NCBI RefSeq assembly: GCF_013387455.1
Contig: NZ_VWNC01000001.1
Span: 496,001-560,000, forward strand
Reading direction: 5' to 3'
Length of the DNA stretch: 64,000 nucleotides
Source of the DNA: Mariprofundus sp. NF
Lineage (GTDB): Bacteria > Pseudomonadota > Zetaproteobacteria > Mariprofundales > Mariprofundaceae
Part shown: positions 1 to 64,000 of the stretch, one piece after another
Position numbering within the stretch: position 1 is the first letter of the stretch
Layout: the number at the start of each line of letters is the position of its first letter
Translations under genes and position numbers: made by a program
Notes under the pieces: generated by a model
What the model was told of the DNA's origin: nothing
Database searches by the model: none
The model's input: only the letters and a program-made list of their open reading frames with translations

Positions 1-2
1 TT

Positions 3-77
3 ATTTTACCGGAGCATAAGGCGGATAACGATGTTCGTATTCGGATGGAGATCTTCAGACTAGCCACATCAGGTTGA
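3..77 (+). CDS. Possible C-terminal tail of a gene entering from the left
   Basis: Frame 3 is open from the window edge to a TGA at 75-77 and gives a 24-residue tail with ordinary composition, including PEHKADNDVRIRMEIF. Only this end is visible, so family and function cannot be named. It could also be chance, since a short open stretch proves little. The next gene begins 76 bases later. Confidence 0.25.
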   Translation: MLPEHKADNDVRIRMEIFRLATSG

Positions 78-153
78 TGTTTTGTAGCCGAGGCACCAGC
101 AACCAGTAGTAACTTAATGCTTTATTGTACCTTAATTGCGTAAGGGAGATGTT

Positions 154-1866
154 ATGTCTTATGAGCAGAAATTAAATGAATTCATCAAACACGTTGAAAG
201 GCTGAGGCGTGTGAATCGAGTTGCAGTGATTAAGCAAAATAAAATCATGGACCAGCTCATGAAGAAAGTTGCTAAAATGGATGATGGGTTCCTCGTCAAC
301 GATCAGGTTATAAGTGAATTTTCCTCCCTGATTCCAAGTCGTCTGTATATCAGTTCAAAACATGATTTTGATTCAGCCTCTAAAGCTTTATGCCAAAAGA
401 TATTTAAAGACCGGATGCATATGCTCAATACGAGGCTAGAAACTCTATGGGATGGTGAGGGATGTTATCCCATCGCATCGCTTTTTGTAGTAATGCAAGC
501 AAGTGAATTAGTTAGCATCTCAGCTAAACGGATTACTGCAGATACTGTGTCTAAAGGTGATAGAGCCTATATGAATTTGCTTGATGCTTTCAGAGATAAT
601 TTTGAAAGCTATAAATCATTTTTGGTAAGAGAAATTAAGAATTCGGAATATAAGGGGAAAGAAGACCTTATTTATGATGCGATATTATCAGAATATGAAT
701 TGTTTATGTATGAGTTAGAATGTCTTTGGTGCAAATCCGAGGTGAAAAATAAGAGGCAATTTCAGGGAGGCTTCAGAGCTCGTAAGGATACCTCAATTGC
801 TCATAAGAAGGTTAAATGTAAAGAGCCCTCTATTCAGCTTTGTGATTCAAAAGAAGTTAAAAAGCTGGTTGATTTATTGAGAAACTCACAAAAGAAAAAT
901 CATGAGGTCTACATACCTTTGTTAGAAGATCTGCTCACCACTAACGGCCGGGCCTCTTTAGCAATGGTTCCAAAAAACTACAAAGATGTGCTGGTCAAAT
1001 TCAGATTAAGGTTTCCGCACCTTTCGACTCTGGCCGACGAAATCGAAATGAATTTATGTCTATCTATGTTGGGTGGTTCTAAAGCACCTCTGAAACTCTT
1101 TGATTCAATGTATATCTTTGATGGTCCACCAGGGGTAGGGAAGACTGCGGCGCTACACTATTTGGCTAAAGAGTTTGGAGTAAAGCATAGGATCATCGGC
1201 GCTGCGGAGCTGACAAATGGGTTTGATATTTCCGGTCAATCACGTGGGTGGGGGACGGGAAAGCCGGGCCATGTTGCAAACCTTCTTATAGAAAACCGGA
1301 TGCCAAATTGTTTAATTATAATGGATGAAATTGATAAAATGATTGAGGGGTCAAACAACTTTCCGCCAGCCCAACCGCTGTATACTTTACTGGAACGGAT
1401 GAGTGCTAAACGGTTCAGGGATGAATTCTACGACTTTGAAATTGATGCGAGTTTCATAAATTGGGCCGCTACGTCAAATAACATTAAAAGGGTGCCTGAG
1501 CCGATTAGAGATAGAGCACACGTTATCAATGTTTCTTGTCCAAGTTTAGAGCAAAGAATCCAGATTTCATCGATCTTGTATGAAGATTTACTGGCAGAAA
1601 ATAAGCAGGGGTGGGGCAAGTGTTTTTTTTCTGAAATAGGTGGTGATATCCCTTTTATAGTTGCGTCAGTAGATGGGATCTCAATCAGAGGGATGCAGCA
1701 GATCATTATGAGGTCCATTTCATTAGTAGCTAATCGCGTTGAAGGACAAAAGATCACTTCAGAACAGTTAGAACTGAAAGACACAGATGTGTTGGCAGCT
1801 ATCCAAATGTTAGGGATGAAGGGCGACTCTAAATCTCAAAATGGGATTGGGTTTATTCTTAATTAG
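154..1866 (+). CDS. Lon-like AAA+ ATPase of unknown role
   Basis: A 570-residue protein whose C-terminal half is an AAA+ module. It shows Walker A GPPGVGKT near residue 324, Walker B LIIMDEID near 387, a sensor-1 stretch WAATSNN near 437, a possible arginine finger in IRDRAH near 450 and a sensor-2 arginine in SIRGMQQ near 510. The layout resembles the ATPase module of Lon, but no Ser-Lys protease domain follows. The first 300 residues are helical, charged and unrecognised. The ATG at 154 is preferred over a TTG at 136 because AGGGAG sits six bases before it. The gene stops two bases before a tandem repeat array. It lies in an AT-rich island, so a defence or element-maintenance role is possible but not shown. 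Confidence 0.8.
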   Translation: MSYEQKLNEFIKHVERLRRVNRVAVIKQNKIMDQLMKKVAKMDDGFLVNDQVISEFSSLIPSRLYISSKHDFDSASKALCQKIFKDRMHMLNTRLETLWDGEGCYPIASLFVVMQASELVSISAKRITADTVSKGDRAYMNLLDAFRDNFESYKSFLVREIKNSEYKGKEDLIYDAILSEYELFMYELECLWCKSEVKNKRQFQGGFRARKDTSIAHKKVKCKEPSIQLCDSKEVKKLVDLLRNSQKKNHEVYIPLLEDLLTTNGRASLAMVPKNYKDVLVKFRLRFPHLSTLADEIEMNLCLSMLGGSKAPLKLFDSMYIFDGPPGVGKTAALHYLAKEFGVKHRIIGAAELTNGFDISGQSRGWGTGKPGHVANLLIENRMPNCLIIMDEIDKMIEGSNNFPPAQPLYTLLERMSAKRFRDEFYDFEIDASFINWAATSNNIKRVPEPIRDRAHVINVSCPSLEQRIQISSILYEDLLAENKQGWGKCFFSEIGGDIPFIVASVDGISIRGMQQIIMRSISLVANRVEGQKITSEQLELKDTDVLAAIQMLGMKGDSKSQNGIGFILN

Positions 1867-1867
1867 G

Positions 1868-2360
1868 CTGCCAGCAAAGTGCCAGCACTTTTTCCAGCAG
1901 ACACGAATCAGGTGCTGGCACCTTATTTTCCAACGTTTCTTGGGGGGTGAGGGTTCTCTCAGAAGTTGCATCGTGAAGGGCTGCCAGCAAAGTGCCAGCA
2001 CTTTTTCCAGCAGACACGAATCAGGTGCTGGCACCTTATTTTCCAACGTTTCTTGGGGGGTGAGGGTTCTCTAAGAAGTTGCATCGTGAAGGGATGCCAG
2101 CAAAGTGCCAGCACTTTTTCCAGCAGACACGAATCAGGTGCTGGCACCTTATTTTCCAACGTTTCTTGGGTGGTGAGGGTTCTCTCAGAAGTTGCATCGT
2201 GAAGGGATGCCAGCAAAGTGCCAGCACTTTTTCCAGCAGGCACGAATCAGGTGCTGGCACCTTATTTCTCAACGTTTCTTGGGTGGTGAGGGGCTCTCAG
2301 AAATTGCGGTATGAAGATTTGCCAGCAAAGTGCCAGCATTTTTTGCCAGCAGATACAAAT
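1868..2360. repeat. Tandem 113-bp repeats with internal inverted repeats
   Basis: Four near-identical units start at 1868, 1981, 2094 and 2207, and a degraded fifth starts near 2319. Each unit opens with two direct copies of TGCCAGCA 11 bases apart, then a weaker CCAGCAG, then the inverted form. GTGCCAGCAC and GTGCTGGCAC can pair across a loop of about 23 bases. The rest of the unit is a conserved spacer containing CCAACGTTTCTTGGG. A further TGCCAGCA pair sits at about 2429-2452. The array begins right after the AAA+ gene. It may be a set of protein-binding sites (iteron or partition-like) or a series of RNA hairpins; the sequence does not decide. Confidence 0.9.
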
Positions 2361-2489
2361 TACATGCTGGCACTTTGGTTGTTGTTGGTTTTTTAACGGG
2401 CTGAGTTCTTCAATGAATGTCAAATATGGTTGCCAGCACTTTTGCCAGCAACGTAATGAATGGTTCTATAAATTCAGGTTTTCAGAGTT

Positions 2490-2543
2490 GAACGGGTAAA
2501 GTTAACGGGTAGTTGTAACGGGTACTTTTTTATTTACCCGTTA
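2490..2543. repeat. 13-bp-spaced AACGGGTA repeats ending in a hairpin
   Basis: GAACGGGTA at 2490 and TAACGGGTA at 2503 and 2516 are spaced exactly 13 bases apart. An inverted copy, TACCCGTTA, follows at 2535-2543. The last direct copy and the inverted copy form a 9-bp stem with a 10-base T-rich loop. A related TAACGGG lies at 2394. The pattern looks like an operator or iteron cluster. From here to the end of the next gene (2544-2834) I see no gene or other clear signal. Confidence 0.7.
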
Positions 2544-2834
2544 AGATAGGGAAGGGGTCGTCTTACCATGAACAATTGAATGTGCCTTTTAAAGTCGCCG
2601 AAAACGTCCAAAAAACCATGGGTCTGAAATTGATAGGGTTTAACTATAATGGGTTAGCTCTACCTAAGGATGATTTATGAAAATGATGTCAGATTATATT
2701 TTCTGGTAAATGGCAGCTATAGGTTTATTCCAATGGGTTTGATCGAATAACGTTATTTTTTGCTGCCAAATAAATTTAAGGGGTGATGGCATCAAGGAAT
2801 CAAAACCCGGAACTTTGACGACTATCAATGAGGC

Positions 2835-4514
2835 TCAGGTCTCTGCTTGGTTTTCTCTCAAGATATCTTCTGTAGGCATTCTTCTGATTAAAGGCTTAAG
2901 GCGTAAGTCGATCTGATTGTAAGAGATGATTCTTGGGTCGGTACAGATCACAGGGAAGCGGCTGATGACGTAATGTTCAATTTTGTCGAGTCCAAGCGCT
3001 CCTTTGAGCAAATGTTCGCGTTTTTCTTCCTTGGCTAGTGCACGACGGTAATAGTTTACTCGTGAGCGGTTGTAGCGAACGAATAGCTTTCGGTCGTTCT
3101 CTACCTTGGCCAGGTCAATCCAATTGTTTTTACACTGAAAGTTATAAATCACTCCACAATGCGTAGTGACCACATCAAACTCCTTGCGATTAATCCGTTT
3201 TATGTCGGTGACATGAAAGCCTATCGTTTCGAGGTCTCGTTTGATCATGTCCTCAAAAATGAATCCACTATGAATTTGGAATCGGCGACGGCTTCCAAGA
3301 TGTACATTCTTGAAGACGTAGAGAAAACGCATTAGAAGATTGACGTTAGATACCACCATATCACCTAAGTTGATGAAAGGCTCAAAAGCATTTGTATTTC
3401 TGGCATAATTGCTAGGCACATTCACTAGCAGTAGTTCTAGCTCATCTGGGTTAAGGCGTGTCTGTGCGAGTAGCATCACCCGGAACTTGGTCTTTGGTAT
3501 TTCAATGAAATAATCATCTCTACACTGTCGGGAAAATGCGATTATTAATTGTGCCATCGTCGAGAAATCAGAATCATTAAGACCAAACGTTGCGTAAGCT
3601 GCTTGAATCAATTTTACGGCGTTACGCAACTCAGATGCAGAAAAGATCTTTTTGGGATCAATGTTCTCCAATTTTGGTTGAATGAATTGATCTGGACGTA
3701 GTTCGGCCATGGCATGGATGGAGGCTCGTTCAGGTTCTAGGTACAACCCTTCCAAAGTCTCGAATGAGTGACTGGCCATCGCGCCAGTCTCACCGACTTC
3801 CAAACTGAAATTATCCAAAGTCTCTAAAAGGATAAGTTGTTGATGAAAGCTAGTGATCGAGATACAGCTTTGTTCAATTTGGGGCAGAAGGACATTCAGT
3901 GTGTCGAGCGATGTTAGGATCTTTTGCCCTCGGCATGCATAGGGCATGGTGTATAGCAATGAAACAAGATGACGACGGCGTGACTGGAAATACTTCACCG
4001 CGCCTCCCACTCGGTCGAGTGCTATCCCGTCGCCAAAGGATGTCTGACCATGCATTCGGAATGAACTAGCGATACTTCCAATTTGCAGCATAGTGAGCAA
4101 ATAGCGCCGTACTACCGCTGGTTCGAAATGGGGTGATAGAATTTGCTTCACAATCTGCCAAGCAGGCTCTGGATTGGAGATGAAACGGTCATCGATCAGA
4201 ATCGTCAGTAGGCGCTCACTCAAGCCAGGATCCTCAATCTCGAATAAAGGAATGTTGATGAATTCTTCGATTGCCTGGATCGTCCCATGGAGGGCCTTAA
4301 TTGCATGCGGTAACTGGTACTGTGATAAAACTGAGATAATACCCTGACTATGAAGTGCCAGTTGGGTTTCAATCAGGGCTCTCACCTCGTTCCCCTCAAC
4401 ACGTCGAGTCGAGAAGGGATTGGGATCCATATCCCCAACAATATTATTGTTCATATCCTCAGAGTACACACAATATATGATCCTTATAACTTTATTTTCA
4501 ATTTGATAAAGCAT
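2835..4514 (-). CDS. Unrecognised protein with C-terminal PD-(D/E)XK-type nuclease motif
   Basis: A 559-residue protein that I do not recognise as a whole. Near the C-terminus FEDMIKRDLE (about residue 418) is followed by EFDVVTT (about 444) and NFQCKNN (about 459). An acidic helix, then an Asp, then a Gln-x-Lys strand is the usual order in PD-(D/E)XK nuclease folds, with Gln in place of Glu. The N-terminal 400 residues are mostly helical with no clear motif. The ATG at 4514 has no good ribosome site; an in-frame ATG at 4454 follows GAGG very closely and could be the true start. It is transcribed divergently from the ABC-3C genes, which hints at a linked role. Nuclease activity is inference. 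Confidence 0.65.
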   Translation of the reverse strand: MLYQIENKVIRIIYCVYSEDMNNNIVGDMDPNPFSTRRVEGNEVRALIETQLALHSQGIISVLSQYQLPHAIKALHGTIQAIEEFINIPLFEIEDPGLSERLLTILIDDRFISNPEPAWQIVKQILSPHFEPAVVRRYLLTMLQIGSIASSFRMHGQTSFGDGIALDRVGGAVKYFQSRRRHLVSLLYTMPYACRGQKILTSLDTLNVLLPQIEQSCISITSFHQQLILLETLDNFSLEVGETGAMASHSFETLEGLYLEPERASIHAMAELRPDQFIQPKLENIDPKKIFSASELRNAVKLIQAAYATFGLNDSDFSTMAQLIIAFSRQCRDDYFIEIPKTKFRVMLLAQTRLNPDELELLLVNVPSNYARNTNAFEPFINLGDMVVSNVNLLMRFLYVFKNVHLGSRRRFQIHSGFIFEDMIKRDLETIGFHVTDIKRINRKEFDVVTTHCGVIYNFQCKNNWIDLAKVENDRKLFVRYNRSRVNYYRRALAKEEKREHLLKGALGLDKIEHYVISRFPVICTDPRIISYNQIDLRLKPLIRRMPTEDILRENQAET

Positions 4515-4612
4515 CGAACGTAGATGCAGGATTGCATGAATGGGCTAATGCGGACATTCACAAATGGAGATGTATGGTCTATGCTCTATTATTAGGGGTG
4601 GAATCTTCATAT

Positions 4613-5575
4613 ATGAATAGGCATGAGTACATCCAGCAGATTATTAAGTCACTTACTTGGCTGTCGACTGAAGTGTCTGTTAGTAACTCCATGAACTTTA
4701 CTGACATTAATGTTCACTCTGAGAATTTCTATCGAGATTTGCTTAATCTTGCTTTTGATTATGAACTAGTGAATATCAATATTCTTGACCAAAATGCCGC
4801 AGCTATAGATCTTGGTGATGAAAAAAATAGTATCGCTATCCAGATCACTTCCACATCAGGTCTAGTCAAGACAACTCATACTGTAACAAAATTTATTGAT
4901 AAGAAGTTATATCAAAAATACGGCAGGCTGATCATTCTCAATATAGGTGAAAAGGTGGATCATAGGGCTTCAAAAGTTGGGGATGCCAGTGCCTATGAGT
5001 TAGATACTAAGTCAGATATTTGGGGTATTAAAGAATTAAGTGCTAAGATCAATAATTTGCCAACACCAAGGCTAAAGCAGGTGTGTGATTTTTTGAATGA
5101 AGAATTACACATGAAGCCAGTTGGTGCTGTGCCAAAAAATGTTTCAACTATAATTAACCTGATCGAGCTAATTAGTGATGAAGAGCATCCTGAAGTTGGA
5201 AATGGGTGCTTGGAAGAGCCATTTCCCACCGAGAAAATATACAAGAGATTTGCTGACCATTCAGTATTTCTTGAGAAAGAATACCTGACACTATATCAAG
5301 ATTATGGAGCAGTATTGGATTCTGTCGAAAAAGAAGCAGATATTAGTCCTGTAAAGCTTCGTCGTGCTGCTCAACACCTCAAGAGCTTCAGTGATAGTGT
5401 TCTCACCGAGTGTAATGCTGATCCTAAGGTTGCGATCAATAAGATCGTAGAATATTTCACAAACGCACTTCAATCAAAAGGGTGTGGTTTTGATACTGGT
5501 GCCGTTGAATTCTATATAATTAAACAGTTGATTATGTGTAATGTGTTTCCAAATAAAGAGGCATCGAATGGCTAG
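4613..5575 (+). CDS. ABC-3C system SMEK-domain protein
   Basis: A 320-residue protein that opens MNRHEYIQQIIKSL and carries the conserved block NFTDINVHSENF, then AAAIDLGD and IAIQITSTS (about residues 62-82). These are hallmarks of the SMEK domain found in ABC-three-component systems. The Asp plus Gln-x-Thr arrangement resembles a nuclease-type fold, but catalysis is not established. The C-terminal part (about 200-315) fits the helical ABC-3C C-terminal region. An upstream frame to 4532 exists, but family members start at MNR, so the ATG at 4613 is used, with AGGGG about 14 bases before it. The stop overlaps the next gene, so the three genes are probably one operon. Confidence 0.85.
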   Translation: MNRHEYIQQIIKSLTWLSTEVSVSNSMNFTDINVHSENFYRDLLNLAFDYELVNINILDQNAAAIDLGDEKNSIAIQITSTSGLVKTTHTVTKFIDKKLYQKYGRLIILNIGEKVDHRASKVGDASAYELDTKSDIWGIKELSAKINNLPTPRLKQVCDFLNEELHMKPVGAVPKNVSTIINLIELISDEEHPEVGNGCLEEPFPTEKIYKRFADHSVFLEKEYLTLYQDYGAVLDSVEKEADISPVKLRRAAQHLKSFSDSVLTECNADPKVAINKIVEYFTNALQSKGCGFDTGAVEFYIIKQLIMCNVFPNKEASNG

Positions 5576-5810
5576 TCTTATATCTAAAAATGAAGATATG
5601 ACAAAATCTGCACCTTATATCGGCTTTGAAATATTAAAGCTGCTGAAGGACAGTGGTGAATCACGCTTAAGTATATTTGATATTGCAAAAAAACTTCGTA
5701 AAACCAACAAGACAAGTGCTAGAAGTATTTATTACGGGATGTTGTTTCTATACTCACTTGATATCGTTGATTTTGACGAACCGTATGTAATTCAAAATGT
5801 TGAAAGTTAG
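5568..5810 (+). CDS. ABC-3C middle component (MC6-like)
   Basis: An 80-residue protein located between the SMEK gene and the DUF2326 ATPase, which is where the small middle component of ABC-3C systems sits. The sequence, with IGFEILKLLKDSGESRLSIF and a following helix-turn-helix-like stretch, fits the small winged-helix type of middle component. The ATG at 5568 overlaps the SMEK stop by eight bases and has AAAGAGG seven bases upstream; an earlier frame start at 5541 is unlikely. It probably bridges the ATPase and the SMEK protein. That role comes from family knowledge; the exact MC class is my best guess. Confidence 0.75.
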   Translation: MASLISKNEDMTKSAPYIGFEILKLLKDSGESRLSIFDIAKKLRKTNKTSARSIYYGMLFLYSLDIVDFDEPYVIQNVES

Positions 5811-7521
5811 AAAGCTCTACAGCAAGCCAGAAACTTTTTCCCCTATCTCTTTTGTTGATGGGTTTAACTTAGTGATGGGCGAAACTACTGAGGGTGACAT
5901 TAAAACTAACGGTGTTGGTAAATCTATGGCTATAGAGTTTTTGAACTATGGTCTATTAAAACGCCATAGCGATAGTCGTGTGTCACTCATATCAGGAAAT
6001 GACCTCTCAAATAAAACAGTTGTATGTTTGGATTTTGAAATTGGACCGCACAAAATCACCACGATGCGAAGTATTGAAACACCAGAATGTCCGACTCTAA
6101 TAATTGACGGAGAAAGTAAGACCTATTCTAATTTAAGTGATGCAACTGAGCATCTAACAGTGCTGCTTTATGAATCCTCGGACGTTGAAAATGTTCCTTC
6201 TGTTCGTCAAATGATGGGGCCGCTTATTCGAGATGAGGGCTCAGAGTTTAAATCAATAATAAATTGCTTTGATACTGATAAGCGGATACCACCTGACTAT
6301 ACGCCGCATTTGTTTTTACTTCACATAGACCCGAAACCGTATACAGAAGCCAAGAATCTCTACAAGCAAATACAAATTGTATCTAAGGCTAGAAAGAAGA
6401 TGGAAGATAGCATCGAGGCCATCACTGAGAAAAAAGTGTCTGAATCAAAATCAGACCTTAACGAGCTGGAAAGCCAAGTGAGACTAATACAGCGTGATAT
6501 TGACCAGTTGGAAAACATAGAGGGTTTTGACGTTGTAAAAGAGGAAATTATTGCTGTTGAAAACGAGCTTGAACAAGAGCGTTCACGGCAAGGCGTGCTT
6601 AGATCAGAGCTGTCAAAAATAAAGCTATTTCGTGGTGATAATTATATAGATCAAGAAGAAGTTGCTGAACTATATAACCAATTCAAGGAAGGCTTGGGTG
6701 ATCTGATCAAGAAAGAAATTCAGGAAGTTTCAGCTTTCAAACAAAAAATTGATAACTTCCAAAGAACATTGATTGATAATCGCAGAGGTTCAATTGATGA
6801 GGACCTTAAAGCAATAGGCGGTAGGATAATCGCCCTAAATCGGATTTATAAGGAAAAGCTATCGCTTCTGGATCAAGAAGGTTTTTTAAAGAGCCTTAAG
6901 CAGACTATTGCAATACATCATCAGAAGATTGAAGAACATTCTGCGTTGTCATCCTTTATCAATAAATATAATGACTACGACTCTGAGCACAAAAACAAAA
7001 AAAGAGACAGGGACGAACAAGTTTACCTTCTTGAAAGTTATGTGAACGATTCCATCGGCAATGTGGAATCGGCGGAAAAGGCCATACTCGACATTCACGA
7101 ATACGTTTATGGTAATCGAAAAGGCTCTTTTGATATCAGTGTTTCAAAGAAAGCTGAAATTGTTAATTTTGATCTTCGTATTGATTCAGATGGGAGTCAC
7201 AGCATCAACCGAGAAAAGGTGTTCCTTTATGACTTGGCTTTGTTGCTAGATGCAAATGCAAGTGATCGTCACCCTGGATTACTAGTTCATGATAATATTT
7301 TTGATGTGGACCAAGACACGCTTATTAAGAGTATGAACTACATTTCAGATAACATGAGTTTATTGCAAGATAAGCAATACATTCTAACCATCAATAGTGA
7401 CAAATTCAGTGAATCAGATCATGAACTTTTAAAGTTTAATGTAGATGATTATTCAAGGGCAGCATACACGAAGGCCAACAAGTTCTTGAAGATGAATTAT
7501 CAGGAACTCTCAAGAAAATGA
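5797..7521 (+). CDS. ABC-3C system DUF2326 ATPase
   Basis: A 574-residue SMC/RecN-like ABC ATPase. The N-terminal half-site has Walker A TNGVGKS near residue 39. A long coiled coil runs from about 195 to 430 and is followed by a C-terminal lobe with Walker B-like GLLVHDNIFD near 493. This layout and the C-terminal lobe match DUF2326 proteins of ABC-3C systems. The start overlaps the middle-component gene by 14 bases with no clear ribosome site, which suggests coupled translation. In known systems the ATPase is thought to sense invading nucleic acid and drive an effector; here that is inference from the family and gene order. Confidence 0.88.
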   Translation: MLKVRKLYSKPETFSPISFVDGFNLVMGETTEGDIKTNGVGKSMAIEFLNYGLLKRHSDSRVSLISGNDLSNKTVVCLDFEIGPHKITTMRSIETPECPTLIIDGESKTYSNLSDATEHLTVLLYESSDVENVPSVRQMMGPLIRDEGSEFKSIINCFDTDKRIPPDYTPHLFLLHIDPKPYTEAKNLYKQIQIVSKARKKMEDSIEAITEKKVSESKSDLNELESQVRLIQRDIDQLENIEGFDVVKEEIIAVENELEQERSRQGVLRSELSKIKLFRGDNYIDQEEVAELYNQFKEGLGDLIKKEIQEVSAFKQKIDNFQRTLIDNRRGSIDEDLKAIGGRIIALNRIYKEKLSLLDQEGFLKSLKQTIAIHHQKIEEHSALSSFINKYNDYDSEHKNKKRDRDEQVYLLESYVNDSIGNVESAEKAILDIHEYVYGNRKGSFDISVSKKAEIVNFDLRIDSDGSHSINREKVFLYDLALLLDANASDRHPGLLVHDNIFDVDQDTLIKSMNYISDNMSLLQDKQYILTINSDKFSESDHELLKFNVDDYSRAAYTKANKFLKMNYQELSRK

Positions 7522-7593
7522 GTTTGGCTAAAGCAGCTAACAAATGCTGGGCTTGGATAAGAAGGTATTGAGCTTGTTATAGGGGAGGATGAT

Positions 7594-8163
7594 GTGCTGT
7601 ATAAGTACAGGGGAATAAAAGAATTTCGCTACTTCGTTGATATTGTGCTGAACAAGCGGTTTTATGCGGCACCGTATTTTGATCTTAATGACCCTATGGA
7701 AGGGCACTACTTATATAACTCTGGTGAGCTTGATTCTGATGTAAGGGATCTCATAAAGAGTCAAAAAGAAAAGCTTCGGATTTGTTCTTTGTCAAAGGTG
7801 GCAGATAATGAACTAATGTGGTCTCACTATGCAGAAGGACATCGAGGCGTTGCAATTGGGGTGACGGTTAATGAAAGCAAGCACGCAGTTGTTCCAGTTG
7901 ATTATGATGGCCCACTACAAATAGAGCGGGTTGGTATTCATAACGCTACAGCTCAAGAGATTTTATCCCACAAGTTGAAGGTATGGTCTTATGAGGAGGA
8001 GGTGCGTGTTTTTATTCGGAATAAGCAGTATGTAGATGTCAAAGTGGAAGAAGTCCTGTTGGGTCGCAGTATGAGCAAGCAAGATATTGGTTTTATTAAA
8101 AAGCTCATTGCTAGTGTTGATGAAAGCATTGAAGTGAAGGGTGCTTCCAGTAAATACGATTGA
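7594..8163 (+). CDS. DUF2971 family protein
   Basis: A 189-residue protein with the DUF2971 signature: YKYRG near the start, LNDPMEGH (about 30), LMWSHYAEGHRGVAIG (about 73-88) and KVWSYEEEVRVF (about 129-140). The biochemical role of the family is not known to me. DUF2971 genes are often found in accessory islands next to defence genes. The GTG at 7594 is chosen because AGGGGAGG lies five bases before it. It follows the ATPase gene by 72 bases on the same strand, so it may be a fourth cistron or an independent cargo gene. Confidence 0.82.
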   Translation: MLYKYRGIKEFRYFVDIVLNKRFYAAPYFDLNDPMEGHYLYNSGELDSDVRDLIKSQKEKLRICSLSKVADNELMWSHYAEGHRGVAIGVTVNESKHAVVPVDYDGPLQIERVGIHNATAQEILSHKLKVWSYEEEVRVFIRNKQYVDVKVEEVLLGRSMSKQDIGFIKKLIASVDESIEVKGASSKYD

Positions 8164-8172
8164 TTGAGGAGA

Positions 8173-8463
8173 TTAGGCCGCCATCAATATTTTCAACTCG
8201 TCATCAGTCAGGGGGTTTTCGAGAACCATTCTGATTTCAAATTCATACCAGCCAACAGATCTTATGCTGCGACCAACCTTTTCGGGATAATAGTCCAATT
8301 TTATGCCGCGATACCATGTTGATTTAGATACTCCGACTAGGCGCAACACCTCAGGTAGGCGCACGATGCGTAAATCCTCGATCGGACGGCCTTCAGTGAT
8401 TCTTTGTTTGGTTTGAAATAACATAGTGTGGCAGATGTTACTGTTCTGATTTTTCGATACCAA
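8173..8463 (-). CDS. AlpA-like excisionase/regulator
   Basis: A 96-residue DNA-binding protein. IVRLPEVLRLVGVSKSTWYR followed by YPEKVGRSIRSVGWYEFEI is the MerR-type helix-turn-helix of the AlpA family. These proteins regulate or assist excision of prophage-like and integrative elements. The TTG at 8463 has AAGG five bases upstream; an ATG at 8424 would give 83 residues and keep the whole DNA-binding domain, so the start is open. It is the last gene before the tRNA-derived attachment site, facing into the island, which supports the mobile-element reading. No integrase is visible in the window. Confidence 0.8.
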   Translation of the reverse strand: MVSKNQNSNICHTMLFQTKQRITEGRPIEDLRIVRLPEVLRLVGVSKSTWYRGIKLDYYPEKVGRSIRSVGWYEFEIRMVLENPLTDDELKILMAA

Positions 8464-8596
8464 ACCAACCTTGTATCTAATAGGATAGGTTGATATCTTT
8501 TTAACATATCAAAAGCACGGTATAAATGACGGTATTTTTGAGACTAAATATAAGGGTGTTTTCTGATCCTTTGGTATTTATAGGTTTTATTGGTTG

Positions 8597-8619
8597 TTCG
8601 AGTCCTGCTCAGGGAGCCA
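8597..8619 (+). other. tRNA 3'-end fragment, probable attachment site of the island
   Basis: TTCGAGTCCTGCTCAGGGAG plus CCA reads as the T-loop, T-stem 3' strand, acceptor 3' strand, G discriminator and CCA of a tRNA. The bases upstream do not complete a T stem or any other tRNA arm. It resembles the 3' end of bacterial tRNA-Asn. A lone 3' fragment next to an alpA gene is what integration into a tRNA gene leaves at the far end of the element. Confidence 0.75.
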
Positions 8620-8624
8620 TATAC

Positions 8625-8653
8625 AAAGGCCGGCAATTTGCCGGCCTTTTTTT
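8625..8653 (+). terminator. Rho-independent terminator
   Basis: AAAGGCCGGC pairs with GCCGGCCTTT around an AATTT loop, and the 3' side runs into seven T residues. It lies six bases after the tRNA-like CCA, so it is probably the native terminator of the tRNA gene that served as integration target. Confidence 0.9.
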
Positions 8654-8825
8654 CTCTACTGCGGATTATATTGAAACTGGCTCTATGGTGAGTCGTTACA
8701 TGTCATTGTTTTTTCAATCATGATGGTTTTAAGCCGCTCTGTTAATTTGCATTTGTTCTCAGGTTTGCTTGGCCAGTATCACCGCTCTGTTGTGAAATAA
8801 TTCACACTGTTCTCGCATACTTTTA

Positions 8826-8975
8826 CCTAGGATTTTCGCCTAGACGCAGTGATGGGGCTGCGTGGCTCTGAATCAATGACCTGACCGTGGAGACGCGGAC
8901 AGGATTTATTCTTCAATAGCCGTAATATATAACGGTTTTATAAGGTGTTTGCTTGCTTGATAATGGGCGGGCAAG
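8826..8975 (+). promoter_or_regulatory. Hairpin-rich leader before the exopolysaccharide operon
   Basis: The gap 8654-9056 holds no gene. Within it are several short inverted repeats: CTAGG/CCTAG (8827-8843), ACGCAG/CTGCGT (8844-8863), CCTGACCG/CGGACAGG with one A-A mismatch (8880-8903) and CTTGC/GCAAG (8952-8975). They could fold as a structured 5' leader. I find no match to known riboswitch cores, and the promoter is not identifiable. Confidence 0.4.
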
Positions 8976-9056
8976 AGGCTACTGTACGTTCGTTAGATTT
9001 CTGTATTGACGGGAAGCAGGCAGATCTATTTTTTTATGCAGCATGGGACGGGAACT

Positions 9057-11510
9057 ATGAAAACTTACTTTTGGCTAACTAAAAAACTTAATAACTTATT
9101 GATGTTTGGCTCTCTGTTGATGCTATTGGGAGTTCTTGCACCTCTCTCTGTAGAGGCCGCGATTGGTGATCGACTGGAGGTTACATCCAGTGGGGCAATG
9201 CTCTATGCCGGTCCCGCATCCTCTGCGGCCAGGGTATCCCGGCTTTCTGTTGGTGATCAGATGGTGGAAATGGAGCGTCAGGGTGGCTGGGTATTCGTCT
9301 CGGTGAAGCAGAGTGGCGCACAGGGTTGGATTGATTCCAGTGTCGTGCGAAAAGCTGTTATGAAGCCTAAGCGTGTAGAAAAAACAAGAGTGATTAAGAA
9401 AGGTAAAACAGTCACCGTAAGAAAGATTGCCGAAAGGCCAATCAAGGTTCCGGATCTGCCGGTAGTAACCCGCACTGTGGCACTTAAAGAGCTCGGCTAT
9501 CGCAAGGGTATTATGTTTGAGGGCGCCTATATCCACTCCAAGACCGTCTTCTTTGATGCGCCGATGGATTCCCAGATCGCTTATGGCTCCTTTAAAATGC
9601 TTTTCCGTGCTACGCCGACACTGCACAAGTTAGCCAATGTTCGGGTATCTATTAATGATATGCCGTATAAACAGATCAATATTCCGGCAGGTGAGGGCTT
9701 GCATGAGATGGATGTGCTGCTGCCATCATCCGCATTTCAAGGCAAGCTGGTTAAGGTTACCATCGTTACATCACTACCGGTCTCCGATGACCGCTGTTTT
9801 GATGATCGTCTGAATGATGTGTTTCTGCATGTTCTGCCTGAATCAACACTGAATATATCCTATCAGCCGGTAGAGAAGTCTATCCGTGATGCATGGCGTC
9901 TGCTGCCTCAGGATGTCACGATCTCTCTCTCCAGCGGTGCGTTGGGTAAGAGTCAGTTTGCTTCAGCGCTGGCGCTGATGGCGATGCTGGTTGATGACGA
10001 GAAGAGAGTGAAGCTCGTTCGTCTGCCAGAGGTTGGTAATATTGTTATTGCACCGAAGTCGGAGATCGAGTCTCTGATTCGTCAGAAGCTGCTTATGCAG
10101 GATGATGGTAAGCCGATGGCTGAGGCAGGAAAGTCACTGGATCACGTCAGCAATCTCGCCCTGATGCGTCTGCCTAACCGTTCCGTACTTGTGGTGACCG
10201 ATCCTTATGATATTCAGCCAATGTACCTGCTTAATGATGCCTGGAAGCTGACTGCTGCAGGCGATCATTACCGCGTCTTCAAGCCTGACAACCTGCTTGC
10301 CTACAGCGAAATGCTGGGCACAGAGGGTGATGCCGGTTACTACTCGTTGCCACTGGATAAGCTGGGTATGAATCTGGAAGCCAAGGCTCTGACCAGAGAG
10401 GTGAGCTGGCAGACTGTGATCAGCCCATTTGTGATTCCTCTGGGGACACGTCCGGACTTTATGCTGCTGAATATCGTGGCACCGGTACGCTGGGAGAAGG
10501 ATCCAACCTATGAGCTGTATGTATTCCTTAATGATGTACTTGTTAAATCTGCCCGCCTTGAGAATACAGGTCTGAAGCAGCAGTTTACCGTTAACCTGCC
10601 GAGTGAATATCAGAAGCAGTACAACGATATCCGTGTGGTTGTGCAGCATGACATTGAGATAGGCGATTGCCGGGCTGTGATGCCTCACGATTATGTGCAG
10701 GTGACTCCGGACAGTGCGCTGGTTGTGAAGCGGGAAGAGAGTTCAGCACCGCAGAAATTCTCTGATCTTTCACGTTACTTCCTGCACGGGTTTGATACCT
10801 ATCTCTCTTTTGATTATCTCGAGAAGCCTGAGCATGTGTTGCAGCTGATGGCGCGTCTGGCAGCGGATTTCCCTCTGATGATTGATCACACCCGTGTCCA
10901 TTTTGTCGAGAAGGGTTCAATGCTTAAACCTGAAGGTCCATTCGTGGCAGTGGGTAACTTCCCACTTAGCGAAGAGATCGAAGCACCTGTTCGGTTTGAT
11001 CAGGGACGTGTGAAGATTGTTTCGCCTAACGGTGAGTCCTATTTCGATGTCAACAGGCTACCTCATATTACTGTGGCCGAGATTGCCAAATCGTTTGACT
11101 CTTATGGCCTATGGATTAATCCATCTGATTCGGTTGAAGGTCCTCCGATGATTGAGAGGATTGATCTGGCTGAGGATGATGTTGCCTTTATCGATGCCAA
11201 TGGCGTCATCAAAACCATGGATAGTAGTGAGCCGTCACTGGCTCAGGTCTACTACCCGGATGTTGAGAACTGGTTCGATGTACTGGGTAAATATCGTTTC
11301 TGGTTGATGGTTCTGTTGTGGTTCCTGCTGACTATGGTTGTGGTATACCTCTATCGTATGTCCAGAGCTAACAAGATGGCGCGTGAAGAGGATGATGCGC
11401 TCTATCAGGAAGAGGAAGCCAGAATGCAGGGCGATCATGCAGCACACATGCATGAAGATCACACCATCCATCCAACCGATTCTTTGGATCATCTTGATGA
11501 GAAAAGGTGA
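9057..11510 (+). CDS. BcsB-like periplasmic protein with SH3b domain
   Basis: An 817-residue envelope protein. A signal peptide (hydrophobic about 12-32, ending VEA-A) is followed by an SH3b domain (about 36-98), a long beta-rich region like the BcsB subunit of cellulose synthase (DDRCFDDRL and SDLSRYFLHGFDTYLSFDYL) and one C-terminal membrane helix near 745-767. BcsB-type proteins guide the nascent polysaccharide through the periplasm and anchor the synthase. The cytoplasmic tail is rich in Asp, Glu and His. The ATG at 9057 follows GGGACGGGAAC and starts the signal peptide; the longer frame from 9006 is unlikely. It is the first gene of the operon, eight bases before the glycosyltransferase. 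Confidence 0.85.
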   Translation: MKTYFWLTKKLNNLLMFGSLLMLLGVLAPLSVEAAIGDRLEVTSSGAMLYAGPASSAARVSRLSVGDQMVEMERQGGWVFVSVKQSGAQGWIDSSVVRKAVMKPKRVEKTRVIKKGKTVTVRKIAERPIKVPDLPVVTRTVALKELGYRKGIMFEGAYIHSKTVFFDAPMDSQIAYGSFKMLFRATPTLHKLANVRVSINDMPYKQINIPAGEGLHEMDVLLPSSAFQGKLVKVTIVTSLPVSDDRCFDDRLNDVFLHVLPESTLNISYQPVEKSIRDAWRLLPQDVTISLSSGALGKSQFASALALMAMLVDDEKRVKLVRLPEVGNIVIAPKSEIESLIRQKLLMQDDGKPMAEAGKSLDHVSNLALMRLPNRSVLVVTDPYDIQPMYLLNDAWKLTAAGDHYRVFKPDNLLAYSEMLGTEGDAGYYSLPLDKLGMNLEAKALTREVSWQTVISPFVIPLGTRPDFMLLNIVAPVRWEKDPTYELYVFLNDVLVKSARLENTGLKQQFTVNLPSEYQKQYNDIRVVVQHDIEIGDCRAVMPHDYVQVTPDSALVVKREESSAPQKFSDLSRYFLHGFDTYLSFDYLEKPEHVLQLMARLAADFPLMIDHTRVHFVEKGSMLKPEGPFVAVGNFPLSEEIEAPVRFDQGRVKIVSPNGESYFDVNRLPHITVAEIAKSFDSYGLWINPSDSVEGPPMIERIDLAEDDVAFIDANGVIKTMDSSEPSLAQVYYPDVENWFDVLGKYRFWLMVLLWFLLTMVVVYLYRMSRANKMAREEDDALYQEEEARMQGDHAAHMHEDHTIHPTDSLDHLDEKR

Positions 11511-11518
11511 TTTGAGGT

Positions 11519-13588
11519 ATGAGCCAGCCGGAAGCGGGCGCTAAACCTCGCATTGGTGAACTGCTGGTGGGCCGTGGGCTCATCAGCAGTGACCAGTTGC
11601 AGGAGGCGCTTGATCAGCAGCAGGCGGAGGGCGGAAGGCTAGGAGATATCCTGCTTTCCCGTCGCGCCATCACAACTGTCGCATTTTATGATGCCCTGAC
11701 AGATCATTTCCGTCGTGGACGGATCGGTGACCTGCTGCTTGAAAGAGAGTTGATCAGTGAGTATCAGCTTCAGGAGATTCTTGAGACCCAGAAACAGTGG
11801 GGCACCCGCTTTGGTGATATTATTCTGGCCAAGGGGTGGGTGAAGCCCTTCTTCCTGAGTCAGGTGTTGGCTGATCACTTTGATAAACCGAACATCGATA
11901 TGATCAAAAACAGGCTGGATCCGAGTATTCTCGACCGTGACAGCCTCTCTACCTATTCAGAAAACCTGTTTGTGCCGTGGCGCAGAGAGAATGGGCTGCT
12001 GAAGGTGGCAGTGGTTGATGTAACCCCTGAGCTACTGCAGATCGTGGATCGCGTGGTTGGTGAGCCGTTTGATTTTGTTATCACTTCAAAATTTGACATT
12101 ATCTGGACACTGCAGGAGATCGGAAATCAGTTCTATACGGAAAAAGCGGTGCATGAGCTTGCCAATATTATGCCGCAGTTCTCCGCCAGTGAGGTGTTCA
12201 CGCCTAAGCAGCTGATCTTTGCCTTTGTCTGGATGACCCTGAGTGTGGCTGCCCTGACGCTCTGGCCGATTAACTCCATCATCGCCTTGAATCTGGCGAT
12301 CTCAGTCTTCCTGCTGCTTAACTTTGCCCTGCGTATGGTCTTGACCTGGGTGGGCGGTGATCAGTATTTTGATAATCTGGTAACCGATGAAGAGGTGAAC
12401 GCGATAGATGAACGGACGCTGCCGGTCTATTCGATCCTGCTGCCGATGTACCATGAGTCAGCAACACTTCCGCATATCGCGCAGGCACTTCGTTCCCTCG
12501 ATTATCCGCTCTCCAAGCTCGATATTAAATTGATTCTTGAGCAGGATGATGATGAAACCATTGAGACTGCGAAAGATCTCGGTCTTGAGGGTATCTTTGA
12601 GATTATCCGTGTGCCGGAGTCATTCCCGAGAACAAAGCCCAAAGCGTGTAACTATGCCCTGCACTTCTGCCGGGGAGAGCTTGCCACCATTTATGATGGT
12701 GAGGATGCACCGGAACCGGATCAGCTGAAAAAGGTTGTGATCGCTTTCCAGAAAGCACCAAAGAATACTGCGGTGATTCAGGCCAGATTGAACTACTTCA
12801 ACGTGGCAGAGAACTGGTTGACCCGCATGTTTACCATGGAGTACTCCCTCTGGTTTGATTTCTACCTGCCAGCTCTGGATGCGCTGCGTATTCCTATTCC
12901 GCTTGGCGGTACCTCCAACCACTTTAAGATGGATGTACTGCGTGAAATGCAGGGCTGGGATCCCTATAATGTAACTGAGGATTGCGATCTTGGTGTACGA
13001 CTGACGCAGCGCTTCTATCGTGTGGGTGTTGTGAACTCGACCACCTATGAAGAGGCCAATAACTCGATTCCTAACTGGATTCGCCAGCGCTCCCGCTGGT
13101 TGAAAGGTTATATGCAGAGCTATCTGGTGCATATGCGTGCGCCACTAAAGCTCTATGGCGAGTTAGGCCATATCGGTTTCTGGGGTTTTCAGTTCTTTAT
13201 TGGTGGAACGATTGTGAGTGCGCTGGTTACCCCGATTCTGTTCTTAATGTATATCCTCTGGCTGATTACGCAGACGATGGTGTTTGATCCCTATTTCCCA
13301 TCTATCGTGCTCTACATTAATCTGTTTAATCTGCTTATTGCCAATGGCTTCCTGATCTATCTGTTTATGCTCAGTGGCTTCAAGCGCAGATATTTTGACC
13401 TGATTCCATGGGCTCTAACCGTACCTTTCTACTGGATTTTGCAGTCATGGGCCGGGTACAAAGGGCTCTGGCAGTTGATTCATAACCCGTTCTACTGGGA
13501 GAAAACCCATCACGGTCTGACAACATTCGAAGTGTCTCATGATAAGGATGAAGGGGCGCCAACGCATGCGCCGGGACCTGCCAAATGA
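11519..13588 (+). CDS. Processive family-2 glycosyltransferase with N-terminal MshEN repeats
   Basis: A 689-residue inner-membrane synthase. The first 140 residues hold four RxGxxL half-repeats (RIGELL, RLGDIL, RIGDLL, RFGDII), the pattern of GspE-N/MshEN domains, which bind c-di-GMP in several proteins. Two membrane helices follow (about 232-270). The catalytic domain has EQDDDE (about 340), YDGEDAPEP (391), TEDCDLG (485) and QRSRW (522), as in cellulose and NfrB-type synthases, and then C-terminal membrane helices. It probably polymerises an exopolysaccharide from nucleotide sugars under c-di-GMP control. The product is unknown. It overlaps the next gene by four bases. Confidence 0.88.
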   Translation: MSQPEAGAKPRIGELLVGRGLISSDQLQEALDQQQAEGGRLGDILLSRRAITTVAFYDALTDHFRRGRIGDLLLERELISEYQLQEILETQKQWGTRFGDIILAKGWVKPFFLSQVLADHFDKPNIDMIKNRLDPSILDRDSLSTYSENLFVPWRRENGLLKVAVVDVTPELLQIVDRVVGEPFDFVITSKFDIIWTLQEIGNQFYTEKAVHELANIMPQFSASEVFTPKQLIFAFVWMTLSVAALTLWPINSIIALNLAISVFLLLNFALRMVLTWVGGDQYFDNLVTDEEVNAIDERTLPVYSILLPMYHESATLPHIAQALRSLDYPLSKLDIKLILEQDDDETIETAKDLGLEGIFEIIRVPESFPRTKPKACNYALHFCRGELATIYDGEDAPEPDQLKKVVIAFQKAPKNTAVIQARLNYFNVAENWLTRMFTMEYSLWFDFYLPALDALRIPIPLGGTSNHFKMDVLREMQGWDPYNVTEDCDLGVRLTQRFYRVGVVNSTTYEEANNSIPNWIRQRSRWLKGYMQSYLVHMRAPLKLYGELGHIGFWGFQFFIGGTIVSALVTPILFLMYILWLITQTMVFDPYFPSIVLYINLFNLLIANGFLIYLFMLSGFKRRYFDLIPWALTVPFYWILQSWAGYKGLWQLIHNPFYWEKTHHGLTTFEVSHDKDEGAPTHAPGPAK

Positions 13589-15084
13589 GTGCTGAAAGCA
13601 ATCGGACAGGCTTGGAAGGGCAGCTGTTCCTTGCCTTAATGACCATTATTCTCGCGGGCATGACGATCTGGATTTTATCCAATGGATTTATGCTCGATTC
13701 AGCGACTATTCGCTGGACGCGTGTGGTCAGTGCGCTGGATGCCGAGCATATTATGGTAGAGAACCTCTCTTTCCTGATGCCGCATCTGCCGCTCTATCTG
13801 CTTATTCCTTTCTATTATATTCCCGGTCTGGCCACAGGTGCGGCGCCATACCTGCTTTCGCTACTGGTCGCTATTTATCTGCTGCACCTGTGGGCGAAGA
13901 ATCTGAAAGAGGTGGAGCTCAGTGAGCACAGGCTGGTAATTCTTGGGCTTTTGGTGGTGCTTCACCCCGCCTTTCTCTGGAGTGCAACCGCAGGTAGTCA
14001 TATTGCACTGAGTATGCTCGCTTTTTATCTGCTTTACCGTGCCGCTCAACATATTATTTCTGACCATGATCTGCACTCCTACATCTCACTTGCTGTTGTG
14101 TTTGTCTTCTACTTCTTTATCGATGGCTCAGCGATCTTCATCTTCGTTGCACTGATCCCCCTGCTGGTGGTGATTGCACCTATTCGAACCATCATGGTAT
14201 CACCGATGAGTCTCTATCTGATTGTGGGAACCCCTTTTGCCTTCGCACTGTTCAGTTGGGCCTATTTGAACTGGATTTTTGAAGGTTCATTTACCAACTT
14301 TATTACCGATGCCGATTCAGATTTCCTGGGTGGTATGCTGCATGTTTTCGATTATCCCTGGCTTCTCGATTATGGCGGGCAGTTCTTCATGCCGCTGCTG
14401 GCCGCTACCGGATACCTGCTCATTGCATTCCCTGTATCGGTATATCTGCTGCTGGATACCATCAACAACAGTTATCGATTCCGCGCCTCTTTCGTGCTGC
14501 TGCTGCATCCCCTGATCGCTATTGCCATTGCCACCAGTCAATATTATCTGACCCACCCGTTTGAGATTCTGACACTGGTGAGTGCGGGTCTGATGGCTGA
14601 GCTTACCTATGTGAAGATGCAGACCAAACGTGAGTTTGTATTCCTCGTTATTTTCATGATGGTCAGTGTGGTTGGTGGCTGGTGGCTGTTTATCGAGACA
14701 GCCAGCCCGCAGATGGCGCAGTGGGTACAGGCTTTAAAGGGTGAAGAGTTGCACACGGCTGAAACTGATAGCGATCTTCAGCTGGGCCTGTGGCTGAAAG
14801 AGCATCGTCAAACGACTATGATGTATGAGCGCAGTGCTTTCAGGGTGATTGCTGCCAGAGGCGATGCTAAAGGGCTGGTGCTCTCTTTTTCACATGACTT
14901 TAAAGCAGCTATGCGATCAAGGATTCCGGATGTGGAACAGATTGCTGTACCAGAACCTGATTCTCTTATCGGGCGCAGGGACTGGCTGAATATCAGGCAT
15001 CCGAATCTTTACAGTTACGGTATGAAGGGGTTCGATCTGGTATACGATTATATGGGATGGCGGGTTTACCGTAAGCATGGTTAA
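13585..15084 (+). CDS. Polytopic membrane protein of the exopolysaccharide operon
   Basis: A 499-residue protein with about ten hydrophobic segments across residues 10-390 and a soluble C-terminal domain of about 110 residues. I recognise no catalytic motif. The topology resembles glycosyltransferase-C-like or polymerase-type membrane proteins of polysaccharide clusters. It starts at an ATG within the ATGA overlap with the synthase gene and ends eight bases inside the next gene. It is therefore tightly coupled and likely part of the same export or synthesis machine. Confidence 0.7.
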   Translation: MSAESNRTGLEGQLFLALMTIILAGMTIWILSNGFMLDSATIRWTRVVSALDAEHIMVENLSFLMPHLPLYLLIPFYYIPGLATGAAPYLLSLLVAIYLLHLWAKNLKEVELSEHRLVILGLLVVLHPAFLWSATAGSHIALSMLAFYLLYRAAQHIISDHDLHSYISLAVVFVFYFFIDGSAIFIFVALIPLLVVIAPIRTIMVSPMSLYLIVGTPFAFALFSWAYLNWIFEGSFTNFITDADSDFLGGMLHVFDYPWLLDYGGQFFMPLLAATGYLLIAFPVSVYLLLDTINNSYRFRASFVLLLHPLIAIAIATSQYYLTHPFEILTLVSAGLMAELTYVKMQTKREFVFLVIFMMVSVVGGWWLFIETASPQMAQWVQALKGEELHTAETDSDLQLGLWLKEHRQTTMMYERSAFRVIAARGDAKGLVLSFSHDFKAAMRSRIPDVEQIAVPEPDSLIGRRDWLNIRHPNLYSYGMKGFDLVYDYMGWRVYRKHG

Positions 15085-16081
15085 TTCTGTTGTGAAATGG
15101 AGCCTGTTGGCTGTGGTAGTGGTACTTCTTGCGGGTTGTGCCAGTGAAGCGCTGATCCAGAACAAGAGTATGAAACGCGGTTTCAATGCACTGCAGCATG
15201 AGAGTGTGCCGTGGGACAAACCTGAGGCCAGAAAATCGATCAGCAGGCTTGCATCACTTGGCGCCAATGCGGTTGTGTTTATCTCTTTTATGGAGCAGGA
15301 GAGACCTGATTCACAGCAGGTTAGACGCTCTAATGCTGTGACGATGCATCAGCTTAAAAAAGCAATCTCTTATGCACGTGCTCACAAGCTGCATGTGACA
15401 CTGAAACCGCAGATGCTGGTGCGTGGCTCATGGGCGGGTGAGATCAATCATCGTAGCGCTTATGAGTGGGATCTCTGGTTTAACAACTACTCCAGAGAGA
15501 TCATTGAGTATGCCATCTTTGCCCAACAGCAGGGTGTGGATGCATTTGTTATCGGCACTGAACTTGCCAAAGCATCGGCGCATGTGAATTGGCCCCGGCT
15601 GATAAGTCAGTTGCGCCGGGTATTCCGCGGTCAGCTGACCTATGCGGCGCATAATGCCGAGGGAGTGAGGGCTTTTCCTAGCTGGAATATGCTCGATGCA
15701 GTTTCGCTGACCTTCTATCCATCGCTTGGAGTCAGCAGCAAACGGGCCTCGATGCAGGCACGCGTGGATGTTGCCGTTGAGGAGTTGCGTCTTGCTGCAG
15801 CTGCAATAAATCGGCCATTGTGGGTCATGGAAGTGGGCATCCCTTCTGCTCAGGGCGCGTCAGAAAAACCCTGGGAGTGGCAAAGCTTAAAGCATAGCAG
15901 GGTGGATTTGGCACTTCAGAGTGAAGTGCTTGATATCTGGTTGAGGGCACTGGATCAACCGTGGGTTGATGGCGTGTATATCTGGGCGTGGTACAGCAAT
16001 GCTCGTGCCGGAGGCCAACGCGATACTGATTACACACCGCAGAATAAACCTGCGGAAGATGTGATCGGGCGTTACTGGTGA
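15077..16081 (+). CDS. Glycoside hydrolase-like lipoprotein
   Basis: A 334-residue lipoprotein: the lipobox LLAGC lies near residue 20. The mature part looks like a TIM-barrel glycosidase related to the GH113 type, with acidic residues in FVIGTELAK (about 158) and WVMEVGIPS (about 253) at the positions expected for the acid/base and nucleophile. Many exopolysaccharide operons carry a periplasmic glycosidase that trims or releases the polymer, like BcsZ for cellulose. The start overlaps the preceding gene by eight bases. The family call rests on motif spacing and is moderate. Confidence 0.7.
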   Translation: MVNSVVKWSLLAVVVVLLAGCASEALIQNKSMKRGFNALQHESVPWDKPEARKSISRLASLGANAVVFISFMEQERPDSQQVRRSNAVTMHQLKKAISYARAHKLHVTLKPQMLVRGSWAGEINHRSAYEWDLWFNNYSREIIEYAIFAQQQGVDAFVIGTELAKASAHVNWPRLISQLRRVFRGQLTYAAHNAEGVRAFPSWNMLDAVSLTFYPSLGVSSKRASMQARVDVAVEELRLAAAAINRPLWVMEVGIPSAQGASEKPWEWQSLKHSRVDLALQSEVLDIWLRALDQPWVDGVYIWAWYSNARAGGQRDTDYTPQNKPAEDVIGRYW

Positions 16082-16092
16082 GGGGTAAAGTG

Positions 16093-17052
16093 ATGGATTT
16101 ATTAAACTTTAGAAAAATAGTGATTCAAACTGTTATGGCAGTGCTGTTTGGCATCGGTTTAACTACCACTGCTTTTGCCGGTGTTGGCATTCTTGAGGAG
16201 GATGAGAACTCTATCTCTGCATCCCTCTCGTTTTCAGGCAGTAACAAACAGTGGGATAGTAACAGGAATGTGCTGACCTCAATCTGTAAGCGACGCAATG
16301 TCGATCTCTCTCTCGGATATGAGTACGGCTGGTCCTATTTTCACACTGTCTATAGCAGTGTGAATCTGGCTTATCGCAAGTGTGGCGTGGGTAGTGTTCG
16401 TACTGCTATTCCAGGAGCGCCTGCCGGTTTCACGGTAAGCAACCAGTACGCATCTGGCAGGTCCTGGGGTTTGGGTGATGTCGAACTGGGTATCCGTACC
16501 CGCTTTGGTGGGAACTATCTTAATAATGCCGCATGGGAAACCTTTATGATTATTCCTACCGGCTATGATAACAACAGCCCCTCTGCACTTGGCCGGGGAG
16601 CTCTTGGTGTCGGTCTCGGTTTGATTTTCTCATCAGATGCATCTGACAGATATCCTAATAAGTGGGGATACAGTCATAAGAAGTGGGGTTGGAAGGCGGG
16701 TAGTAAATTCACCTACTTCTTCTCCTCCAAAGGTAATTCACTCTCTACATTTGCGGCAGTTCAGTATGCCTTCACAGCCAGTGACTTTGAGCAGACGGGT
16801 GATTATTTAGAGTTCCGCATTGATAACTCCATCGGCTTTCAGAATGGTGGCGTTCAGCAGCAGGTCTTTATTAATCAGGCACCAACGGCCATGACCAGCT
16901 CTGATCAGACCTCGTTCAAGATAAAATACAGCCACGCCTTTATCGGTACGGGCTGGTCGGGAAGTATCAGCCTTGGCCACGCCTTCTTTGGTCGTAATGC
17001 AGCAAAATCCACCTCTATTGCAGCCGGTGCAAACTACCGGTGGAGAGACTAA
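16093..17052 (+). CDS. Outer-membrane beta-barrel-like protein
   Basis: A 319-residue protein with a signal peptide (MAVLFGIGLTTTAFA-G) and alternating polar/aromatic strands rich in Gly, Ser, Tyr and Trp, for example VDLSLGYEYGWSYFHTVYSS. It ends in a strand with a near-terminal aromatic residue (ANYRWRD). This fits an outer-membrane barrel, perhaps the exit pore or a surface anchor for the polymer. ATG 16093 is chosen over GTG 16078 because AGGGG sits seven bases before it. I cannot assign a named family. Confidence 0.65.
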   Translation: MDLLNFRKIVIQTVMAVLFGIGLTTTAFAGVGILEEDENSISASLSFSGSNKQWDSNRNVLTSICKRRNVDLSLGYEYGWSYFHTVYSSVNLAYRKCGVGSVRTAIPGAPAGFTVSNQYASGRSWGLGDVELGIRTRFGGNYLNNAAWETFMIIPTGYDNNSPSALGRGALGVGLGLIFSSDASDRYPNKWGYSHKKWGWKAGSKFTYFFSSKGNSLSTFAAVQYAFTASDFEQTGDYLEFRIDNSIGFQNGGVQQQVFINQAPTAMTSSDQTSFKIKYSHAFIGTGWSGSISLGHAFFGRNAAKSTSIAAGANYRWRD

Positions 17053-17055
17053 ACA

Positions 17056-20000
17056 ATGATTAAAACGGTAACCCTTGTTCGCCTGCTGGCGCTGTCATGT
17101 GTGACGGCAGCCAGTGCTGTTGCGTTTGCAGCAGAGGGGGATGTTTACCGTTTAATGGATGATTCCAACCTTCGTCAGGGCCCTGATAGCTCTTATGCAG
17201 CAGCAGCGATGGCTCATAAGGGTGATGAGGCGGTTGAGCTGAGTAGAAGTAGTCGGTGGGTGCATGTTCGTATGCAGGATGGTTCAACAGGCTGGTTATA
17301 CAACGCCTCACTGCAGCCGATTGCCACTGCTACAACGTCAGTTTCACCCATCCAGAAACCTGCTGCGGTTCAAATTTCTGATCAGAAGAAAACGTTGGTC
17401 GTAAGTGAAGTTCAACCACTCACTGGAGAGCAGAAGACGACTGCCGTTAAACCTGTGAAACCAGCGGAACATCGCCCAGTGATCAAACAGGGCGAAGTCT
17501 CCGAAGCATTTGTACTCAATGGCTATGGCGCTGTTTCTGAAAAAGAAGAAACAACAGCAGTACCAGCTAAAACAGTTGCTCAGTCCAAGCCTGTGGTTGT
17601 AAGTGAAGTTCAACCAGCAGAGCAGCAGGCGGCTATCGTTAAACCTGTGAAACCAGCAGAACATCGCCCAGTGATCAAGCAGGGTGAAGTGGCCGAAGCG
17701 TTTGTGCTCAACGGTTATGGTTCTCTGCCAGCAGCTGAAGTTAAACCGGTTGTCATGCCTGAGAAGCGTGTTGATGAAATGCCGGTGGTAAAAGCTGAAG
17801 AGCCTGTGGTTTGGCAGCTCTCTCCAGAATCCACAACAGAGTCTGATTCCCGGACAGCCACTGCATCAACACAACAGCCTGTCGTGACAGATAAAGAACC
17901 GGTGTCGCCTGTTTCCGTGGCGGTTAAGGACGAGCTGGCAGATGTTCCGACATCTGTTGAGGCTAAGGAGCAAGTTGTTGTCGTTGAATCAACTGCAGGC
18001 ACGACTGGTGTAATAGAGTCATATCAGATTGATTCAGAAAAACCGATTGAAAAGAGTGCTTCAGTAGTCGCGGCTGATGCAGCTACTGTTGGTATGCAAC
18101 AAGAGGGTGATGTTGCGGTTGCAGATCTACTTAAGGAAGAACCATTAGTTGAATCTGCGTCTGCTGCGAAAATAGCAGAGAAGGCAGCGACAGAGAGAGC
18201 AGCGGCAGAGAGAGCAGCGGCAGAGAGAGCAGCGGCAGAGAGAGCAGCGGCAGAGAGAGCAGCGGCAGAGAGAGCAGCGACAGAGAGAGCAGCCGATGTT
18301 CAGGTTGAGGCCACACCTTTGCTGATCAGGGACGAACCTGAGGCAACGGTTGCTGCCGTTGAAATCCAACAGGGTGAAGCGTCTCAGATTGTTCAGACAA
18401 CGACCATTCGATCAGGGCCGGGAGCACTGTTTGAAGTTCTGGGTTGGGTAGGGTCCGGCGCTGAGATTGTAACACTTGATCAGCAGGGTCACTGGTTGAA
18501 AGTACAGATGAAACAGAGTGGCCGCATCGGCTGGATTGAGGCAGAAGCCTTAAATCAGGGACCAGTGTCGGATCGGCCTGTATATGTTGCAAAAGAGAGT
18601 GTGCCTGCGTTGCCTGCTGAAGAGGTTGCCCCTTCACCACTAACGCCAGTTGTAGTCGAGATGCCAATGGCAGAAGTGAAGGCTGATCTGCAGCCAACCT
18701 CCCCGATTGCTGAGCAGGATGCGGCTAAGGACCTCTACCGCTTTGAAAAGAATGCAAATCTGCGTGCAGGCCCTGATGCCAGGTTTGATGTGGTCTCATG
18801 GGCAAGCACGGGTGCCTATGCTGTTGAGTTGGCTCGTCAGGGTAGTTGGTACCGCATGCAGATGCAGGAAAGCAAATTGATCGGCTGGGTCTACAAGAAC
18901 TCTATTGCACTTGTCCGGGCAGCAGCGCCGGTGGTTGTTGAGAGCGCGCCACAGGTGCAGGAGCAGCCTGCGATGGTTGCTGTAAAAGAATCAGCACCCG
19001 TAACAACGACTACGCCATCGGTAGCACCGATAGCTGCTCCTGCAACAGAAAAACGCTACCTGTTTGCATCTGATGCCGGACTAAGGGCAGGGCCTGGAAG
19101 TCAGTTTGATGTGGTCGCTAATGGTGCAGCCAACGAGACGGCGACCGAGATAGACCGTAAAGGAACGTGGAGCAGAGTTCGTTTGACCCTAAGTAACAAG
19201 GTGGGATGGGTTGCAAGTTCTCTTCTAACGCCACTTGTAGCGGGAGCCACAACTGTTGCAGCTGTAGCGACACCTGTTTCTGCTACAGCAGTGACTGAAC
19301 TCCCAGCTTCTGAAGTCGATCTGCAGCCCACGGTTATACCACTGAAAGCTGGTTTGGCAGAGTCTGAGCCGGTTGTTAAACCTGTTCCAGTTAAGCTGGT
19401 TGCAGATAAGAAACCACTCTTTTTCTTCAAAGAGACAAGTAAACTTAAGGCTGGCCCAGGCAATCAGTTTGATGCTGTGGCATGGGGTGCTCGCAATGAG
19501 ACCGCCAGTGAGATTGATCGCAAAGGCGACTGGTCGAGGGTTCGCCTGACACTGAGCAATAAGGTTGGCTGGATTACTAATGCGCTGCTGATTCCTGCTG
19601 AGGTGGTGACTCACACCGCATCTGCTCCTGCACTGCTGACATCGTCGACAGATATGCCGCAGGCAGGCGGCCTCTATGAGGTGATCAAAACCTCTACCTT
19701 GCGTGTTGATGCGAAAAGTAGTGCCGAGGTCAATGGCTGGATCGGAAAGAGCGAGCCTGTTGTGGTGCTTGAGCGCCGGAGCGGTTGGGCACGCGTGAAT
19801 CCGCAGGCTGCCAATAACCATGTCGGCTGGATCAAAACAGATGTATTGAAGGAGATCTCTGCTACGACTCTGACGCTGCGCGAAGGCGAACATTTCATCA
19901 GCAAGCGTAATCTGAATAACTACGCTGAAAGAGTATCACACGGCGAAACATTTAACTTCTCCTATGCTGCACTGGAACAGGCCCTCTACAGGGTGCCTGT

Positions 20001-21651
20001 TGAGGAGTTTTTTATCGACATCGACAGGGATGATCTCGAAGCGATCTTCCGCAAAGATGTGTATGATAAATCCTCTTTTGATTTTGAGATGAAAACCAAA
20101 GGGCTTACACTGAACAGAACGATGCTTGGCCGTCTGAGTGTGCTGGGAAGTTCGACACGTGTATTTGAAAAGAAATCTCTACTCATCAAGCTGGATAAAG
20201 ATTCCGGCCGCTCCTATGGACGGCGCAGGATAGCTTTGCGAGCCATGGCTACTGATAAGGCGATGATGCGTGAGTGGATGACCTGGAAATTGCTGGCGGC
20301 ACTGGGTATGAAGGTGCCGGAAGTTCACTTTACCCGTGTCAATTTTAATAACGGTGAAAAGGTTGGCATCTATCTCTCGGTTGAGTGGATGGGTGATAGC
20401 TTCCTGGCCGGTAATGATATGGATGTGAATGGTGAGTTCTTCCAGCCCGAAGATGCATTCCACTGTGGTGATCTGCATACCACTGATCAGGAGCAGTTGG
20501 CCCTCTGCTTCAACAAGATTACGCCACCGGATGCGGATTACAGTTCATTGAGCGACATGGCAAAAGCCGTTAAAGGTGCTTCGGTTGAAGAGATGCATAA
20601 GGTGCTGGCGAACTATTTTGAGGATGAGTCGGTCATCAACTGGATTGTGATCAACTCGCTCGTTACCAATGGTGATACCTACAATAAGAACTACTGGTTA
20701 TACAGGGATCCGACAAAGGGTAAGTGGACCGTAGTGCCATGGGATTATAATCTGACATTCGGACGCACCTACGATGCCTTTGTTGAGAGCCCCTACACGA
20801 TCTTTAATGATAACTTCCAGTACTGGTATCCACCTGATGTGGGTGCGAGTAACCCGATAAAAGATAAAGCGCTACAGAATCCACAGCTACGCAGCCGTAT
20901 TGAGAAGAGAATCCGGCATCTGTTGGGTCTGGAGCCTAATGGTACCGAATCGACCTATGGCTGGTTCTCGCCAACTGTAATGCATGCGAGGATTGGTAAT
21001 CTGGCATCGGTGATGGGTAAGGAGCTGTTCAAGGATAACCTGCTCACCTATGGCGAAGAGGATTTCAAGAAGATTTATGAAACGCTGATGTATTATGTTA
21101 CCTCACATGCCAACTTCCTGAACGTGAAACTGTTCGGAGAGTTTAAGTGGGTGCCGGCAGATCCGAATGCCCCTATCGTATTTGATCCTCCGCTGCCTAA
21201 ACATCTCTATGGTGAAGGTGAAATCAAAAAAGGTGGAGACTCTCTGCGCATGACAGATCAGAGCTGGGGTCTGCTTGCCGGTTATCTGATGCTCGACAGG
21301 CCGGTAGAATCCACAACAAAATTTTCACTTGAAGTTGAAGGTGGGCAGCGGCCGAAATCACTGCCGACCGGGCAGCAGGCAAAGCGTTGCGTGCAGCGTT
21401 CCTGGGTGCTCTCTACGAAAGGAAAAGCTGTTAATGGCGACCTGTTGGTCGAGTACACTCAGGAAAACTCAAGGCGGACCGAGGTGCCTGAGACACTGCA
21501 TGAGAATCAGCTGGAGCTCTGGATGTATAATGGCGATCGCTGGAAACCTCTGAAGACTGAAGTGAATGAGTATGCCAACACCCTTACGGCCAAAGGTGTA
21601 CGATTTACTTCCGGAAAAGCACATAGGTTTGTGGCTTGTAGTCCATTTTAA
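17056..21651 (+). CDS. Giant SH3b-repeat protein with C-terminal CotH kinase-like domain
   Basis: A 1531-residue secreted protein with signal peptide (cleavage near AFA-AEG). Six SH3b domains, each with an L-R-x-G-P-type core and a final G-W-[IVL], occur near residues 28-84, 437-495, 556-617, 665-726, 790-850 and 870-935. Between the first two, a linker block with HRPVIKQGE and AFVLNGYG occurs twice, and an (A-A-A-E-R) stretch is encoded by 15-bp repeats. From about 985 a CotH-like domain begins (FFIDIDRDDLEAIF) and contains KNYWLYRDP and VVPWDYNLTFG (about 1223). CotH proteins are atypical kinases of spore coats, and relatives occur in polymer-associated surface proteins. It may modify or bind the exopolymer or its proteins; this is inference. 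Confidence 0.85.
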   Translation: MIKTVTLVRLLALSCVTAASAVAFAAEGDVYRLMDDSNLRQGPDSSYAAAAMAHKGDEAVELSRSSRWVHVRMQDGSTGWLYNASLQPIATATTSVSPIQKPAAVQISDQKKTLVVSEVQPLTGEQKTTAVKPVKPAEHRPVIKQGEVSEAFVLNGYGAVSEKEETTAVPAKTVAQSKPVVVSEVQPAEQQAAIVKPVKPAEHRPVIKQGEVAEAFVLNGYGSLPAAEVKPVVMPEKRVDEMPVVKAEEPVVWQLSPESTTESDSRTATASTQQPVVTDKEPVSPVSVAVKDELADVPTSVEAKEQVVVVESTAGTTGVIESYQIDSEKPIEKSASVVAADAATVGMQQEGDVAVADLLKEEPLVESASAAKIAEKAATERAAAERAAAERAAAERAAAERAAAERAATERAADVQVEATPLLIRDEPEATVAAVEIQQGEASQIVQTTTIRSGPGALFEVLGWVGSGAEIVTLDQQGHWLKVQMKQSGRIGWIEAEALNQGPVSDRPVYVAKESVPALPAEEVAPSPLTPVVVEMPMAEVKADLQPTSPIAEQDAAKDLYRFEKNANLRAGPDARFDVVSWASTGAYAVELARQGSWYRMQMQESKLIGWVYKNSIALVRAAAPVVVESAPQVQEQPAMVAVKESAPVTTTTPSVAPIAAPATEKRYLFASDAGLRAGPGSQFDVVANGAANETATEIDRKGTWSRVRLTLSNKVGWVASSLLTPLVAGATTVAAVATPVSATAVTELPASEVDLQPTVIPLKAGLAESEPVVKPVPVKLVADKKPLFFFKETSKLKAGPGNQFDAVAWGARNETASEIDRKGDWSRVRLTLSNKVGWITNALLIPAEVVTHTASAPALLTSSTDMPQAGGLYEVIKTSTLRVDAKSSAEVNGWIGKSEPVVVLERRSGWARVNPQAANNHVGWIKTDVLKEISATTLTLREGEHFISKRNLNNYAERVSHGETFNFSYAALEQALYRVPVEEFFIDIDRDDLEAIFRKDVYDKSSFDFEMKTKGLTLNRTMLGRLSVLGSSTRVFEKKSLLIKLDKDSGRSYGRRRIALRAMATDKAMMREWMTWKLLAALGMKVPEVHFTRVNFNNGEKVGIYLSVEWMGDSFLAGNDMDVNGEFFQPEDAFHCGDLHTTDQEQLALCFNKITPPDADYSSLSDMAKAVKGASVEEMHKVLANYFEDESVINWIVINSLVTNGDTYNKNYWLYRDPTKGKWTVVPWDYNLTFGRTYDAFVESPYTIFNDNFQYWYPPDVGASNPIKDKALQNPQLRSRIEKRIRHLLGLEPNGTESTYGWFSPTVMHARIGNLASVMGKELFKDNLLTYGEEDFKKIYETLMYYVTSHANFLNVKLFGEFKWVPADPNAPIVFDPPLPKHLYGEGEIKKGGDSLRMTDQSWGLLAGYLMLDRPVESTTKFSLEVEGGQRPKSLPTGQQAKRCVQRSWVLSTKGKAVNGDLLVEYTQENSRRTEVPETLHENQLELWMYNGDRWKPLKTEVNEYANTLTAKGVRFTSGKAHRFVACSPF
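18184..18288 (+). repeat. Seven 15-bp in-frame tandem repeats
   Basis: Seven units of GCAGCGRCAGAGAGA encode AATER or AAAER. They sit between the first and second SH3b domains of the giant protein, and the reading frame is kept whatever the copy number. Such tracts can change length by slippage, which would alter the length of a charged helical linker. Confidence 0.95.
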
Positions 21652-21840
21652 TTCTGACTGCAGGCTTCAGAACTGTTGGTTTAAGAACGGCGTGATGCTG
21701 TTTTGTCATTAGATTTCACATTGCATCTGATGAAGTTATATCGATTTTGAGATAGTCTCTGGATGAGTATGAATTCCAGCATGGCTGAAACAGACTGAAT
21801 CTTCTTGTTGTGAAGATGGAGCTTGAATGAATGGTGAAGC

Positions 21841-23106
21841 ATGAAAAATCTGATCGCTAAAGTATGGGAAGACTTCCGCAGCCCTGAGGGTATTGCCACC
21901 ATGCGTTTTGCCATTCGACTGTTTCTCATTCTACTGGCTTACTATCTCATGAAGCCGGTGCGGGAGGAGCTGATCCTTGATGGCGGCAGTGCCGTGATCA
22001 GGAGTTATGCGCTGGCGGCTCAGGCAGCAATATTGCTGATTATGGTGCCGATATACGGGCACATCATCAAACATCTGCATGGCGATAAACTTTTCCATAT
22101 TGTTACTATTTTCCTGGCAGCCAATATCGGTCTGTTCTATCTGCTTGGCTCTTCGGGCATGGATATCGGTGTGCCATTCTTTATCTGGCTGGGCATCTTC
22201 TCGGTGGTTCAGATATCCCAGTTCTGGACCATGGTCAGTGATTACCACTGTGTGGAGAAGGGTAAGCGACTCACCTCATATATTGCCATTGGCGGCTCAC
22301 TTGGTGCAATGATTGGCTCGATGGTGGCCAAGACACTCTATGTGGAACTCGGTGCATACGGATTGATGCTGATGGCCATTGCTATGCTGGTTGTGGCTGT
22401 GATTATCCCTGGTGCCAACGTTGAGATGCGTAAGGATGAGGATGACAAGGTGGATGATGAGTCACTCAAACATCTGCTTGGTGGCCTCAAACGGGTTCTG
22501 GATGTCCCTTATTTGCGCTGGATTGCCGCCTCGGTTGTGCTGCTGAATCTTATTAACTCCACCGGCGAGTTTGTGCTTGCAGATTTTGTTACGGCAGAGA
22601 AAAGTGGTAAGGAGATTGGTGAGTTCTACTCCACCTTCTACCTCTATGTGAATATCGCCACACTTGTACTGCAGGCCTTTGTGGTGCGCCCTCTCTATCA
22701 GGCTATTGGTGTCGGCGGTGCCCTGATCAGTCTGGCTGTGATTAATCTCTCGATGTATATCTCAGTGCTTGCCTTCCCTGTTCTGGCCTGGTTTGCCATT
22801 GTTAAGATGGCTGATAACAGTATCGATTATTCGGTGGCCAATACGACCAAGCAGATTCTCTTTCTGCCGCTGGACCGCTTTACACGTTATGAAGGTATGC
22901 TGGCAGTGAATACCTTTTTCACCCGCTTTGGAGACCTGATTCAGGGCGGTCTCATCTTTTTGGTTATCTCTTTTCTGGCACTTCCGACCATGGTACTGGT
23001 CGGTGTCAATATTGCGCTCTGCCTGTTATGGCTGTTTGTTACCTATAATGTAAGTAAACGTTTTAAAGAGTGGAGTAAGCGTTCCGAAGCAGTAAATAAA
23101 ACATAA
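21841..23106 (+). CDS. Npt1/Npt2-type nucleotide transporter-like membrane protein
   Basis: A 421-residue polytopic protein with about twelve membrane helices. The opening RLFLILLAYYLMKPVREELI and the later TSYIAIGGSLGAMIGS match the MFS-like branch that contains NTP/NDP exchange transporters (Npt1/Npt2, AAA family). In free-living bacteria these relatives have no settled substrate. Here it stands between the SH3b/CotH gene and the GDP-mannose gene, so a role in moving a nucleotide or polymer precursor is possible. The ATG at 21841 has only a weak ribosome site (GGTGAAG). A 189-base gap precedes it, so it may have its own promoter. Confidence 0.75.
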   Translation: MKNLIAKVWEDFRSPEGIATMRFAIRLFLILLAYYLMKPVREELILDGGSAVIRSYALAAQAAILLIMVPIYGHIIKHLHGDKLFHIVTIFLAANIGLFYLLGSSGMDIGVPFFIWLGIFSVVQISQFWTMVSDYHCVEKGKRLTSYIAIGGSLGAMIGSMVAKTLYVELGAYGLMLMAIAMLVVAVIIPGANVEMRKDEDDKVDDESLKHLLGGLKRVLDVPYLRWIAASVVLLNLINSTGEFVLADFVTAEKSGKEIGEFYSTFYLYVNIATLVLQAFVVRPLYQAIGVGGALISLAVINLSMYISVLAFPVLAWFAIVKMADNSIDYSVANTTKQILFLPLDRFTRYEGMLAVNTFFTRFGDLIQGGLIFLVISFLALPTMVLVGVNIALCLLWLFVTYNVSKRFKEWSKRSEAVNKT

Positions 23107-23133
23107 ATCTGATTTAATTATGGTGGGGATCAT

Positions 23134-24546
23134 ATGAGTTCAACAATTAAAGCGATAGTTCTGGCCGGTGGTTCGGGAAGCCGTTTGTGGCCGCTTTCCA
23201 GGCAGCAGTTGCCCAAGCAGTTTCTCAACCTTAACGGTGTAGACAGCATGCTCAGTGCCACCATTGGTCGACTCGCGCCGATGGTGCAAAAAAAGGATGT
23301 CTGGGTGGTGACCGGGGAGTCACATGCAACCGGCGAAGCATTCTCTGAGCTGGATGGGTTGAACAAGATTCTTGAGCCTTGTGGACGCAATACGGCACCT
23401 GCGATTGCCATTGCTGCAGCCCTGATGCAGGACATGACAGGAGAGGACCCGATCATGGTGGTTCTGCCTGCTGATCATATCGTGGCCAAAAAAGAGGCAT
23501 TTCAGGATTGTCTGATGCAGGCAGTTAAAGTGGCTGAAGCGGATCAACTGGTCACTTTCGGTATTGTGCCGACGGATCCGGAAACCGGTTTTGGTTATAT
23601 TCAGGCTGATGCAGCCGGAGAGGGTGGTATCCGTAAGGTTCTTCGTTTTGTTGAGAAACCGAATCTTGAAAATGCCCAGCGTATGCTTGATGACGGTAAC
23701 TATTACTGGAATTCAGGTATGTTTGTCTGGAAGGCCTCAGTGATTCTTGAAGAGGTAGAGCGTTATATTCCAGAGCTTTCTGCGTTGCTGAATTCAATGC
23801 GCCAGCGCTGGAATGGTGATGAGTCCTGGCAGAATGTGCTGCGTGAATGTTTTGATCAGATGCCGGATGTCTCGATTGATTATGGTGTCATGGAAAATTC
23901 ACAGCGTGTATCACTGGTCTCTGCAGATATCGGCTGGTCGGATGTCGGTAGCTGGGATGCTGTGCATGAGATGGCTGATCATGATGAAAATGGCAATGAT
24001 GTTGTGGGTCATGTGCTGGCTATTGATTGCCACAATACCCTGCTGCGCAGTGAGAAGAGCCTGATCGCGGCGGTTGGACTGAAAGATATTATTGCCGTGG
24101 AGACACCCGATGCGATTCTGCTCTGTAAGGTGGGCGAGAGTCAGCGTGTACGTGAGATCGTCGACGCCCTGAAAACGGGTGAGGATAGTTATCACCTTGA
24201 ACATGTCACAGTACGCAGACCATGGGGTAGTTATACTGTCTTAGAGGGGCGTGCCGATGGTTACCAGATCAAGCGCATTGTCGTGTTGCCGGGCGCCAGC
24301 TTGAGTCTGCAGTCGCACCAGCACCGTTCAGAGCACTGGGTGGTTGTGGCTGGAACCGCGACGGTAACCTGCGGTGAGATGATTCGAACCGTGGCCAAAA
24401 ATGGCAGCGCCTATATCCCGATTGGTGAGGTTCATCGTCTTCAGAATCTTGGCAAGGTACCCCTGCAGCTGATCGAAGTGCAGGTGGGTGATTATCTCGG
24501 TGAAGATGACATTCAACGTTTTGAGGATACCTACGGACGCCAGTGA
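23134..24546 (+). CDS. manC: Mannose-1-phosphate guanylyltransferase / mannose-6-phosphate isomerase
   Basis: A 470-residue type II phosphomannose isomerase/GDP-mannose pyrophosphorylase. The nucleotidyltransferase domain has LAGGSGSRLWPLSR at residue 10 and FVEKP near 170. The C-terminal cupin isomerase domain begins near 350 and shows RPWGSY and QSHQHRSEHW. It makes GDP-mannose, the donor for mannose- or fucose-type residues in polysaccharides. A GTGGGGAT ribosome site stands just before the ATG. Its place next to the exopolysaccharide genes suggests a mannose-derived sugar in the polymer. The family is also called algA, cpsB or xanB. Confidence 0.93.
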   Translation: MSSTIKAIVLAGGSGSRLWPLSRQQLPKQFLNLNGVDSMLSATIGRLAPMVQKKDVWVVTGESHATGEAFSELDGLNKILEPCGRNTAPAIAIAAALMQDMTGEDPIMVVLPADHIVAKKEAFQDCLMQAVKVAEADQLVTFGIVPTDPETGFGYIQADAAGEGGIRKVLRFVEKPNLENAQRMLDDGNYYWNSGMFVWKASVILEEVERYIPELSALLNSMRQRWNGDESWQNVLRECFDQMPDVSIDYGVMENSQRVSLVSADIGWSDVGSWDAVHEMADHDENGNDVVGHVLAIDCHNTLLRSEKSLIAAVGLKDIIAVETPDAILLCKVGESQRVREIVDALKTGEDSYHLEHVTVRRPWGSYTVLEGRADGYQIKRIVVLPGASLSLQSHQHRSEHWVVVAGTATVTCGEMIRTVAKNGSAYIPIGEVHRLQNLGKVPLQLIEVQVGDYLGEDDIQRFEDTYGRQ

Positions 24547-24594
24547 ATATGAAGCGTTGCTGATCAGCCTCTTTACAGGAAGTATTGGCTTACG

Positions 24595-25821
24595 ATGAAA
24601 TCGATCAGGCCCATATTCGGACTTATTGCACTGTTACTTCTGCCGATGCTTGCATCTGCGGCTGAAGGTGAAGTGCGCGATGTGCGACTGTGGACGGCAC
24701 CTGATCACTCGCGCGTTGTGTTTGATCTCAATCAAAAGGTCGAATACAAAGTATTCCGTCTGCACAGTCCCGAACGCATCGTCATAGATATTGAGCATGC
24801 AAAGATCATCTCTGATTTGAAAAATCTGAAGCTGCCCGATCCTGTTGTGCAGACTGTGCGCCATGGGAAGCCGACGCCGGATGTATTGCGCATTGTCATG
24901 GATGTGAAGGAGAAGGTGCAGCCGCGCTCTTTTCTGCTTAAACCGATGCAGGGTAAACCCTATCGGCTGGTCGTTGATCTTACCCGACCTGAGCAGGCTA
25001 AAAAAGCAGCAGTAACTGCGGGTGAATCCAAATCGAAAAAGGGGCTGATTATTGCCATTGATGCGGGTCATGGTGGTGAGGATCCCGGTGCTGTCGGACC
25101 GCGTAAACTGTATGAGAAACAGGTGACACTGGCCGTTGCCAAAGAGCTGGCTAAAATCGTTAATGCAACGCCGGGTATGAAAGCGGTGTTGATTCGTAAG
25201 GGTGACTACTTTGTGCCGTTAAAGAAGCGGGTGTTACTAGCGCGCAAGTCCAAGGCAGATCTGATGATCAGTATTCATGCCGATGCGGTGCGCCAGCGTA
25301 ATGTTGAAGGTGCAAGTGTCTATACCCTCTCTGAGCGTGGTGCGACCCAGGATAAAGCCGCACGTGCACTGGCTGCCAAAGAGAATGCGGCAGATGAGAT
25401 TGGCGGTGTTGAGATTGATCAGGTGGATGATCCGATGGTGAACATGATTCTTGGTGATATGTTCCGCCGAGATAGCCTCAATAGCTCCCAGATTCTGGCC
25501 GAATCGATTATTGGTAAGTTGAGGGGCGCAGGTCCAATTAAGTACTCCACCCCTAAACGAGCCCGTTTTGTGGTGTTAGGGGCGATGGAGATTCCCAGTG
25601 TTCTGGTTGAGCTGGACTACATATCCAACCCGGCCAGGGAGAAGAAGCTGAAAAGTAGCAAGCATCAGAAGCGACTCGCCTCAGCCCTGTTTGGCGCCAG
25701 TATGAACTTCTTTGAGAAGATGGGGCGCATCAAAAGCTCCACAGGCCAGGCAAAATCTTCTGCCGGATTAAAATCTGCCGCTGATCAGAAACAGCTTGCA
25801 GTGAACAGTCCAACACTCTGA
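24595..25821 (+). CDS. amiC: N-acetylmuramoyl-L-alanine amidase with AMIN domain
   Basis: A 408-residue periplasmic peptidoglycan amidase. A signal peptide (ends ASA-AEG) is followed by an AMIN domain (about 25-125), which targets division sites, and an Amidase_3 domain from about 150. Zinc ligands are visible in DAGHGGEDPGA (His near 161 with Glu near 176) and SIHADA (about 228). The catalytic Glu lies in VLVELDYISN near 342. It cleaves the amide bond between MurNAc and L-Ala during cell separation. It is 48 bases after manC and two bases before msbA. AmiB and AmiC cannot be told apart by sequence alone. Confidence 0.9.
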   Translation: MKSIRPIFGLIALLLLPMLASAAEGEVRDVRLWTAPDHSRVVFDLNQKVEYKVFRLHSPERIVIDIEHAKIISDLKNLKLPDPVVQTVRHGKPTPDVLRIVMDVKEKVQPRSFLLKPMQGKPYRLVVDLTRPEQAKKAAVTAGESKSKKGLIIAIDAGHGGEDPGAVGPRKLYEKQVTLAVAKELAKIVNATPGMKAVLIRKGDYFVPLKKRVLLARKSKADLMISIHADAVRQRNVEGASVYTLSERGATQDKAARALAAKENAADEIGGVEIDQVDDPMVNMILGDMFRRDSLNSSQILAESIIGKLRGAGPIKYSTPKRARFVVLGAMEIPSVLVELDYISNPAREKKLKSSKHQKRLASALFGASMNFFEKMGRIKSSTGQAKSSAGLKSAADQKQLAVNSPTL

Positions 25822-25823
25822 AC

Positions 25824-27608
25824 ATGAATAACTCTACTGCTCTCTACCGTCGCCTGCTGGCGTTCCTGCTCCCCTATAAATGGCGTCTGGGTATCGCTGT
25901 TACCTGTATGGTGGTGCTGGCCGCCTGTACGGCTGCAGTAGCATGGATGATGAAACCTGTGCTGGATGAAGCGCTCAGTGGCAAGAATCAGGAACTTATC
26001 TATATCATTCCGCTTGTCATTATAGGCCTCTACCTTCTCAAGGGTGTCGCCTATTTCGGTCAGGCCTACATGATGGGTTATATCGGTCAGAAGGTGATCT
26101 TTGATCTGCGTAATATGCTCTATGAGCGTCTGACGTCACAATCACTGGCCTTTTTCTCGCATCGCAAAACAGGCGAACTGCTGGCGCGCCTCTCTTACGA
26201 TGTCACACTGGTTCAGGCTGCAGTGAGTACCGCTGTAACTGCACTGATGCGCGATGCGATATCGATCGTGTTCCTGCTGGCTGTCGTGCTTATTCAGGAC
26301 TGGATGCTGGCTATGATTGCCATCCTGGTATTTCCGGCTGTGATCTATCCTATTGCCCGGTTTGGTCGCAAGATGCGTCATGCTACTCTGGATGGTCAGG
26401 CCTCCATGGGTGAGTTGACTGCTCTTCTTGAAGAGACCGTTGGCGGTATCCGGGTGGTAAAAGCCTTTGGTATGGAAGCCTATGAGCAGGGGCGCTTCCG
26501 CAAATTCACCGGTGATTTTCTAGCTCATCAGCTCAAGGTGTTCAAGGTGCATGCGCTCTCTTTCCCGATTATGGAGCTGCTGGCCGGCTTCGGTATTGCC
26601 GGAGTACTCTTCTACGGCGGTATTCGCGTCGCATCAGGTGAAACCACGCCGGGCACACTGGTATCGTTCCTGGCTGCGCTGCTGATGCTTTATGAACCGG
26701 TTAAACGCCTCTCCCGCGCCAACAACGAGATTCAGCAGGGGTTGGCTTCGGCTGAACGTATCTTTGAAGTGATGGATGAACCGATTCTGGTTCAGGATAA
26801 ACCTGATGCCATCGAACTTGCACCCTTTGCTGATTCGATTGTCTTTGAAAATGTGGGCCTGCAGTACCCCGGTTGTGAGCAGAAGGTTCTCAAGCAGATC
26901 AGTTTTCCAGTCTCTTCCGGTCAGATTGTGGCGCTGGTTGGACGCAGTGGTTCGGGTAAAACATCACTGGCCAATCTTGTGCCCCGTTTTATCGATGCCA
27001 CTGAAGGACGCATTTTGATTGACGGCATTGATGTTCGCGATGCCACCCAGCAGTCACTGCGCAGTCAGATCGCGCTGGTGACGCAGGAGATCATCCTGTT
27101 CAACGACACCATCCTCAATAATATCGCTTACGGACTTGAAGGCGTTGATCTGAAACGGGTGGAAGAGGTTGCCCGTGCCGCCAATGCGCATGAGTTTATC
27201 GAGCGTCTGCCCGATGGTTATAACACGCTGGTGGGCGAGCGTGGTGCGATCCTCTCCGGTGGCCAGCGCCAGCGTTTGTCTCTTGCCCGTGCACTGCTTA
27301 AAGACTCTCCGATTCTGATCCTTGATGAGGCGACCAGTGCGCTGGATACCGAGTCCGAGCGTTTAGTGCAGCAGGCAATTGATACACTGATGCAGAACCG
27401 TACGGTGATTGTCATTGCCCATCGCCTGAGCACCATTCGCGATGCTGATTGCATCGTTGTGCTTGATCAGGGCAGGGTAGTTCAGAGTGGCAAACATGAT
27501 GTTCTTCTCGAAGAGGGTGGCATCTATGCCGAGCTTTACCAGCTACAGTTCAGCGAAACTGAATCCAGTGAGGTCGCCGAGGGTGAAGCCCCTGAACTGC
27601 TGATCTAA
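25824..27608 (+). CDS. msbA: Lipid A export ABC transporter, MsbA type
   Basis: A 594-residue half transporter with an N-terminal six-helix exporter domain and a C-terminal nucleotide-binding domain. Walker A is GRSGSGKTS near residue 373, the signature is LSGGQRQR near 477, Walker B is ILILDEAT near 497 and the H-loop is IAHRLS near 532. Start and length fit MsbA, which flips lipid A-core across the inner membrane as a homodimer. It ends seven bases before a convergent gene with no terminator between them. Confidence 0.9.
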   Translation: MNNSTALYRRLLAFLLPYKWRLGIAVTCMVVLAACTAAVAWMMKPVLDEALSGKNQELIYIIPLVIIGLYLLKGVAYFGQAYMMGYIGQKVIFDLRNMLYERLTSQSLAFFSHRKTGELLARLSYDVTLVQAAVSTAVTALMRDAISIVFLLAVVLIQDWMLAMIAILVFPAVIYPIARFGRKMRHATLDGQASMGELTALLEETVGGIRVVKAFGMEAYEQGRFRKFTGDFLAHQLKVFKVHALSFPIMELLAGFGIAGVLFYGGIRVASGETTPGTLVSFLAALLMLYEPVKRLSRANNEIQQGLASAERIFEVMDEPILVQDKPDAIELAPFADSIVFENVGLQYPGCEQKVLKQISFPVSSGQIVALVGRSGSGKTSLANLVPRFIDATEGRILIDGIDVRDATQQSLRSQIALVTQEIILFNDTILNNIAYGLEGVDLKRVEEVARAANAHEFIERLPDGYNTLVGERGAILSGGQRQRLSLARALLKDSPILILDEATSALDTESERLVQQAIDTLMQNRTVIVIAHRLSTIRDADCIVVLDQGRVVQSGKHDVLLEEGGIYAELYQLQFSETESSEVAEGEAPELLI

Positions 27609-27615
27609 CCGGAGC

Positions 27616-28020
27616 TTATTGCGCTGTCAGTGCCGATTTTATTTTTGCCAGATTAGTTTCAATAAACTGTAGTGTCTCCTGACACTTCTCATCGTTCAGT
27701 AGTCCGAGACCGTAGTGGGCAAGAATGTAGCAGAACGCAAAAGCCATGATCGGATCGTTGAGGTTCCTGTTGCCCGCATCCTGATTGGCGATATAGCTGC
27801 CGATGGCGGCATCCCGCGCATTGGTCAGACTCTCTTCTGAACCGATAAGGCCGCGAAACTTCACACAGACCAGTGGCGCTATATGAAACAGATCAGCTTC
27901 ACTCATCGTTTTGCCTGCAGCCTCAGCAAACGGGATCGCCGCTTTGGCATCCTCATAAGCATCCATCATTTCAATCACCCAGCCTTCACTGGTTGTTGCA
28001 AGTGGTCTTGAATCTGTCAT
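27616..28020 (-). CDS. Conserved hypothetical protein, helical
   Basis: A 134-residue helical, soluble protein without a motif I recognise. The ATG at 28020 (MTDSRPL) has AAAGGAAG about eight bases upstream; the longer frame start at 28071 lacks such support. Segments such as EGWVIEMMDAYEDAKAAIPF and AFAFCYILAHYGLGLL suggest a compact alpha bundle. It is convergent with msbA and probably has its own promoter in 28021-28195, where I see no clear element. Confidence 0.65.
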   Translation of the reverse strand: MTDSRPLATTSEGWVIEMMDAYEDAKAAIPFAEAAGKTMSEADLFHIAPLVCVKFRGLIGSEESLTNARDAAIGSYIANQDAGNRNLNDPIMAFAFCYILAHYGLGLLNDEKCQETLQFIETNLAKIKSALTAQ

Positions 28021-28195
28021 GAATAAGCTTCCTTTAAGGTACTGAGCTTGGTTTGCGCGCACTATAAACAAATTTTGAAGGATTATAGAGTGTTAGTTGT
28101 TTTCGAGAGTTGCCGTACTGAATAACGGCTTTTAACGCTCACCACTAAGTAGTCATTTACTGATGCATACCTTCATCAAGTGAAAAAACGATGTG

Positions 28196-29134
28196 CTAAG
28201 CCTTGTTGGCGATCTGAAGCCAGAGGCCTTCGAGCAGGCCTGCATCGACAGTAATTAACTCATCGTAGTGCCAGCGTTGCATTACTGCATCGACAATGGC
28301 TAAACCGGCAATGATCAGGTCGGCCCGGCCCGGTTCGATGGTGCGAATCTGCTGGCGCTGTTCGAGAGTCATGGATAGCAGCCGGTCACGAAGAGTAATG
28401 AAGTCAGCTCTACTCATGCGGTAGTTGTTGATCTGCTCTGCATCATAAGGGCAGAGATCAAGTGCTGTGGCAGCCAGTGTGGTGACTGTGCCCGCTGTGC
28501 CGACCAGATGCCTTGGGGCATGATGATCCGGCCAGTGGGCCTCAACGGCTGCCAAATGTTCATTGGCGGCGGCTTTAAGGGCCTCGTAATCATCTATTGA
28601 TGGGGGATCGCTCTGCAGATGAGCTTCGACCAATCGGACCACACCCATCTTGCGGCTGATATCATCAATACGAACGCCGTTCTGGGCACGGATGAACTCT
28701 GTGCTGGCACCACCGATATCAAACAGCAGCATATCTTCTCTTGTTGCAGGTTCGAGAACCGAGCTTGCCCCGGCAAGTGACATGCGTGCTTCATCTGTTC
28801 CGCTGATGATCTGAATCTCGATGCCTGTTTCAGCTTTGACGCGCTCAGCAAATGCCTGACCGTTTTCTGCTTCGCGCATGGCTGCAGTTGCAGCTGCAAA
28901 GGTGCGTTCGGCAGGTATGCCGTGTTTGTTCAGCAGTTCGGAAAATACTCTGTAGCTTGCAATGGCGCGATCCATGCCGGCTTCGCAAAGGCGACCGGTG
29001 TGATGCAGTCCTTCACCAAGGCGGGTCATGCGGTGGGCATACTCCACGCGTTGCCATGGCTTAGCGCCGCTTGATGGTTCAGCAATGAGAAGGCGGAAGG
29101 TGTTGGAGCCGGTATCGATAGAGGCAAAAGCCAT
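28196..29134 (-). CDS. Ppx/GppA family phosphatase
   Basis: A 312-residue actin-fold phosphohydrolase. The first phosphate loop is FASIDTGSNTFRLLIAE at the N-terminus, and LLFDIGGASTEF near 135 is the second. It lacks the extra C-terminal HD-type domain that the longer Ppx at 59658 has. The family hydrolyses exopolyphosphate or pppGpp; short forms cannot be assigned to either. The ATG at 29134 has AAAGGCAG upstream and starts one base after the stop of the gamma-CA gene, so the two are co-transcribed. The frame can extend to 29170, but that would overlap the upstream gene. Confidence 0.85.
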   Translation of the reverse strand: MAFASIDTGSNTFRLLIAEPSSGAKPWQRVEYAHRMTRLGEGLHHTGRLCEAGMDRAIASYRVFSELLNKHGIPAERTFAAATAAMREAENGQAFAERVKAETGIEIQIISGTDEARMSLAGASSVLEPATREDMLLFDIGGASTEFIRAQNGVRIDDISRKMGVVRLVEAHLQSDPPSIDDYEALKAAANEHLAAVEAHWPDHHAPRHLVGTAGTVTTLAATALDLCPYDAEQINNYRMSRADFITLRDRLLSMTLEQRQQIRTIEPGRADLIIAGLAIVDAVMQRWHYDELITVDAGLLEGLWLQIANKA

Positions 29135-29135
29135 A

Positions 29136-29645
29136 TCAGCTGCCTTTGTGTTTTTTTGAGACTTCAACATAGCTTCTGGCGGAGCGGTTAAGGAAATCCT
29201 TCTCCTCCTGCGTCAGCTCCCTGCGCTCTTTGGCAGGGCTGCCAGCATAGAGATAGCCGCCACGCAATATTTTGCGTTCGGTGACCAAGGAGCCTGCGGC
29301 GAGAAAGCAACCCTCTTCCAGCACAGCCTGATCCATAATGATCGAACCCATGCCGATCAGGCATCGATCCTGAATCTCACAGCCGTGCAGGATTACCCTG
29401 TGGCCGACAGTAACATCGTTGCCAACAATGCAGGGCGAGACACCACCACTGGTATGCAGGATCGAGTGATCCTGAATGTTGGAGCGTTCACCAATTTCGA
29501 TATCATGCACATCACCGCGCAGTACCGCCTGATACCAGATGCTGGAGTCAGTACCGATTTTTACGCGGCCAATCACATCGGCTGACTCGGCGATAAAAGC
29601 GGAGTCGGCAATTTCTGGATTCCAGTGCAGATAAGGTTTAATCAT
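29136..29645 (-). CDS. Gamma carbonic anhydrase-like hexapeptide protein
   Basis: A 169-residue left-handed beta-helix protein. Hexapeptide repeats run from about residue 10 to 140. Three His positions typical of zinc binding are in NIQDHSILH and VGHRVILHGC. The family (YrdA/PaaY/CaiE-like) contains zinc proteins with weak or unproven carbonic anhydrase activity. It sits three bases after the coiled-coil membrane protein gene and one base before the Ppx/GppA gene. Activity is not proven from sequence. Confidence 0.85.
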   Translation of the reverse strand: MIKPYLHWNPEIADSAFIAESADVIGRVKIGTDSSIWYQAVLRGDVHDIEIGERSNIQDHSILHTSGGVSPCIVGNDVTVGHRVILHGCEIQDRCLIGMGSIIMDQAVLEEGCFLAAGSLVTERKILRGGYLYAGSPAKERRELTQEEKDFLNRSARSYVEVSKKHKGS

Positions 29646-29648
29646 CGA

Positions 29649-30392
29649 TCACTCCCGGGCTGGCTGAAGCATGGCATGACTAAGAATAGGGATAGTGAAC
29701 TGATTTGTATTGCGGTTAGTCAGATCAGCGATGGTGATGATCAGATTCTCAGGTTGCCATGACTCTGTCCAAACCAGAGAACCGGAGACAAACTGCTGGG
29801 TAGTCATATCAAATTTGTATTTCTCTCTACCCTTGGGGCTGCGCAGTGGTAGCTCTTCACCCTCCGGGTTGAGCACGGAAAAGCTTAGTTCGCCCTTCTG
29901 CCAGCGTGGGAAGTTTTGACCTTTGACCAGAATCAGGCTGTAGCTGATCTGGTCACTCTGCTTCCAGTAAGCAGTGGGTTTAAGCATGTGCAGACCCTTA
30001 TTTTTACGGGCAGCCAGCACATCATTAAACATATCCAGTCGCTTCTGCATGGCCAGCTTCTCATGTTCAATCTGCTTCTGCTGTTGCTTCATGGCATCAA
30101 TCTGGGCATCGCGCAGGGAGAGTTGCGCTTCAACTTTAGAGTTCTGCTGGCTAAGCAGGCTCTGTTGATGCTGTAGCTCGCTGATCTGATACTGCTGGGA
30201 AACAAGCAGCTGTTTATCCAGAGCCAACGTGGTAATGATGCCCACAGAGATAATGATAAACAGCAGTGCCGCTGCCAGTAGCAGAACTATTGGATAGAGG
30301 CGGAAGCTTAAGGTGCGCTTGCCATTGGATTGCGTCAGTTTGAAATGTATGGGGGCACTGAATGCCTCATACAGCGATTTTATAAAAGCCAA
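29649..30392 (-). CDS. Membrane-anchored coiled-coil protein
   Basis: A 247-residue protein with one membrane helix near 33-55, a Gln/Leu-rich coiled coil (about 62-120) and a C-terminal soluble beta domain (about 140-240) containing YSLILVKGQNFPRWQKGELS. Topology suggests an inner-membrane anchor with a periplasmic domain. It resembles the DUF6776-type proteins known from proteobacteria, a tentative match. It lies between argC and the gamma-CA gene with tight spacing on the minus strand. Confidence 0.65.
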   Translation of the reverse strand: MAFIKSLYEAFSAPIHFKLTQSNGKRTLSFRLYPIVLLLAAALLFIIISVGIITTLALDKQLLVSQQYQISELQHQQSLLSQQNSKVEAQLSLRDAQIDAMKQQQKQIEHEKLAMQKRLDMFNDVLAARKNKGLHMLKPTAYWKQSDQISYSLILVKGQNFPRWQKGELSFSVLNPEGEELPLRSPKGREKYKFDMTTQQFVSGSLVWTESWQPENLIITIADLTNRNTNQFTIPILSHAMLQPARE

Positions 30393-30395
30393 TGA

Positions 30396-31430
30396 TCAGG
30401 GCCAGAGTGCGTGTCTGGCCAGGCCAGTAGTCTCATCAAAGCCGAACATCAGGTTGGCATTCTGGATCGCCTGACCCGCAGCACCTTTAAGCAGATTATC
30501 GATACAGCTGACAATCACCGCTTCGCTCTCACTGAGCAGGGCAATTCCGATATCACACCGGTTGCTGCCACTGATGCCTGCCGTGGAGGGCAGCGTTCCC
30601 TGTGGCAGGATTTTAACAAATGGCTCACCAGCATAGGCCTGCTGCAGAAGATCAAACCAGCTTGCAGTATTGCTACCGGAGAGATGCAGGGTGCTGAGCA
30701 TGCCCCTGTTCATGGGCAGGATATGCGGCACAAAACGAACCTTTGTTTCGCAACCTGCAAAACCAAGGGCCCACTCTTCCATCTCCCAGGCATGCCTGTG
30801 CCTCGGCAGACCGTAGGCTTTTACCGATTCATTGATTTCGCAGTAGAGCAGGTCGGTTTTTGCACTCCGACCAGCACCGGATGTACCCGATTTCGAGTCG
30901 ATAATGATTGAGGATGTAGTATCGATGACACCGGCTTTGAGTAGTGGAATCAGAGGCAGCAGTACTGAGGTGGGGTAACAGCCGGGATTGGCAACCAGCC
31001 TGGCACAGGCCACCTGATCACGAACATGTTCTGTCAGTCCGTATACCGCCTCATTAAAGAGTTCTGGGTGAGGATGATCTGCCCCGTATGCTGCTCTGTA
31101 GACATCGTGAGTTTTATGCCGGAAGTCAGCCGATAGATCGACCACCTTTTTTCCAGCCTCAAGCGCAGTGAATACACTGGCTGCAGCAGCGCCATGCGGC
31201 AGAGCAGTAAAGACCAGCTCTACTTCATCTGGCAGTAGTGCATCGGCAGGCTGTAGTGTCATGGCTGCAATATGACCACCTACACCGGGCAACACCTCAC
31301 CAGCCAACTTGCTGGCCTGTGAATGGGCGCCCAGATGAGCGATCTCAAAATGGGGGTGGGCATCAATAAGCCGAATAAGTTCAGCACCGGTGTAACCGGT
31401 TGCTCCGAGAATGGCGACAGATATCTTCAT
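30396..31430 (-). CDS. argC: N-acetyl-gamma-glutamyl-phosphate reductase
   Basis: A 344-residue enzyme of arginine synthesis that reduces N-acetylglutamyl phosphate to the semialdehyde with NADPH. The Rossmann loop is ILGATGYTGAELIRL at the N-terminus; the catalytic Cys is in VANPGCYPTSV near 153. Length is normal for the family. It is first in a four-gene minus-strand run with the coiled-coil protein, gamma-CA and Ppx/GppA. No other arg gene is near. Confidence 0.95.
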   Translation of the reverse strand: MKISVAILGATGYTGAELIRLIDAHPHFEIAHLGAHSQASKLAGEVLPGVGGHIAAMTLQPADALLPDEVELVFTALPHGAAAASVFTALEAGKKVVDLSADFRHKTHDVYRAAYGADHPHPELFNEAVYGLTEHVRDQVACARLVANPGCYPTSVLLPLIPLLKAGVIDTTSSIIIDSKSGTSGAGRSAKTDLLYCEINESVKAYGLPRHRHAWEMEEWALGFAGCETKVRFVPHILPMNRGMLSTLHLSGSNTASWFDLLQQAYAGEPFVKILPQGTLPSTAGISGSNRCDIGIALLSESEAVIVSCIDNLLKGAAGQAIQNANLMFGFDETTGLARHALWP

Positions 31431-31624
31431 AGTGCAGGCATGATACGCAATGCTTGCACGCCTTCAAATGATTTCACTCCGATGCAGCTTCTTAGTGGAG
31501 AAAAATAAAAATTCCTGCTGGATTATCTGAGAGAAACAGCGAGGTTTCAAGCCTTCCTTGATTGCACCAGAAACAGGCTTGCGATATCATAGGAAAAGCA
31601 TCAATTTCACCACAAGGGGAGCGC

Positions 31625-31657
31625 ATGATTCAGCAGATAGAGCAGGTAACACTGTGA
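31625..31657 (+). CDS. 10-codon upstream leader ORF coupled to DUF1538 gene
   Basis: ATG at 31625 follows AAGGGGAG and encodes [10 protein letters not shown], ending in a TGA at 31655-31657. The GTG start of the DUF1538 gene lies at 31654, so stop and start overlap as GTGA. The strong ribosome site belongs to this minicistron, and translation of the large gene probably depends on it. Confidence 0.5.
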
Positions 31658-32391
31658 ATCTTCGTCATCTGGCCCAACCGTTTCGGCCGCTGTTTGAAGC
31701 AGCCCGGGATCTGACACCCATTATTCTGGTGATCCTCTTCTTTCAGGAACTGGTGCTTAAACAGCCGATCCCCAATATGGAAGAGATGTTGATTGGCATG
31801 TTGATGGTGCTGTTGGGGCTGGCGCTGTTTGTGCGCGGTCTTGAAATTGGCCTCTTCCCGTTGGGTGAATCGATGGCCTTTGCCTTTGCCAAAAAAGGTA
31901 ATGTTTTCTGGTTGCTGCTGTTCGCATTTCTACTTGGATTTGGTACTACTGTTGCCGAACCGGCGCTGATCGCGGTTGCCGGCAAGGCGGCTGAGATTGC
32001 AGCCCAGGGTGGCGTCATTGAATCAACGCAGGAGGCAGTGGAGAGCTATGCCGATGGTTTGAGGCTGACTGTAGCGCTCTCTGTGGGTACAGCCATCGTG
32101 CTGGGTGTGTTGCGTATTCTTAAAGGCTGGCCGCTTCACTTCTGTATTATTGGCGGTTATTTCATCGTTGTGGCGATGACCTATTTTGCACCGGATGAGA
32201 TTATAGGTATCGCTTACGATTCCGGTGGTGTGACCACCTCAACCATTACCGTGCCACTGGTGACTGCGCTTGGTGTCGGTCTGGCCTCCTCGATTCGAGG
32301 TCGCAATCCGATGCTTGATGGTTTTGGACTGATCGCCTTCGCCTCACTGTTGCCGATGATTTTCGTTATGCTCTACGGCATCATGATATGA
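31654..32391 (+). CDS. DUF1538 membrane protein, first of a pair
   Basis: A 245-residue integral membrane protein of the DUF1538 family, with about seven helices. It contains [19 protein letters not shown] and [20 protein letters not shown], the repeated AEP and YDSGGVTTS signatures of the family. Longer homologues elsewhere contain both halves in one chain; here they are split. GTG 31654 is chosen because a leader ORF ends there; a TTG at 31558 would give 277 residues. The function is unknown, probably transport. It overlaps the second DUF1538 gene by four bases. Confidence 0.82.
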
Positions 32392-33194
32392 ATCATATCG
32401 ACCTGTTTCTGGAGACCATGCAGTCCACACTGCGGGATGTGATTCCGATTGCGCTTGTACTGATCGGTTTCCAGATGTTTGTTCTGCGCCAGAAGATCGC
32501 CCATGCCTGGCGGGTACTGCGTGGTTTTATCTATGTGTTGCTGGGTCTGGCTCTCTTTTTGATGGGGTTGGAAGAGGCGATCTTCCCGCTCGGTGAGGTG
32601 ATGGCAACCCAGCTTACCAATCCGGCCTTTCTATATGGTGATCTCTACAAAGATGGCATCACCGTGATAGAAACGGTTCGCTGGCAGGATTATGGGTGGG
32701 TTTACGCCTTCGCCTTCGCAATCGGCCTGGCAACCACGCTTGCCGAACCCTCCCTGATCGCAGTGGGCATGAAAGCGCAGCAGGTATCCGGTGGTGCGAT
32801 CTCGGCATGGGGTTTGAGACTTGCCGTATCGCTTGGCGTGGCTATCGGTGTGTCACTGGGCTGTTTTCGCATTGTCACGGGCACCGATCTCTGGCTCTAT
32901 ATTGTAGTGGCCTATGTGCTGGTGATCCTGCAGACGATGCGGGCACCTAAAATGATTATTCCACTGGCCTATGATTCCGGTGGTGTTACCACTTCAACCG
33001 TAACAGTTCCGTTGCTTGCAGCCCTTGGACTTGGGCTGGCGGCAACAATCCCAGGTCGAAGCCCGTTGATTGACGGTTTCGGTCTGATCGCGTTTGCCAG
33101 CGTTTTTCCAATTATGAGTGTGATGGGTTATGCCCAGATCAGTCGCTGGTTGGAAAAGAAGAAACAGAAGACAGGAGGAGAAGATGCGCTTTAA
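32388..33194 (+). CDS. DUF1538 membrane protein, second of a pair
   Basis: A 268-residue membrane protein homologous to its neighbour. It shares [14 protein letters not shown] and [20 protein letters not shown] but carries an insert of about 15 residues after the second helix. The ATGA overlap with the first gene, and overlap of its end with the P-II-like gene, shows a tight operon. The two products probably form a heteromeric membrane unit. The substrate is not known. Confidence 0.83.
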
Positions 33195-33534
33195 ACTACT
33201 GATTGCACTCGTCGCAGATGACAAAACAGATGAGATCATGCGTGTTGCCAGAGAGGCCGGAGCCACGGGAGCTACGGTTGTTGGTGATGCTCGGGGTGAG
33301 GGGCTGAACCCGCAAAAGACCTTCTTCGGGCTGACTCTGGAGTCGCAGAGGGATATGCTACTGTTTCTGGTTGAGGAGCATCTGAGCCGGAAAATTCTGG
33401 AACGCATTGCTGAAGAGGCTGGATTTGAAGATAACCCCGGTTCGGGCGTAGCATTTCAGGTAGATGTAGAGGATGCCATCGGAATGGGAGGGCAGATCAT
33501 GTGTCTGCTTGATGAAGTGGAGGATAAGCTATGA
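33184..33534 (+). CDS. P-II-like regulatory protein
   Basis: A 116-residue small protein that opens [20 protein letters not shown] and has the alternating strand-helix pattern of P-II (GlnB/GlnK) folds, with ATGATVVGDARG near 28 at the T-loop position. The usual uridylylated tyrosine region of GlnB is not seen. P-II-like proteins next to transporters often sense nucleotides and gate the transporter. GGAGGAG precedes the ATG at 33184. It overlaps both the DUF1538 gene before it and the CBS gene after it. Confidence 0.75.
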   Translation: MRFKLLIALVADDKTDEIMRVAREAGATGATVVGDARGEGLNPQKTFFGLTLESQRDMLLFLVEEHLSRKILERIAEEAGFEDNPGSGVAFQVDVEDAIGMGGQIMCLLDEVEDKL

Positions 33535-33938
33535 GTGAGCAGAAGATCATTACCGTACGGGATGTGATGAAGCAGAACTATGACATCGTCGAGGGTATGG
33601 CTACGGTGCGCCAGGCGCTGGAGGTGATGCGTTACGTTGACACCAAAAGCCTGATTGTAGATAAGCGGCATGAGCAAGATGAGTACGGCATCGTGCTGCT
33701 CTCAGATATTGCGAAAAAGGTGCTGGCGGCAAACAAATCCCCTGACCGGACAAGTATCTATGAGGTGATGACCAAACCTGCACTTACGGTTCATCCTGAT
33801 ATGCATATCCGTTATGCCAGTGCCCTGTTTGCCCGTTTCGGCATTTCACGCGCACCGGTTGTTGATGGCTCGGGCAAGATTGTTGGCATTGTCAGTCATA
33901 CCGACATGGTCATGAAAGGCTTGATGAATCTGGTCTGA
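33531..33938 (+). CDS. Two-CBS-domain protein
   Basis: A 135-residue protein made of two CBS motifs. The first begins VRDVMKQNYDIVEGMATVRQ, the second YEVMTKPALTVHPDMH; both end in the usual hydrophobic pattern, with GKIVGIVSHTDMV in the second. CBS pairs bind adenine nucleotides and regulate partner proteins. The ATGA overlap with the P-II-like gene and the terminator after it mark it as the last gene of the DUF1538 operon, so it may tune that membrane unit. Confidence 0.9.
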   Translation: MSEQKIITVRDVMKQNYDIVEGMATVRQALEVMRYVDTKSLIVDKRHEQDEYGIVLLSDIAKKVLAANKSPDRTSIYEVMTKPALTVHPDMHIRYASALFARFGISRAPVVDGSGKIVGIVSHTDMVMKGLMNLV

Positions 33939-33959
33939 TAATCATGATGACGGGTGGTT

Positions 33960-33990
33960 GCACCTTTAGATGTGTAAGAAGGTGCTTTTT
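33960..33990 (+). terminator. Rho-independent terminator of the DUF1538 operon
   Basis: GCACCTT and AAGGTGC form a 7-bp stem with a 12-base loop and are followed by five T residues. It lies 22 bases after the CBS gene stop and before the small lipoprotein gene. Confidence 0.85.
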
Positions 33991-34018
33991 CGATAAAGGG
34001 TATATGTGAGGGATAACG

Positions 34019-34162
34019 ATGCGTTTAATGATTGCTTTGATTGTTTCACTATTTCTGTTGAGTTCATGTGCAACCATGGAGTCCGCCTGGGATAGTACTG
34101 TAACTGCTACTGGCGATGCCTATGACTGGGTTGTCGGCAACGATGAAGAAGAGACGAAATAA
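34019..34162 (+). CDS. Small 47-residue lipoprotein
   Basis: ATG 34019 follows GAGGG by six bases. The product has a hydrophobic leader and a lipobox-like LLSSC with Cys17. The mature part is 31 residues: ATMESAWDSTVTATG then DAYDWVVGNDEEETK. It resembles entericidin-like or other very small proteobacterial lipoproteins in size and plan, without a firm match. A terminator precedes it, so it has its own promoter or is read with the next gene. Confidence 0.75.
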   Translation: MRLMIALIVSLFLLSSCATMESAWDSTVTATGDAYDWVVGNDEEETK

Positions 34163-34198
34163 GAGTTCAGGGAACTAAAATAGTATTTTGATTTCTTC

Positions 34199-34969
34199 AT
34201 GAGTCTGCTGCTAAGTAAAGCGGTGTCGCAGCTTCTTCTGCCACCGGGAGGAGTGATCCTTCTGGCCCTGCTTGGGCTTATTTTCTACAAACGGTTCTGG
34301 GGCCGGCTGCTTGTTTTTCTGGCACTGCTACTGTTCTGGCTGCTCTCTACCGAACCTGTTCGCGATACACTCCTTAATCCACTGGAGCAGGCGTATGCGC
34401 CACTTCAGACAGAGCAACTTCCTGCAGATGAAAAGCTGGCCATCGTACTGCTTGGCGGAGGCCTTTATGAGAAGGCGCCGGAGTATGAAGGCAGGGATAG
34501 CCTTAGCAGCTTTGCCATGATGCGTACCCTCTATGCGGCCGACCTGGCTCTGAAAACAGGCTTTGATGTCTACCCGTCCGGTGGTGCCGTACTATCTACG
34601 ACAACTGAACCCGAAGGGGCGGTGATGCAGCGCTGGCTGAAAAGATTCGGTGTTGCTGAATCAGCGATTCATATTGAAGCCGCTGCCAGAAGCACCTGGG
34701 AAAACGCTATGAACATCAAAGCAAAACTTGCAGAACAAGACGTTTCTACGGTGATTCTGGTGACCACTGCATGGCATATGCCGCGATCGGTCTGGTCTTT
34801 TGAGAGTCAGGGTTTAAAGGTGATTGCTGCCCCCTGTGATTACAAAGTTGAGAGAGAGCCTTATGATCTGCGCAGTTATCTGCCGCGCTGGAATGTTTTC
34901 TCTGAGAGTTGTGATGGCCTGCATGAATATCTGGGACTACTCTGGTACAGGTTGAAGCATCTGCTGTAG
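34199..34969 (+). CDS. ElyC/SanA/YdcF family DUF218 membrane protein
   Basis: A 256-residue protein with two N-terminal membrane helices (about 15-50) and a DUF218 domain. The family pattern shows in AIVLLGGGLYEKAP (near 80), DVYPSGGA, and SAIHIEAAARSTWENA plus TTAWHMPRSVW. ElyC-like proteins affect envelope polysaccharide and peptidoglycan precursor handling in other bacteria. No strong ribosome site is visible before the ATG. It stands alone between the small lipoprotein and sucA. Confidence 0.85.
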   Translation: MSLLLSKAVSQLLLPPGGVILLALLGLIFYKRFWGRLLVFLALLLFWLLSTEPVRDTLLNPLEQAYAPLQTEQLPADEKLAIVLLGGGLYEKAPEYEGRDSLSSFAMMRTLYAADLALKTGFDVYPSGGAVLSTTTEPEGAVMQRWLKRFGVAESAIHIEAAARSTWENAMNIKAKLAEQDVSTVILVTTAWHMPRSVWSFESQGLKVIAAPCDYKVEREPYDLRSYLPRWNVFSESCDGLHEYLGLLWYRLKHLL

Positions 34970-35037
34970 GGGATAATCAGCTCTGGTCAATCTGGCGTTG
35001 TGAGTCTATAAATGGGTATGAGATCTCTGGAGGTTTT

Positions 35038-37911
35038 GTGAGTCAGTCAAAGGCAGATGATACCGGAATTCAGGATGAACTGTTCAGTGCAGGAAGCTCC
35101 TATCTTGAAGAGCTCTATGAGCAGTATCTCAGAGATCCTGAATCGCTGGATCAGCAGTGGGTGGCTTACTTTTCTGAACTGGAAGAGCTGAGGGAATCAA
35201 CAACATCACATCAGTTAATGCTTGATTCGATGCGTCCGCAAGCGCGAACGGCTCAACGTTTTTTCGACGATATACCTTCGCTTGCCGGGCGCGGTGATAT
35301 CGAATATCCATCCCGAGCCATCTACCTGATTCAGGCCTACCGCATGCATGGACACCTGCATGCACGACTTGATCCGCTACGACTTGATCCGCGCCCATCC
35401 AGCCCAGAGCTGGATCTGGGTTATTACGGACTCTCTGAGGCTGATCTTGAGCATGAGTTTCCAACCGGTGATCTGACCGGTGACAGGCAGATGCCACTGC
35501 GTGAAATTATCCAGCTTCTCAAGCAGACCTACTGCGGCCATATCGGGCCGGAGTTCATGCATATCACCGATTCAGCACGTCGTCACTGGATTCAGTCGCG
35601 GCTTGAACGTATTCGCTCGCGAGCTGATTACGATGCCGATACACGCAGACATATATTTGGCCGGATTATGCATGCCGAGGAGTTTGAACGTTTCCTGCAT
35701 ACCCGTTATGTCGGCCAGAAACGCTTCTCATTGGAGGGCGGCGAGAGTCTGATTCCGATGCTCGATGCGCTTATTCAGCGTGCAGGCAGTAACGGCACCA
35801 AAGAGATTATCATGGGCATGGCACATCGTGGTCGATTGAACGTGCTGGCTAATATCATGGGTAAATCGCTCTCCGATATCTTCTCCGAGTTTGAAGGCAC
35901 GCAGTTTCAGGAGTCTGCTCAGGGTCAGGGTGATGTGAAATATCACATGGGCTTCTCATCAGATGTACGTACTCCCGGTGGAACACTGCATCTCTCGCTC
36001 GGCTTTAATCCATCCCACCTTGAGATTATTACACCGGTAGTACTCGGCAGTGTGAGGGCTCGTCAGTGTCGACGTAAGGATAAATCGAAGACTGAGGTGA
36101 TGAGTGTGCTGGTGCATGGCGATGCCGCATTTGCAGGGCAGGGAGTGGTCGCCGAATCACTGCAACTCTCCAAGCTGCGTGGTTTCCGTATTGGTGGTAC
36201 GATCCATATTGTGGTGAATAATCAGATCGGCTTTACTGTCAATCCGTTTGATGCGCGCTCTACCACCTACTGCACTGATATCGCCAAAATCGTGCAGGCT
36301 CCGATTCTGCATGTGAATGGTGATGATCCTGAGGCGTGCTGTCTGGCTGCTGAGATTGCTGTGGAGTATCGTAACACCTTCCATGAAGATATTGTCATTG
36401 ATCTGATCTGCTATCGTCGGCATGGCCATAACGAGACTGATTCACCAGAGGTGACACAGCCGCTGATGTATCGTCGGATCGGCGAACATCCAACTGTGGA
36501 ACAACTCTATCGGGATCGTCTGATTGCTGATCATATTCTTAGTGAAAAAGATAGCGATGAGATGGTGCGCACTTATCGCGACTGCATGGATAAGGTGCGG
36601 CGTGCCAGTAATCGACCAGCTCCGAGTCCGGCAAATAGTCTGCAGGGGCGCTGGGAAGGTTTCGTTTTTGAAGGTGCCGAGGAGCCTGATACCGCACTTG
36701 ATGCAGAGCTTCTTTCCGATCTGGCGCGCCGAGTGCATCGCCTTCCTGCCGGTTTCTCGATGCATCCGAGGGTAGAGAAGATTTATGAGAGTCGTATCCA
36801 GATGATGGATGGCAAGCTGCCCATCGACTGGGGTTGCGGGGAGGCGATGGCTTATGCCTCATTGGTGCATGAGGGTGGATGGGTACGCCTGACTGGCGAG
36901 GATTCTGGTCGCAGTACCTTTTTTCATCGTCATGCTGTGGTTTATGATCAGAAAAACGGTAAAAGCATTGTTCCACTGCGACAGGTGGAGAATGGCCCAC
37001 TATCCCACTTTATTGTGGTCGATAGCATGCTCTCCGAGATGGCGGTGATGGGTTATGAGTACGGTTACTCCGTAGCAGAGCCGCGAGCGCTGGTGATTTG
37101 GGAGGCGCAGTACGGCGATTTCACCAATATCGGCCAGGTGGTGGTAGATCAGTTTATTGCTGCAGGTGAGACCAAGTGGAATCGAATGTCCGGTCTTGTC
37201 CTCTGGCTTCCGCATGGCTATGAGGGGCAGGGTGCAGAGCACTCTTCAGCCCGGCTTGAACGCTTCCTGCAGCTCTGTGCAGAAAATAATATGCAGGTGG
37301 TCTATCCCAGTACACCGGCACAGCTGTTTCATATGTTTCGCCGCCAGTTGATGAGCCGGGTACGTAAGCCGATGATCATGATGGGGCCCAAGAGTATGCT
37401 GCGTAATCAGCTATCATTTTCACCCATGGTTGATTTTGTGGAGGGTTCTTTCTTGCCGGTGATGGGTGAAAGGCATCTTGCAACATCGACGCCACGACGT
37501 GTTATTTTCTGTTCAGGAAAGGTCTATTACGATCTTCTGGCTGAACGACAGAAGAGAGAGATTGATGATGTTGTGCTATTGCGTATCGAACGGCTCTATC
37601 CGTTCCCGGCAGATCAGGTGCAGGCTGAGCTAGAGCGATACAGCGAGACCAGTGAAATATTCTGGGTTCAGGAGGAGCCGGTTAATCAGGGGGCATGGCT
37701 TTTTGTAAATAGTCCGATCAGGCAGGCGCTGTTGTCCAATCAGAAGATATTTGGTGTGACCAGAGCCGAGTCGGCAGCACCGGCAGTGGGTTCGGCCAAA
37801 CGCCATAAACAGGAGTTGGAACAGCTGCTCAACGCTGCATTCGCAGAGGGGACAGAGGCGTGCTGGTATGACAGACACAGATATGATGCGGCTAATCAAG
37901 GGAGTAGATGA
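35038..37911 (+). CDS. sucA: 2-oxoglutarate dehydrogenase E1 component
   Basis: A 957-residue thiamine diphosphate enzyme that decarboxylates 2-oxoglutarate. The short N-terminal E2-binding segment is present ([15 protein letters not shown]). [16 protein letters not shown] (near 260) and [18 protein letters not shown] (near 360) are conserved, and the TPP motif [14 protein letters not shown] follows near 421. Length equals the family norm. The GTG at 35038 is used because CTGGAGG lies five bases upstream. It overlaps the E2 gene, so the two are co-translated. Confidence 0.96.
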
Positions 37912-39032
37912 TGAAAGTTGAAATCAAAGTACCCAGCCTCGGAGAGTCCGAGACCGAAGCGACATTGATTGCCTGGCTCAAGCAGGAGGGAGATGTTGTT
38001 GCCGTTGATGATGTGCTGGCCGAGATCGAGAGTGACAAGATCACCATGGAGATCACTGCCCTTGATAGCGGCGTACTGACAGGAATATTGAAAAAGGTTG
38101 AGGATATTGTCGAACCCGGTGAAGTGATCGCTTATATCGATGATAGTGCCGAGGTTGCGACAGGGGCGAAAGTTTCTTCAGCAGCAGTTGAAGCAGCCGT
38201 AACTACGCCTGAGAAGGTTGAGGTTGAGGAGATTTCGGCTCAGGTCGAGCCCGAGCCCGAAGCAACAGAACCAGCACCTGTGGCAAAGGTTTCTGAAGCT
38301 CCGGCAGGAGAGCGTGTTATCTCCACATCGGGCCGTAAGCAGGAGCGGGTTCCGATGAGTCGTCTGCGCCGCAGGATTGCCGAGCGCTTGAAACATGCGC
38401 AGAACACTGCCGCGATGCTGACAACCTTTAATGAGGTCAATCTGCAGGCGGTGATGGATCTGCGTAGCCGCTATGGCCAGAGCTTTCAGGATAAACATGG
38501 TGTGAAACTCGGTTTTATGTCCTTCTTTGTGCAGGCCGTTAGCCATGCCATCTCGAAATATCCGGCACTCAATGCCTATATCGAAGGTGATGATATTGTT
38601 TATCACGATTATGTGGATATCGGTATTGCCGTCAGTACGGAGAAGGGGTTGGTGGTACCTGTGCTGAGAGATGCCCATCTGTTAACTCTGGCTGAGGTGG
38701 AGAAGGGGATTCTTGCCCTGGCTGGCAAAGCCAGAAGCGGCGGATTGAGCCCGGATGATCTGAAAGGAGGAACCTTCTCGATCACCAATGGAGGCATCTA
38801 CGGCTCCATGCTCTCAACACCCATTCTGAATCCACCCCAGAGTGGTATTCTCGGTATGCACACCATTCAAAAACGGGCTGTGGTAGAGAACGATGCCATT
38901 GTGATCAGACCGATGATGTATCTGGCACTCTCCTATGATCATCGTCTGATTGATGGCTCTGATGCGGTACGTTTTCTGGTGGCAGTGAAAGAGGCACTCG
39001 AATATCCGGCCGGTCTTACGCTGGATCTGTAA
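37908..39032 (+). CDS. sucB: Dihydrolipoyllysine succinyltransferase (E2), lacking subunit-binding domain
   Basis: A 374-residue E2 of the 2-oxoglutarate dehydrogenase complex. The lipoyl domain (1-78) has the lysine in [10 protein letters not shown] near 44. A Pro/Glu/Ala-rich linker (80-140) follows, and then the catalytic domain starts at [15 protein letters not shown] with active-site His in [14 protein letters not shown] near 346. The peripheral subunit-binding domain expected between linker and catalytic core is not seen. Start is ATG 37908 or 37911, overlapping the sucA stop. No lpd gene follows. Confidence 0.93.
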
Positions 39033-39046
39033 TCGCTGACAGGCAG

Positions 39047-39508
39047 ATGGATGATGCCAGGCTTGAACTTTTGCAGTCGATGCCGGTCTTTGGCGGTGTT
39101 AGTCAGGGGACGTTGATCTTTCTAATGCAGAGGGCATCTATCCTGAATCTGGAGAAGGGTGAGTTTTTCTTTCATGAAGGTGATAGTGCTACCTCAATGT
39201 TTGTCCTTGAATCTGGCGTTGTCGCAGCCATGAAACAACGTGATGGTCAGGAGCTTGTGGCCCGAGAGCTGGGGCAGGGTGACTGTTTCGGTGAGATGGC
39301 ACTCCTTGATCTCTACCCCCGCAGTGCATCGGTTATAGCCAGAACTCACTGCCGGGCGATAGAGATCAGCCAGGCATCCCTGTTTGCGCTGCATGAGGAG
39401 AATCTGGAGCAGTTCACCATTATTCAGATGAATATCGGTCGTGAAATCAGTCGTCGGCTGCGTCTCTCAGATGAGAAGCTGTTCGAGATGAGTGGCGCGG
39501 TGATGTAA
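39047..39508 (+). CDS. Cyclic nucleotide-binding domain protein
   Basis: A 153-residue stand-alone cNMP-binding domain. The phosphate-binding cassette is seen in GDCFGEMALLDLYPRSASV (about 85-103), and KGEFFFHEGDSATSMFVLES comes before it. No helix-turn-helix follows, so it is not a full Crp-type regulator. It may bind cAMP or c-di-GMP or be a remote relative. It lies 14 bases after sucB and probably shares its transcript. Confidence 0.88.
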   Translation: MDDARLELLQSMPVFGGVSQGTLIFLMQRASILNLEKGEFFFHEGDSATSMFVLESGVVAAMKQRDGQELVARELGQGDCFGEMALLDLYPRSASVIARTHCRAIEISQASLFALHEENLEQFTIIQMNIGREISRRLRLSDEKLFEMSGAVM

Positions 39509-39529
39509 TGAAGCGCTGTCAGACAGGTA

Positions 39530-41851
39530 TTAGTGACGAATTCGCTTCTCATCAATCTGGATTGCGATTGTGTCACCATCTACCTGCTCGGGCAGATTGA
39601 CCTTAACCTTTGCATAACCGGACATCTGGTAGAGGCTGATGACATCATTTCTGATCTGTTTGATGTCGGAACGGGGCCGTTCATCACCGTAGTAGTCCCT
39701 GAGGCTGATCAGGATGAAGTCGGTAGGCAGAAGTTTGTTGCCGCTGACCTCAAACCGGTTGATGGTGAATGATTGTGATTCGATAGCCGTCCAGATGTCA
39801 CGTGCCACCACTTTTTTAGCCGGTGTGATGTTACGGTAGAGCTTGATGTTGGCAAAATGGTTGTCCGATATAGGACCTGATCTGAATTTTTTACTCTCAC
39901 AGGCAAGCAGGAAGCCGGAGATACCAGCCGCCTTTTTCAGACTCTTGAGCTGTTCCTGACGGTCAAAAATATCTGCAGGTACATGGCTGGCAGAGAGCAC
40001 ATAGTAGATATCCCTGCCATTCATATTTGAGCGAATAATCATCGCCTTGTGTTCAGGACCTACTTTTTGAAGTCGATTCACAGCGTTACCCAGCTGAGAG
40101 AAAGCACCAAGCGTGGCAAGCAGTCGATCACCGCTTAATCCATTGAGGCCACGCTGCCATTTGAGCAGGGCAGTTGCATAATCCTGCTGCTCGAAATATT
40201 GCCATCCCTCATCTATCCAGTCCGGATTGCCAGCTTCTAGCGAAGCTCTGTTAAGCATTGTTTGTAAGGGCTTTGCAGTAGTGGCATAAACAGTTACCTC
40301 CTGTTTCTGAGTTGCAACTGATGTAACCTTAGCTTTTGAATCACTCTTTTTCTTTGGCGCTGCAACTTCTGCTTCAGCCTTGGCGCGCTGTTTCAATGCC
40401 ATAGCCCTGGCTTCGGCCTCAATCTTCAACTTTAAGTTTTTTGCATCCTGTTTTGCTCTCTCTCGCATGGCTAAGAAGTCTGCTTCTGCTTCTGCCTGTC
40501 GTTTTGCAGCTGCAAGTTTTGCATCTCTTAACGCTTTCTGTTTTAGAGCTGTAGCCTCTTTTTCAGCCTGTTGACGCATCGCAGTTATTTTCTTCTCGGC
40601 CTCGAGTTTCTTCTGCATTGCAGCAGCTTTCGCATCAGCCTCTGCCTGCCTCTTCATCGCACTGATTTTTTTCTCGGCTATCACTTTCTGTCTCAATGCA
40701 ATGGCTTGCGCTTGCGCCTCAGCTTTCAGTTTTAGAGCAGTTGCTTCTGCCTCTGCCACTCGCTTCATAGCGGCAATCTTTGCATCAGCTTCAGCTTTCT
40801 GTTTCATGATTGCTGCTTTTGCATCTGCTTCAGCCTTCTGTTTCAGCGCTGTAGCCTCTGCCGCCGCTTCTCGCTTCATGGCGGCAATCTTTGCATCAGC
40901 TTCGGCTTTCTGTTTCATGGTTGCAGCTTTTGCCTCAGCAGCAGCCTTCTGTTTCAGCGCTGTAGCCTCTGCCGCCGCTTCTTTTTTCATGGTAGCAATC
41001 TTTGCATCAGCTTCGGCTTTCTGTCTCCTGATAGCAGCCTTTGCCTCAGCTTCAGCCTTCTGTTTCAGGGCATAGGCTTCTGCCTCTGCCAGCCTCTTCA
41101 TGGCGGCGATTTTTTTATCTGCCTCAGCTTTTTGTTGTTTCGCCAGCAGTTTGGCTTCCACTTCCGCTTGCTGCTTTAGAGCAACTGCTTCTGCTTTAGC
41201 TTTTAGCTGCAGCGTTGCAACTCTGGTTTTTGCATCCGCATCAGCTTTTCTCTTTATTGCGGCAGCCTCTGATTTTGCTGCGATCCTCTGCTGGTTGGCG
41301 GCAGTTTTTGCCTCTTCCAAGGCTCTGGCTTCTGCCGCTGCCGCTGCTTTTGCAGCACGCTTTTGCTCGGCTTCAGTCAGGGCCTGCTGTTTGAGTATTG
41401 CCAGTTTTTCAGGTGATAGCGGTGATTTAAATTTGCGAGATTCATTGGCCAGAAGCTTGCCCTGCATGCCTGTTTTCTGTTTCAGCGCGGCCAGCTGGAT
41501 CTGTCGGAGATTAATATCCTTGAGAACCTCTTGAGCCGTCAGCAGGTGGTAACCTCTGCTCTCCTGAGGGTCATGAATGATGAACACTTTCTCCTGACGA
41601 CCAGCCAGTTTCAGGCGCTCAAGGGCATTGGCATATTCAGAGAAAAACCCCAGAGAACCCAACAGTTGCTTATCAGGCAGTCTGTTAACGCCCTCCTGCC
41701 AGATAGCAATTGCCGCTTCATGCTGGTTCTTTTCGATCTGATTCCAGCCTTCATCCAGCCATAGTGAGCTGGTTGCATTGGCAGAAACGAAAAAAGGCGC
41801 AACGAGGCAAACAAGCCCGAAGACTATTCCAGTTCCCTTTTTCAATAGCAT
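39530..41851 (-). CDS. Periplasmic Lys/Ala coiled-coil protein with duplicated domain and C-terminal POTRA
   Basis: A 773-residue exported protein with signal peptide (ends SANA). Residues about 27-155 and 535-665 are copies of one domain: LWLDEGWNQIEKNQHEAAIA matches DWIDEGWQYFEQQDYATALL, and later LLANESRKFKS matches LLACESKKFRS. Between them (about 165-510) is a long Ala/Lys/Glu coiled coil with 37-residue repeats. The last 75 residues (FTINRFEVSGNKLLP and following) look like a POTRA domain, but the chain ends there with no outer-membrane barrel. This may be a periplasm-spanning adaptor. The function is unknown. Confidence 0.72.
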   Translation of the reverse strand: MLLKKGTGIVFGLVCLVAPFFVSANATSSLWLDEGWNQIEKNQHEAAIAIWQEGVNRLPDKQLLGSLGFFSEYANALERLKLAGRQEKVFIIHDPQESRGYHLLTAQEVLKDINLRQIQLAALKQKTGMQGKLLANESRKFKSPLSPEKLAILKQQALTEAEQKRAAKAAAAAEARALEEAKTAANQQRIAAKSEAAAIKRKADADAKTRVATLQLKAKAEAVALKQQAEVEAKLLAKQQKAEADKKIAAMKRLAEAEAYALKQKAEAEAKAAIRRQKAEADAKIATMKKEAAAEATALKQKAAAEAKAATMKQKAEADAKIAAMKREAAAEATALKQKAEADAKAAIMKQKAEADAKIAAMKRVAEAEATALKLKAEAQAQAIALRQKVIAEKKISAMKRQAEADAKAAAMQKKLEAEKKITAMRQQAEKEATALKQKALRDAKLAAAKRQAEAEADFLAMRERAKQDAKNLKLKIEAEARAMALKQRAKAEAEVAAPKKKSDSKAKVTSVATQKQEVTVYATTAKPLQTMLNRASLEAGNPDWIDEGWQYFEQQDYATALLKWQRGLNGLSGDRLLATLGAFSQLGNAVNRLQKVGPEHKAMIIRSNMNGRDIYYVLSASHVPADIFDRQEQLKSLKKAAGISGFLLACESKKFRSGPISDNHFANIKLYRNITPAKKVVARDIWTAIESQSFTINRFEVSGNKLLPTDFILISLRDYYGDERPRSDIKQIRNDVISLYQMSGYAKVKVNLPEQVDGDTIAIQIDEKRIRH
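40740..41075. repeat. 111-bp in-frame repeats within coiled-coil gene
   Basis: Blocks with GCAATCTTTGCATCAGC recur at about 40774, 40884 and 40995, a spacing of 111 bases or 37 codons. Read on the minus strand they encode KQKAEADAKIAAMK-type heptad segments. The reading frame is unaffected by copy number. Confidence 0.85.
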
Positions 41852-41966
41852 GTCACATCCATGTTTGCAGCATCCCCAGCAGTTAATATTGAGGCTTACG
41901 CATAAAGAATGCCAACACTATTTGATTTGGAAGTTGATCTTCTGCAGGAGCAGGCGTGATTGAGAA

Positions 41967-42007
41967 AAAAACCAGCCCCTGTTTTATTTTCAAACAAGGG
42001 CTGGTTT
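41967..42007 (-). terminator. Terminator downstream of htpG
   Basis: AACCAGCCCCTGTTT pairs with AAACAAGGGCTGGTT with one mismatch across a short loop; T tracts flank both sides, so it can act in either direction. It lies ten bases after the htpG stop on the minus strand and before the promoter region of the coiled-coil POTRA gene. Confidence 0.85.
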
Positions 42008-42017
42008 TGTGGGCGTT

Positions 42018-43910
42018 TTACTGTGTTAGCAGTGCGTTAATTTTACGAACAAAACCGGCCGGATCTTCGGGGAGTGCACCCTCTGCAAGTACAGCCTGAT
42101 CAAACAGGATGCTTGAGAAATCATTGATTTTGTCTTTGGAGCGCATCTTGGCCAGACGCTGAATCAGTTCATGATCAGGATTAATCTCCAGGATAGGCTT
42201 CATGTCCGGAACATCCTGTCCGGCCTGTTTAAGGATGCGCTCAAGATTGCTGCTCATATCAAAGGTATCAGAGATCAGACATGCCGGAGACTCGGTCAGA
42301 CGATCTGTGGTACGAACCTCTTTTACCTTGTCACCAAGAGCTTCTTTGATCTTCTCAACTGCAGGTCCTGCAGCTTTGGCTTTCTCGTCATGCTCTTTTT
42401 TCTCTTTCTCAGCATTTTCTCCGATAGCAGAGAGATCAAGCTCACCCTTGGCAATCGACTGCAATTTTTTACCGTCGAACTCGGTCAGGTGAGAGGTCAG
42501 CCACTCATCAATGCGATCATGCAGAAGTACAACTTCGATGCCCTTCTTGCGGAAGATCTCAAGGTGTGGACTGTGCTTGGCTGCCGCAAGCGATTCGGCA
42601 GTAATGTAATAAATGGTATCCTGCCCCTCTTTCATGCGGCCGATATAGTCGCTCAGAGAGATGTTCTGCTCATCGCTTTCGGTGCTGGCGAAGCGCAGCA
42701 GGGAAGCGATCTTTTCGCTATTACCGGAGTCTTCGATCATGCCCTCTTTCAGGCAGTTGCCGAACTCACCCCAGAAGGTGGCGAAATCTTCAGCACTGTT
42801 CTTTGCCATATCTTCAAGCATGCCAAGTACACGTTTGGTCGCGCCCTTCTTCATGGCATCCATGGCAGGGCTCTTCTGCAGGATTTCACGCGATACATTC
42901 AGTGGCAGATCGTTGGTGTCCATGACACCACGCACAAAGCGCAGGTAGCGCGGTAGCAGGTCTTCGCTGGCTTCCATAATGAATACGCGGCGCACATAGA
43001 GTTTTACGCCATGTTTGGCTTCAGCCTGCCAGAGGTCGAACGGGGCTCGCTTAGGTAGGTAGAGCAGCAGTGAATACTCATATTTTCCTTCAAGTTTCTG
43101 GTGCAGACGCGCCAGAGGATCATCGAAGTCGTGGCCGATATGCTGGTAGAAGTTGTTGTACTCCTCATCAGATATCTCTGATTTCGGACGTGTCCAGAGT
43201 GCGGATGCCTGATTCACAGTGACCACTTCAGCAGGTTTGGCCTCTTGATCTTCAGTAGCCGGGGCAGGGGCGCCCATCATGCGGATAGGGAAAGGGATAT
43301 GGTCGGCATATTTGTGCACGATGGTTTTCAGGCGCCAGTCATCAAGGTACTCATCGGCCTCTTCGCGCAGATGCAGGGTGATCTCGGTACCGCGACTCTC
43401 TTTGTTGACGGTCTCCAGCTCATATTCGCCGTCGCCTTTAGATTCCCAGCGTACGCCATGCTCATGTTCCAGGCCTGCACGACGGGTAGTCAGGGTCACT
43501 TTGTCAGCAATAAGGAATGAGCTGTAGAAGCCAACACCGAACTGGCCGATCAGGTGTGCATCAGCTTCCTGATCGCCACTCAACTGGCCGAAGAACTCTT
43601 TGGTGCCGGAGCGGGCGATGGTGCCGATATTGTCGATCACTTCATCGCGGCTCATGCCGATACCGTTATCACGGATGGTGATGGTGCGGTTCTCTTTATC
43701 GACATCGATGAAAACATTCAGGTCGGAATCGCCCTCAAACAGTGCATCATCAGTGGTTGCTTCAAAACGCAGTTTATCTGCTGCATCGGATGCATTGGAG
43801 ATCAGCTCACGCAGGAATATCTCCTTATTCGAATAGAGTGAGTGGATCATCAGATCCAGAAGTTGTTTTACTTCAGTCTGAAAGGCACGGGTCTCTTTTG
43901 TTGCAGTCAT
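42018..43910 (-). CDS. htpG: Molecular chaperone HtpG (Hsp90)
   Basis: A 630-residue ATP-dependent chaperone. The GHKL nucleotide fold shows FLRELISNASDAADKLR (about 34-50), RDNGIGMSRDEV (about 81) and GQFGVGFYSSF (about 124). Middle and C-terminal dimerisation domains follow. AAGGAG stands before the ATG at 43910. It is monocistronic by spacing. I looked for a heat-shock type sigma-32 promoter and saw none clearly. Confidence 0.97.
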   Translation of the reverse strand: MTATKETRAFQTEVKQLLDLMIHSLYSNKEIFLRELISNASDAADKLRFEATTDDALFEGDSDLNVFIDVDKENRTITIRDNGIGMSRDEVIDNIGTIARSGTKEFFGQLSGDQEADAHLIGQFGVGFYSSFLIADKVTLTTRRAGLEHEHGVRWESKGDGEYELETVNKESRGTEITLHLREEADEYLDDWRLKTIVHKYADHIPFPIRMMGAPAPATEDQEAKPAEVVTVNQASALWTRPKSEISDEEYNNFYQHIGHDFDDPLARLHQKLEGKYEYSLLLYLPKRAPFDLWQAEAKHGVKLYVRRVFIMEASEDLLPRYLRFVRGVMDTNDLPLNVSREILQKSPAMDAMKKGATKRVLGMLEDMAKNSAEDFATFWGEFGNCLKEGMIEDSGNSEKIASLLRFASTESDEQNISLSDYIGRMKEGQDTIYYITAESLAAAKHSPHLEIFRKKGIEVVLLHDRIDEWLTSHLTEFDGKKLQSIAKGELDLSAIGENAEKEKKEHDEKAKAAGPAVEKIKEALGDKVKEVRTTDRLTESPACLISDTFDMSSNLERILKQAGQDVPDMKPILEINPDHELIQRLAKMRSKDKINDFSSILFDQAVLAEGALPEDPAGFVRKINALLTQ

Positions 43911-43945
43911 GTGTTCTCCTTAAGTCTTGTCAAAATCAAAACCTT

Positions 43946-43978
43946 TCACCGCAGAGTACGCAAAGGTACGCAGAGGTA
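43946..43978. repeat. Short CGCAGAG-type direct repeats
   Basis: ACCGCAGAGTACGCAAAGG is followed by TACGCAGAGG, a run of imperfect 9-10-base repeats upstream of htpG. Similar CGCAGAGG runs occur in intergenic regions of many proteobacteria. No function is implied here. Confidence 0.45.
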
Positions 43979-44016
43979 AGGCATAAATAGTGTGAAGTGA
44001 ATAGATAGGGGCGAAC

Positions 44017-44532
44017 TTAGCTGTTTTCAAGGGTGTCGCGGACTTTTTTCCAGCTTGCAAGTTTTTGTGTGCGATTCATCGCTGCATTGGCAGGGCTTGT
44101 AGAGGGCAGCAGGTACTGTTCAATCGTTTGAAATTCCGATGCAAGTGTTGGCAATACCAGTCTGCGATAAAGCTCTTCAGCTTTGCGCCCGTTAAAGAAG
44201 ATAGCCCGGATATGCCGGTGTGTTTTGAAGAGTGTCTCGAAATCGTTGGCAACAACCGATTCCATCTTTATCGCACTATCCAGACTACCCGGTCTTACAC
44301 ACTGATGTGCCACATCCCACAGTGCCACACCGCTCTCTCTGAGGAGAACCAGTCGCTCTTCATAGGGGAGTGCCGCATCAAAATCGAACAAGTCTCCCAT
44401 GATCACCCAGAATGCATTCTGCGGATGTGCATAGTACTCCGCTTTTACAAGAGACTTCACACTCGGCATTGAACCAAGAATAAAAACTTTTGCATCTCTG
44501 TTTGCAGAATAGGGAAAGCCTCTGTCGATCAT
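44017..44532 (-). CDS. DNA-deoxyinosine (hypoxanthine) glycosylase, UDG family 6
   Basis: A 171-residue base-excision enzyme. VFILGSMPSVKSL (about 16-28) is the first motif, YYAHPQNAFW (about 33-42) the second and LLPSTSPANAAM (about 141-152) the C-terminal loop of the family-6 HDG type. The motif-1 residue pattern, with Ser and Asn elsewhere, differs from classic UNG. It would remove deaminated adenine from DNA. It is a single minus-strand gene with its own promoter region. Confidence 0.85.
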   Translation of the reverse strand: MIDRGFPYSANRDAKVFILGSMPSVKSLVKAEYYAHPQNAFWVIMGDLFDFDAALPYEERLVLLRESGVALWDVAHQCVRPGSLDSAIKMESVVANDFETLFKTHRHIRAIFFNGRKAEELYRRLVLPTLASEFQTIEQYLLPSTSPANAAMNRTQKLASWKKVRDTLENS

Positions 44533-44585
44533 AAGCGAACCGTTACAGCGAAGTGACCATAGGACAAGGATAAGTGTGAAAAGAA

Positions 44586-44610
44586 AAAGGGCCCCAGAGA
44601 GGGACCCTTT
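44586..44610 (-). terminator. Rho-independent terminator of the MBL hydrolase gene
   Basis: Read on the minus strand, AAAGGGTCCC and GGGGCCCTTT form a stem with one unpaired base around TCTCT, followed by TTTTTCTTTT. It is the first such signal after the MBL gene stop at 44835. Confidence 0.75.
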
Positions 44611-44620
44611 GTTGAACTTT

Positions 44621-44665
44621 GTCCGGAGGAACTAAGGGAGGGGAGGGAGGGTGTCCGCTCCGGAC
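44621..44665. other. G-quadruplex motif inside an 8-bp inverted repeat
   Basis: GTCCGGAG (44621-44628) and CTCCGGAC (44658-44665) are exact inverted copies. The loop between them contains GGGAGGGGAGGGAGGG (44636-44651), four G tracts of 3-4 with single-A spacers, which is the canonical quadruplex pattern on the plus strand. The gap 44533-44834 holds this, a terminator and no gene. Confidence 0.8.
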
Positions 44666-44834
44666 AGGTCAAACATTATATTCCTCCGGTTAGAATCGAA
44701 TTAATTGACAATGAAAACTTATTAATGATTGATAATATTATAATGGTCTATTCTTGCTCTCTCTAAGGTGTTGTTCTACAGCATGGATCAATAGACATTG
44801 AATCAACTCCAGTCTTAACTGCTGGCGCACCTGC

Positions 44835-46352
44835 CTAGTGAATAAAATGAAGGCGACCTCGTGAATCACATTCGAAGGTGTAGATGTCCCAGCGCACAGC
44901 TTTTGAGCGCTCCCGCTCAAGGCGCTGTGCAATAATTACACGGCTGCCATCGGTTCGCACATTGATCATGCCATAGTTACTGACAGAGCGTTCAATCACT
45001 TCCAGATGTTTATCCAGCCGTTTCTCAGCGGCATTTTTTTGGGCGGCTGTCGCAGCATAGTCATGAATGATATTCATCTCTTTGTTGATGTTATCTTTGA
45101 GTTCCCGCCTGACAAGATTGGGGTGTTTGATATTTTCATTACCCGATCTGGCAAGCTCAGTGGAGAAGATTAAAGGTCGGTCTGAGCGGCTGTATTTACC
45201 GATAAGTCCCAGAGTATCGGGGCGGGGGTGGGAGTGTGGTTCATTATCTCCACTGGAGATGATCGTCACCAGCGGGTTGGTTGCCTGCAGGAAGTTTGGC
45301 GAAACATGGGCGCTGCCGTGATGGCAGGCTTTGGCTATATCAACCTGAAAATGTTTTCTGCCTTCACTAACCAGGGTTTCCACCTCTGTGGGTGTTTTTG
45401 GGTGCGGGCTTAAACCGGTGTAGTGCTCAAGCAGGTATTCCTGCGACGGCTCATTCAGGTCGCCGCCAAGCAGCATCCTGATATGGCCAATTTCCAGCAG
45501 CAGCACAACCGAATGGCCATTTTTGGTCACGCCGGTATTGCCGATTTTCGGCAGGGCGGTTTTGCCGTTGACCAGTTGCTGGGGAACCGGCCCGAGCAGC
45601 TTGAGTGTCATGCCACGATTATCATCAGGGCTGTATCCGGGTAGATAGTTGGGTTTTCTCCAGTCGGAACTGGCCAGCATGCCGATGATATCGTTGACGC
45701 GCCCCGACTCCGCGGCAGTTTTTAACATGTTGGGATACTGGCGCCTGCCGCAGCGCACAGGGCTGTTGGTAATACTCTTTAATTCGGCCATGCTCTGTAC
45801 GATGCCGGTAAGGAATTTCTTTTTTCCCTGTTTGCTCTCACTGCCGAGTGTGCTTCTGCCACCGTATACCTGCTCAATAATGGTATTATGATACACCGTA
45901 TCGACATGCACATTGTCATGCTTAAAAAGATCCGAGAAGCCGTAGTAGTGATCCTGATCCGGGTGGCTGATGATAAATGATTCGAATTCGAATTTATGAG
46001 CAAACTTACCAAAGCGCCAGCGTAGAAAGCGATACATGTTATCGCCTTCACCGGCATCAATGACAATAGCTTTGTCTTCAGGTGTCTGAATATGACATCC
46101 ATCGCCCTGACCAATATCGACAAAGTTCACTTCCAGAAGCCGGTTGGTCTGAAGTTTATCCTTTTTAACCCAGCCGTTGCGATGGCGTGATCGAACCTCA
46201 ATCCAGTCACCTTCAACTTTAACCACACGTGCCCAATCACCCCAGAGCAGCTGGTTCACTGCCTGTTTAGATTTTTTCCCTACTGCTGCCTCTTTTGTTT
46301 TGAAATGAACAGCAGAGGGATAAGCGATATATACCTGATCATTTACCTGCAT
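44835..46352 (-). CDS. ComEC/Rec2-like metallo-beta-lactamase hydrolase with N-terminal SH3-like domain
   Basis: A 505-residue protein. Residues 1-75 look like an SH3-type beta domain (DWARVVKVEGDWIEVRSRH then GWVKK). The MBL fold begins LLEVNFVDIGQGDGCHIQTP (about 78) and has SHPDQDHYYG (about 133), ACHHGSAHVS (about 337) and later HPRP. This is the ComEC-C-like branch, whose members include DNA-uptake nucleases and other hydrolases. No signal peptide or membrane helices are present, so it is a soluble cytoplasmic form. The ATG at 46352 has AGAGGGAG seven bases upstream. Confidence 0.82.
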   Translation of the reverse strand: MQVNDQVYIAYPSAVHFKTKEAAVGKKSKQAVNQLLWGDWARVVKVEGDWIEVRSRHRNGWVKKDKLQTNRLLEVNFVDIGQGDGCHIQTPEDKAIVIDAGEGDNMYRFLRWRFGKFAHKFEFESFIISHPDQDHYYGFSDLFKHDNVHVDTVYHNTIIEQVYGGRSTLGSESKQGKKKFLTGIVQSMAELKSITNSPVRCGRRQYPNMLKTAAESGRVNDIIGMLASSDWRKPNYLPGYSPDDNRGMTLKLLGPVPQQLVNGKTALPKIGNTGVTKNGHSVVLLLEIGHIRMLLGGDLNEPSQEYLLEHYTGLSPHPKTPTEVETLVSEGRKHFQVDIAKACHHGSAHVSPNFLQATNPLVTIISSGDNEPHSHPRPDTLGLIGKYSRSDRPLIFSTELARSGNENIKHPNLVRRELKDNINKEMNIIHDYAATAAQKNAAEKRLDKHLEVIERSVSNYGMINVRTDGSRVIIAQRLERERSKAVRWDIYTFECDSRGRLHFIH

Positions 46353-46476
46353 CTTGAGCTCCCTCTGTAACAAAGCATATCTATGGTATAGACCACTATT
46401 TAGAGGGCGTCAAAAAATGATTTATAGAAATTTGCTAGAGATGAGGACCTGTCCGGCTACTTTTTGCACAGCAGTG

Positions 46477-46878
46477 CTACCAGGTGATAGTTACTTTGCG
46501 TTTACCCCATTGGCGGGCGGCTTTGATATCACGTCCCATGTAGATGTCGATTTTGCGACTCCAGCGTTTGTTCATCTTATCTTTGACCAGAAAGGTACCG
46601 GGCAGGCCGTCAATCTTTACCCGCGTATTATGCTTTAAACCCATGCGCAGAAGATCACGCGAGACAGCAATTACCTTCATGCCGGGTTTGAGACGATCTC
46701 CCCATGCGCCGATGGAGGGGTTTCCCTGAGTTTGTGCTTTGACCGAGTTGTAGGCGGTAGCGGTGACCGTGAGTGAGTGGCCGGACAGCGAACCGGAGTG
46801 GGCAATACTACAGCTTCCCAGTGCAACAAAGAGCATGAGTAAAAAACTGCGCTTAAGTGATATTATCGATTTTCTCAT
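46477..46878 (-). CDS. Secreted 3D-domain protein (MltA-like fold)
   Basis: A 133-residue exported protein. The signal region ends near LGSCSIAHS, where Cys22 makes a lipoprotein possible. The mature part is a 3D domain with TVTATAYNS, GAWGDRLKPGMKVIAVSRDLL and DKMNKRWSRKIDIYMG; the acidic residues typical of the lytic-transglycosylase-like beta barrel are present. ATG 46878 starts the signal sequence, although its ribosome site is weak. The frame reaches back to 46926 into the upstream oxidoreductase gene. Confidence 0.8.
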   Translation of the reverse strand: MRKSIISLKRSFLLMLFVALGSCSIAHSGSLSGHSLTVTATAYNSVKAQTQGNPSIGAWGDRLKPGMKVIAVSRDLLRMGLKHNTRVKIDGLPGTFLVKDKMNKRWSRKIDIYMGRDIKAARQWGKRKVTITW

Positions 46879-46906
46879 AGGGTGAAGGCTGCCTGAATCG
46901 CTGATT

Positions 46907-48520
46907 TTAACTGTGATGCTGCTCAATAATGGCTGCAGCGGCTTTCATGCCATCAACAGCAGCACTGACAATGCCACCGGCATAACCGGCACCCTCACCA
47001 ACAGGGTAAAGACCTTCTATATTGACCGATTGCATCGATTCATTGCGTTCAATGCGGATCGGTGAGCTGGTACGGGTTTCACTGGCCAGAAGGTTGGCTT
47101 CATCAGTAACAAAACCGCGCATCTTGCGATCAAAACCCAACAATCCTTCCGCCAGTGGATTGGCAACCCAGTGTGGCAGCAGCTGCCAGAGATCGGTAGC
47201 TATGGCTTCAGGCTTGAAGCGGGTAGGAGCGAGTTTGCCGGTTGCGCGTCGTTCAACGAAATCGGTGAGGCGCATAGTTGGGGCTGCATAGTGATCACCC
47301 GCTGCTTTGAAGGTGGCAACTTCAAGTTCTCTCTGAAATGCGATGCCCATCAGTGGATCCTCTTTGATGCCGTGACGTGCAATATCCTCAGGTGTGACCT
47401 GCACAACAATGCCGGAGTTGGCCCATTTTCCGCCACGCTTGGCATTACTCATACCATTGACTGCCATGGCTCCACTCTCTGTAGGTGAGGGTACAATCAG
47501 TCCTCCTGGACACATGCAAAAGCTGTAGACGCCACGTTGACCAAGATGTTTGTCGGCCACCTGATGGGTCAGTGAATATTCAGCAGCAGAGAGTTTGGCA
47601 TGACCGGCTCTGTTGCCGAACTGGATGGCATCGATCAGGGCTTGCGGGTGTTCGGCACGAACGCCGACAGCGAAGGCCTTGGCCTCCATTTTGATGCCGA
47701 GCTGTTGCAGCCGTTTAAAGGTATCACGGGCCGAGTGGCCGGTAGCAAGAATCACATGATCCGCGCTGATTTCATCACCGCTGTCTGTGCGCACACCGTA
47801 AACTTTCCCATTTTCAATGAGCAGATCATCGACACGAGTCTCAAAGCGGTAATCGACACCCAGTTCAAGCAGGTGGTTGCGCATATTGCGCACGATGCGA
47901 ACCAGTTTATCAGTGCCCAGATGCGGATGCGCATCAATGAGAATATCTTCTCTGGCACCGAAACGGACGAACTCGGCCAGTACCCAGCGCAGGAAGGGGT
48001 GTTTGATGCGGGTATAGAGTTTGCCATCGGTATAGGTGCCTGCACCGCCTTCACCGAAGCAGATGTTACTCTCAGTATCAAGTTCACCACGAGAGCGCAG
48101 GCGACCGATATCACGCATGCGCGTCTCCACCGGTTTGCCACGTTCCAGCAGGGTGACGCGGATACCGGATTCAGCCAGTGCCAGGGCAGCAAAGAGACCG
48201 GCCGGGCCAGCTCCGATGATTACAGCATGATGCTGCGCAGTAACCTTTCTGGTGAAAACTTCCGGTCGTGGCGGGGAGAGGGTGGAGTGTTCAAGTTTGC
48301 GGCAGTTGTTGGGTAGCGGATCGATGATTTGATCGACCTCAATCTCATAACTGCAGACAAAATGGATGTTCGTTTTTTTGCGCGCATCGATGGCACGGCG
48401 TGAACAGGTCGATGATAAAATCGCCTCTACAGTCAGATTCAACTGCTGCGCAATGCGGCGGGTTACGCTCGAATCACTCTCATCAAGTCCGACCTCAATA
48501 TTGGAAATGGCATAAAGCAC
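46907..48520 (-). CDS. FAD-dependent oxidoreductase, COG2509 type
   Basis: A 537-residue flavoprotein. An N-terminal domain of about 95 residues precedes the FAD loop VIIGAGPAGLFAALALAESG (about 97-116). CFGEGGAGTYTDGKLYTR (about 152) and GLYPVGEGAGYAGGI near the C-terminus are typical of this group of uncharacterised dehydrogenases. The physiological substrate is not known. It lies 13 bases after panD and may be on the same transcript. Confidence 0.88.
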   Translation of the reverse strand: MLYAISNIEVGLDESDSSVTRRIAQQLNLTVEAILSSTCSRRAIDARKKTNIHFVCSYEIEVDQIIDPLPNNCRKLEHSTLSPPRPEVFTRKVTAQHHAVIIGAGPAGLFAALALAESGIRVTLLERGKPVETRMRDIGRLRSRGELDTESNICFGEGGAGTYTDGKLYTRIKHPFLRWVLAEFVRFGAREDILIDAHPHLGTDKLVRIVRNMRNHLLELGVDYRFETRVDDLLIENGKVYGVRTDSGDEISADHVILATGHSARDTFKRLQQLGIKMEAKAFAVGVRAEHPQALIDAIQFGNRAGHAKLSAAEYSLTHQVADKHLGQRGVYSFCMCPGGLIVPSPTESGAMAVNGMSNAKRGGKWANSGIVVQVTPEDIARHGIKEDPLMGIAFQRELEVATFKAAGDHYAAPTMRLTDFVERRATGKLAPTRFKPEAIATDLWQLLPHWVANPLAEGLLGFDRKMRGFVTDEANLLASETRTSSPIRIERNESMQSVNIEGLYPVGEGAGYAGGIVSAAVDGMKAAAAIIEQHHS

Positions 48521-48533
48521 TTAGAGCGGCTGC

Positions 48534-48911
48534 TCAGACTGCTGCAAGGTGACCATGGCTGGTGTGGGTGATGGCGTTGTCGCCATTCACATAGACCAGT
48601 GCCGGATTGAAGTGTTCAGCCTCTTTGGCTTCCAGTTCAGCGTAGGTGCAGATGATCAGCAGATCACCGGGGCTGGCTTTATGAGCGGCAGCACCATTAA
48701 CACCGATGGTGCCGGAACCGCGAGGAGCGGTGATGGCGTAGGTGGTGAAACGTTCGCCATTATTCACATTATAAATATGCAGCTGTTCAAAGGGCAGGAT
48801 ATTGGCCTGATCCATCAGATTCAGGTCGATGGCGCAGGAGCCTTCATAATCAAGCTCAGCGTGTGTCACGGTGGCGCGGTGAATTTTGGATTTCAGCATA
48901 GTCAATTTCAT
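48534..48911 (-). CDS. panD: Aspartate 1-decarboxylase proenzyme
   Basis: A 125-residue pyruvoyl enzyme that makes beta-alanine from aspartate for pantothenate. The self-cleavage site Gly-Ser is in [10 protein letters not shown], residues 24-25. [17 protein letters not shown] (about 62-78) and the substrate-binding residues are conserved. Length is normal. It overlaps panC by four bases, and the order is panB-panC-panD. Confidence 0.96.
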
Positions 48912-49768
48912 GGGGTTACTCCATCTGTAGCCAGGGGCAGCGGCATATTATCGATCAGGCGTGTGTTGCCGACGTTGGCGGCAATAAAAGCGCGGGCCGG
49001 TTGTCTGTTGAGTTTACGTTTCATCTTGAGAGAGGCTGCACTGCGGATATCAAGGTAGTCCGGTGTAATGCCGGCGTTATGCAGTATTCTGGTCGCGACA
49101 GCTTTCACCGCTTCGATATCGGACTCTCCGCTGGCAGCCATCTTCTGCATGGCAATAAGCGATTTAGAGATGGCCAGAGCAACCGTCCTGTCACCACCTG
49201 AGAGATAGCGGTTGCGACTGCTCAGCGCCAGCCCGTCAGACTCGCGCAGGGTAGGGCAGCCAATGATCTCAATGGCCATCTGCAGATCGGAAACCATGCG
49301 TTTGATAATTGCCAGCTGCTGCCAGTCCTTCTCTCCGAAGATGGCGATATCGGGCTGCACAATATTGAAGAGGATATTCACAACGGTGACCACACCATCA
49401 AAATGGCCGGGGCGAGATGCCCCGCAGAGGCACTCCGATAGCTTGGTTGCTTTCAGGGTGACTTTCGGGCCACTCTTCGGATAGAGGGTGGTGGGATGAA
49501 AGATGAAATCAACACCAGCTTCGGCGCACAGTTTGGCATCGTTTTCAAAGGTGCGCGGGTAGCGATCCAGATCCTCGTTGGGGCCGAACTGCAACGGATT
49601 AACATAGATACTGACAACCACGATATCAGCCATCTGCCTGGCCTTGCGGATCAGGCTTAAATGCCCCTCATGCAGGCAGCCCATGGTTGGCACAAAGGCA
49701 ATGGTTTTAGAGCCGCGCAGCGATTTAAGCTGACGGCGGATTTCGGCTGCGGTGTTGGCTACTCTCAT
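48908..49768 (-). CDS. panC: Pantothenate synthetase
   Basis: A 286-residue ligase that joins pantoate and beta-alanine with [21 protein letters not shown] (about 27-44) is the HxGH-type nucleotide motif; FGEKDWQQL (about 145) and SSRNRYLS (about 186) are further conserved blocks. The ATGA overlaps with panB before it and panD after it show a tightly coupled operon. Confidence 0.97.
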
Positions 49769-50553
49769 TTCGGAAACTGACCGGATTTAACATCGGCGCT
49801 CCAGCGGGCAATGGCGTCAGACATTACTTTGCGCACATCGGCATAGGCCGGAGCAAATGGCGGATTGGATTCGGAGATACCGACCAGATCATTGAAGACC
49901 AGTACCTGGGCATCACACTCGGCACTTGCACCGATGCCAACCGTTGGAATCTCCACATGCGAGGTGATGGCGGTTGCCAGCTCAGCAGGGATATTCTCCA
50001 GCACCAGTGCCACAGCACCGGCTTCAGTCACGGCTCTGGCATCGGCAATCAACTGCGCCTGTTCACTCTCGCTCTTGCCGCGTTTGCCATAGGAGCCGAA
50101 CTTCTTCACCGATTGCGGGGTAAGTCCGATATGGGCAACCACAGCGATACCGCGCTCAGCCAGAAAACGGATGGTTTCGGCCATATGCAGGCCGCCCTCG
50201 ATTTTCACCGCATCACAGCCGCTCTCCTGCAGAACACGAACGCTGGAGTCAAAGGCCTGCTCAGCAGATCTCTGATAGCTGCCAAAGGGGAGATCGCAGA
50301 CCACCCATGCAAACTTGCGGCCGCGTACAACAGCGGAGGTATGGTGAATCATCTGATCAAGGGTAACGGGAAGGGTGGAGTCGTAGCCAAGGGATACCAT
50401 GCCAAGGGAGTCGCCAACCAGCAGCACTTCGGCTCCGGCCATCTCGGCGATGGCGGCTGATGTCGCATCAGTAGCGGTCAGCCATACACTTTTTTCGTCA
50501 CGCTGCTTGGCGCGCAAAAGCGTCGCTGCGGTGACAGGTTTGGTTATAGTCAT
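49765..50553 (-). CDS. panB: 3-methyl-2-oxobutanoate hydroxymethyltransferase
   Basis: A 262-residue TIM-barrel enzyme of pantothenate synthesis that transfers a hydroxymethyl group from methylene-THF to ketoisovalerate. LVGDSLGMVSLGYDSTLPV (about 41-60) and VKIEGG (about 115) carry the metal and substrate ligands, and HIGLTPQS is conserved near 136. AAAGGA lies six bases before the ATG. A 140-base gap separates it from the deoxynucleoside kinase gene. Confidence 0.97.
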   Translation of the reverse strand: MTITKPVTAATLLRAKQRDEKSVWLTATDATSAAIAEMAGAEVLLVGDSLGMVSLGYDSTLPVTLDQMIHHTSAVVRGRKFAWVVCDLPFGSYQRSAEQAFDSSVRVLQESGCDAVKIEGGLHMAETIRFLAERGIAVVAHIGLTPQSVKKFGSYGKRGKSESEQAQLIADARAVTEAGAVALVLENIPAELATAITSHVEIPTVGIGASAECDAQVLVFNDLVGISESNPPFAPAYADVRKVMSDAIARWSADVKSGQFPK

Positions 50554-50693
50554 CTCATTCCTTTCTGCTTCGGTCCGCCTCGTAAAAGGGTAGGTACCGT
50601 CTTTCAGGATGTGCGAAATATATATGTTGCTGGCTTACAATGCTAATAGAGCTCGAATTAGTCTGTTTGTAACTGTAATTGTTAAGCAGGTTT

Positions 50694-51365
50694 CTAGCTG
50701 TAATCGGCCCAGAACTCGTTGTGGGATTGCATGTTGCCGATGCGCTCGATCAGGGCATCGATTGTCTCATCCTGATCGGCAAAGTTCATGCGGTCGGTCT
50801 GTACGATCAGCAGGGGTGTCTCCTGATAGTGGAAGAAATATTGATCGTAAGCGCTCATCACCTTCTGAAGGTAGTCAGAGTTGATACCGCGCTCCATCGG
50901 GCGGTTGCGGCCCCTAATACGCTCCATAATCACACGCGGATTGGATTGCAGGTAGATCACCAGATCGGGTTTGTAGATATCGATAGCTACAAGCTTAGCG
51001 ACCTGCTCATAGAGAGCCAGCTCCTCATCGGAGAGGGTGACTGTGGCAAACAGATGATCCTTGGCGAAGATAAAATCACTGACAACACCCTGTGTGAAGA
51101 GATCCTGCTGATGCAGCGATTGCCACTGTTTCAGACGTGAAAAGAGAAAGGAGAGCTGAACAGAGAGGGCGTGGCGGGAGGGGTCCTGATAGAAGAGTTC
51201 GATAAACGGATTGTCATCGACCTGTTCGAAAAAAGTGGTGCTACCGAGCTTGTCGGCAAGTTTTTGGGTCAGCGTGGTTTTACCAACGCCGATGGCTCCC
51301 TCAATGGCGATATGACACTGATCCAGTGGCCTCTTGCCAAAACGCTTGTCCATCAGTGTTACCAT
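50694..51365 (-). CDS. Deoxynucleoside kinase
   Basis: A 223-residue kinase of the dNK/dCK family. The P-loop IEGAIGVGKTTL is near residue 20, FFEQVDDNPFIELFY follows near 46, and YLQSNPRVIMERIRGRNRP near 145 holds the DRS-like and lid-arginine region. It phosphorylates deoxynucleosides for salvage; the base preference cannot be read. It overlaps the folK gene by seven bases. The pairing of folK and a deoxynucleoside kinase is common in bacteria. Confidence 0.9.
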   Translation of the reverse strand: MVTLMDKRFGKRPLDQCHIAIEGAIGVGKTTLTQKLADKLGSTTFFEQVDDNPFIELFYQDPSRHALSVQLSFLFSRLKQWQSLHQQDLFTQGVVSDFIFAKDHLFATVTLSDEELALYEQVAKLVAIDIYKPDLVIYLQSNPRVIMERIRGRNRPMERGINSDYLQKVMSAYDQYFFHYQETPLLIVQTDRMNFADQDETIDALIERIGNMQSHNEFWADYS

Positions 51366-51856
51366 GCTTCCCCCTCAGGTAGTGGCGATTCGCCAGCCGC
51401 GATGATCTTCTCCAATCCTTCGGCTGCACTCAGCTTCAGCTGTGGATGTTGCCACTCCGGAGCCAGATCGCAAAGAGGGCGTAACACAAACTGACGCTCA
51501 AACATCAACGGGTGCGGCACAGAAAGTCTTTCCAAACTGATGATCTCCTGCTCAATGGCAACGATATCGAGATCAAGGGTGCGTGCTCCCCAATGCTCTT
51601 TGCGCTCTCTACCGTGCGCCAACTCAATGGCCTGTAGTGCATCAAGCAGCTCAATCGGCTGCATCTCCGTTGCAATGGCAATGACGGCGTTCAGGTAGTC
51701 GGGTTGTCCGGCAGGCCCGATAGCCGGGGTGCGGTAGCGTTTTGATGATTCAGTTACGCGTGTGTCGGGCAGTGCTGCAATCATGCTGCGGGCAGAGATG
51801 AAGGCGGCTTTAACGTCACCGAGATTGCCGCCAAGGGCGATATAAACAGTTGTCAT
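51359..51856 (-). CDS. folK: 2-amino-4-hydroxy-6-hydroxymethyldihydropteridine diphosphokinase
   Basis: A 165-residue folate-pathway enzyme. It opens VYIALGGNLGD and has KEHWGARTLDLDIVAIE (about 90-106) and VPHPLMFERQFVLRPL (about 117-132), the HPPK signature with its two magnesium-binding Asp residues. It overlaps the preceding gamma-glutamyltransferase gene by four bases. Confidence 0.96.
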   Translation of the reverse strand: MTTVYIALGGNLGDVKAAFISARSMIAALPDTRVTESSKRYRTPAIGPAGQPDYLNAVIAIATEMQPIELLDALQAIELAHGRERKEHWGARTLDLDIVAIEQEIISLERLSVPHPLMFERQFVLRPLCDLAPEWQHPQLKLSAAEGLEKIIAAGESPLPEGEAW

Positions 51857-53460
51857 GCGAAAGCGATGGCGCCGCCACGGCGGGGATCGCCGCAGCCATG
51901 CATATTGCCGGTTGCGGAGCGGGTGATGGCGTGAACACCACCGAAATAGACACTCTGACTCTGCCAGTCGCGTAGTTTCCAGCCCATCTGCATCAGCAAC
52001 TCCCGCTCATGATCATTGAGGAATCCCGGTTCAATATCGAGTTGGTCGCCTTCGTTGTGCAGGCGCGGTGCATGCACAGCCGATTCAACATCTTGACCAA
52101 GCAGTTGATAGCGCAGTAGTGCTTGCAGAATAGCTCCACGCAGACGATTGGAGCCGCCGCTACCAAGTACCAGTGCGGGTTTGTCGTGCTCAAGGAATAT
52201 TGAAGGAGCCATCATCGAGGAGAGTGTGGCACCACCGGGCAGGGCGTGGAAGCCCAGCGGATTGATATCCTCCTCTCCCAGCATGTTGTTCAGGTGAATG
52301 CCGGTGCCGGGCACAACAATGCCTGAGCCCTCACCATTGCTGCTGGTCATCGAGACGGCCAGTCCATCTTTGTCGATGACGCTGATGTGGGTGGTGCTGC
52401 CGTGGCGATTGTCAGGTTCTTTTGATTTTTCATCACCGATGCCCAGAAAACGTTCGCTGATTCTGGCAGCTGCTTTTTCAAGATGGTCGGGTTCAAACAT
52501 CTGCTGCGTGATTTCAGGATCGTGGATGCGGGAGTCAAAACCCTCCCGGCGCAACAGGCTTGCCGCGCGCAGTCCTTCAGCGACCAGAACCGGCCACGGC
52601 AGGCCTGATGTCTCATGGTTTTGATAGAGGTGATCGAGCATGGTGGCTGCAAAACCGATGAGCAGGCCACCTGAGCTGGGGGGTGGATTGGTCAGCAGTG
52701 TGCCGCCAAGTAGATCGATGCTCAGAGGTTTGCGTTCAAACACCTGTCTGGCTCGCATATCCTCCATGCCGAGCAGCCCATAGGGGGAGCAGCTTTTAAC
52801 AATCTCTTTGGCCAGATCACCGTGATACATCTCATCGATGCCTTCGATCGTTAACATCTCCAGCGTATTGGCCAGATCAGGGTTGCGGAAGGATTCACCC
52901 TCGCGCCATAACTCTTCTGAACTATCCCCAATCCTCATCGGTCTGTGCAGTGCTCTGCATGCATCGGTGTCGGTGAGAATAGGGGTGAGAAGTTTGATAA
53001 ATGAGGCTTGCAGCTGATTCAGGCGGATGCCGCTTCTGGCTGCATCCAGACCCGGTGCCAGCACCTCCGATAGCGGTAGTTTGCCATGCACCTTGTGGGC
53101 ATGAAACAGCATCGCCAGCAGTGACGGGGTTCCGACCGAAGCCTGACCGATATGAAAGGTTTGCACGGTATCACCAAAATCGATCGGTACCGCTTTCAGT
53201 TCAGGCTGGATACCGGTCAGTGCTTTACCAAACGGCATACGGGCAAAACCGTCATAGAGGGTGGCGCGGCTGGTGGAGTCGGCGACCAGCATAAAACCGC
53301 CACCTCCGGCGGCAGTGAGAACAGGTTCAGCAATAAATGATGTGGTGATGGCAGCAATGGCGGCATCAACGGCATTGCCACCGGCATTAAGAGTGAGTGC
53401 ACCCGCTTCAGCAGTGGCCGGATGACCAGCGGCTACAATCCCGCGACTGTTTCCGCTCAT
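51853..53460 (-). CDS. Gamma-glutamyltransferase family protein without signal peptide
   Basis: A 535-residue Ntn-hydrolase. The nucleophile Thr lies in NRHGSTTHISVIDKDG near 353, where self-processing into two subunits is expected. NPPPSSGGLLIG near 255 and PGGATLSSMMAPSIF near 420 are conserved. The sequence starts MSGNSRGIVAAGHPATAEAG with no leader, unlike most proteobacterial enzymes, which are periplasmic, so it would stay in the cytoplasm. Glutathione or another gamma-glutamyl compound may be the substrate. It sits between the SPOR gene and folK, overlapping both by four bases. Confidence 0.88.
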   Translation of the reverse strand: MSGNSRGIVAAGHPATAEAGALTLNAGGNAVDAAIAAITTSFIAEPVLTAAGGGGFMLVADSTSRATLYDGFARMPFGKALTGIQPELKAVPIDFGDTVQTFHIGQASVGTPSLLAMLFHAHKVHGKLPLSEVLAPGLDAARSGIRLNQLQASFIKLLTPILTDTDACRALHRPMRIGDSSEELWREGESFRNPDLANTLEMLTIEGIDEMYHGDLAKEIVKSCSPYGLLGMEDMRARQVFERKPLSIDLLGGTLLTNPPPSSGGLLIGFAATMLDHLYQNHETSGLPWPVLVAEGLRAASLLRREGFDSRIHDPEITQQMFEPDHLEKAAARISERFLGIGDEKSKEPDNRHGSTTHISVIDKDGLAVSMTSSNGEGSGIVVPGTGIHLNNMLGEEDINPLGFHALPGGATLSSMMAPSIFLEHDKPALVLGSGGSNRLRGAILQALLRYQLLGQDVESAVHAPRLHNEGDQLDIEPGFLNDHERELLMQMGWKLRDWQSQSVYFGGVHAITRSATGNMHGCGDPRRGGAIAFA

Positions 53461-54032
53461 GTTCCTTTCTGGTGAACGATAAAACCCCTGGTTTTCATCT
53501 TCTTTTCAATGGCGATCTGAAGTTTGTCTGCCTCGGCTCGCTGCTGCTCAGGGCCAGCCCAGACGGCATACAGCCCATTCGTTTTTTTAGAGAGAACACC
53601 ACTCCAGCCATGATGTCTGAGCTGATCAATCAGACCCTGTGCCCGAGGTTTCTCCTTGAATGCACCCAGCTGTACGTAAAAACCACTGCCGGGCTCATCT
53701 GCAGAAGGGGCAGCTTTGATCACCGGTTGTTTGGCAACCTCTTTTTTGACAACAGGTTTAGCTGGTGCGATAACTGTTTTGGGTTTGATCGGTTCGGCAA
53801 CAGGTTCCGGCTCGATCCGTTCGGGTTCCTCTGCAATGGTAGCAGGCAGATGTTTAGCCAGCGGTTTAGCGCGCTCTTCCTTCACCTCAGCTTCAGCAAC
53901 CTGTTCAGGTGATGTTGTGAATAGATCGGGTTTAAGTGAGGCAATGAAAATAAGCAGCAGGCAGCAGGCAGCTACAATCCATGCCGTACGATGCTCTATC
54001 ACTGATGCTTGCCAGTTTGTCTCTCCACTCAT
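53457..54032 (-). CDS. SPOR-domain membrane protein
   Basis: A 191-residue protein with one membrane helix (about 18-37), a Pro/Glu/Lys-rich periplasmic linker and a C-terminal SPOR domain (about 112-190) that begins GSGFYVQLGAFKEKPRAQGL. SPOR domains bind glycan strands without stem peptides at division sites. It overlaps the gamma-glutamyltransferase gene by four bases and follows the REC gene by 17 bases. Confidence 0.9.
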   Translation of the reverse strand: MSGETNWQASVIEHRTAWIVAACCLLLIFIASLKPDLFTTSPEQVAEAEVKEERAKPLAKHLPATIAEEPERIEPEPVAEPIKPKTVIAPAKPVVKKEVAKQPVIKAAPSADEPGSGFYVQLGAFKEKPRAQGLIDQLRHHGWSGVLSKKTNGLYAVWAGPEQQRAEADKLQIAIEKKMKTRGFIVHQKGT

Positions 54033-54049
54033 ATCAGAAGCTCTTTGAA

Positions 54050-54433
54050 TCAGCCGAGCACTTCATCCAGCTTTTCAGCAAAGCTATTGTAGCGGAAAGG
54101 TTTCTGCAGAATGTTGAAGGGTTTATCAGGGAAACGATCATAGAGATCTTCAGGGTAACCGGTGACAAACAGAATGCGATTGAGAATATTTGGATTGACC
54201 TGCTCAAGTGAGCTGTAGATCTCATCACCGCTAAGCTTGGGGATACGAACATCCAGAAGAATCAGTTGATACTGATCACCATGCGTGGTCAGCTCAAAAA
54301 GAGACTGCACAGGATCGCTCATGCTGGTGATGGCGCTCTGCATCCCTTTTTCACTGATATAACGGTTGAGAAATGCGGTCAGAATGCTCTGGACGCTATC
54401 TTCATCATCGATAATGAGTGCTTTCATTTCCAT
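54050..54433 (-). CDS. Stand-alone response regulator receiver
   Basis: A 127-residue CheY-like protein. The acidic pair is in LIIDDED (9-11), the phospho-acceptor Asp in LILLDVRIPKLSG near 61, the Thr in LFVTGYP and the Lys in NILQKPF. No output domain follows. No partner kinase is nearby, so its role is open. It lies in a minus-strand run of envelope genes. Confidence 0.92.
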   Translation of the reverse strand: MEMKALIIDDEDSVQSILTAFLNRYISEKGMQSAITSMSDPVQSLFELTTHGDQYQLILLDVRIPKLSGDEIYSSLEQVNPNILNRILFVTGYPEDLYDRFPDKPFNILQKPFRYNSFAEKLDEVLG

Positions 54434-54508
54434 TACTCTTCCCCTCTAAGCAGCGCTGTTCCTCGCTGCTGCATGAGTCCCATCCATGGGTCTGGATCGG
54501 CTATCTGA

Positions 54509-55315
54509 TTATAGCAGGCTTTCCGGATTTACGCGAGCCATGTTAAACCGGACGCCCCAGTGCAGGTGTGGGCCGGTTGCTCTTCCTGTAGCACCGACCT
54601 CACCGATGAGTTGGTGTGTTTCTACCCACGCCCCTTTTGTGACATGGATTTTACGCATATGCGAAAAGACGGAGACTAAACCATTTCCATGGCCGATGGC
54701 TACCGTATTACCATTAAGATACATCTCTCCGGCAAACAGCACTTTTCCAGCCAGCGGTGTCTTGATTGCGGTACCTGCTGCTGCGGCTATGTCGATACCT
54801 GAGTGCGGCGAGCGGGCAGCACCATTAACATAACGCTGAGCGCCGAACGGGGTGGATTCAATCCCTTCAGTCGGTTTGCCGAACATCCTGATATCAGGCG
54901 TCGCAGTCACGGGTTCAACATAGGTGGCTTTAAGCGCTTTCACCTCTTTGCGGATGCGGGCCAGCGTTGGTGCATCAAACTCGGCCATCTTCTTTTTGAC
55001 CTGAATATGGGAGATGCGGAACTCACCCTTGATGACCATCAGCGTATCTCTGGCGATCACCTGTTTACCATCAGACCACTCAATGGGTAGCTCCCCCGGT
55101 TTGGTTTTAAGATCAACGCCAATCCAGCCGCGCCATTTGCCATCAGCCTGTTTTTTGGCTGGCCAGCGTTTGCCGAAACACCAGAGCCGAAGATTGCTGC
55201 TCTCAGATGCGGTCTCAACGGTGACCACATCACCCTGAATGGCCTGCCATGCTGCGGCCTGGGCTGTGCCAGTCATACCTGTGATCAGCAGCAGGCTGTA
55301 GATCAGATATCTCAT
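54509..55315 (-). CDS. M23 family peptidase
   Basis: A 268-residue exported protein with a signal peptide (ends AQA-A). After a beta-rich N-terminal domain, the M23 domain starts near 155 with RSPHSGIDIAAAAGTAIKTP (zinc His and Asp) and GPHLHWGVRF near 249. The intermediate HMRKIHV also fits. All zinc ligands seem present, so it could cut peptidoglycan cross-bridges. It overlaps xseA by four bases. Confidence 0.9.
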   Translation of the reverse strand: MRYLIYSLLLITGMTGTAQAAAWQAIQGDVVTVETASESSNLRLWCFGKRWPAKKQADGKWRGWIGVDLKTKPGELPIEWSDGKQVIARDTLMVIKGEFRISHIQVKKKMAEFDAPTLARIRKEVKALKATYVEPVTATPDIRMFGKPTEGIESTPFGAQRYVNGAARSPHSGIDIAAAAGTAIKTPLAGKVLFAGEMYLNGNTVAIGHGNGLVSVFSHMRKIHVTKGAWVETHQLIGEVGATGRATGPHLHWGVRFNMARVNPESLL

Positions 55316-56724
55316 ATATTGTTCTCCTTCACACTTTTGACCTCGGTCTCTGCACTGCCATCATGGAAATGGATGTGAATCTGATCACCTGTAGCAAGGC
55401 CTGCGGCGGCGGTGATCAGTTTGCCACTGCTGTCGTAGCTCAGGCTGTAACCGCGCTTGAGTACACCAGTCGGATCCAGCTCTTTGAGTTTACCGGCCAG
55501 CAGTTCGAAACGGTGACGCTGCTCTCCAATTTGGGACTGTTCTGTTTTAAGATTACGCTGCTGCTCTTGCAGTCGTTGCCTCTGTTTCTGTAGTCCGCTG
55601 AGCAGTGACTGGCTGAGCTGAATCGCACTCTTCGACCAGTCAGAACGCTGTTGCTGCAGTCGCGCTCCGGGCTGTAGTGGTGCCAGCCGCTTCTCAATCG
55701 TGCGCAGCGGTGACCGCAGCTGGCTGATATTGATCTGCGCCGCATGTTTCAGACGCGTACGTGCCTGCTCGCTTCTATGATGGCGCGCATCAAAATGGCG
55801 CTGCCATGCCGATTGCTCTCGAGAGCGCATGCTCTGCAGCTGCTCAGAGAGTCTGCTCAACTGCTGCTGCATCAGTCCGCGCAGAGCAGCGAGGCGGGGC
55901 AGCTGTTTGCGAAGCTCATCACGGGATGGGATCGCGATCTCTGCAGCATTGGAGGGGGTGGCAGCACGAATATCAGCAGCAAAATCAGCCAGCGTGGTAT
56001 CGATCTCATGGCCTACGCCGGAGATGATCGGAATGGGGCAATCCACGATAGCTTGCACGGTGATCTCATCATTAAAACACCAGAGATCCTCAATGCTACC
56101 GCCGCCACGCACCAGCAGGATCAGATCCGGTGGTGAATCCATGCTGCTCAGTCGCCTGATGGCAGCAGCGATGGCGGCTGGTGCACTGCTTCCCTGCACC
56201 AATGCAGGGGAGAGGGTCAGTTGTAGCCAGGCCGGGCGTGTGGCCAATACTTTTTTGACATCTTCAAATGCAGCGGCGGTGGGGGATGTGACAATACCGA
56301 TATGTTTGGGTAGTGAAGGTGGTGTGCGTTTGCTTTGCGGATCAAACCAGCCGCGTTCGCTAAATAGCTGCTTTCTGCGTTCAAACTCTGCAGCCAGTGC
56401 GCCTGCCCCGGCAACTTCAATCCTGGTCACCACCAGCTGGTAGCTACCGCGCGGCTCATAGAGAGAGAGGTGGCCGGTAAAGGTGAATTCACCACCCTCT
56501 TCGGGAAGGGTTTTCAGGCGCAGGGCAGCCGAGCGCCAAACCACTGCAGAGATCGCAGCATGTGCATCTTTGATGGTGAAATAGAGGTGGCCGGAAGATG
56601 GTTTAGTTAGTCGTGAGACTTCACCGGTCACTTGCACATGCGCAAATCCCTGCTCCAGCATCTGTTTGATACGGGCAGTAAGTTCGGTAACCGAGAAGAC
56701 CTTGTGATCAGAAGCTGTGGACAC
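55312..56724 (-). CDS. xseA: Exodeoxyribonuclease VII large subunit
   Basis: A 470-residue nuclease subunit. The N-terminal OB fold holds VQVTGEVSRLTKPSSGHLYF (about 24-43); the catalytic domain has VVTSPTAAAFED (about 148) and LLVRGGGSIEDLWCFND (about 208-224). Coiled-coil arms and a short C-terminal domain (KRGYSLSYDSSGKLI) follow. It cleaves single-stranded DNA from both ends with XseB. xseB is not adjacent. Start by ATG 56724 is supported by family length. Confidence 0.95.
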   Translation of the reverse strand: MSTASDHKVFSVTELTARIKQMLEQGFAHVQVTGEVSRLTKPSSGHLYFTIKDAHAAISAVVWRSAALRLKTLPEEGGEFTFTGHLSLYEPRGSYQLVVTRIEVAGAGALAAEFERRKQLFSERGWFDPQSKRTPPSLPKHIGIVTSPTAAAFEDVKKVLATRPAWLQLTLSPALVQGSSAPAAIAAAIRRLSSMDSPPDLILLVRGGGSIEDLWCFNDEITVQAIVDCPIPIISGVGHEIDTTLADFAADIRAATPSNAAEIAIPSRDELRKQLPRLAALRGLMQQQLSRLSEQLQSMRSREQSAWQRHFDARHHRSEQARTRLKHAAQINISQLRSPLRTIEKRLAPLQPGARLQQQRSDWSKSAIQLSQSLLSGLQKQRQRLQEQQRNLKTEQSQIGEQRHRFELLAGKLKELDPTGVLKRGYSLSYDSSGKLITAAAGLATGDQIHIHFHDGSAETEVKSVKENNI

Positions 56725-56777
56725 CTGGATATTGTGTCGTGCTTGGCTACAGGGTCAACAGAAGGATTGTTGCTGCT

Positions 56778-56927
56778 CTACTCCTCTTCGGAAAACTTCG
56801 CTTCATCATCCAGTTCATGTTCATAGGGAAGATCCATAAAGCAGCCCAGTTCCGAGTGCGCAATATGCGGGCTCATATAGGCATAACTTCTCATTAATTT
56901 ACCAAGATCAATATCGTCATTAAACAT
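56778..56927 (-). CDS. 49-residue acidic small protein
   Basis: ATG 56927 follows AAGGAGAG, a strong ribosome site. The product has 49 residues, many acidic: MFNDDIDLGKLMRSYAYMSP opens it and a Glu/Asp-rich tail ends it. There is no membrane helix or cysteine pair. A three-unit Pho-box-like repeat lies about 80 bases upstream on the same strand. I recognise no family. Strong start signals and normal codon use make it likely real. Confidence 0.7.
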   Translation of the reverse strand: MFNDDIDLGKLMRSYAYMSPHIAHSELGCFMDLPYEHELDDEAKFSEEE

Positions 56928-57002
56928 CTCTCTCTCCTTGTTTATTTCAGCGTAGTTCTGATCGATTCCTTTTGTTGGTCAGCGTGTAGATCTATTGTGT
57001 GA

Positions 57003-57431
57003 TCATGATGACAATCGCATGACAGCGCTGTGACATGGAGGTATAGAGAGGCTGTGATGTTGATGTAGGAGTAACCTGCCCATGCCGCATTGCTCATCAA
57101 GCCCTTTACCGGAACTGTTGAAATAGAAAAAGCCGCTTACCCCTCTGTTTCTGGCCAGACGCATTACAGGTGTATTGACACCTTTGCATAGCGCATAGGT
57201 GGTCGCAGTTGGATTAGATTTTTTATACCACTCAAGCAGTGCGATGCCTCGACAACCGGGATCATCAATATCGGCGATAAATATCCCGGGCTGTAGTCTG
57301 CAGAGATTGTGAAAGCCGCTATTGGGGGGGAGGATGGTCATCTTCCAACCATGTTTATGTAAAAGTTCGCCAATCTGATGGCAGGCTTGAGATTGTTGTG
57401 CAATGATGGCGGCTTGTTTTTGTTGCTGCAT
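57003..57431 (-). CDS. Degenerate receiver-like protein
   Basis: A 142-residue protein with the hydrophobic pattern of a response-regulator receiver: QPGIFIADIDDPG holds an Asp where the acceptor would be, and ARNRGVSGFFYFNSSGKGLD follows the alpha4-beta5 pattern. The acidic pair at the N-terminus and the conserved Lys are not seen, so phosphotransfer is doubtful. ATG 57431 with AGAGGAG upstream is preferred over the longer frame from 57491. Its C-terminal codons read through the Pho-box-like repeats at 57008-57036. It is divergent from ppk1. Confidence 0.65.
   Translation of the reverse strand: MQQQKQAAIIAQQSQACHQIGELLHKHGWKMTILPPNSGFHNLCRLQPGIFIADIDDPGCRGIALLEWYKKSNPTATTYALCKGVNTPVMRLARNRGVSGFFYFNSSGKGLDEQCGMGRLLLHQHHSLSIPPCHSAVMRLSS
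57008..57036 (-). promoter_or_regulatory. Three-unit Pho-box-like repeat
   Basis: On the minus strand: ATGTCAC-AGCG-CTGTCAT-GCGA-TTGTCAT, three 7-mers with 4-base spacers. This is the 7-4-7 pattern of PhoB sites (consensus CTGTCAT). A CACAAT -10-like element follows eight bases on. The 49-residue protein gene begins 80 bases downstream. Confidence 0.65.
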
Positions 57432-57470
57432 ATGGCTTTCACTCCTCTGCAGTGATACTGACAGGTATGC

Positions 57471-57488
57471 ATGGCAACTTGATGACAA
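57471..57488 (-). promoter_or_regulatory. Pho-box-like site for the receiver-like gene
   Basis: On the minus strand TTGTCAT-CAAG-TTGCCAT has the 7-4-7 pattern of PhoB sites. It faces the receiver-like gene, whose ATG is 40 bases downstream, and stands back to back with the ppk1 site. Confidence 0.5.
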
Positions 57489-57492
57489 CAAT

Positions 57493-57526
57493 TTGTCATG
57501 GTCGTGCCATGGTCATTTGCTATGCT
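57493..57526 (+). promoter_or_regulatory. Pho-box-like promoter of ppk1
   Basis: TTGTCAT-GGTC-GTGCCAT (57493-57510) fits the PhoB 7-4-7 pattern. TATGCT at 57521-57526 lies ten bases on, the usual spacing from Pho box to -10. ppk1 starts 40 bases further. Confidence 0.6.
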
Positions 57527-57566
57527 CTGCACAACTGCAGTGAACCATCTACAGTGAGGAGATATT

Positions 57567-59654
57567 TTGAGCCAACAGCCAACTATAGAACTTGACCATA
57601 GCGACCTCTATCTGAACCGGGATATGAGCATGTTGCAGTTCAACCGGCGTGTGTTTGAGATGGCGGCCGACAGCGCATTGCCGCTGCTGGAGCGGTTGAA
57701 GTTTCTCTGTATCAGCAGCACCAATATGGATGAGTTTTTCGAAGTGCGCGTGGCAGCGCAGAAGCATCGCCTTGCCATGGGTTCACTCTCAACGGCGGCG
57801 GATGGACTGACTGCCGGTGAGATTCTCTCGCAGGTGCGTGGTCGTGTGGATGCACTGGTGGCCGATCAGTATACGCTGCTTAATGAGTCGCTACTGCCTG
57901 CACTGGAAGAGGAGAATATCCGGATTCTGCGCCGAGCTGACTGGAGTGAAGCGCAGACAGTCTGGATTCGCCGCTTCTTCCGTCGTGAACTGCTGCCTCT
58001 GCTGACCCCGATCGGGCTGGATCCGGCTCACCCCTTCCCGCGCCTGCTCAGCAAGATTCTAAATTTCGTTGTTTCGCTGGAGGGCAAGGATGCCTTTGGT
58101 CGCGAAGCTCATTACGCCATTGTGCAGGCACCGCGCTCGCTGCCGCGGGTGATCCGCTTGCCAGAGGAGATTGCCGGTGCCGGAGATCATTTTGTACTGC
58201 TCTCCTCGATCATTCATGCCCATGTCGGTGACTTTTTTCCCGGCATGGAGGCCAAAGCCTGTCATCAGTTCCGCATTACCCGAAACAGTGGCCTGCTGGT
58301 CGATGAGGAGGAGCTTGTTGATCTGAAACAGGCAGTTGCCGGTGAGTTACTGGAGCGCCGTTTCAGCAAAGAGGTACGTCTTGAGGTATCACAGCGCTGT
58401 CCGCAGGAGCTGGTTGAGTTTCTGCTAGAGCAGTTTTCACTCGCCCATCAGGATCTCTACCGCGTGGATGGATTGGTTAACCTCTATCGACTTGCAGCTA
58501 TTTATGATGAGGTCGACAGGCCCGATCTGAAATACCCGGTATTTGAGGCCGGGGTCCCGGCACAACTGCGCGATGAAGAGTTCACGATGTTCGATGTGAT
58601 TCAGCAGGGTGATCTGCTGCTCCACCACCCTTTCCAGAGCTTTGCACCGGTGGTGGAGCTGCTTAATCAGGCAGCCGCTGATCCGAATGTGCTGGTGATC
58701 AAGCAGACGATGTACCGGGTGGTGCCCGATTCGCCGTTGGTGGATGCGCTGGTACGGGCAGCGCGTGCCAACAAAGAGGTGGTGGCAGTTATCGAACTGA
58801 TGGCACGCTTTAATGAAGAGGAGAATATTGCCCTGGCCAACAAGCTCTCAGCTGCCGGTGTGCAGGTGGTCTACGGTGTGGTGGGTTATAAAACCCACTG
58901 TAAAATGCTGATGGTGGTGCGCCGTGAAGGTCGCAAACTGCGTCGGTATGTGCATCTGGGTACCGGTAATTATCACACCGTGACCAGTCGTTTCTACACC
59001 GATTTCGGGTTGCTTAGTTGTCATCCGGAACTGGGTGAGGATGTGCATAAACTGTTCCAGCAGTTGACCGGGCTTGGCAAAGCCATGCGCCTGAAAGCGA
59101 TGTTATCGGCACCGTTTACGCTGCATAAGGGTGTGATTGAGCGCATCAACCGCGAGGCGGAAACTGCGCGTAGCGGAGGCGAGGCGAGAATTCGCGCCAA
59201 GATCAACGGGCTAGAAGAGCCTGAAGTGATCAGGGCGCTCTATCGTGCCTCCCAGGCCGGTGTGAAAATTGATCTGGTTGTGCGCGGCATCTGCTGCCTG
59301 CGTCCGGGCATAACCGGGATTTCAGAAAATATCCGTGTGCGTTCGGTGCTGGGTCGTTTTCTTGAGCACACCCGTATCTACTATTTCCACAATGGTGGTG
59401 ATTCAGAGGTGTTCTGTGCCAGTGCGGACTGGATGAGCCGCAATCTGCTCAGGCGCGTGGAGACCTGTTTCCCTGTGCGCGATCCCGCCTTGAAAAAAGA
59501 GGTGATTGCTCAGGGGCTGACGCCTTACCTCTCTGATAATGCGGCAACATGGCAGCTGAAATCCGATGGCTCATATCAACGTGTGCAGAGTCGGACGCAG
59601 ATAAAAAATGCGCAGGTGATGTTGATGCAGAAACTGGGAACCTTGAAAGAGTAG
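57567..59654 (+). CDS. ppk1: Polyphosphate kinase 1
   Basis: A 695-residue enzyme that makes polyphosphate from ATP. The N-terminal domain begins YLNRDMSMLQFNRRVFE (about 12-28); ISSTNMDEFFEVR is near 50. The phospholipase-D-like catalytic part has the phosphorylated His in GYKTHCKMLMVVRREGRKL near 446 and HLGTGNYH near 468, and a second His in EHTRIYYFHNGG near 600. The TTG at 57567 has GTGAGGAG six bases upstream. It runs convergently into ppx with only three bases between the stops. Confidence 0.96.
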   Translation: MSQQPTIELDHSDLYLNRDMSMLQFNRRVFEMAADSALPLLERLKFLCISSTNMDEFFEVRVAAQKHRLAMGSLSTAADGLTAGEILSQVRGRVDALVADQYTLLNESLLPALEEENIRILRRADWSEAQTVWIRRFFRRELLPLLTPIGLDPAHPFPRLLSKILNFVVSLEGKDAFGREAHYAIVQAPRSLPRVIRLPEEIAGAGDHFVLLSSIIHAHVGDFFPGMEAKACHQFRITRNSGLLVDEEELVDLKQAVAGELLERRFSKEVRLEVSQRCPQELVEFLLEQFSLAHQDLYRVDGLVNLYRLAAIYDEVDRPDLKYPVFEAGVPAQLRDEEFTMFDVIQQGDLLLHHPFQSFAPVVELLNQAAADPNVLVIKQTMYRVVPDSPLVDALVRAARANKEVVAVIELMARFNEEENIALANKLSAAGVQVVYGVVGYKTHCKMLMVVRREGRKLRRYVHLGTGNYHTVTSRFYTDFGLLSCHPELGEDVHKLFQQLTGLGKAMRLKAMLSAPFTLHKGVIERINREAETARSGGEARIRAKINGLEEPEVIRALYRASQAGVKIDLVVRGICCLRPGITGISENIRVRSVLGRFLEHTRIYYFHNGGDSEVFCASADWMSRNLLRRVETCFPVRDPALKKEVIAQGLTPYLSDNAATWQLKSDGSYQRVQSRTQIKNAQVMLMQKLGTLKE

Positions 59655-59657
59655 GGT

Positions 59658-61211
59658 TTAACTTGGTTGTTCGAGGTCGATGTGCAGGGGCAGGCCAAAA
59701 GCTTCTCTGAAATAGTCTGCGGTCTGAAGGGCGGCCCAGCGTTCCAGCAACATATCACCACTGCCTTCGATATTCAGGGCTGCGGTCTCCGGCTCAACAT
59801 TCAAACTCAAGCGACTGATGCGGTTGCGGCGCTCCTTGTTCAGAGCGATAGCCAGTCGCAGCAGGGCACTGAGTTGCCACACCTTCAACTGGGCACTTTT
59901 AGATAGCTCTGAGAACTCCTTGTGGCTATCTGAGGGGCTGCCTTTGCGTTGATAGCGCACAAGCTGGGTGAGTATCTGTTTTTCATTATCACTTAAGCCG
60001 AGCAGCGGTGCTACCGATATGAGATAGGCGGCATGGCGGTGGTGACCGCCGACGCGCACATACATGCCGATCTCATGCACCAGGGCTGCGACCTCCAGCA
60101 GAAGTCTGTCACGATGGTGTAGGGCATGCAGTTCACGGCTCTGATCAAACAGTACCAGCGCAAGACCTGCCACCTCTTTGCCATATTTACGATCCACATG
60201 GTATTTGTTTTTCAGACTGCGTGCCCATGCAATGAGATTACGACGCTGTGAATCAAAGGTCTGCTCTTCGCTGTCCACCATATCCAGAACAATGCCATCG
60301 AGCAGGCTGGCATCAGGCATCACCATTTTCTTGGCGCCGGAGAGCTTCATAATCTCATAAAACACCATGGCAGCAGGCAGGATTACATCGGCTCGATCAG
60401 GCCTCAGCCCCAGATCACGAACACGCTCCTCAAAGCTGAGTTTGGATAGTTTTCTGATCAGTTTTTTCAGCTCTTTGCGACGGATGCAGGCTGCTGATTC
60501 AGTTCCCAGAATCTGAAAAGCCAACTCACCGATGGCAGAAGCATTGCCACCGGTTGCAATGCAGCTGTCGGCCTTGCGGCTGCCGATCTGTTCGCGAAGT
60601 TTTTTGCGTGTGCCATCGAGGTATTCAGAGAGCAGGGTGTTGAAATCACCCTCCTGACCGAGCATCTCCAGCAGGCGAACGGTGCCGATCTTAAAGCTTT
60701 GGGCACCAATCACTTCGCCATCATCACATGTGGTGACCTCAACGCTGCCGCCACCCATATCGATCAGTACCGTAAACTTATCTTCCATATCGACACGGCG
60801 GCTGATCGAGTAGTGCACCAGTCGTGCCTCCTCTTCGCCGCTGATCAGTTGAAGATCTATGTTTGTTTCATCAAAAATACGTTTGGCCAGCTCTCTGCCA
60901 TTTTTGGAGTCACGCATCGCACTGGTCGCCGTGGCGCGGTATTTCTCAATCTGGTGCTGATCAAGGATGCGGCGAAACTGCCGGAATGCCTCCAGCGCAT
61001 CTTCCATGGTCTGCGGGCTGAAGGTACCGCTGGTAAAAGCGTCATGACCAAGACGAACCGGCTCTCTGTAGCGCTGAACCAGTGTCGGCGTGCCGCTGGT
61101 ATCCTGCATGGCGATACCAAGACGCATGGCATTGGAGCCGACATCAATAGCCGCGACAAGAGCGCTGTTCTCGGGTAGTGCATCATCTGAAATAAGGCTG
61201 ACAAATTCCAT
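59658..61211 (-). CDS. ppx: Exopolyphosphatase
   Basis: A 517-residue Ppx/GppA enzyme. IDVGSNAMRLGIA near 22 and VLIDMGGGSVEVTT near 143 are the phosphate loops; an HD-like C-terminal domain shows HEIGMYVRVGGHHRHAAYL near 388. The length matches the two-domain Ppx that degrades polyphosphate from the ends. Convergent with ppk1, divergent from the first PPK2 gene. It is the second Ppx/GppA-type gene of the window; the other, at 28196, is shorter. Confidence 0.92.
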   Translation of the reverse strand: MEFVSLISDDALPENSALVAAIDVGSNAMRLGIAMQDTSGTPTLVQRYREPVRLGHDAFTSGTFSPQTMEDALEAFRQFRRILDQHQIEKYRATATSAMRDSKNGRELAKRIFDETNIDLQLISGEEEARLVHYSISRRVDMEDKFTVLIDMGGGSVEVTTCDDGEVIGAQSFKIGTVRLLEMLGQEGDFNTLLSEYLDGTRKKLREQIGSRKADSCIATGGNASAIGELAFQILGTESAACIRRKELKKLIRKLSKLSFEERVRDLGLRPDRADVILPAAMVFYEIMKLSGAKKMVMPDASLLDGIVLDMVDSEEQTFDSQRRNLIAWARSLKNKYHVDRKYGKEVAGLALVLFDQSRELHALHHRDRLLLEVAALVHEIGMYVRVGGHHRHAAYLISVAPLLGLSDNEKQILTQLVRYQRKGSPSDSHKEFSELSKSAQLKVWQLSALLRLAIALNKERRNRISRLSLNVEPETAALNIEGSGDMLLERWAALQTADYFREAFGLPLHIDLEQPS

Positions 61212-61352
61212 CTGCTTATGCTGCCGTGGTGTTTAGGAAATCGCTATCTAATTTCGGCACAGATCCATATTCCTGTGTATTAATTGTGGATTTGCAGTGT
61301 AGAATATTTCGTCCTCTGTAGATAGGGGCGACACTCTACTCAGGGAGTATGC

Positions 61353-62270
61353 ATGATGGATGCACCGTTTAATGATGAGAATCAGAATAAAGAGAGTTCA
61401 CAGCGTAGCTCAAATCCGGAGACAAGGCCTTACGATGCCTTGATCAATCAACATGGTTTTGATGATAGTAAGGTTGAGAAAATCATCACCTCCTATCTGC
61501 AGGAGCAGGAGCTTAAACCCTATCAGGCTGAGCTAATTAACCTTCAGCAACACCTTGAACAGACCAAGCAGCGCATGATTATTCTCTTTGAAGGCAGGGA
61601 TGCCGCGGGCAAAGGTGGAACCATTCGCAGTGTGACCCGTTATATGAATGAGAAGCACTATCGCGTTATTGCGCTGGGTAAGCCGACCGAAGAGCAGCGC
61701 ACGCAGTGGTTTTTCCAGAAGTATGTCTCCCAGTTTCCCCGCGGTGGAGAGATCGCGATGTTTGATCGCAGCTGGTACAACCGCGCTATGGTGGAGCCGG
61801 TGTTCGGCTTCTGCACGGATGAGGAGTATAACAACTTTATGACCGGTGTGGTCGGCTTTGAGAAGGATCTGGTGCGTCAGGGAACTATTCTGGTGAAGAT
61901 CTACTTCAGTGTGACCAAAGAGATGCAGCAGAAACGATTTGAACGTCGTAAGGATGATCCACTACGGCAGTGGAAGCTCTCCGAGGTGGATGTGCAGGCG
62001 CAGGAGCGCTGGGACGATTTTGATAAGGTGAAGTTCGAGATGCTCAAGCATACCCACACTGCAGCTGCACCGTGGACGCTTATCCGCTCTGCCAATAAAC
62101 ACCTGGCCCGCCTCAATGCCATTAAAGTGATCCTTAACGCTGTGGAGTATGAAACCAGCAATCTGGAGCTCGATTATGTGCCGGATGACACGATTGTGAT
62201 TTCCGGAGCAAGAGAGATTGAACTGATGCAGAAGGAGAGGTTGCGCAGCAAGGGGAAGAAAAAAGGGTAA
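61353..62270 (+). CDS. ppk2: Polyphosphate kinase 2, copy 1
   Basis: A 305-residue PPK2. The P-loop is FEGRDAAGKGGTIR near 80, Walker B-like MFDRSWYNRAMVEP near 140, and the lid has RRKDDPLRQWKLSEVD near 200. One-domain length and these motifs fit class I, which uses polyphosphate to phosphorylate nucleoside diphosphates. The start is ATG 61353 or 61356 after AGGGAG. A terminator follows it. Copies 2 and 3 follow with their own promoters. Confidence 0.94.
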   Translation: MMDAPFNDENQNKESSQRSSNPETRPYDALINQHGFDDSKVEKIITSYLQEQELKPYQAELINLQQHLEQTKQRMIILFEGRDAAGKGGTIRSVTRYMNEKHYRVIALGKPTEEQRTQWFFQKYVSQFPRGGEIAMFDRSWYNRAMVEPVFGFCTDEEYNNFMTGVVGFEKDLVRQGTILVKIYFSVTKEMQQKRFERRKDDPLRQWKLSEVDVQAQERWDDFDKVKFEMLKHTHTAAAPWTLIRSANKHLARLNAIKVILNAVEYETSNLELDYVPDDTIVISGAREIELMQKERLRSKGKKKG

Positions 62271-62283
62271 ATGGCCTCCTCAG

Positions 62284-62322
62284 ACAGGCAAGGGAGCGCT
62301 TGATCATACCCTTGCCTGTTTT
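62284..62322 (+). terminator. Terminator after PPK2 copy 1
   Basis: ACAGGCAAGGG and CCCTTGCCTGT form an 11-bp stem with a 14-base loop, ending in TTTT. It lies 13 bases after the stop. Confidence 0.85.
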
Positions 62323-62368
62323 ATGGTCGTGTTGTAGTAGTGATAACTGTCGGAGTGCAATTTGAGGC

Positions 62369-62396
62369 TTCAAGATTTGCTCAGGGTGTGTATAAT
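62369..62396 (+). promoter_or_regulatory. Promoter of PPK2 copy 2
   Basis: TATAAT at 62391-62396 is a perfect -10 box inside GTGTATAATGC. TTCAAG at 62369-62374 is a weak -35 with 16-base spacing. The same GTGTATAATGC block occurs before copy 3. Confidence 0.65.
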
Positions 62397-62452
62397 GCTA
62401 CCCCTCTTGCGGAACCGCTCCGCGTGAGCAATTCAACCCCTGGAGAATAATA

Positions 62453-63400
62453 ATGACTACCTTGGTTAATGCTGATTTCACCCCTAAAACAGATGAAGCT
62501 GATGGCTCAGAAGCTCAGGCCAAGTGTTATGACCGGCTGATTGAAAAAAATGAGCTTACTGATGAGAAGGTGAAGAAGGTTCTCACCAAATATCTGCAGG
62601 AGCAGGAGCTTAAACCGTTTCAGGCGGAATTGATTAATCTGCAGAAGCATCTGGAACAGACCAATCAGCGCATGATTATCCTCTTTGAGGGCAGGGATGC
62701 AGCAGGCAAGGGCGGCACCATTCGCCGTGTTACCCGTTACATGAATGAGAAACATTATCGCATCATTGCCATGGGCAAACCGACTGATGAGCAGCGCACG
62801 CAGTGGTTCTTCCAGAAATATGTCTCCCAGTTCCCACATGGTGGTGAGATCGCCATGTTTGATCGTAGCTGGTACAACCGTGCGATGGTAGAGCCGGTGT
62901 TCGGCTTCTGCAGCGATGCCGAGTATAAGAACTTCATGAAGGGTGTCGGTGGTTTTGAGAAGGATCTGGTACGTCAGGGCACCATTCTGGTGAAGATCTA
63001 CTTCAGTGTAACCAAGGATGTGCAGCAGAAGCGCTTTGATCGCCGCAAGGATGATCCACTGCGCCAGTGGAAACTCTCTGAAGTGGATGTGCAGGCGCAG
63101 GAGCGCTGGGAAGATTTTGATAAGGTGAAGTTTGAGATGCTTAGGCGCACCCATACTGCCTCAGCACCGTGGACTGTGATTCGCTCTACCGATAAACATC
63201 TGGCTCGTCTGAATGCCATCAGGGTGATCCTCAACTCAGTCGATTATGACAAAGTGAACATGGAACTTGATTATGTGCCTGATGACAATGTGGTGATTTC
63301 AGGTGCGCGTGAGATTGAGTTAATGCAGCGGGATCGCTTGCGCAGTAAGAGCAGAAACAAAGTAGCGGATGATCTGCCAGAAGCGGATCAGTCAGCATAA
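62453..63400 (+). CDS. ppk2: Polyphosphate kinase 2, copy 2
   Basis: A 315-residue paralogue of the gene before it, very similar from residue 35 on, with the same P-loop GRDAAGKGGT, Walker B MFDRSWYNRA and lid RRKDDPLRQWK. The N-terminal 30 residues and C-terminal tail (DDLPEADQSA) differ. A ribosome site GGAGAA precedes the ATG. It is flanked by its own promoter and terminator. Confidence 0.94.
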   Translation: MTTLVNADFTPKTDEADGSEAQAKCYDRLIEKNELTDEKVKKVLTKYLQEQELKPFQAELINLQKHLEQTNQRMIILFEGRDAAGKGGTIRRVTRYMNEKHYRIIAMGKPTDEQRTQWFFQKYVSQFPHGGEIAMFDRSWYNRAMVEPVFGFCSDAEYKNFMKGVGGFEKDLVRQGTILVKIYFSVTKDVQQKRFDRRKDDPLRQWKLSEVDVQAQERWEDFDKVKFEMLRRTHTASAPWTVIRSTDKHLARLNAIRVILNSVDYDKVNMELDYVPDDNVVISGAREIELMQRDRLRSKSRNKVADDLPEADQSA

Positions 63401-63405
63401 CGATC

Positions 63406-63434
63406 AAAGGGCGGTTTTTACCGCCCTTTTTTTT
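63406..63434 (+). terminator. Terminator after PPK2 copy 2
   Basis: AAAGGGCGG and CCGCCCTTT form a 9-bp stem around TTTTTA, followed by eight T residues in all. It is five bases after the stop. Confidence 0.92.
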
Positions 63435-63477
63435 ATTCACAACCTGTATGAAACAGCCACAATCGAGTTTATTCATA

Positions 63478-63505
63478 TTTCAAAGGGGCTGCTTTTGTGT
63501 ATAAT
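63478..63505 (+). promoter_or_regulatory. Promoter of PPK2 copy 3
   Basis: TATAAT at 63500-63505 in GTGTATAATGC, with TTTCAA at 63478-63483 as a weak -35 and 16-base spacing. The layout matches the promoter before copy 2. Confidence 0.65.
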
Positions 63506-63568
63506 GCCGGGTCCTTTTGGAGATGTAGCGTGTCAGAGGGAATTCAAATATTTAAGGAGTAGAAAGAG

Positions 63569-64000
63569 ATGAATCTGTTGGCAAACCCTGAGGTTACCCT
63601 GGATGAGGGCCCGGAGGTCATGCCGCAAGAAAATCCTCCCTGCTATGAACAACTCATAGAAGAGCATGGACTAAGCGACAATAAAGTAGAAAGCATCATC
63701 ACCAAATATCTGCAGGAGAGAGAGCTCAAGCCCTATCAGGCCGAGCTGATCAAACTGCAGCAACATCTTGATAAAACGAATCAACGTATGATTATTCTAT
63801 TTGAAGGCCGGGATGCAGCAGCCAAGGGCGGCACCATTCGCCGCGTTACCCGTTACATGAATGAAAAACATTACCGCATCATCGCTATGGGAAAGCCGAC
63901 CGAAGAGCAGCGTAGTCAGTGGTTCTTCCAGAAATATGTCTCCCAGTTTCCACATGGTGGCGAGGTCGTGCTGTTTGATCGCAGCTGGTACAACCGGGCC
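63569..64000 (+). CDS. ppk2: Polyphosphate kinase 2, copy 3 (partial, cut by window end)
   Basis: The first 144 codons of a third tandem PPK2. It opens MNLLANPEVTLDEGPEV, then runs parallel to the other two from about residue 25. The P-loop reads GRDAAAKGGT, with Ala replacing the Gly before Lys that copies 1 and 2 have, and the Walker B-like segment reads VVLFDRSWYNRA. The ATG at 63569 lies after AAGGAG and AAAGAG. The lid and C-terminus lie outside the window. Confidence 0.92.
   Translation, partial: MNLLANPEVTLDEGPEVMPQENPPCYEQLIEEHGLSDNKVESIITKYLQERELKPYQAELIKLQQHLDKTNQRMIILFEGRDAAAKGGTIRRVTRYMNEKHYRIIAMGKPTEEQRSQWFFQKYVSQFPHGGEVVLFDRSWYNRA

Follow-up and report, generated by a model that had tools for sequence, protein, structure and literature searches.

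The repeats between a 49-codon gene and ppk1, the gene of polyphosphate kinase 1, in Mariprofundus sp. NF are very probably PhoB-binding sites which, judging from their sequence and layout, would fire ppk1, the 49-codon gene and, more weakly, a receiver-like gene. They lie in a stretch of 64,000 nucleotides, the whole of which is called the window here (Table 1). A PHO box consists of two 7-nt direct repeats, CTGTCAT-like and 4 nt apart, with units of 11 bp (PMC4415409). The initial annotation had described a three-unit repeat, two divergent boxes and a -10-like hexamer ten bases past the ppk1 box, and all of these are present in the letters as claimed. The triple box is located within the 3′ end of the receiver-like gene, which is separated from ppk1 by a gap of 135 bp. 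The repeat units at 57471, 57482, 57493 and 57504 stand in perfect 11-bp register, two per strand. The TTG start of ppk1 is kept in most of the genus. The computed results comprise the sites with their register and conservation, the spacing of their -10 elements and the match to the genome's own phoB and pst sites.

Table 1. Genes and regulatory elements between the 49-codon gene and ppk1 (window coordinates)
Feature	Position	Strand	Details
49-codon gene, small acidic protein, pI 4.3	56778..56927	-	member of Zetaproteobacteria-specific family
Conserved block ATCACACAAT, just 3′ of triple box	56994..57003	-	six-species alignment
Receiver-like gene, 142 aa, ATG at 57431	57003..57431	-	predicted receiver fold
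Triple Pho box ATGTCAC-AGCG-CTGTCAT-GCGA-TTGTCAT of 49-codon gene	57008..57036	-	matrix 20.3 and 15.4
Possible -10 CAGTAT of receiver-like gene	57455..57460	-	weak
Pho box TTGTCAT-CAAG-TTGCCAT of receiver-like gene	57471..57488	-	matrix 12.4; divergent from ppk1 box, in 11-bp register with it
Inverted central pair ATGACAA-ATTG-TTGTCAT	57482..57499	-	links both divergent boxes; matrix 14.0
Pho box TTGTCAT-GGTC-GTGCCAT of ppk1	57493..57510	+	matrix 15.0; upstream sites in most of genus
-10 element TATGCT of ppk1	57521..57526	+	exactly ten bases past box
ppk1, polyphosphate kinase 1, 695 aa, TTG start after GAGGAG	57567..59654	+	four of four Pfam PP_kinase domains

The sites were scored with an oriented PhoB matrix of 18 positions, whose training set came from about 20 Mariprofundus genomes and consisted of the regions upstream of phoB and pstS, free of any ppk1 or small-gene data. 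The top four matches in the window are those at 57019 (20.3), 57008 (15.4), 57493 (15.0) and 57482 (14.0); an unrelated site (12.9) ranks fifth and the receiver site at 57471 (12.4) sixth, and five of the best six matches belong to the ppk1 region. The expectation for sites scoring at least 15 is 0.48 per 64 kb on both strands under a first-order Markov background. The initial annotation had proposed this comparison with background, and the region passes it with the top four matches. The training sites themselves score 15.8–25.7, so the sites with a TGCCAT half are weak members of the class. Considered by themselves, the TGCCAT sites at 57471 and 57493 do not stand out genome-wide; their position, register, -10 elements and conservation add to their weight.

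A pattern census of the 2.53-Mb genome found six exact copies of the motif TGTCAT-N5-TGTCA. One occurrence is at the 49-codon gene; the same contig carries the other five at 572–576 kb, where they precede pstS, two porin-like genes and the operon formed by a cyclic-nucleotide-binding-like gene with phoB and phoR. This census ruled out a general repeat. With up to one mismatch, the motif is found 45 times genome-wide, versus 29 in the control. These statements about the genome itself are drawn from pattern searches and selected stretches.

In the training sites of the phoB region, an xAxxxT hexamer occupies positions 11–16 past the box, with A in 21 of 25 sites and T in 22 of 25. Both TATGCT of ppk1 and CAGTAT of the receiver-like gene lie at this offset. 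The combined pattern TGYCAY-N5-TGYCAY-N9–11-YANNNT has eight matches in the genome against one for the reversed control, and seven of the eight belong to the phoB operon, the porin-like genes, the operon of the PiT transporter and three sites near ppk1; the pattern was written after the sites had been seen and is therefore descriptive, not an independent test. The predicted transcription start of the receiver-like gene overlaps its Shine–Dalgarno sequence. Downstream of the triple box, the block ATCACACAAT is invariant in the six-species alignment and is probably the promoter core, with CACAAT (56994–56999) or CAATAG (56992–56997) as the candidate -10. The -10 of this promoter is in a noncanonical register: it is either two bases off or a poor hexamer.

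A site upstream of ppk1 (score at least 14, at most 250 bp from the gene) was found in 14 of the 19 Mariprofundus genomes that had sufficient sequence ahead of the gene, versus 0 of 224 coding windows at the same loci. The corresponding figures for other genera of the family are 9 of 31 and 2 of 190, orthologous sites of related species not being independent. Five of the 19 genomes of the genus score below 14, and four of these have nothing box-like upstream of ppk1. Many of the ppk1-facing boxes elsewhere are far stronger than that of the window, with scores of 20.3 (genome G051), 20.1 (G049) and 23.5 (G020). The triple array at the small gene is conserved in six species. Genomes with the receiver-like gene (G000, G051, G054, G047, G049 and G052) have a second array at its 3′ end, ahead of the small gene; in those lacking it (G046, G050 and G057), the array of the small gene falls directly within the gap next to ppk1. 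In G046, the first 19 receiver codons are kept and are fused to the promoter region, and this stub is the remnant of an internal deletion.

These data bear on a rather unlikely alternative in which the triple box is the sole working site, serving the 49-codon gene, and the TGCCAT boxes near ppk1 are relics or poor binders. The weaker sites score 12.4–15.0, under all training scores; one-mismatch motifs are frequent across the genome; and in G046, G050 and G057, close relatives that lack the receiver-like gene, the sole strong intergenic box faces the small gene and not ppk1. Nevertheless, ppk1-facing boxes recur in other species and genera, often in a much stronger form, the TATGCT hexamer stands at the exact spacing from the ppk1 box, and all four units of the divergent array keep the 11-bp register. 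The phosphate control that the initial annotation had extended to all three genes is supported to different degrees. It is best supported for the 49-codon gene, with its conserved triple array, invariant block and paralogues preceded by Pho boxes, and is well supported for ppk1, with sites in most of the genus and in several other genera; support for the receiver-like gene is moderate only, given its score of 12.4 and a predicted start that falls on the Shine–Dalgarno sequence.

We infer actual PhoB binding and induction at the predicted sites to proceed as follows. When phosphate is scarce, PhoR, whose gene is located about 23 kb away, would phosphorylate PhoB. PhoB would then bind the 11-bp repeats head-to-tail, substituting for a -35 element, and recruit RNA polymerase to the -10 element some ten bases further on. 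The divergent array at 57471–57510 would fire ppk1 rightwards and the receiver-like gene leftwards, more weakly, and the triple array at 57008–57036 would fire the 49-codon gene. By analogy, extra PPK1 made during starvation may ready the cell for storing the flood of phosphate on recovery; such a rise would fit the finding that Caulobacter needs ppk1 for recovery when phosphate returns (PMC13250506). It is very unlikely that PhoB binds and represses, or that the sites are unresponsive to phosphate. PHO boxes with no obvious phosphate response are documented in other bacteria (PMC4415409), but the boxes described here take the place of the -35 at an activating distance from the -10, an arrangement shared with this genome's own phoB operon.

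Both phoB and phoR are encoded nearby; the best NCBIfam models for their products are PhoB and PhoR, with scores below the curated cut-offs, and the best PDB matches of the PhoB DNA-binding domain are structures of E. coli PhoB. Recognition of tandem repeats is common to regulators of the OmpR family, and genomes of this kind have several OmpR-type paralogues. Binding of the repeats by one of these other regulators is nonetheless highly improbable, since the same motif and -10 spacing are found at the genome's phoB, porin-like genes and PiT operon, with boxes also at pstS, which is a PhoB signature.

The 49-residue protein belongs to a family of its own. In at least 11 genomes, its orthologues are encoded divergently from ppk1. 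Searching with a profile of these orthologues recovered distant relatives that lie far from ppk1; with a broader profile, the family grew to about 65 members in about 48 of 78 zetaproteobacterial genomes, with none in the rest of a sample of 398 Pseudomonadota genomes. The members share the core FLKWVSERNxHIPLSDLAFLM and an acidic tail, with a median length of 57 residues and a median pI of 4.2, and a genome can contain up to four copies. In genomes G053 and G064, two family genes are arranged in tandem, about 500 bp apart (loci L210 and L212).

Family members were collected by protein similarity alone. Pho boxes were sought for the 53 whose upstream sequence was available, almost none of which is linked to ppk1. 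A box scoring at least 12 within 220 bp upstream was found for 46 of the 53, versus 8 of 471 control windows from the same loci, and at a threshold of 14 the counts are 35 of 53 and 2 of 471; these counts overstate the number of separate events, because members from related species are not independent. The xAxxxT hexamer is at offset 11 in 22 of the 37 sense-strand sites of the family, compared with 0–9 at other offsets. The second copy in the genome of the window is on contig C4 (39187–39318), and the initial motif census had already picked up its box when the copy itself had not yet been recognised. The predicted near-universal control of a class-specific small-protein family by Pho boxes is new.

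Searches of Pfam, NCBIfam and PDB gave no match for the family, and 18 members did not match the Pfam models of YtfK/DUF1107 or DUF1127. Two single-member matches in PHROGs (E 0.04–0.08) were treated as chance. The predicted structure of the 49-residue protein has a mean pLDDT of 69, which is too uncertain for a structure search. Reading the neighbours of three unlinked copies revealed no obvious common partner. It is hardly credible that the 49-codon frame is no gene and that its promoter serves a non-coding RNA or nothing: the frame is short and lacks a Pfam or NCBIfam match, but it belongs to a protein family of about 48 of 78 genomes, has a dN/dS of 0.14–0.16 and is preceded by a good ribosome site. 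By these sequence measures, the 49-codon and receiver-like frames are real genes under purifying selection (dN/dS 0.14–0.20).

The receiver-like protein is predicted to have the (βα)5 receiver fold (AlphaFold2, pLDDT 87). The best solved neighbours of the model found by Foldseek are Spo0F, ranked first, and CheY, and Pfam matches Response_reg (PF00072) below the cut-off. Among ten proteins of the family, the β3 aspartate D54 is invariant and the acidic pair after β1 is mostly lost, being replaced by QQ, QH, PK and similar residues and retained as ED in one. The Thr/Ser after β4 has become an invariant Cys82 and the Lys after β5 a near-invariant Asn105; both sit inside the family motif LCxGGNTPxMRxARxxGVDGFFYLN. 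The protein thus shares the β3 aspartate and, by prediction, the fold with the receivers CheY and Spo0F, but differs from them in the replaced acidic pair, Thr/Ser and Lys and in its sub-threshold Pfam match. Because of the three altered positions, we read it as a putative pseudo-receiver.

Across a collection of 84,980 species, this protein has relatives in Zetaproteobacteria only, the nearest being that of Mariprofundus sp. KV, and most of the genes of these relatives stand divergent to ppk1. The dN/dS is 0.17–0.20 for the receiver-like gene and 0.07 for ppk1. A spurious open reading frame was ruled out by the fold, the conservation and the dN/dS of 0.17–0.20. The pairing of a conserved, predicted pseudo-receiver with ppk1 is new.

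Placing ppk1 under Pho control follows a familiar theme, and the induction of ppk for phosphate storage has been described in many bacteria (PMC4415409). Compared with PHO-controlled ppk elsewhere, the Mariprofundus locus adds lineage-specific divergent genes for the receiver-like and small proteins, each with its own box. As in the PhoB-type Pho regulon of E. coli, 7-4-7 boxes are located beside pst, phoB and porin-like genes; the Mariprofundus motif differs in its preference for ATGTCAY, and its predicted regulon includes lineage-specific genes.

Two other small proteins offer a comparison with the 49-residue family. YtfK of E. coli is a small protein of the PhoB regulon that activates SpoT (PMC6917717). 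Like YtfK, the 49-residue family is small, lineage-restricted and, by prediction, placed under PhoB; unlike it, the family is strongly acidic and reaches up to four copies per genome, and the two do not form a common sequence family. Small DUF1127 proteins bind PhoR, and the paper that describes this mentions no Pho box (PMC12501420). They resemble the 49-residue family in staying below about 60 residues, in having short helices, in occurring several times per genome and in their tie to phosphate control, but they are arginine-rich and basic, in contrast to a median pI of 4.2, and share no Pfam match with it. As a tentative suggestion, the 49-residue protein might be a PhoB-induced post-translational modulator that binds PhoR, PhoU, PPK1 or an alarmone enzyme; an action similar to that of YtfK or DUF1127 is our conjecture, the family belonging to neither by sequence. 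In a broader and likewise somewhat doubtful proposal, these class-private, multi-copy, PhoB-driven acidic proteins might bind partners such as PhoR, PhoU, PPK1 or SpoT/RelA and thereby adjust polyphosphate synthesis or the response to phosphate; the family copy and the pseudo-receiver linked to ppk1 would then both target a single step.

Zetaproteobacteria oxidise iron in the sea, surrounded by iron oxides that bind phosphate. A literature search of a limited collection found no paper on the Pho regulon in this class. A computed Pho-box motif is now given for Zetaproteobacteria, and the predicted sites would place polyphosphate synthesis within their phosphate-starvation response. The unnamed small-protein family offers a direct entry to new small regulators of phosphate and polyphosphate metabolism.

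The locus opens a phosphate island of about 25 kb, which covers 57567–64000 of the window and 1–18227 of the adjoining stretch L031 on contig C1. The island includes ppk1, ppx, three PPK2-like genes, two Na/Pi symporter genes, DUF47-PiT, phoU-pstBACS, two porin-like genes and phoB-phoR. The DUF47-PiT operon, encoding a low-affinity phosphate transporter, has a strong Pho box at L031 5259 with a -10 of TAGTAT and a weaker one at 4787. The boxes upstream of pstS (L031 12568–12641) point away from that gene, as they do in the nearest relative, G054. In the phoB operon of several species (upstream regions L117–L135), inverted boxes TGTCAC-N5-TGACAC replace the direct repeats. The first gene of the phoB-phoR operon encodes a 170-residue cyclic-nucleotide-binding-like protein (L031 15788–17055; C1 575788–577055) with relatives in 19 of 23 Mariprofundus genomes, and its presence there hints at cross-talk of phosphate with another signal. 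At the other end of the window, near-identical copies of CTGGCACTTTGCTGGCAT recur between 1868 and 2336 at a regular spacing of about 113 bp.
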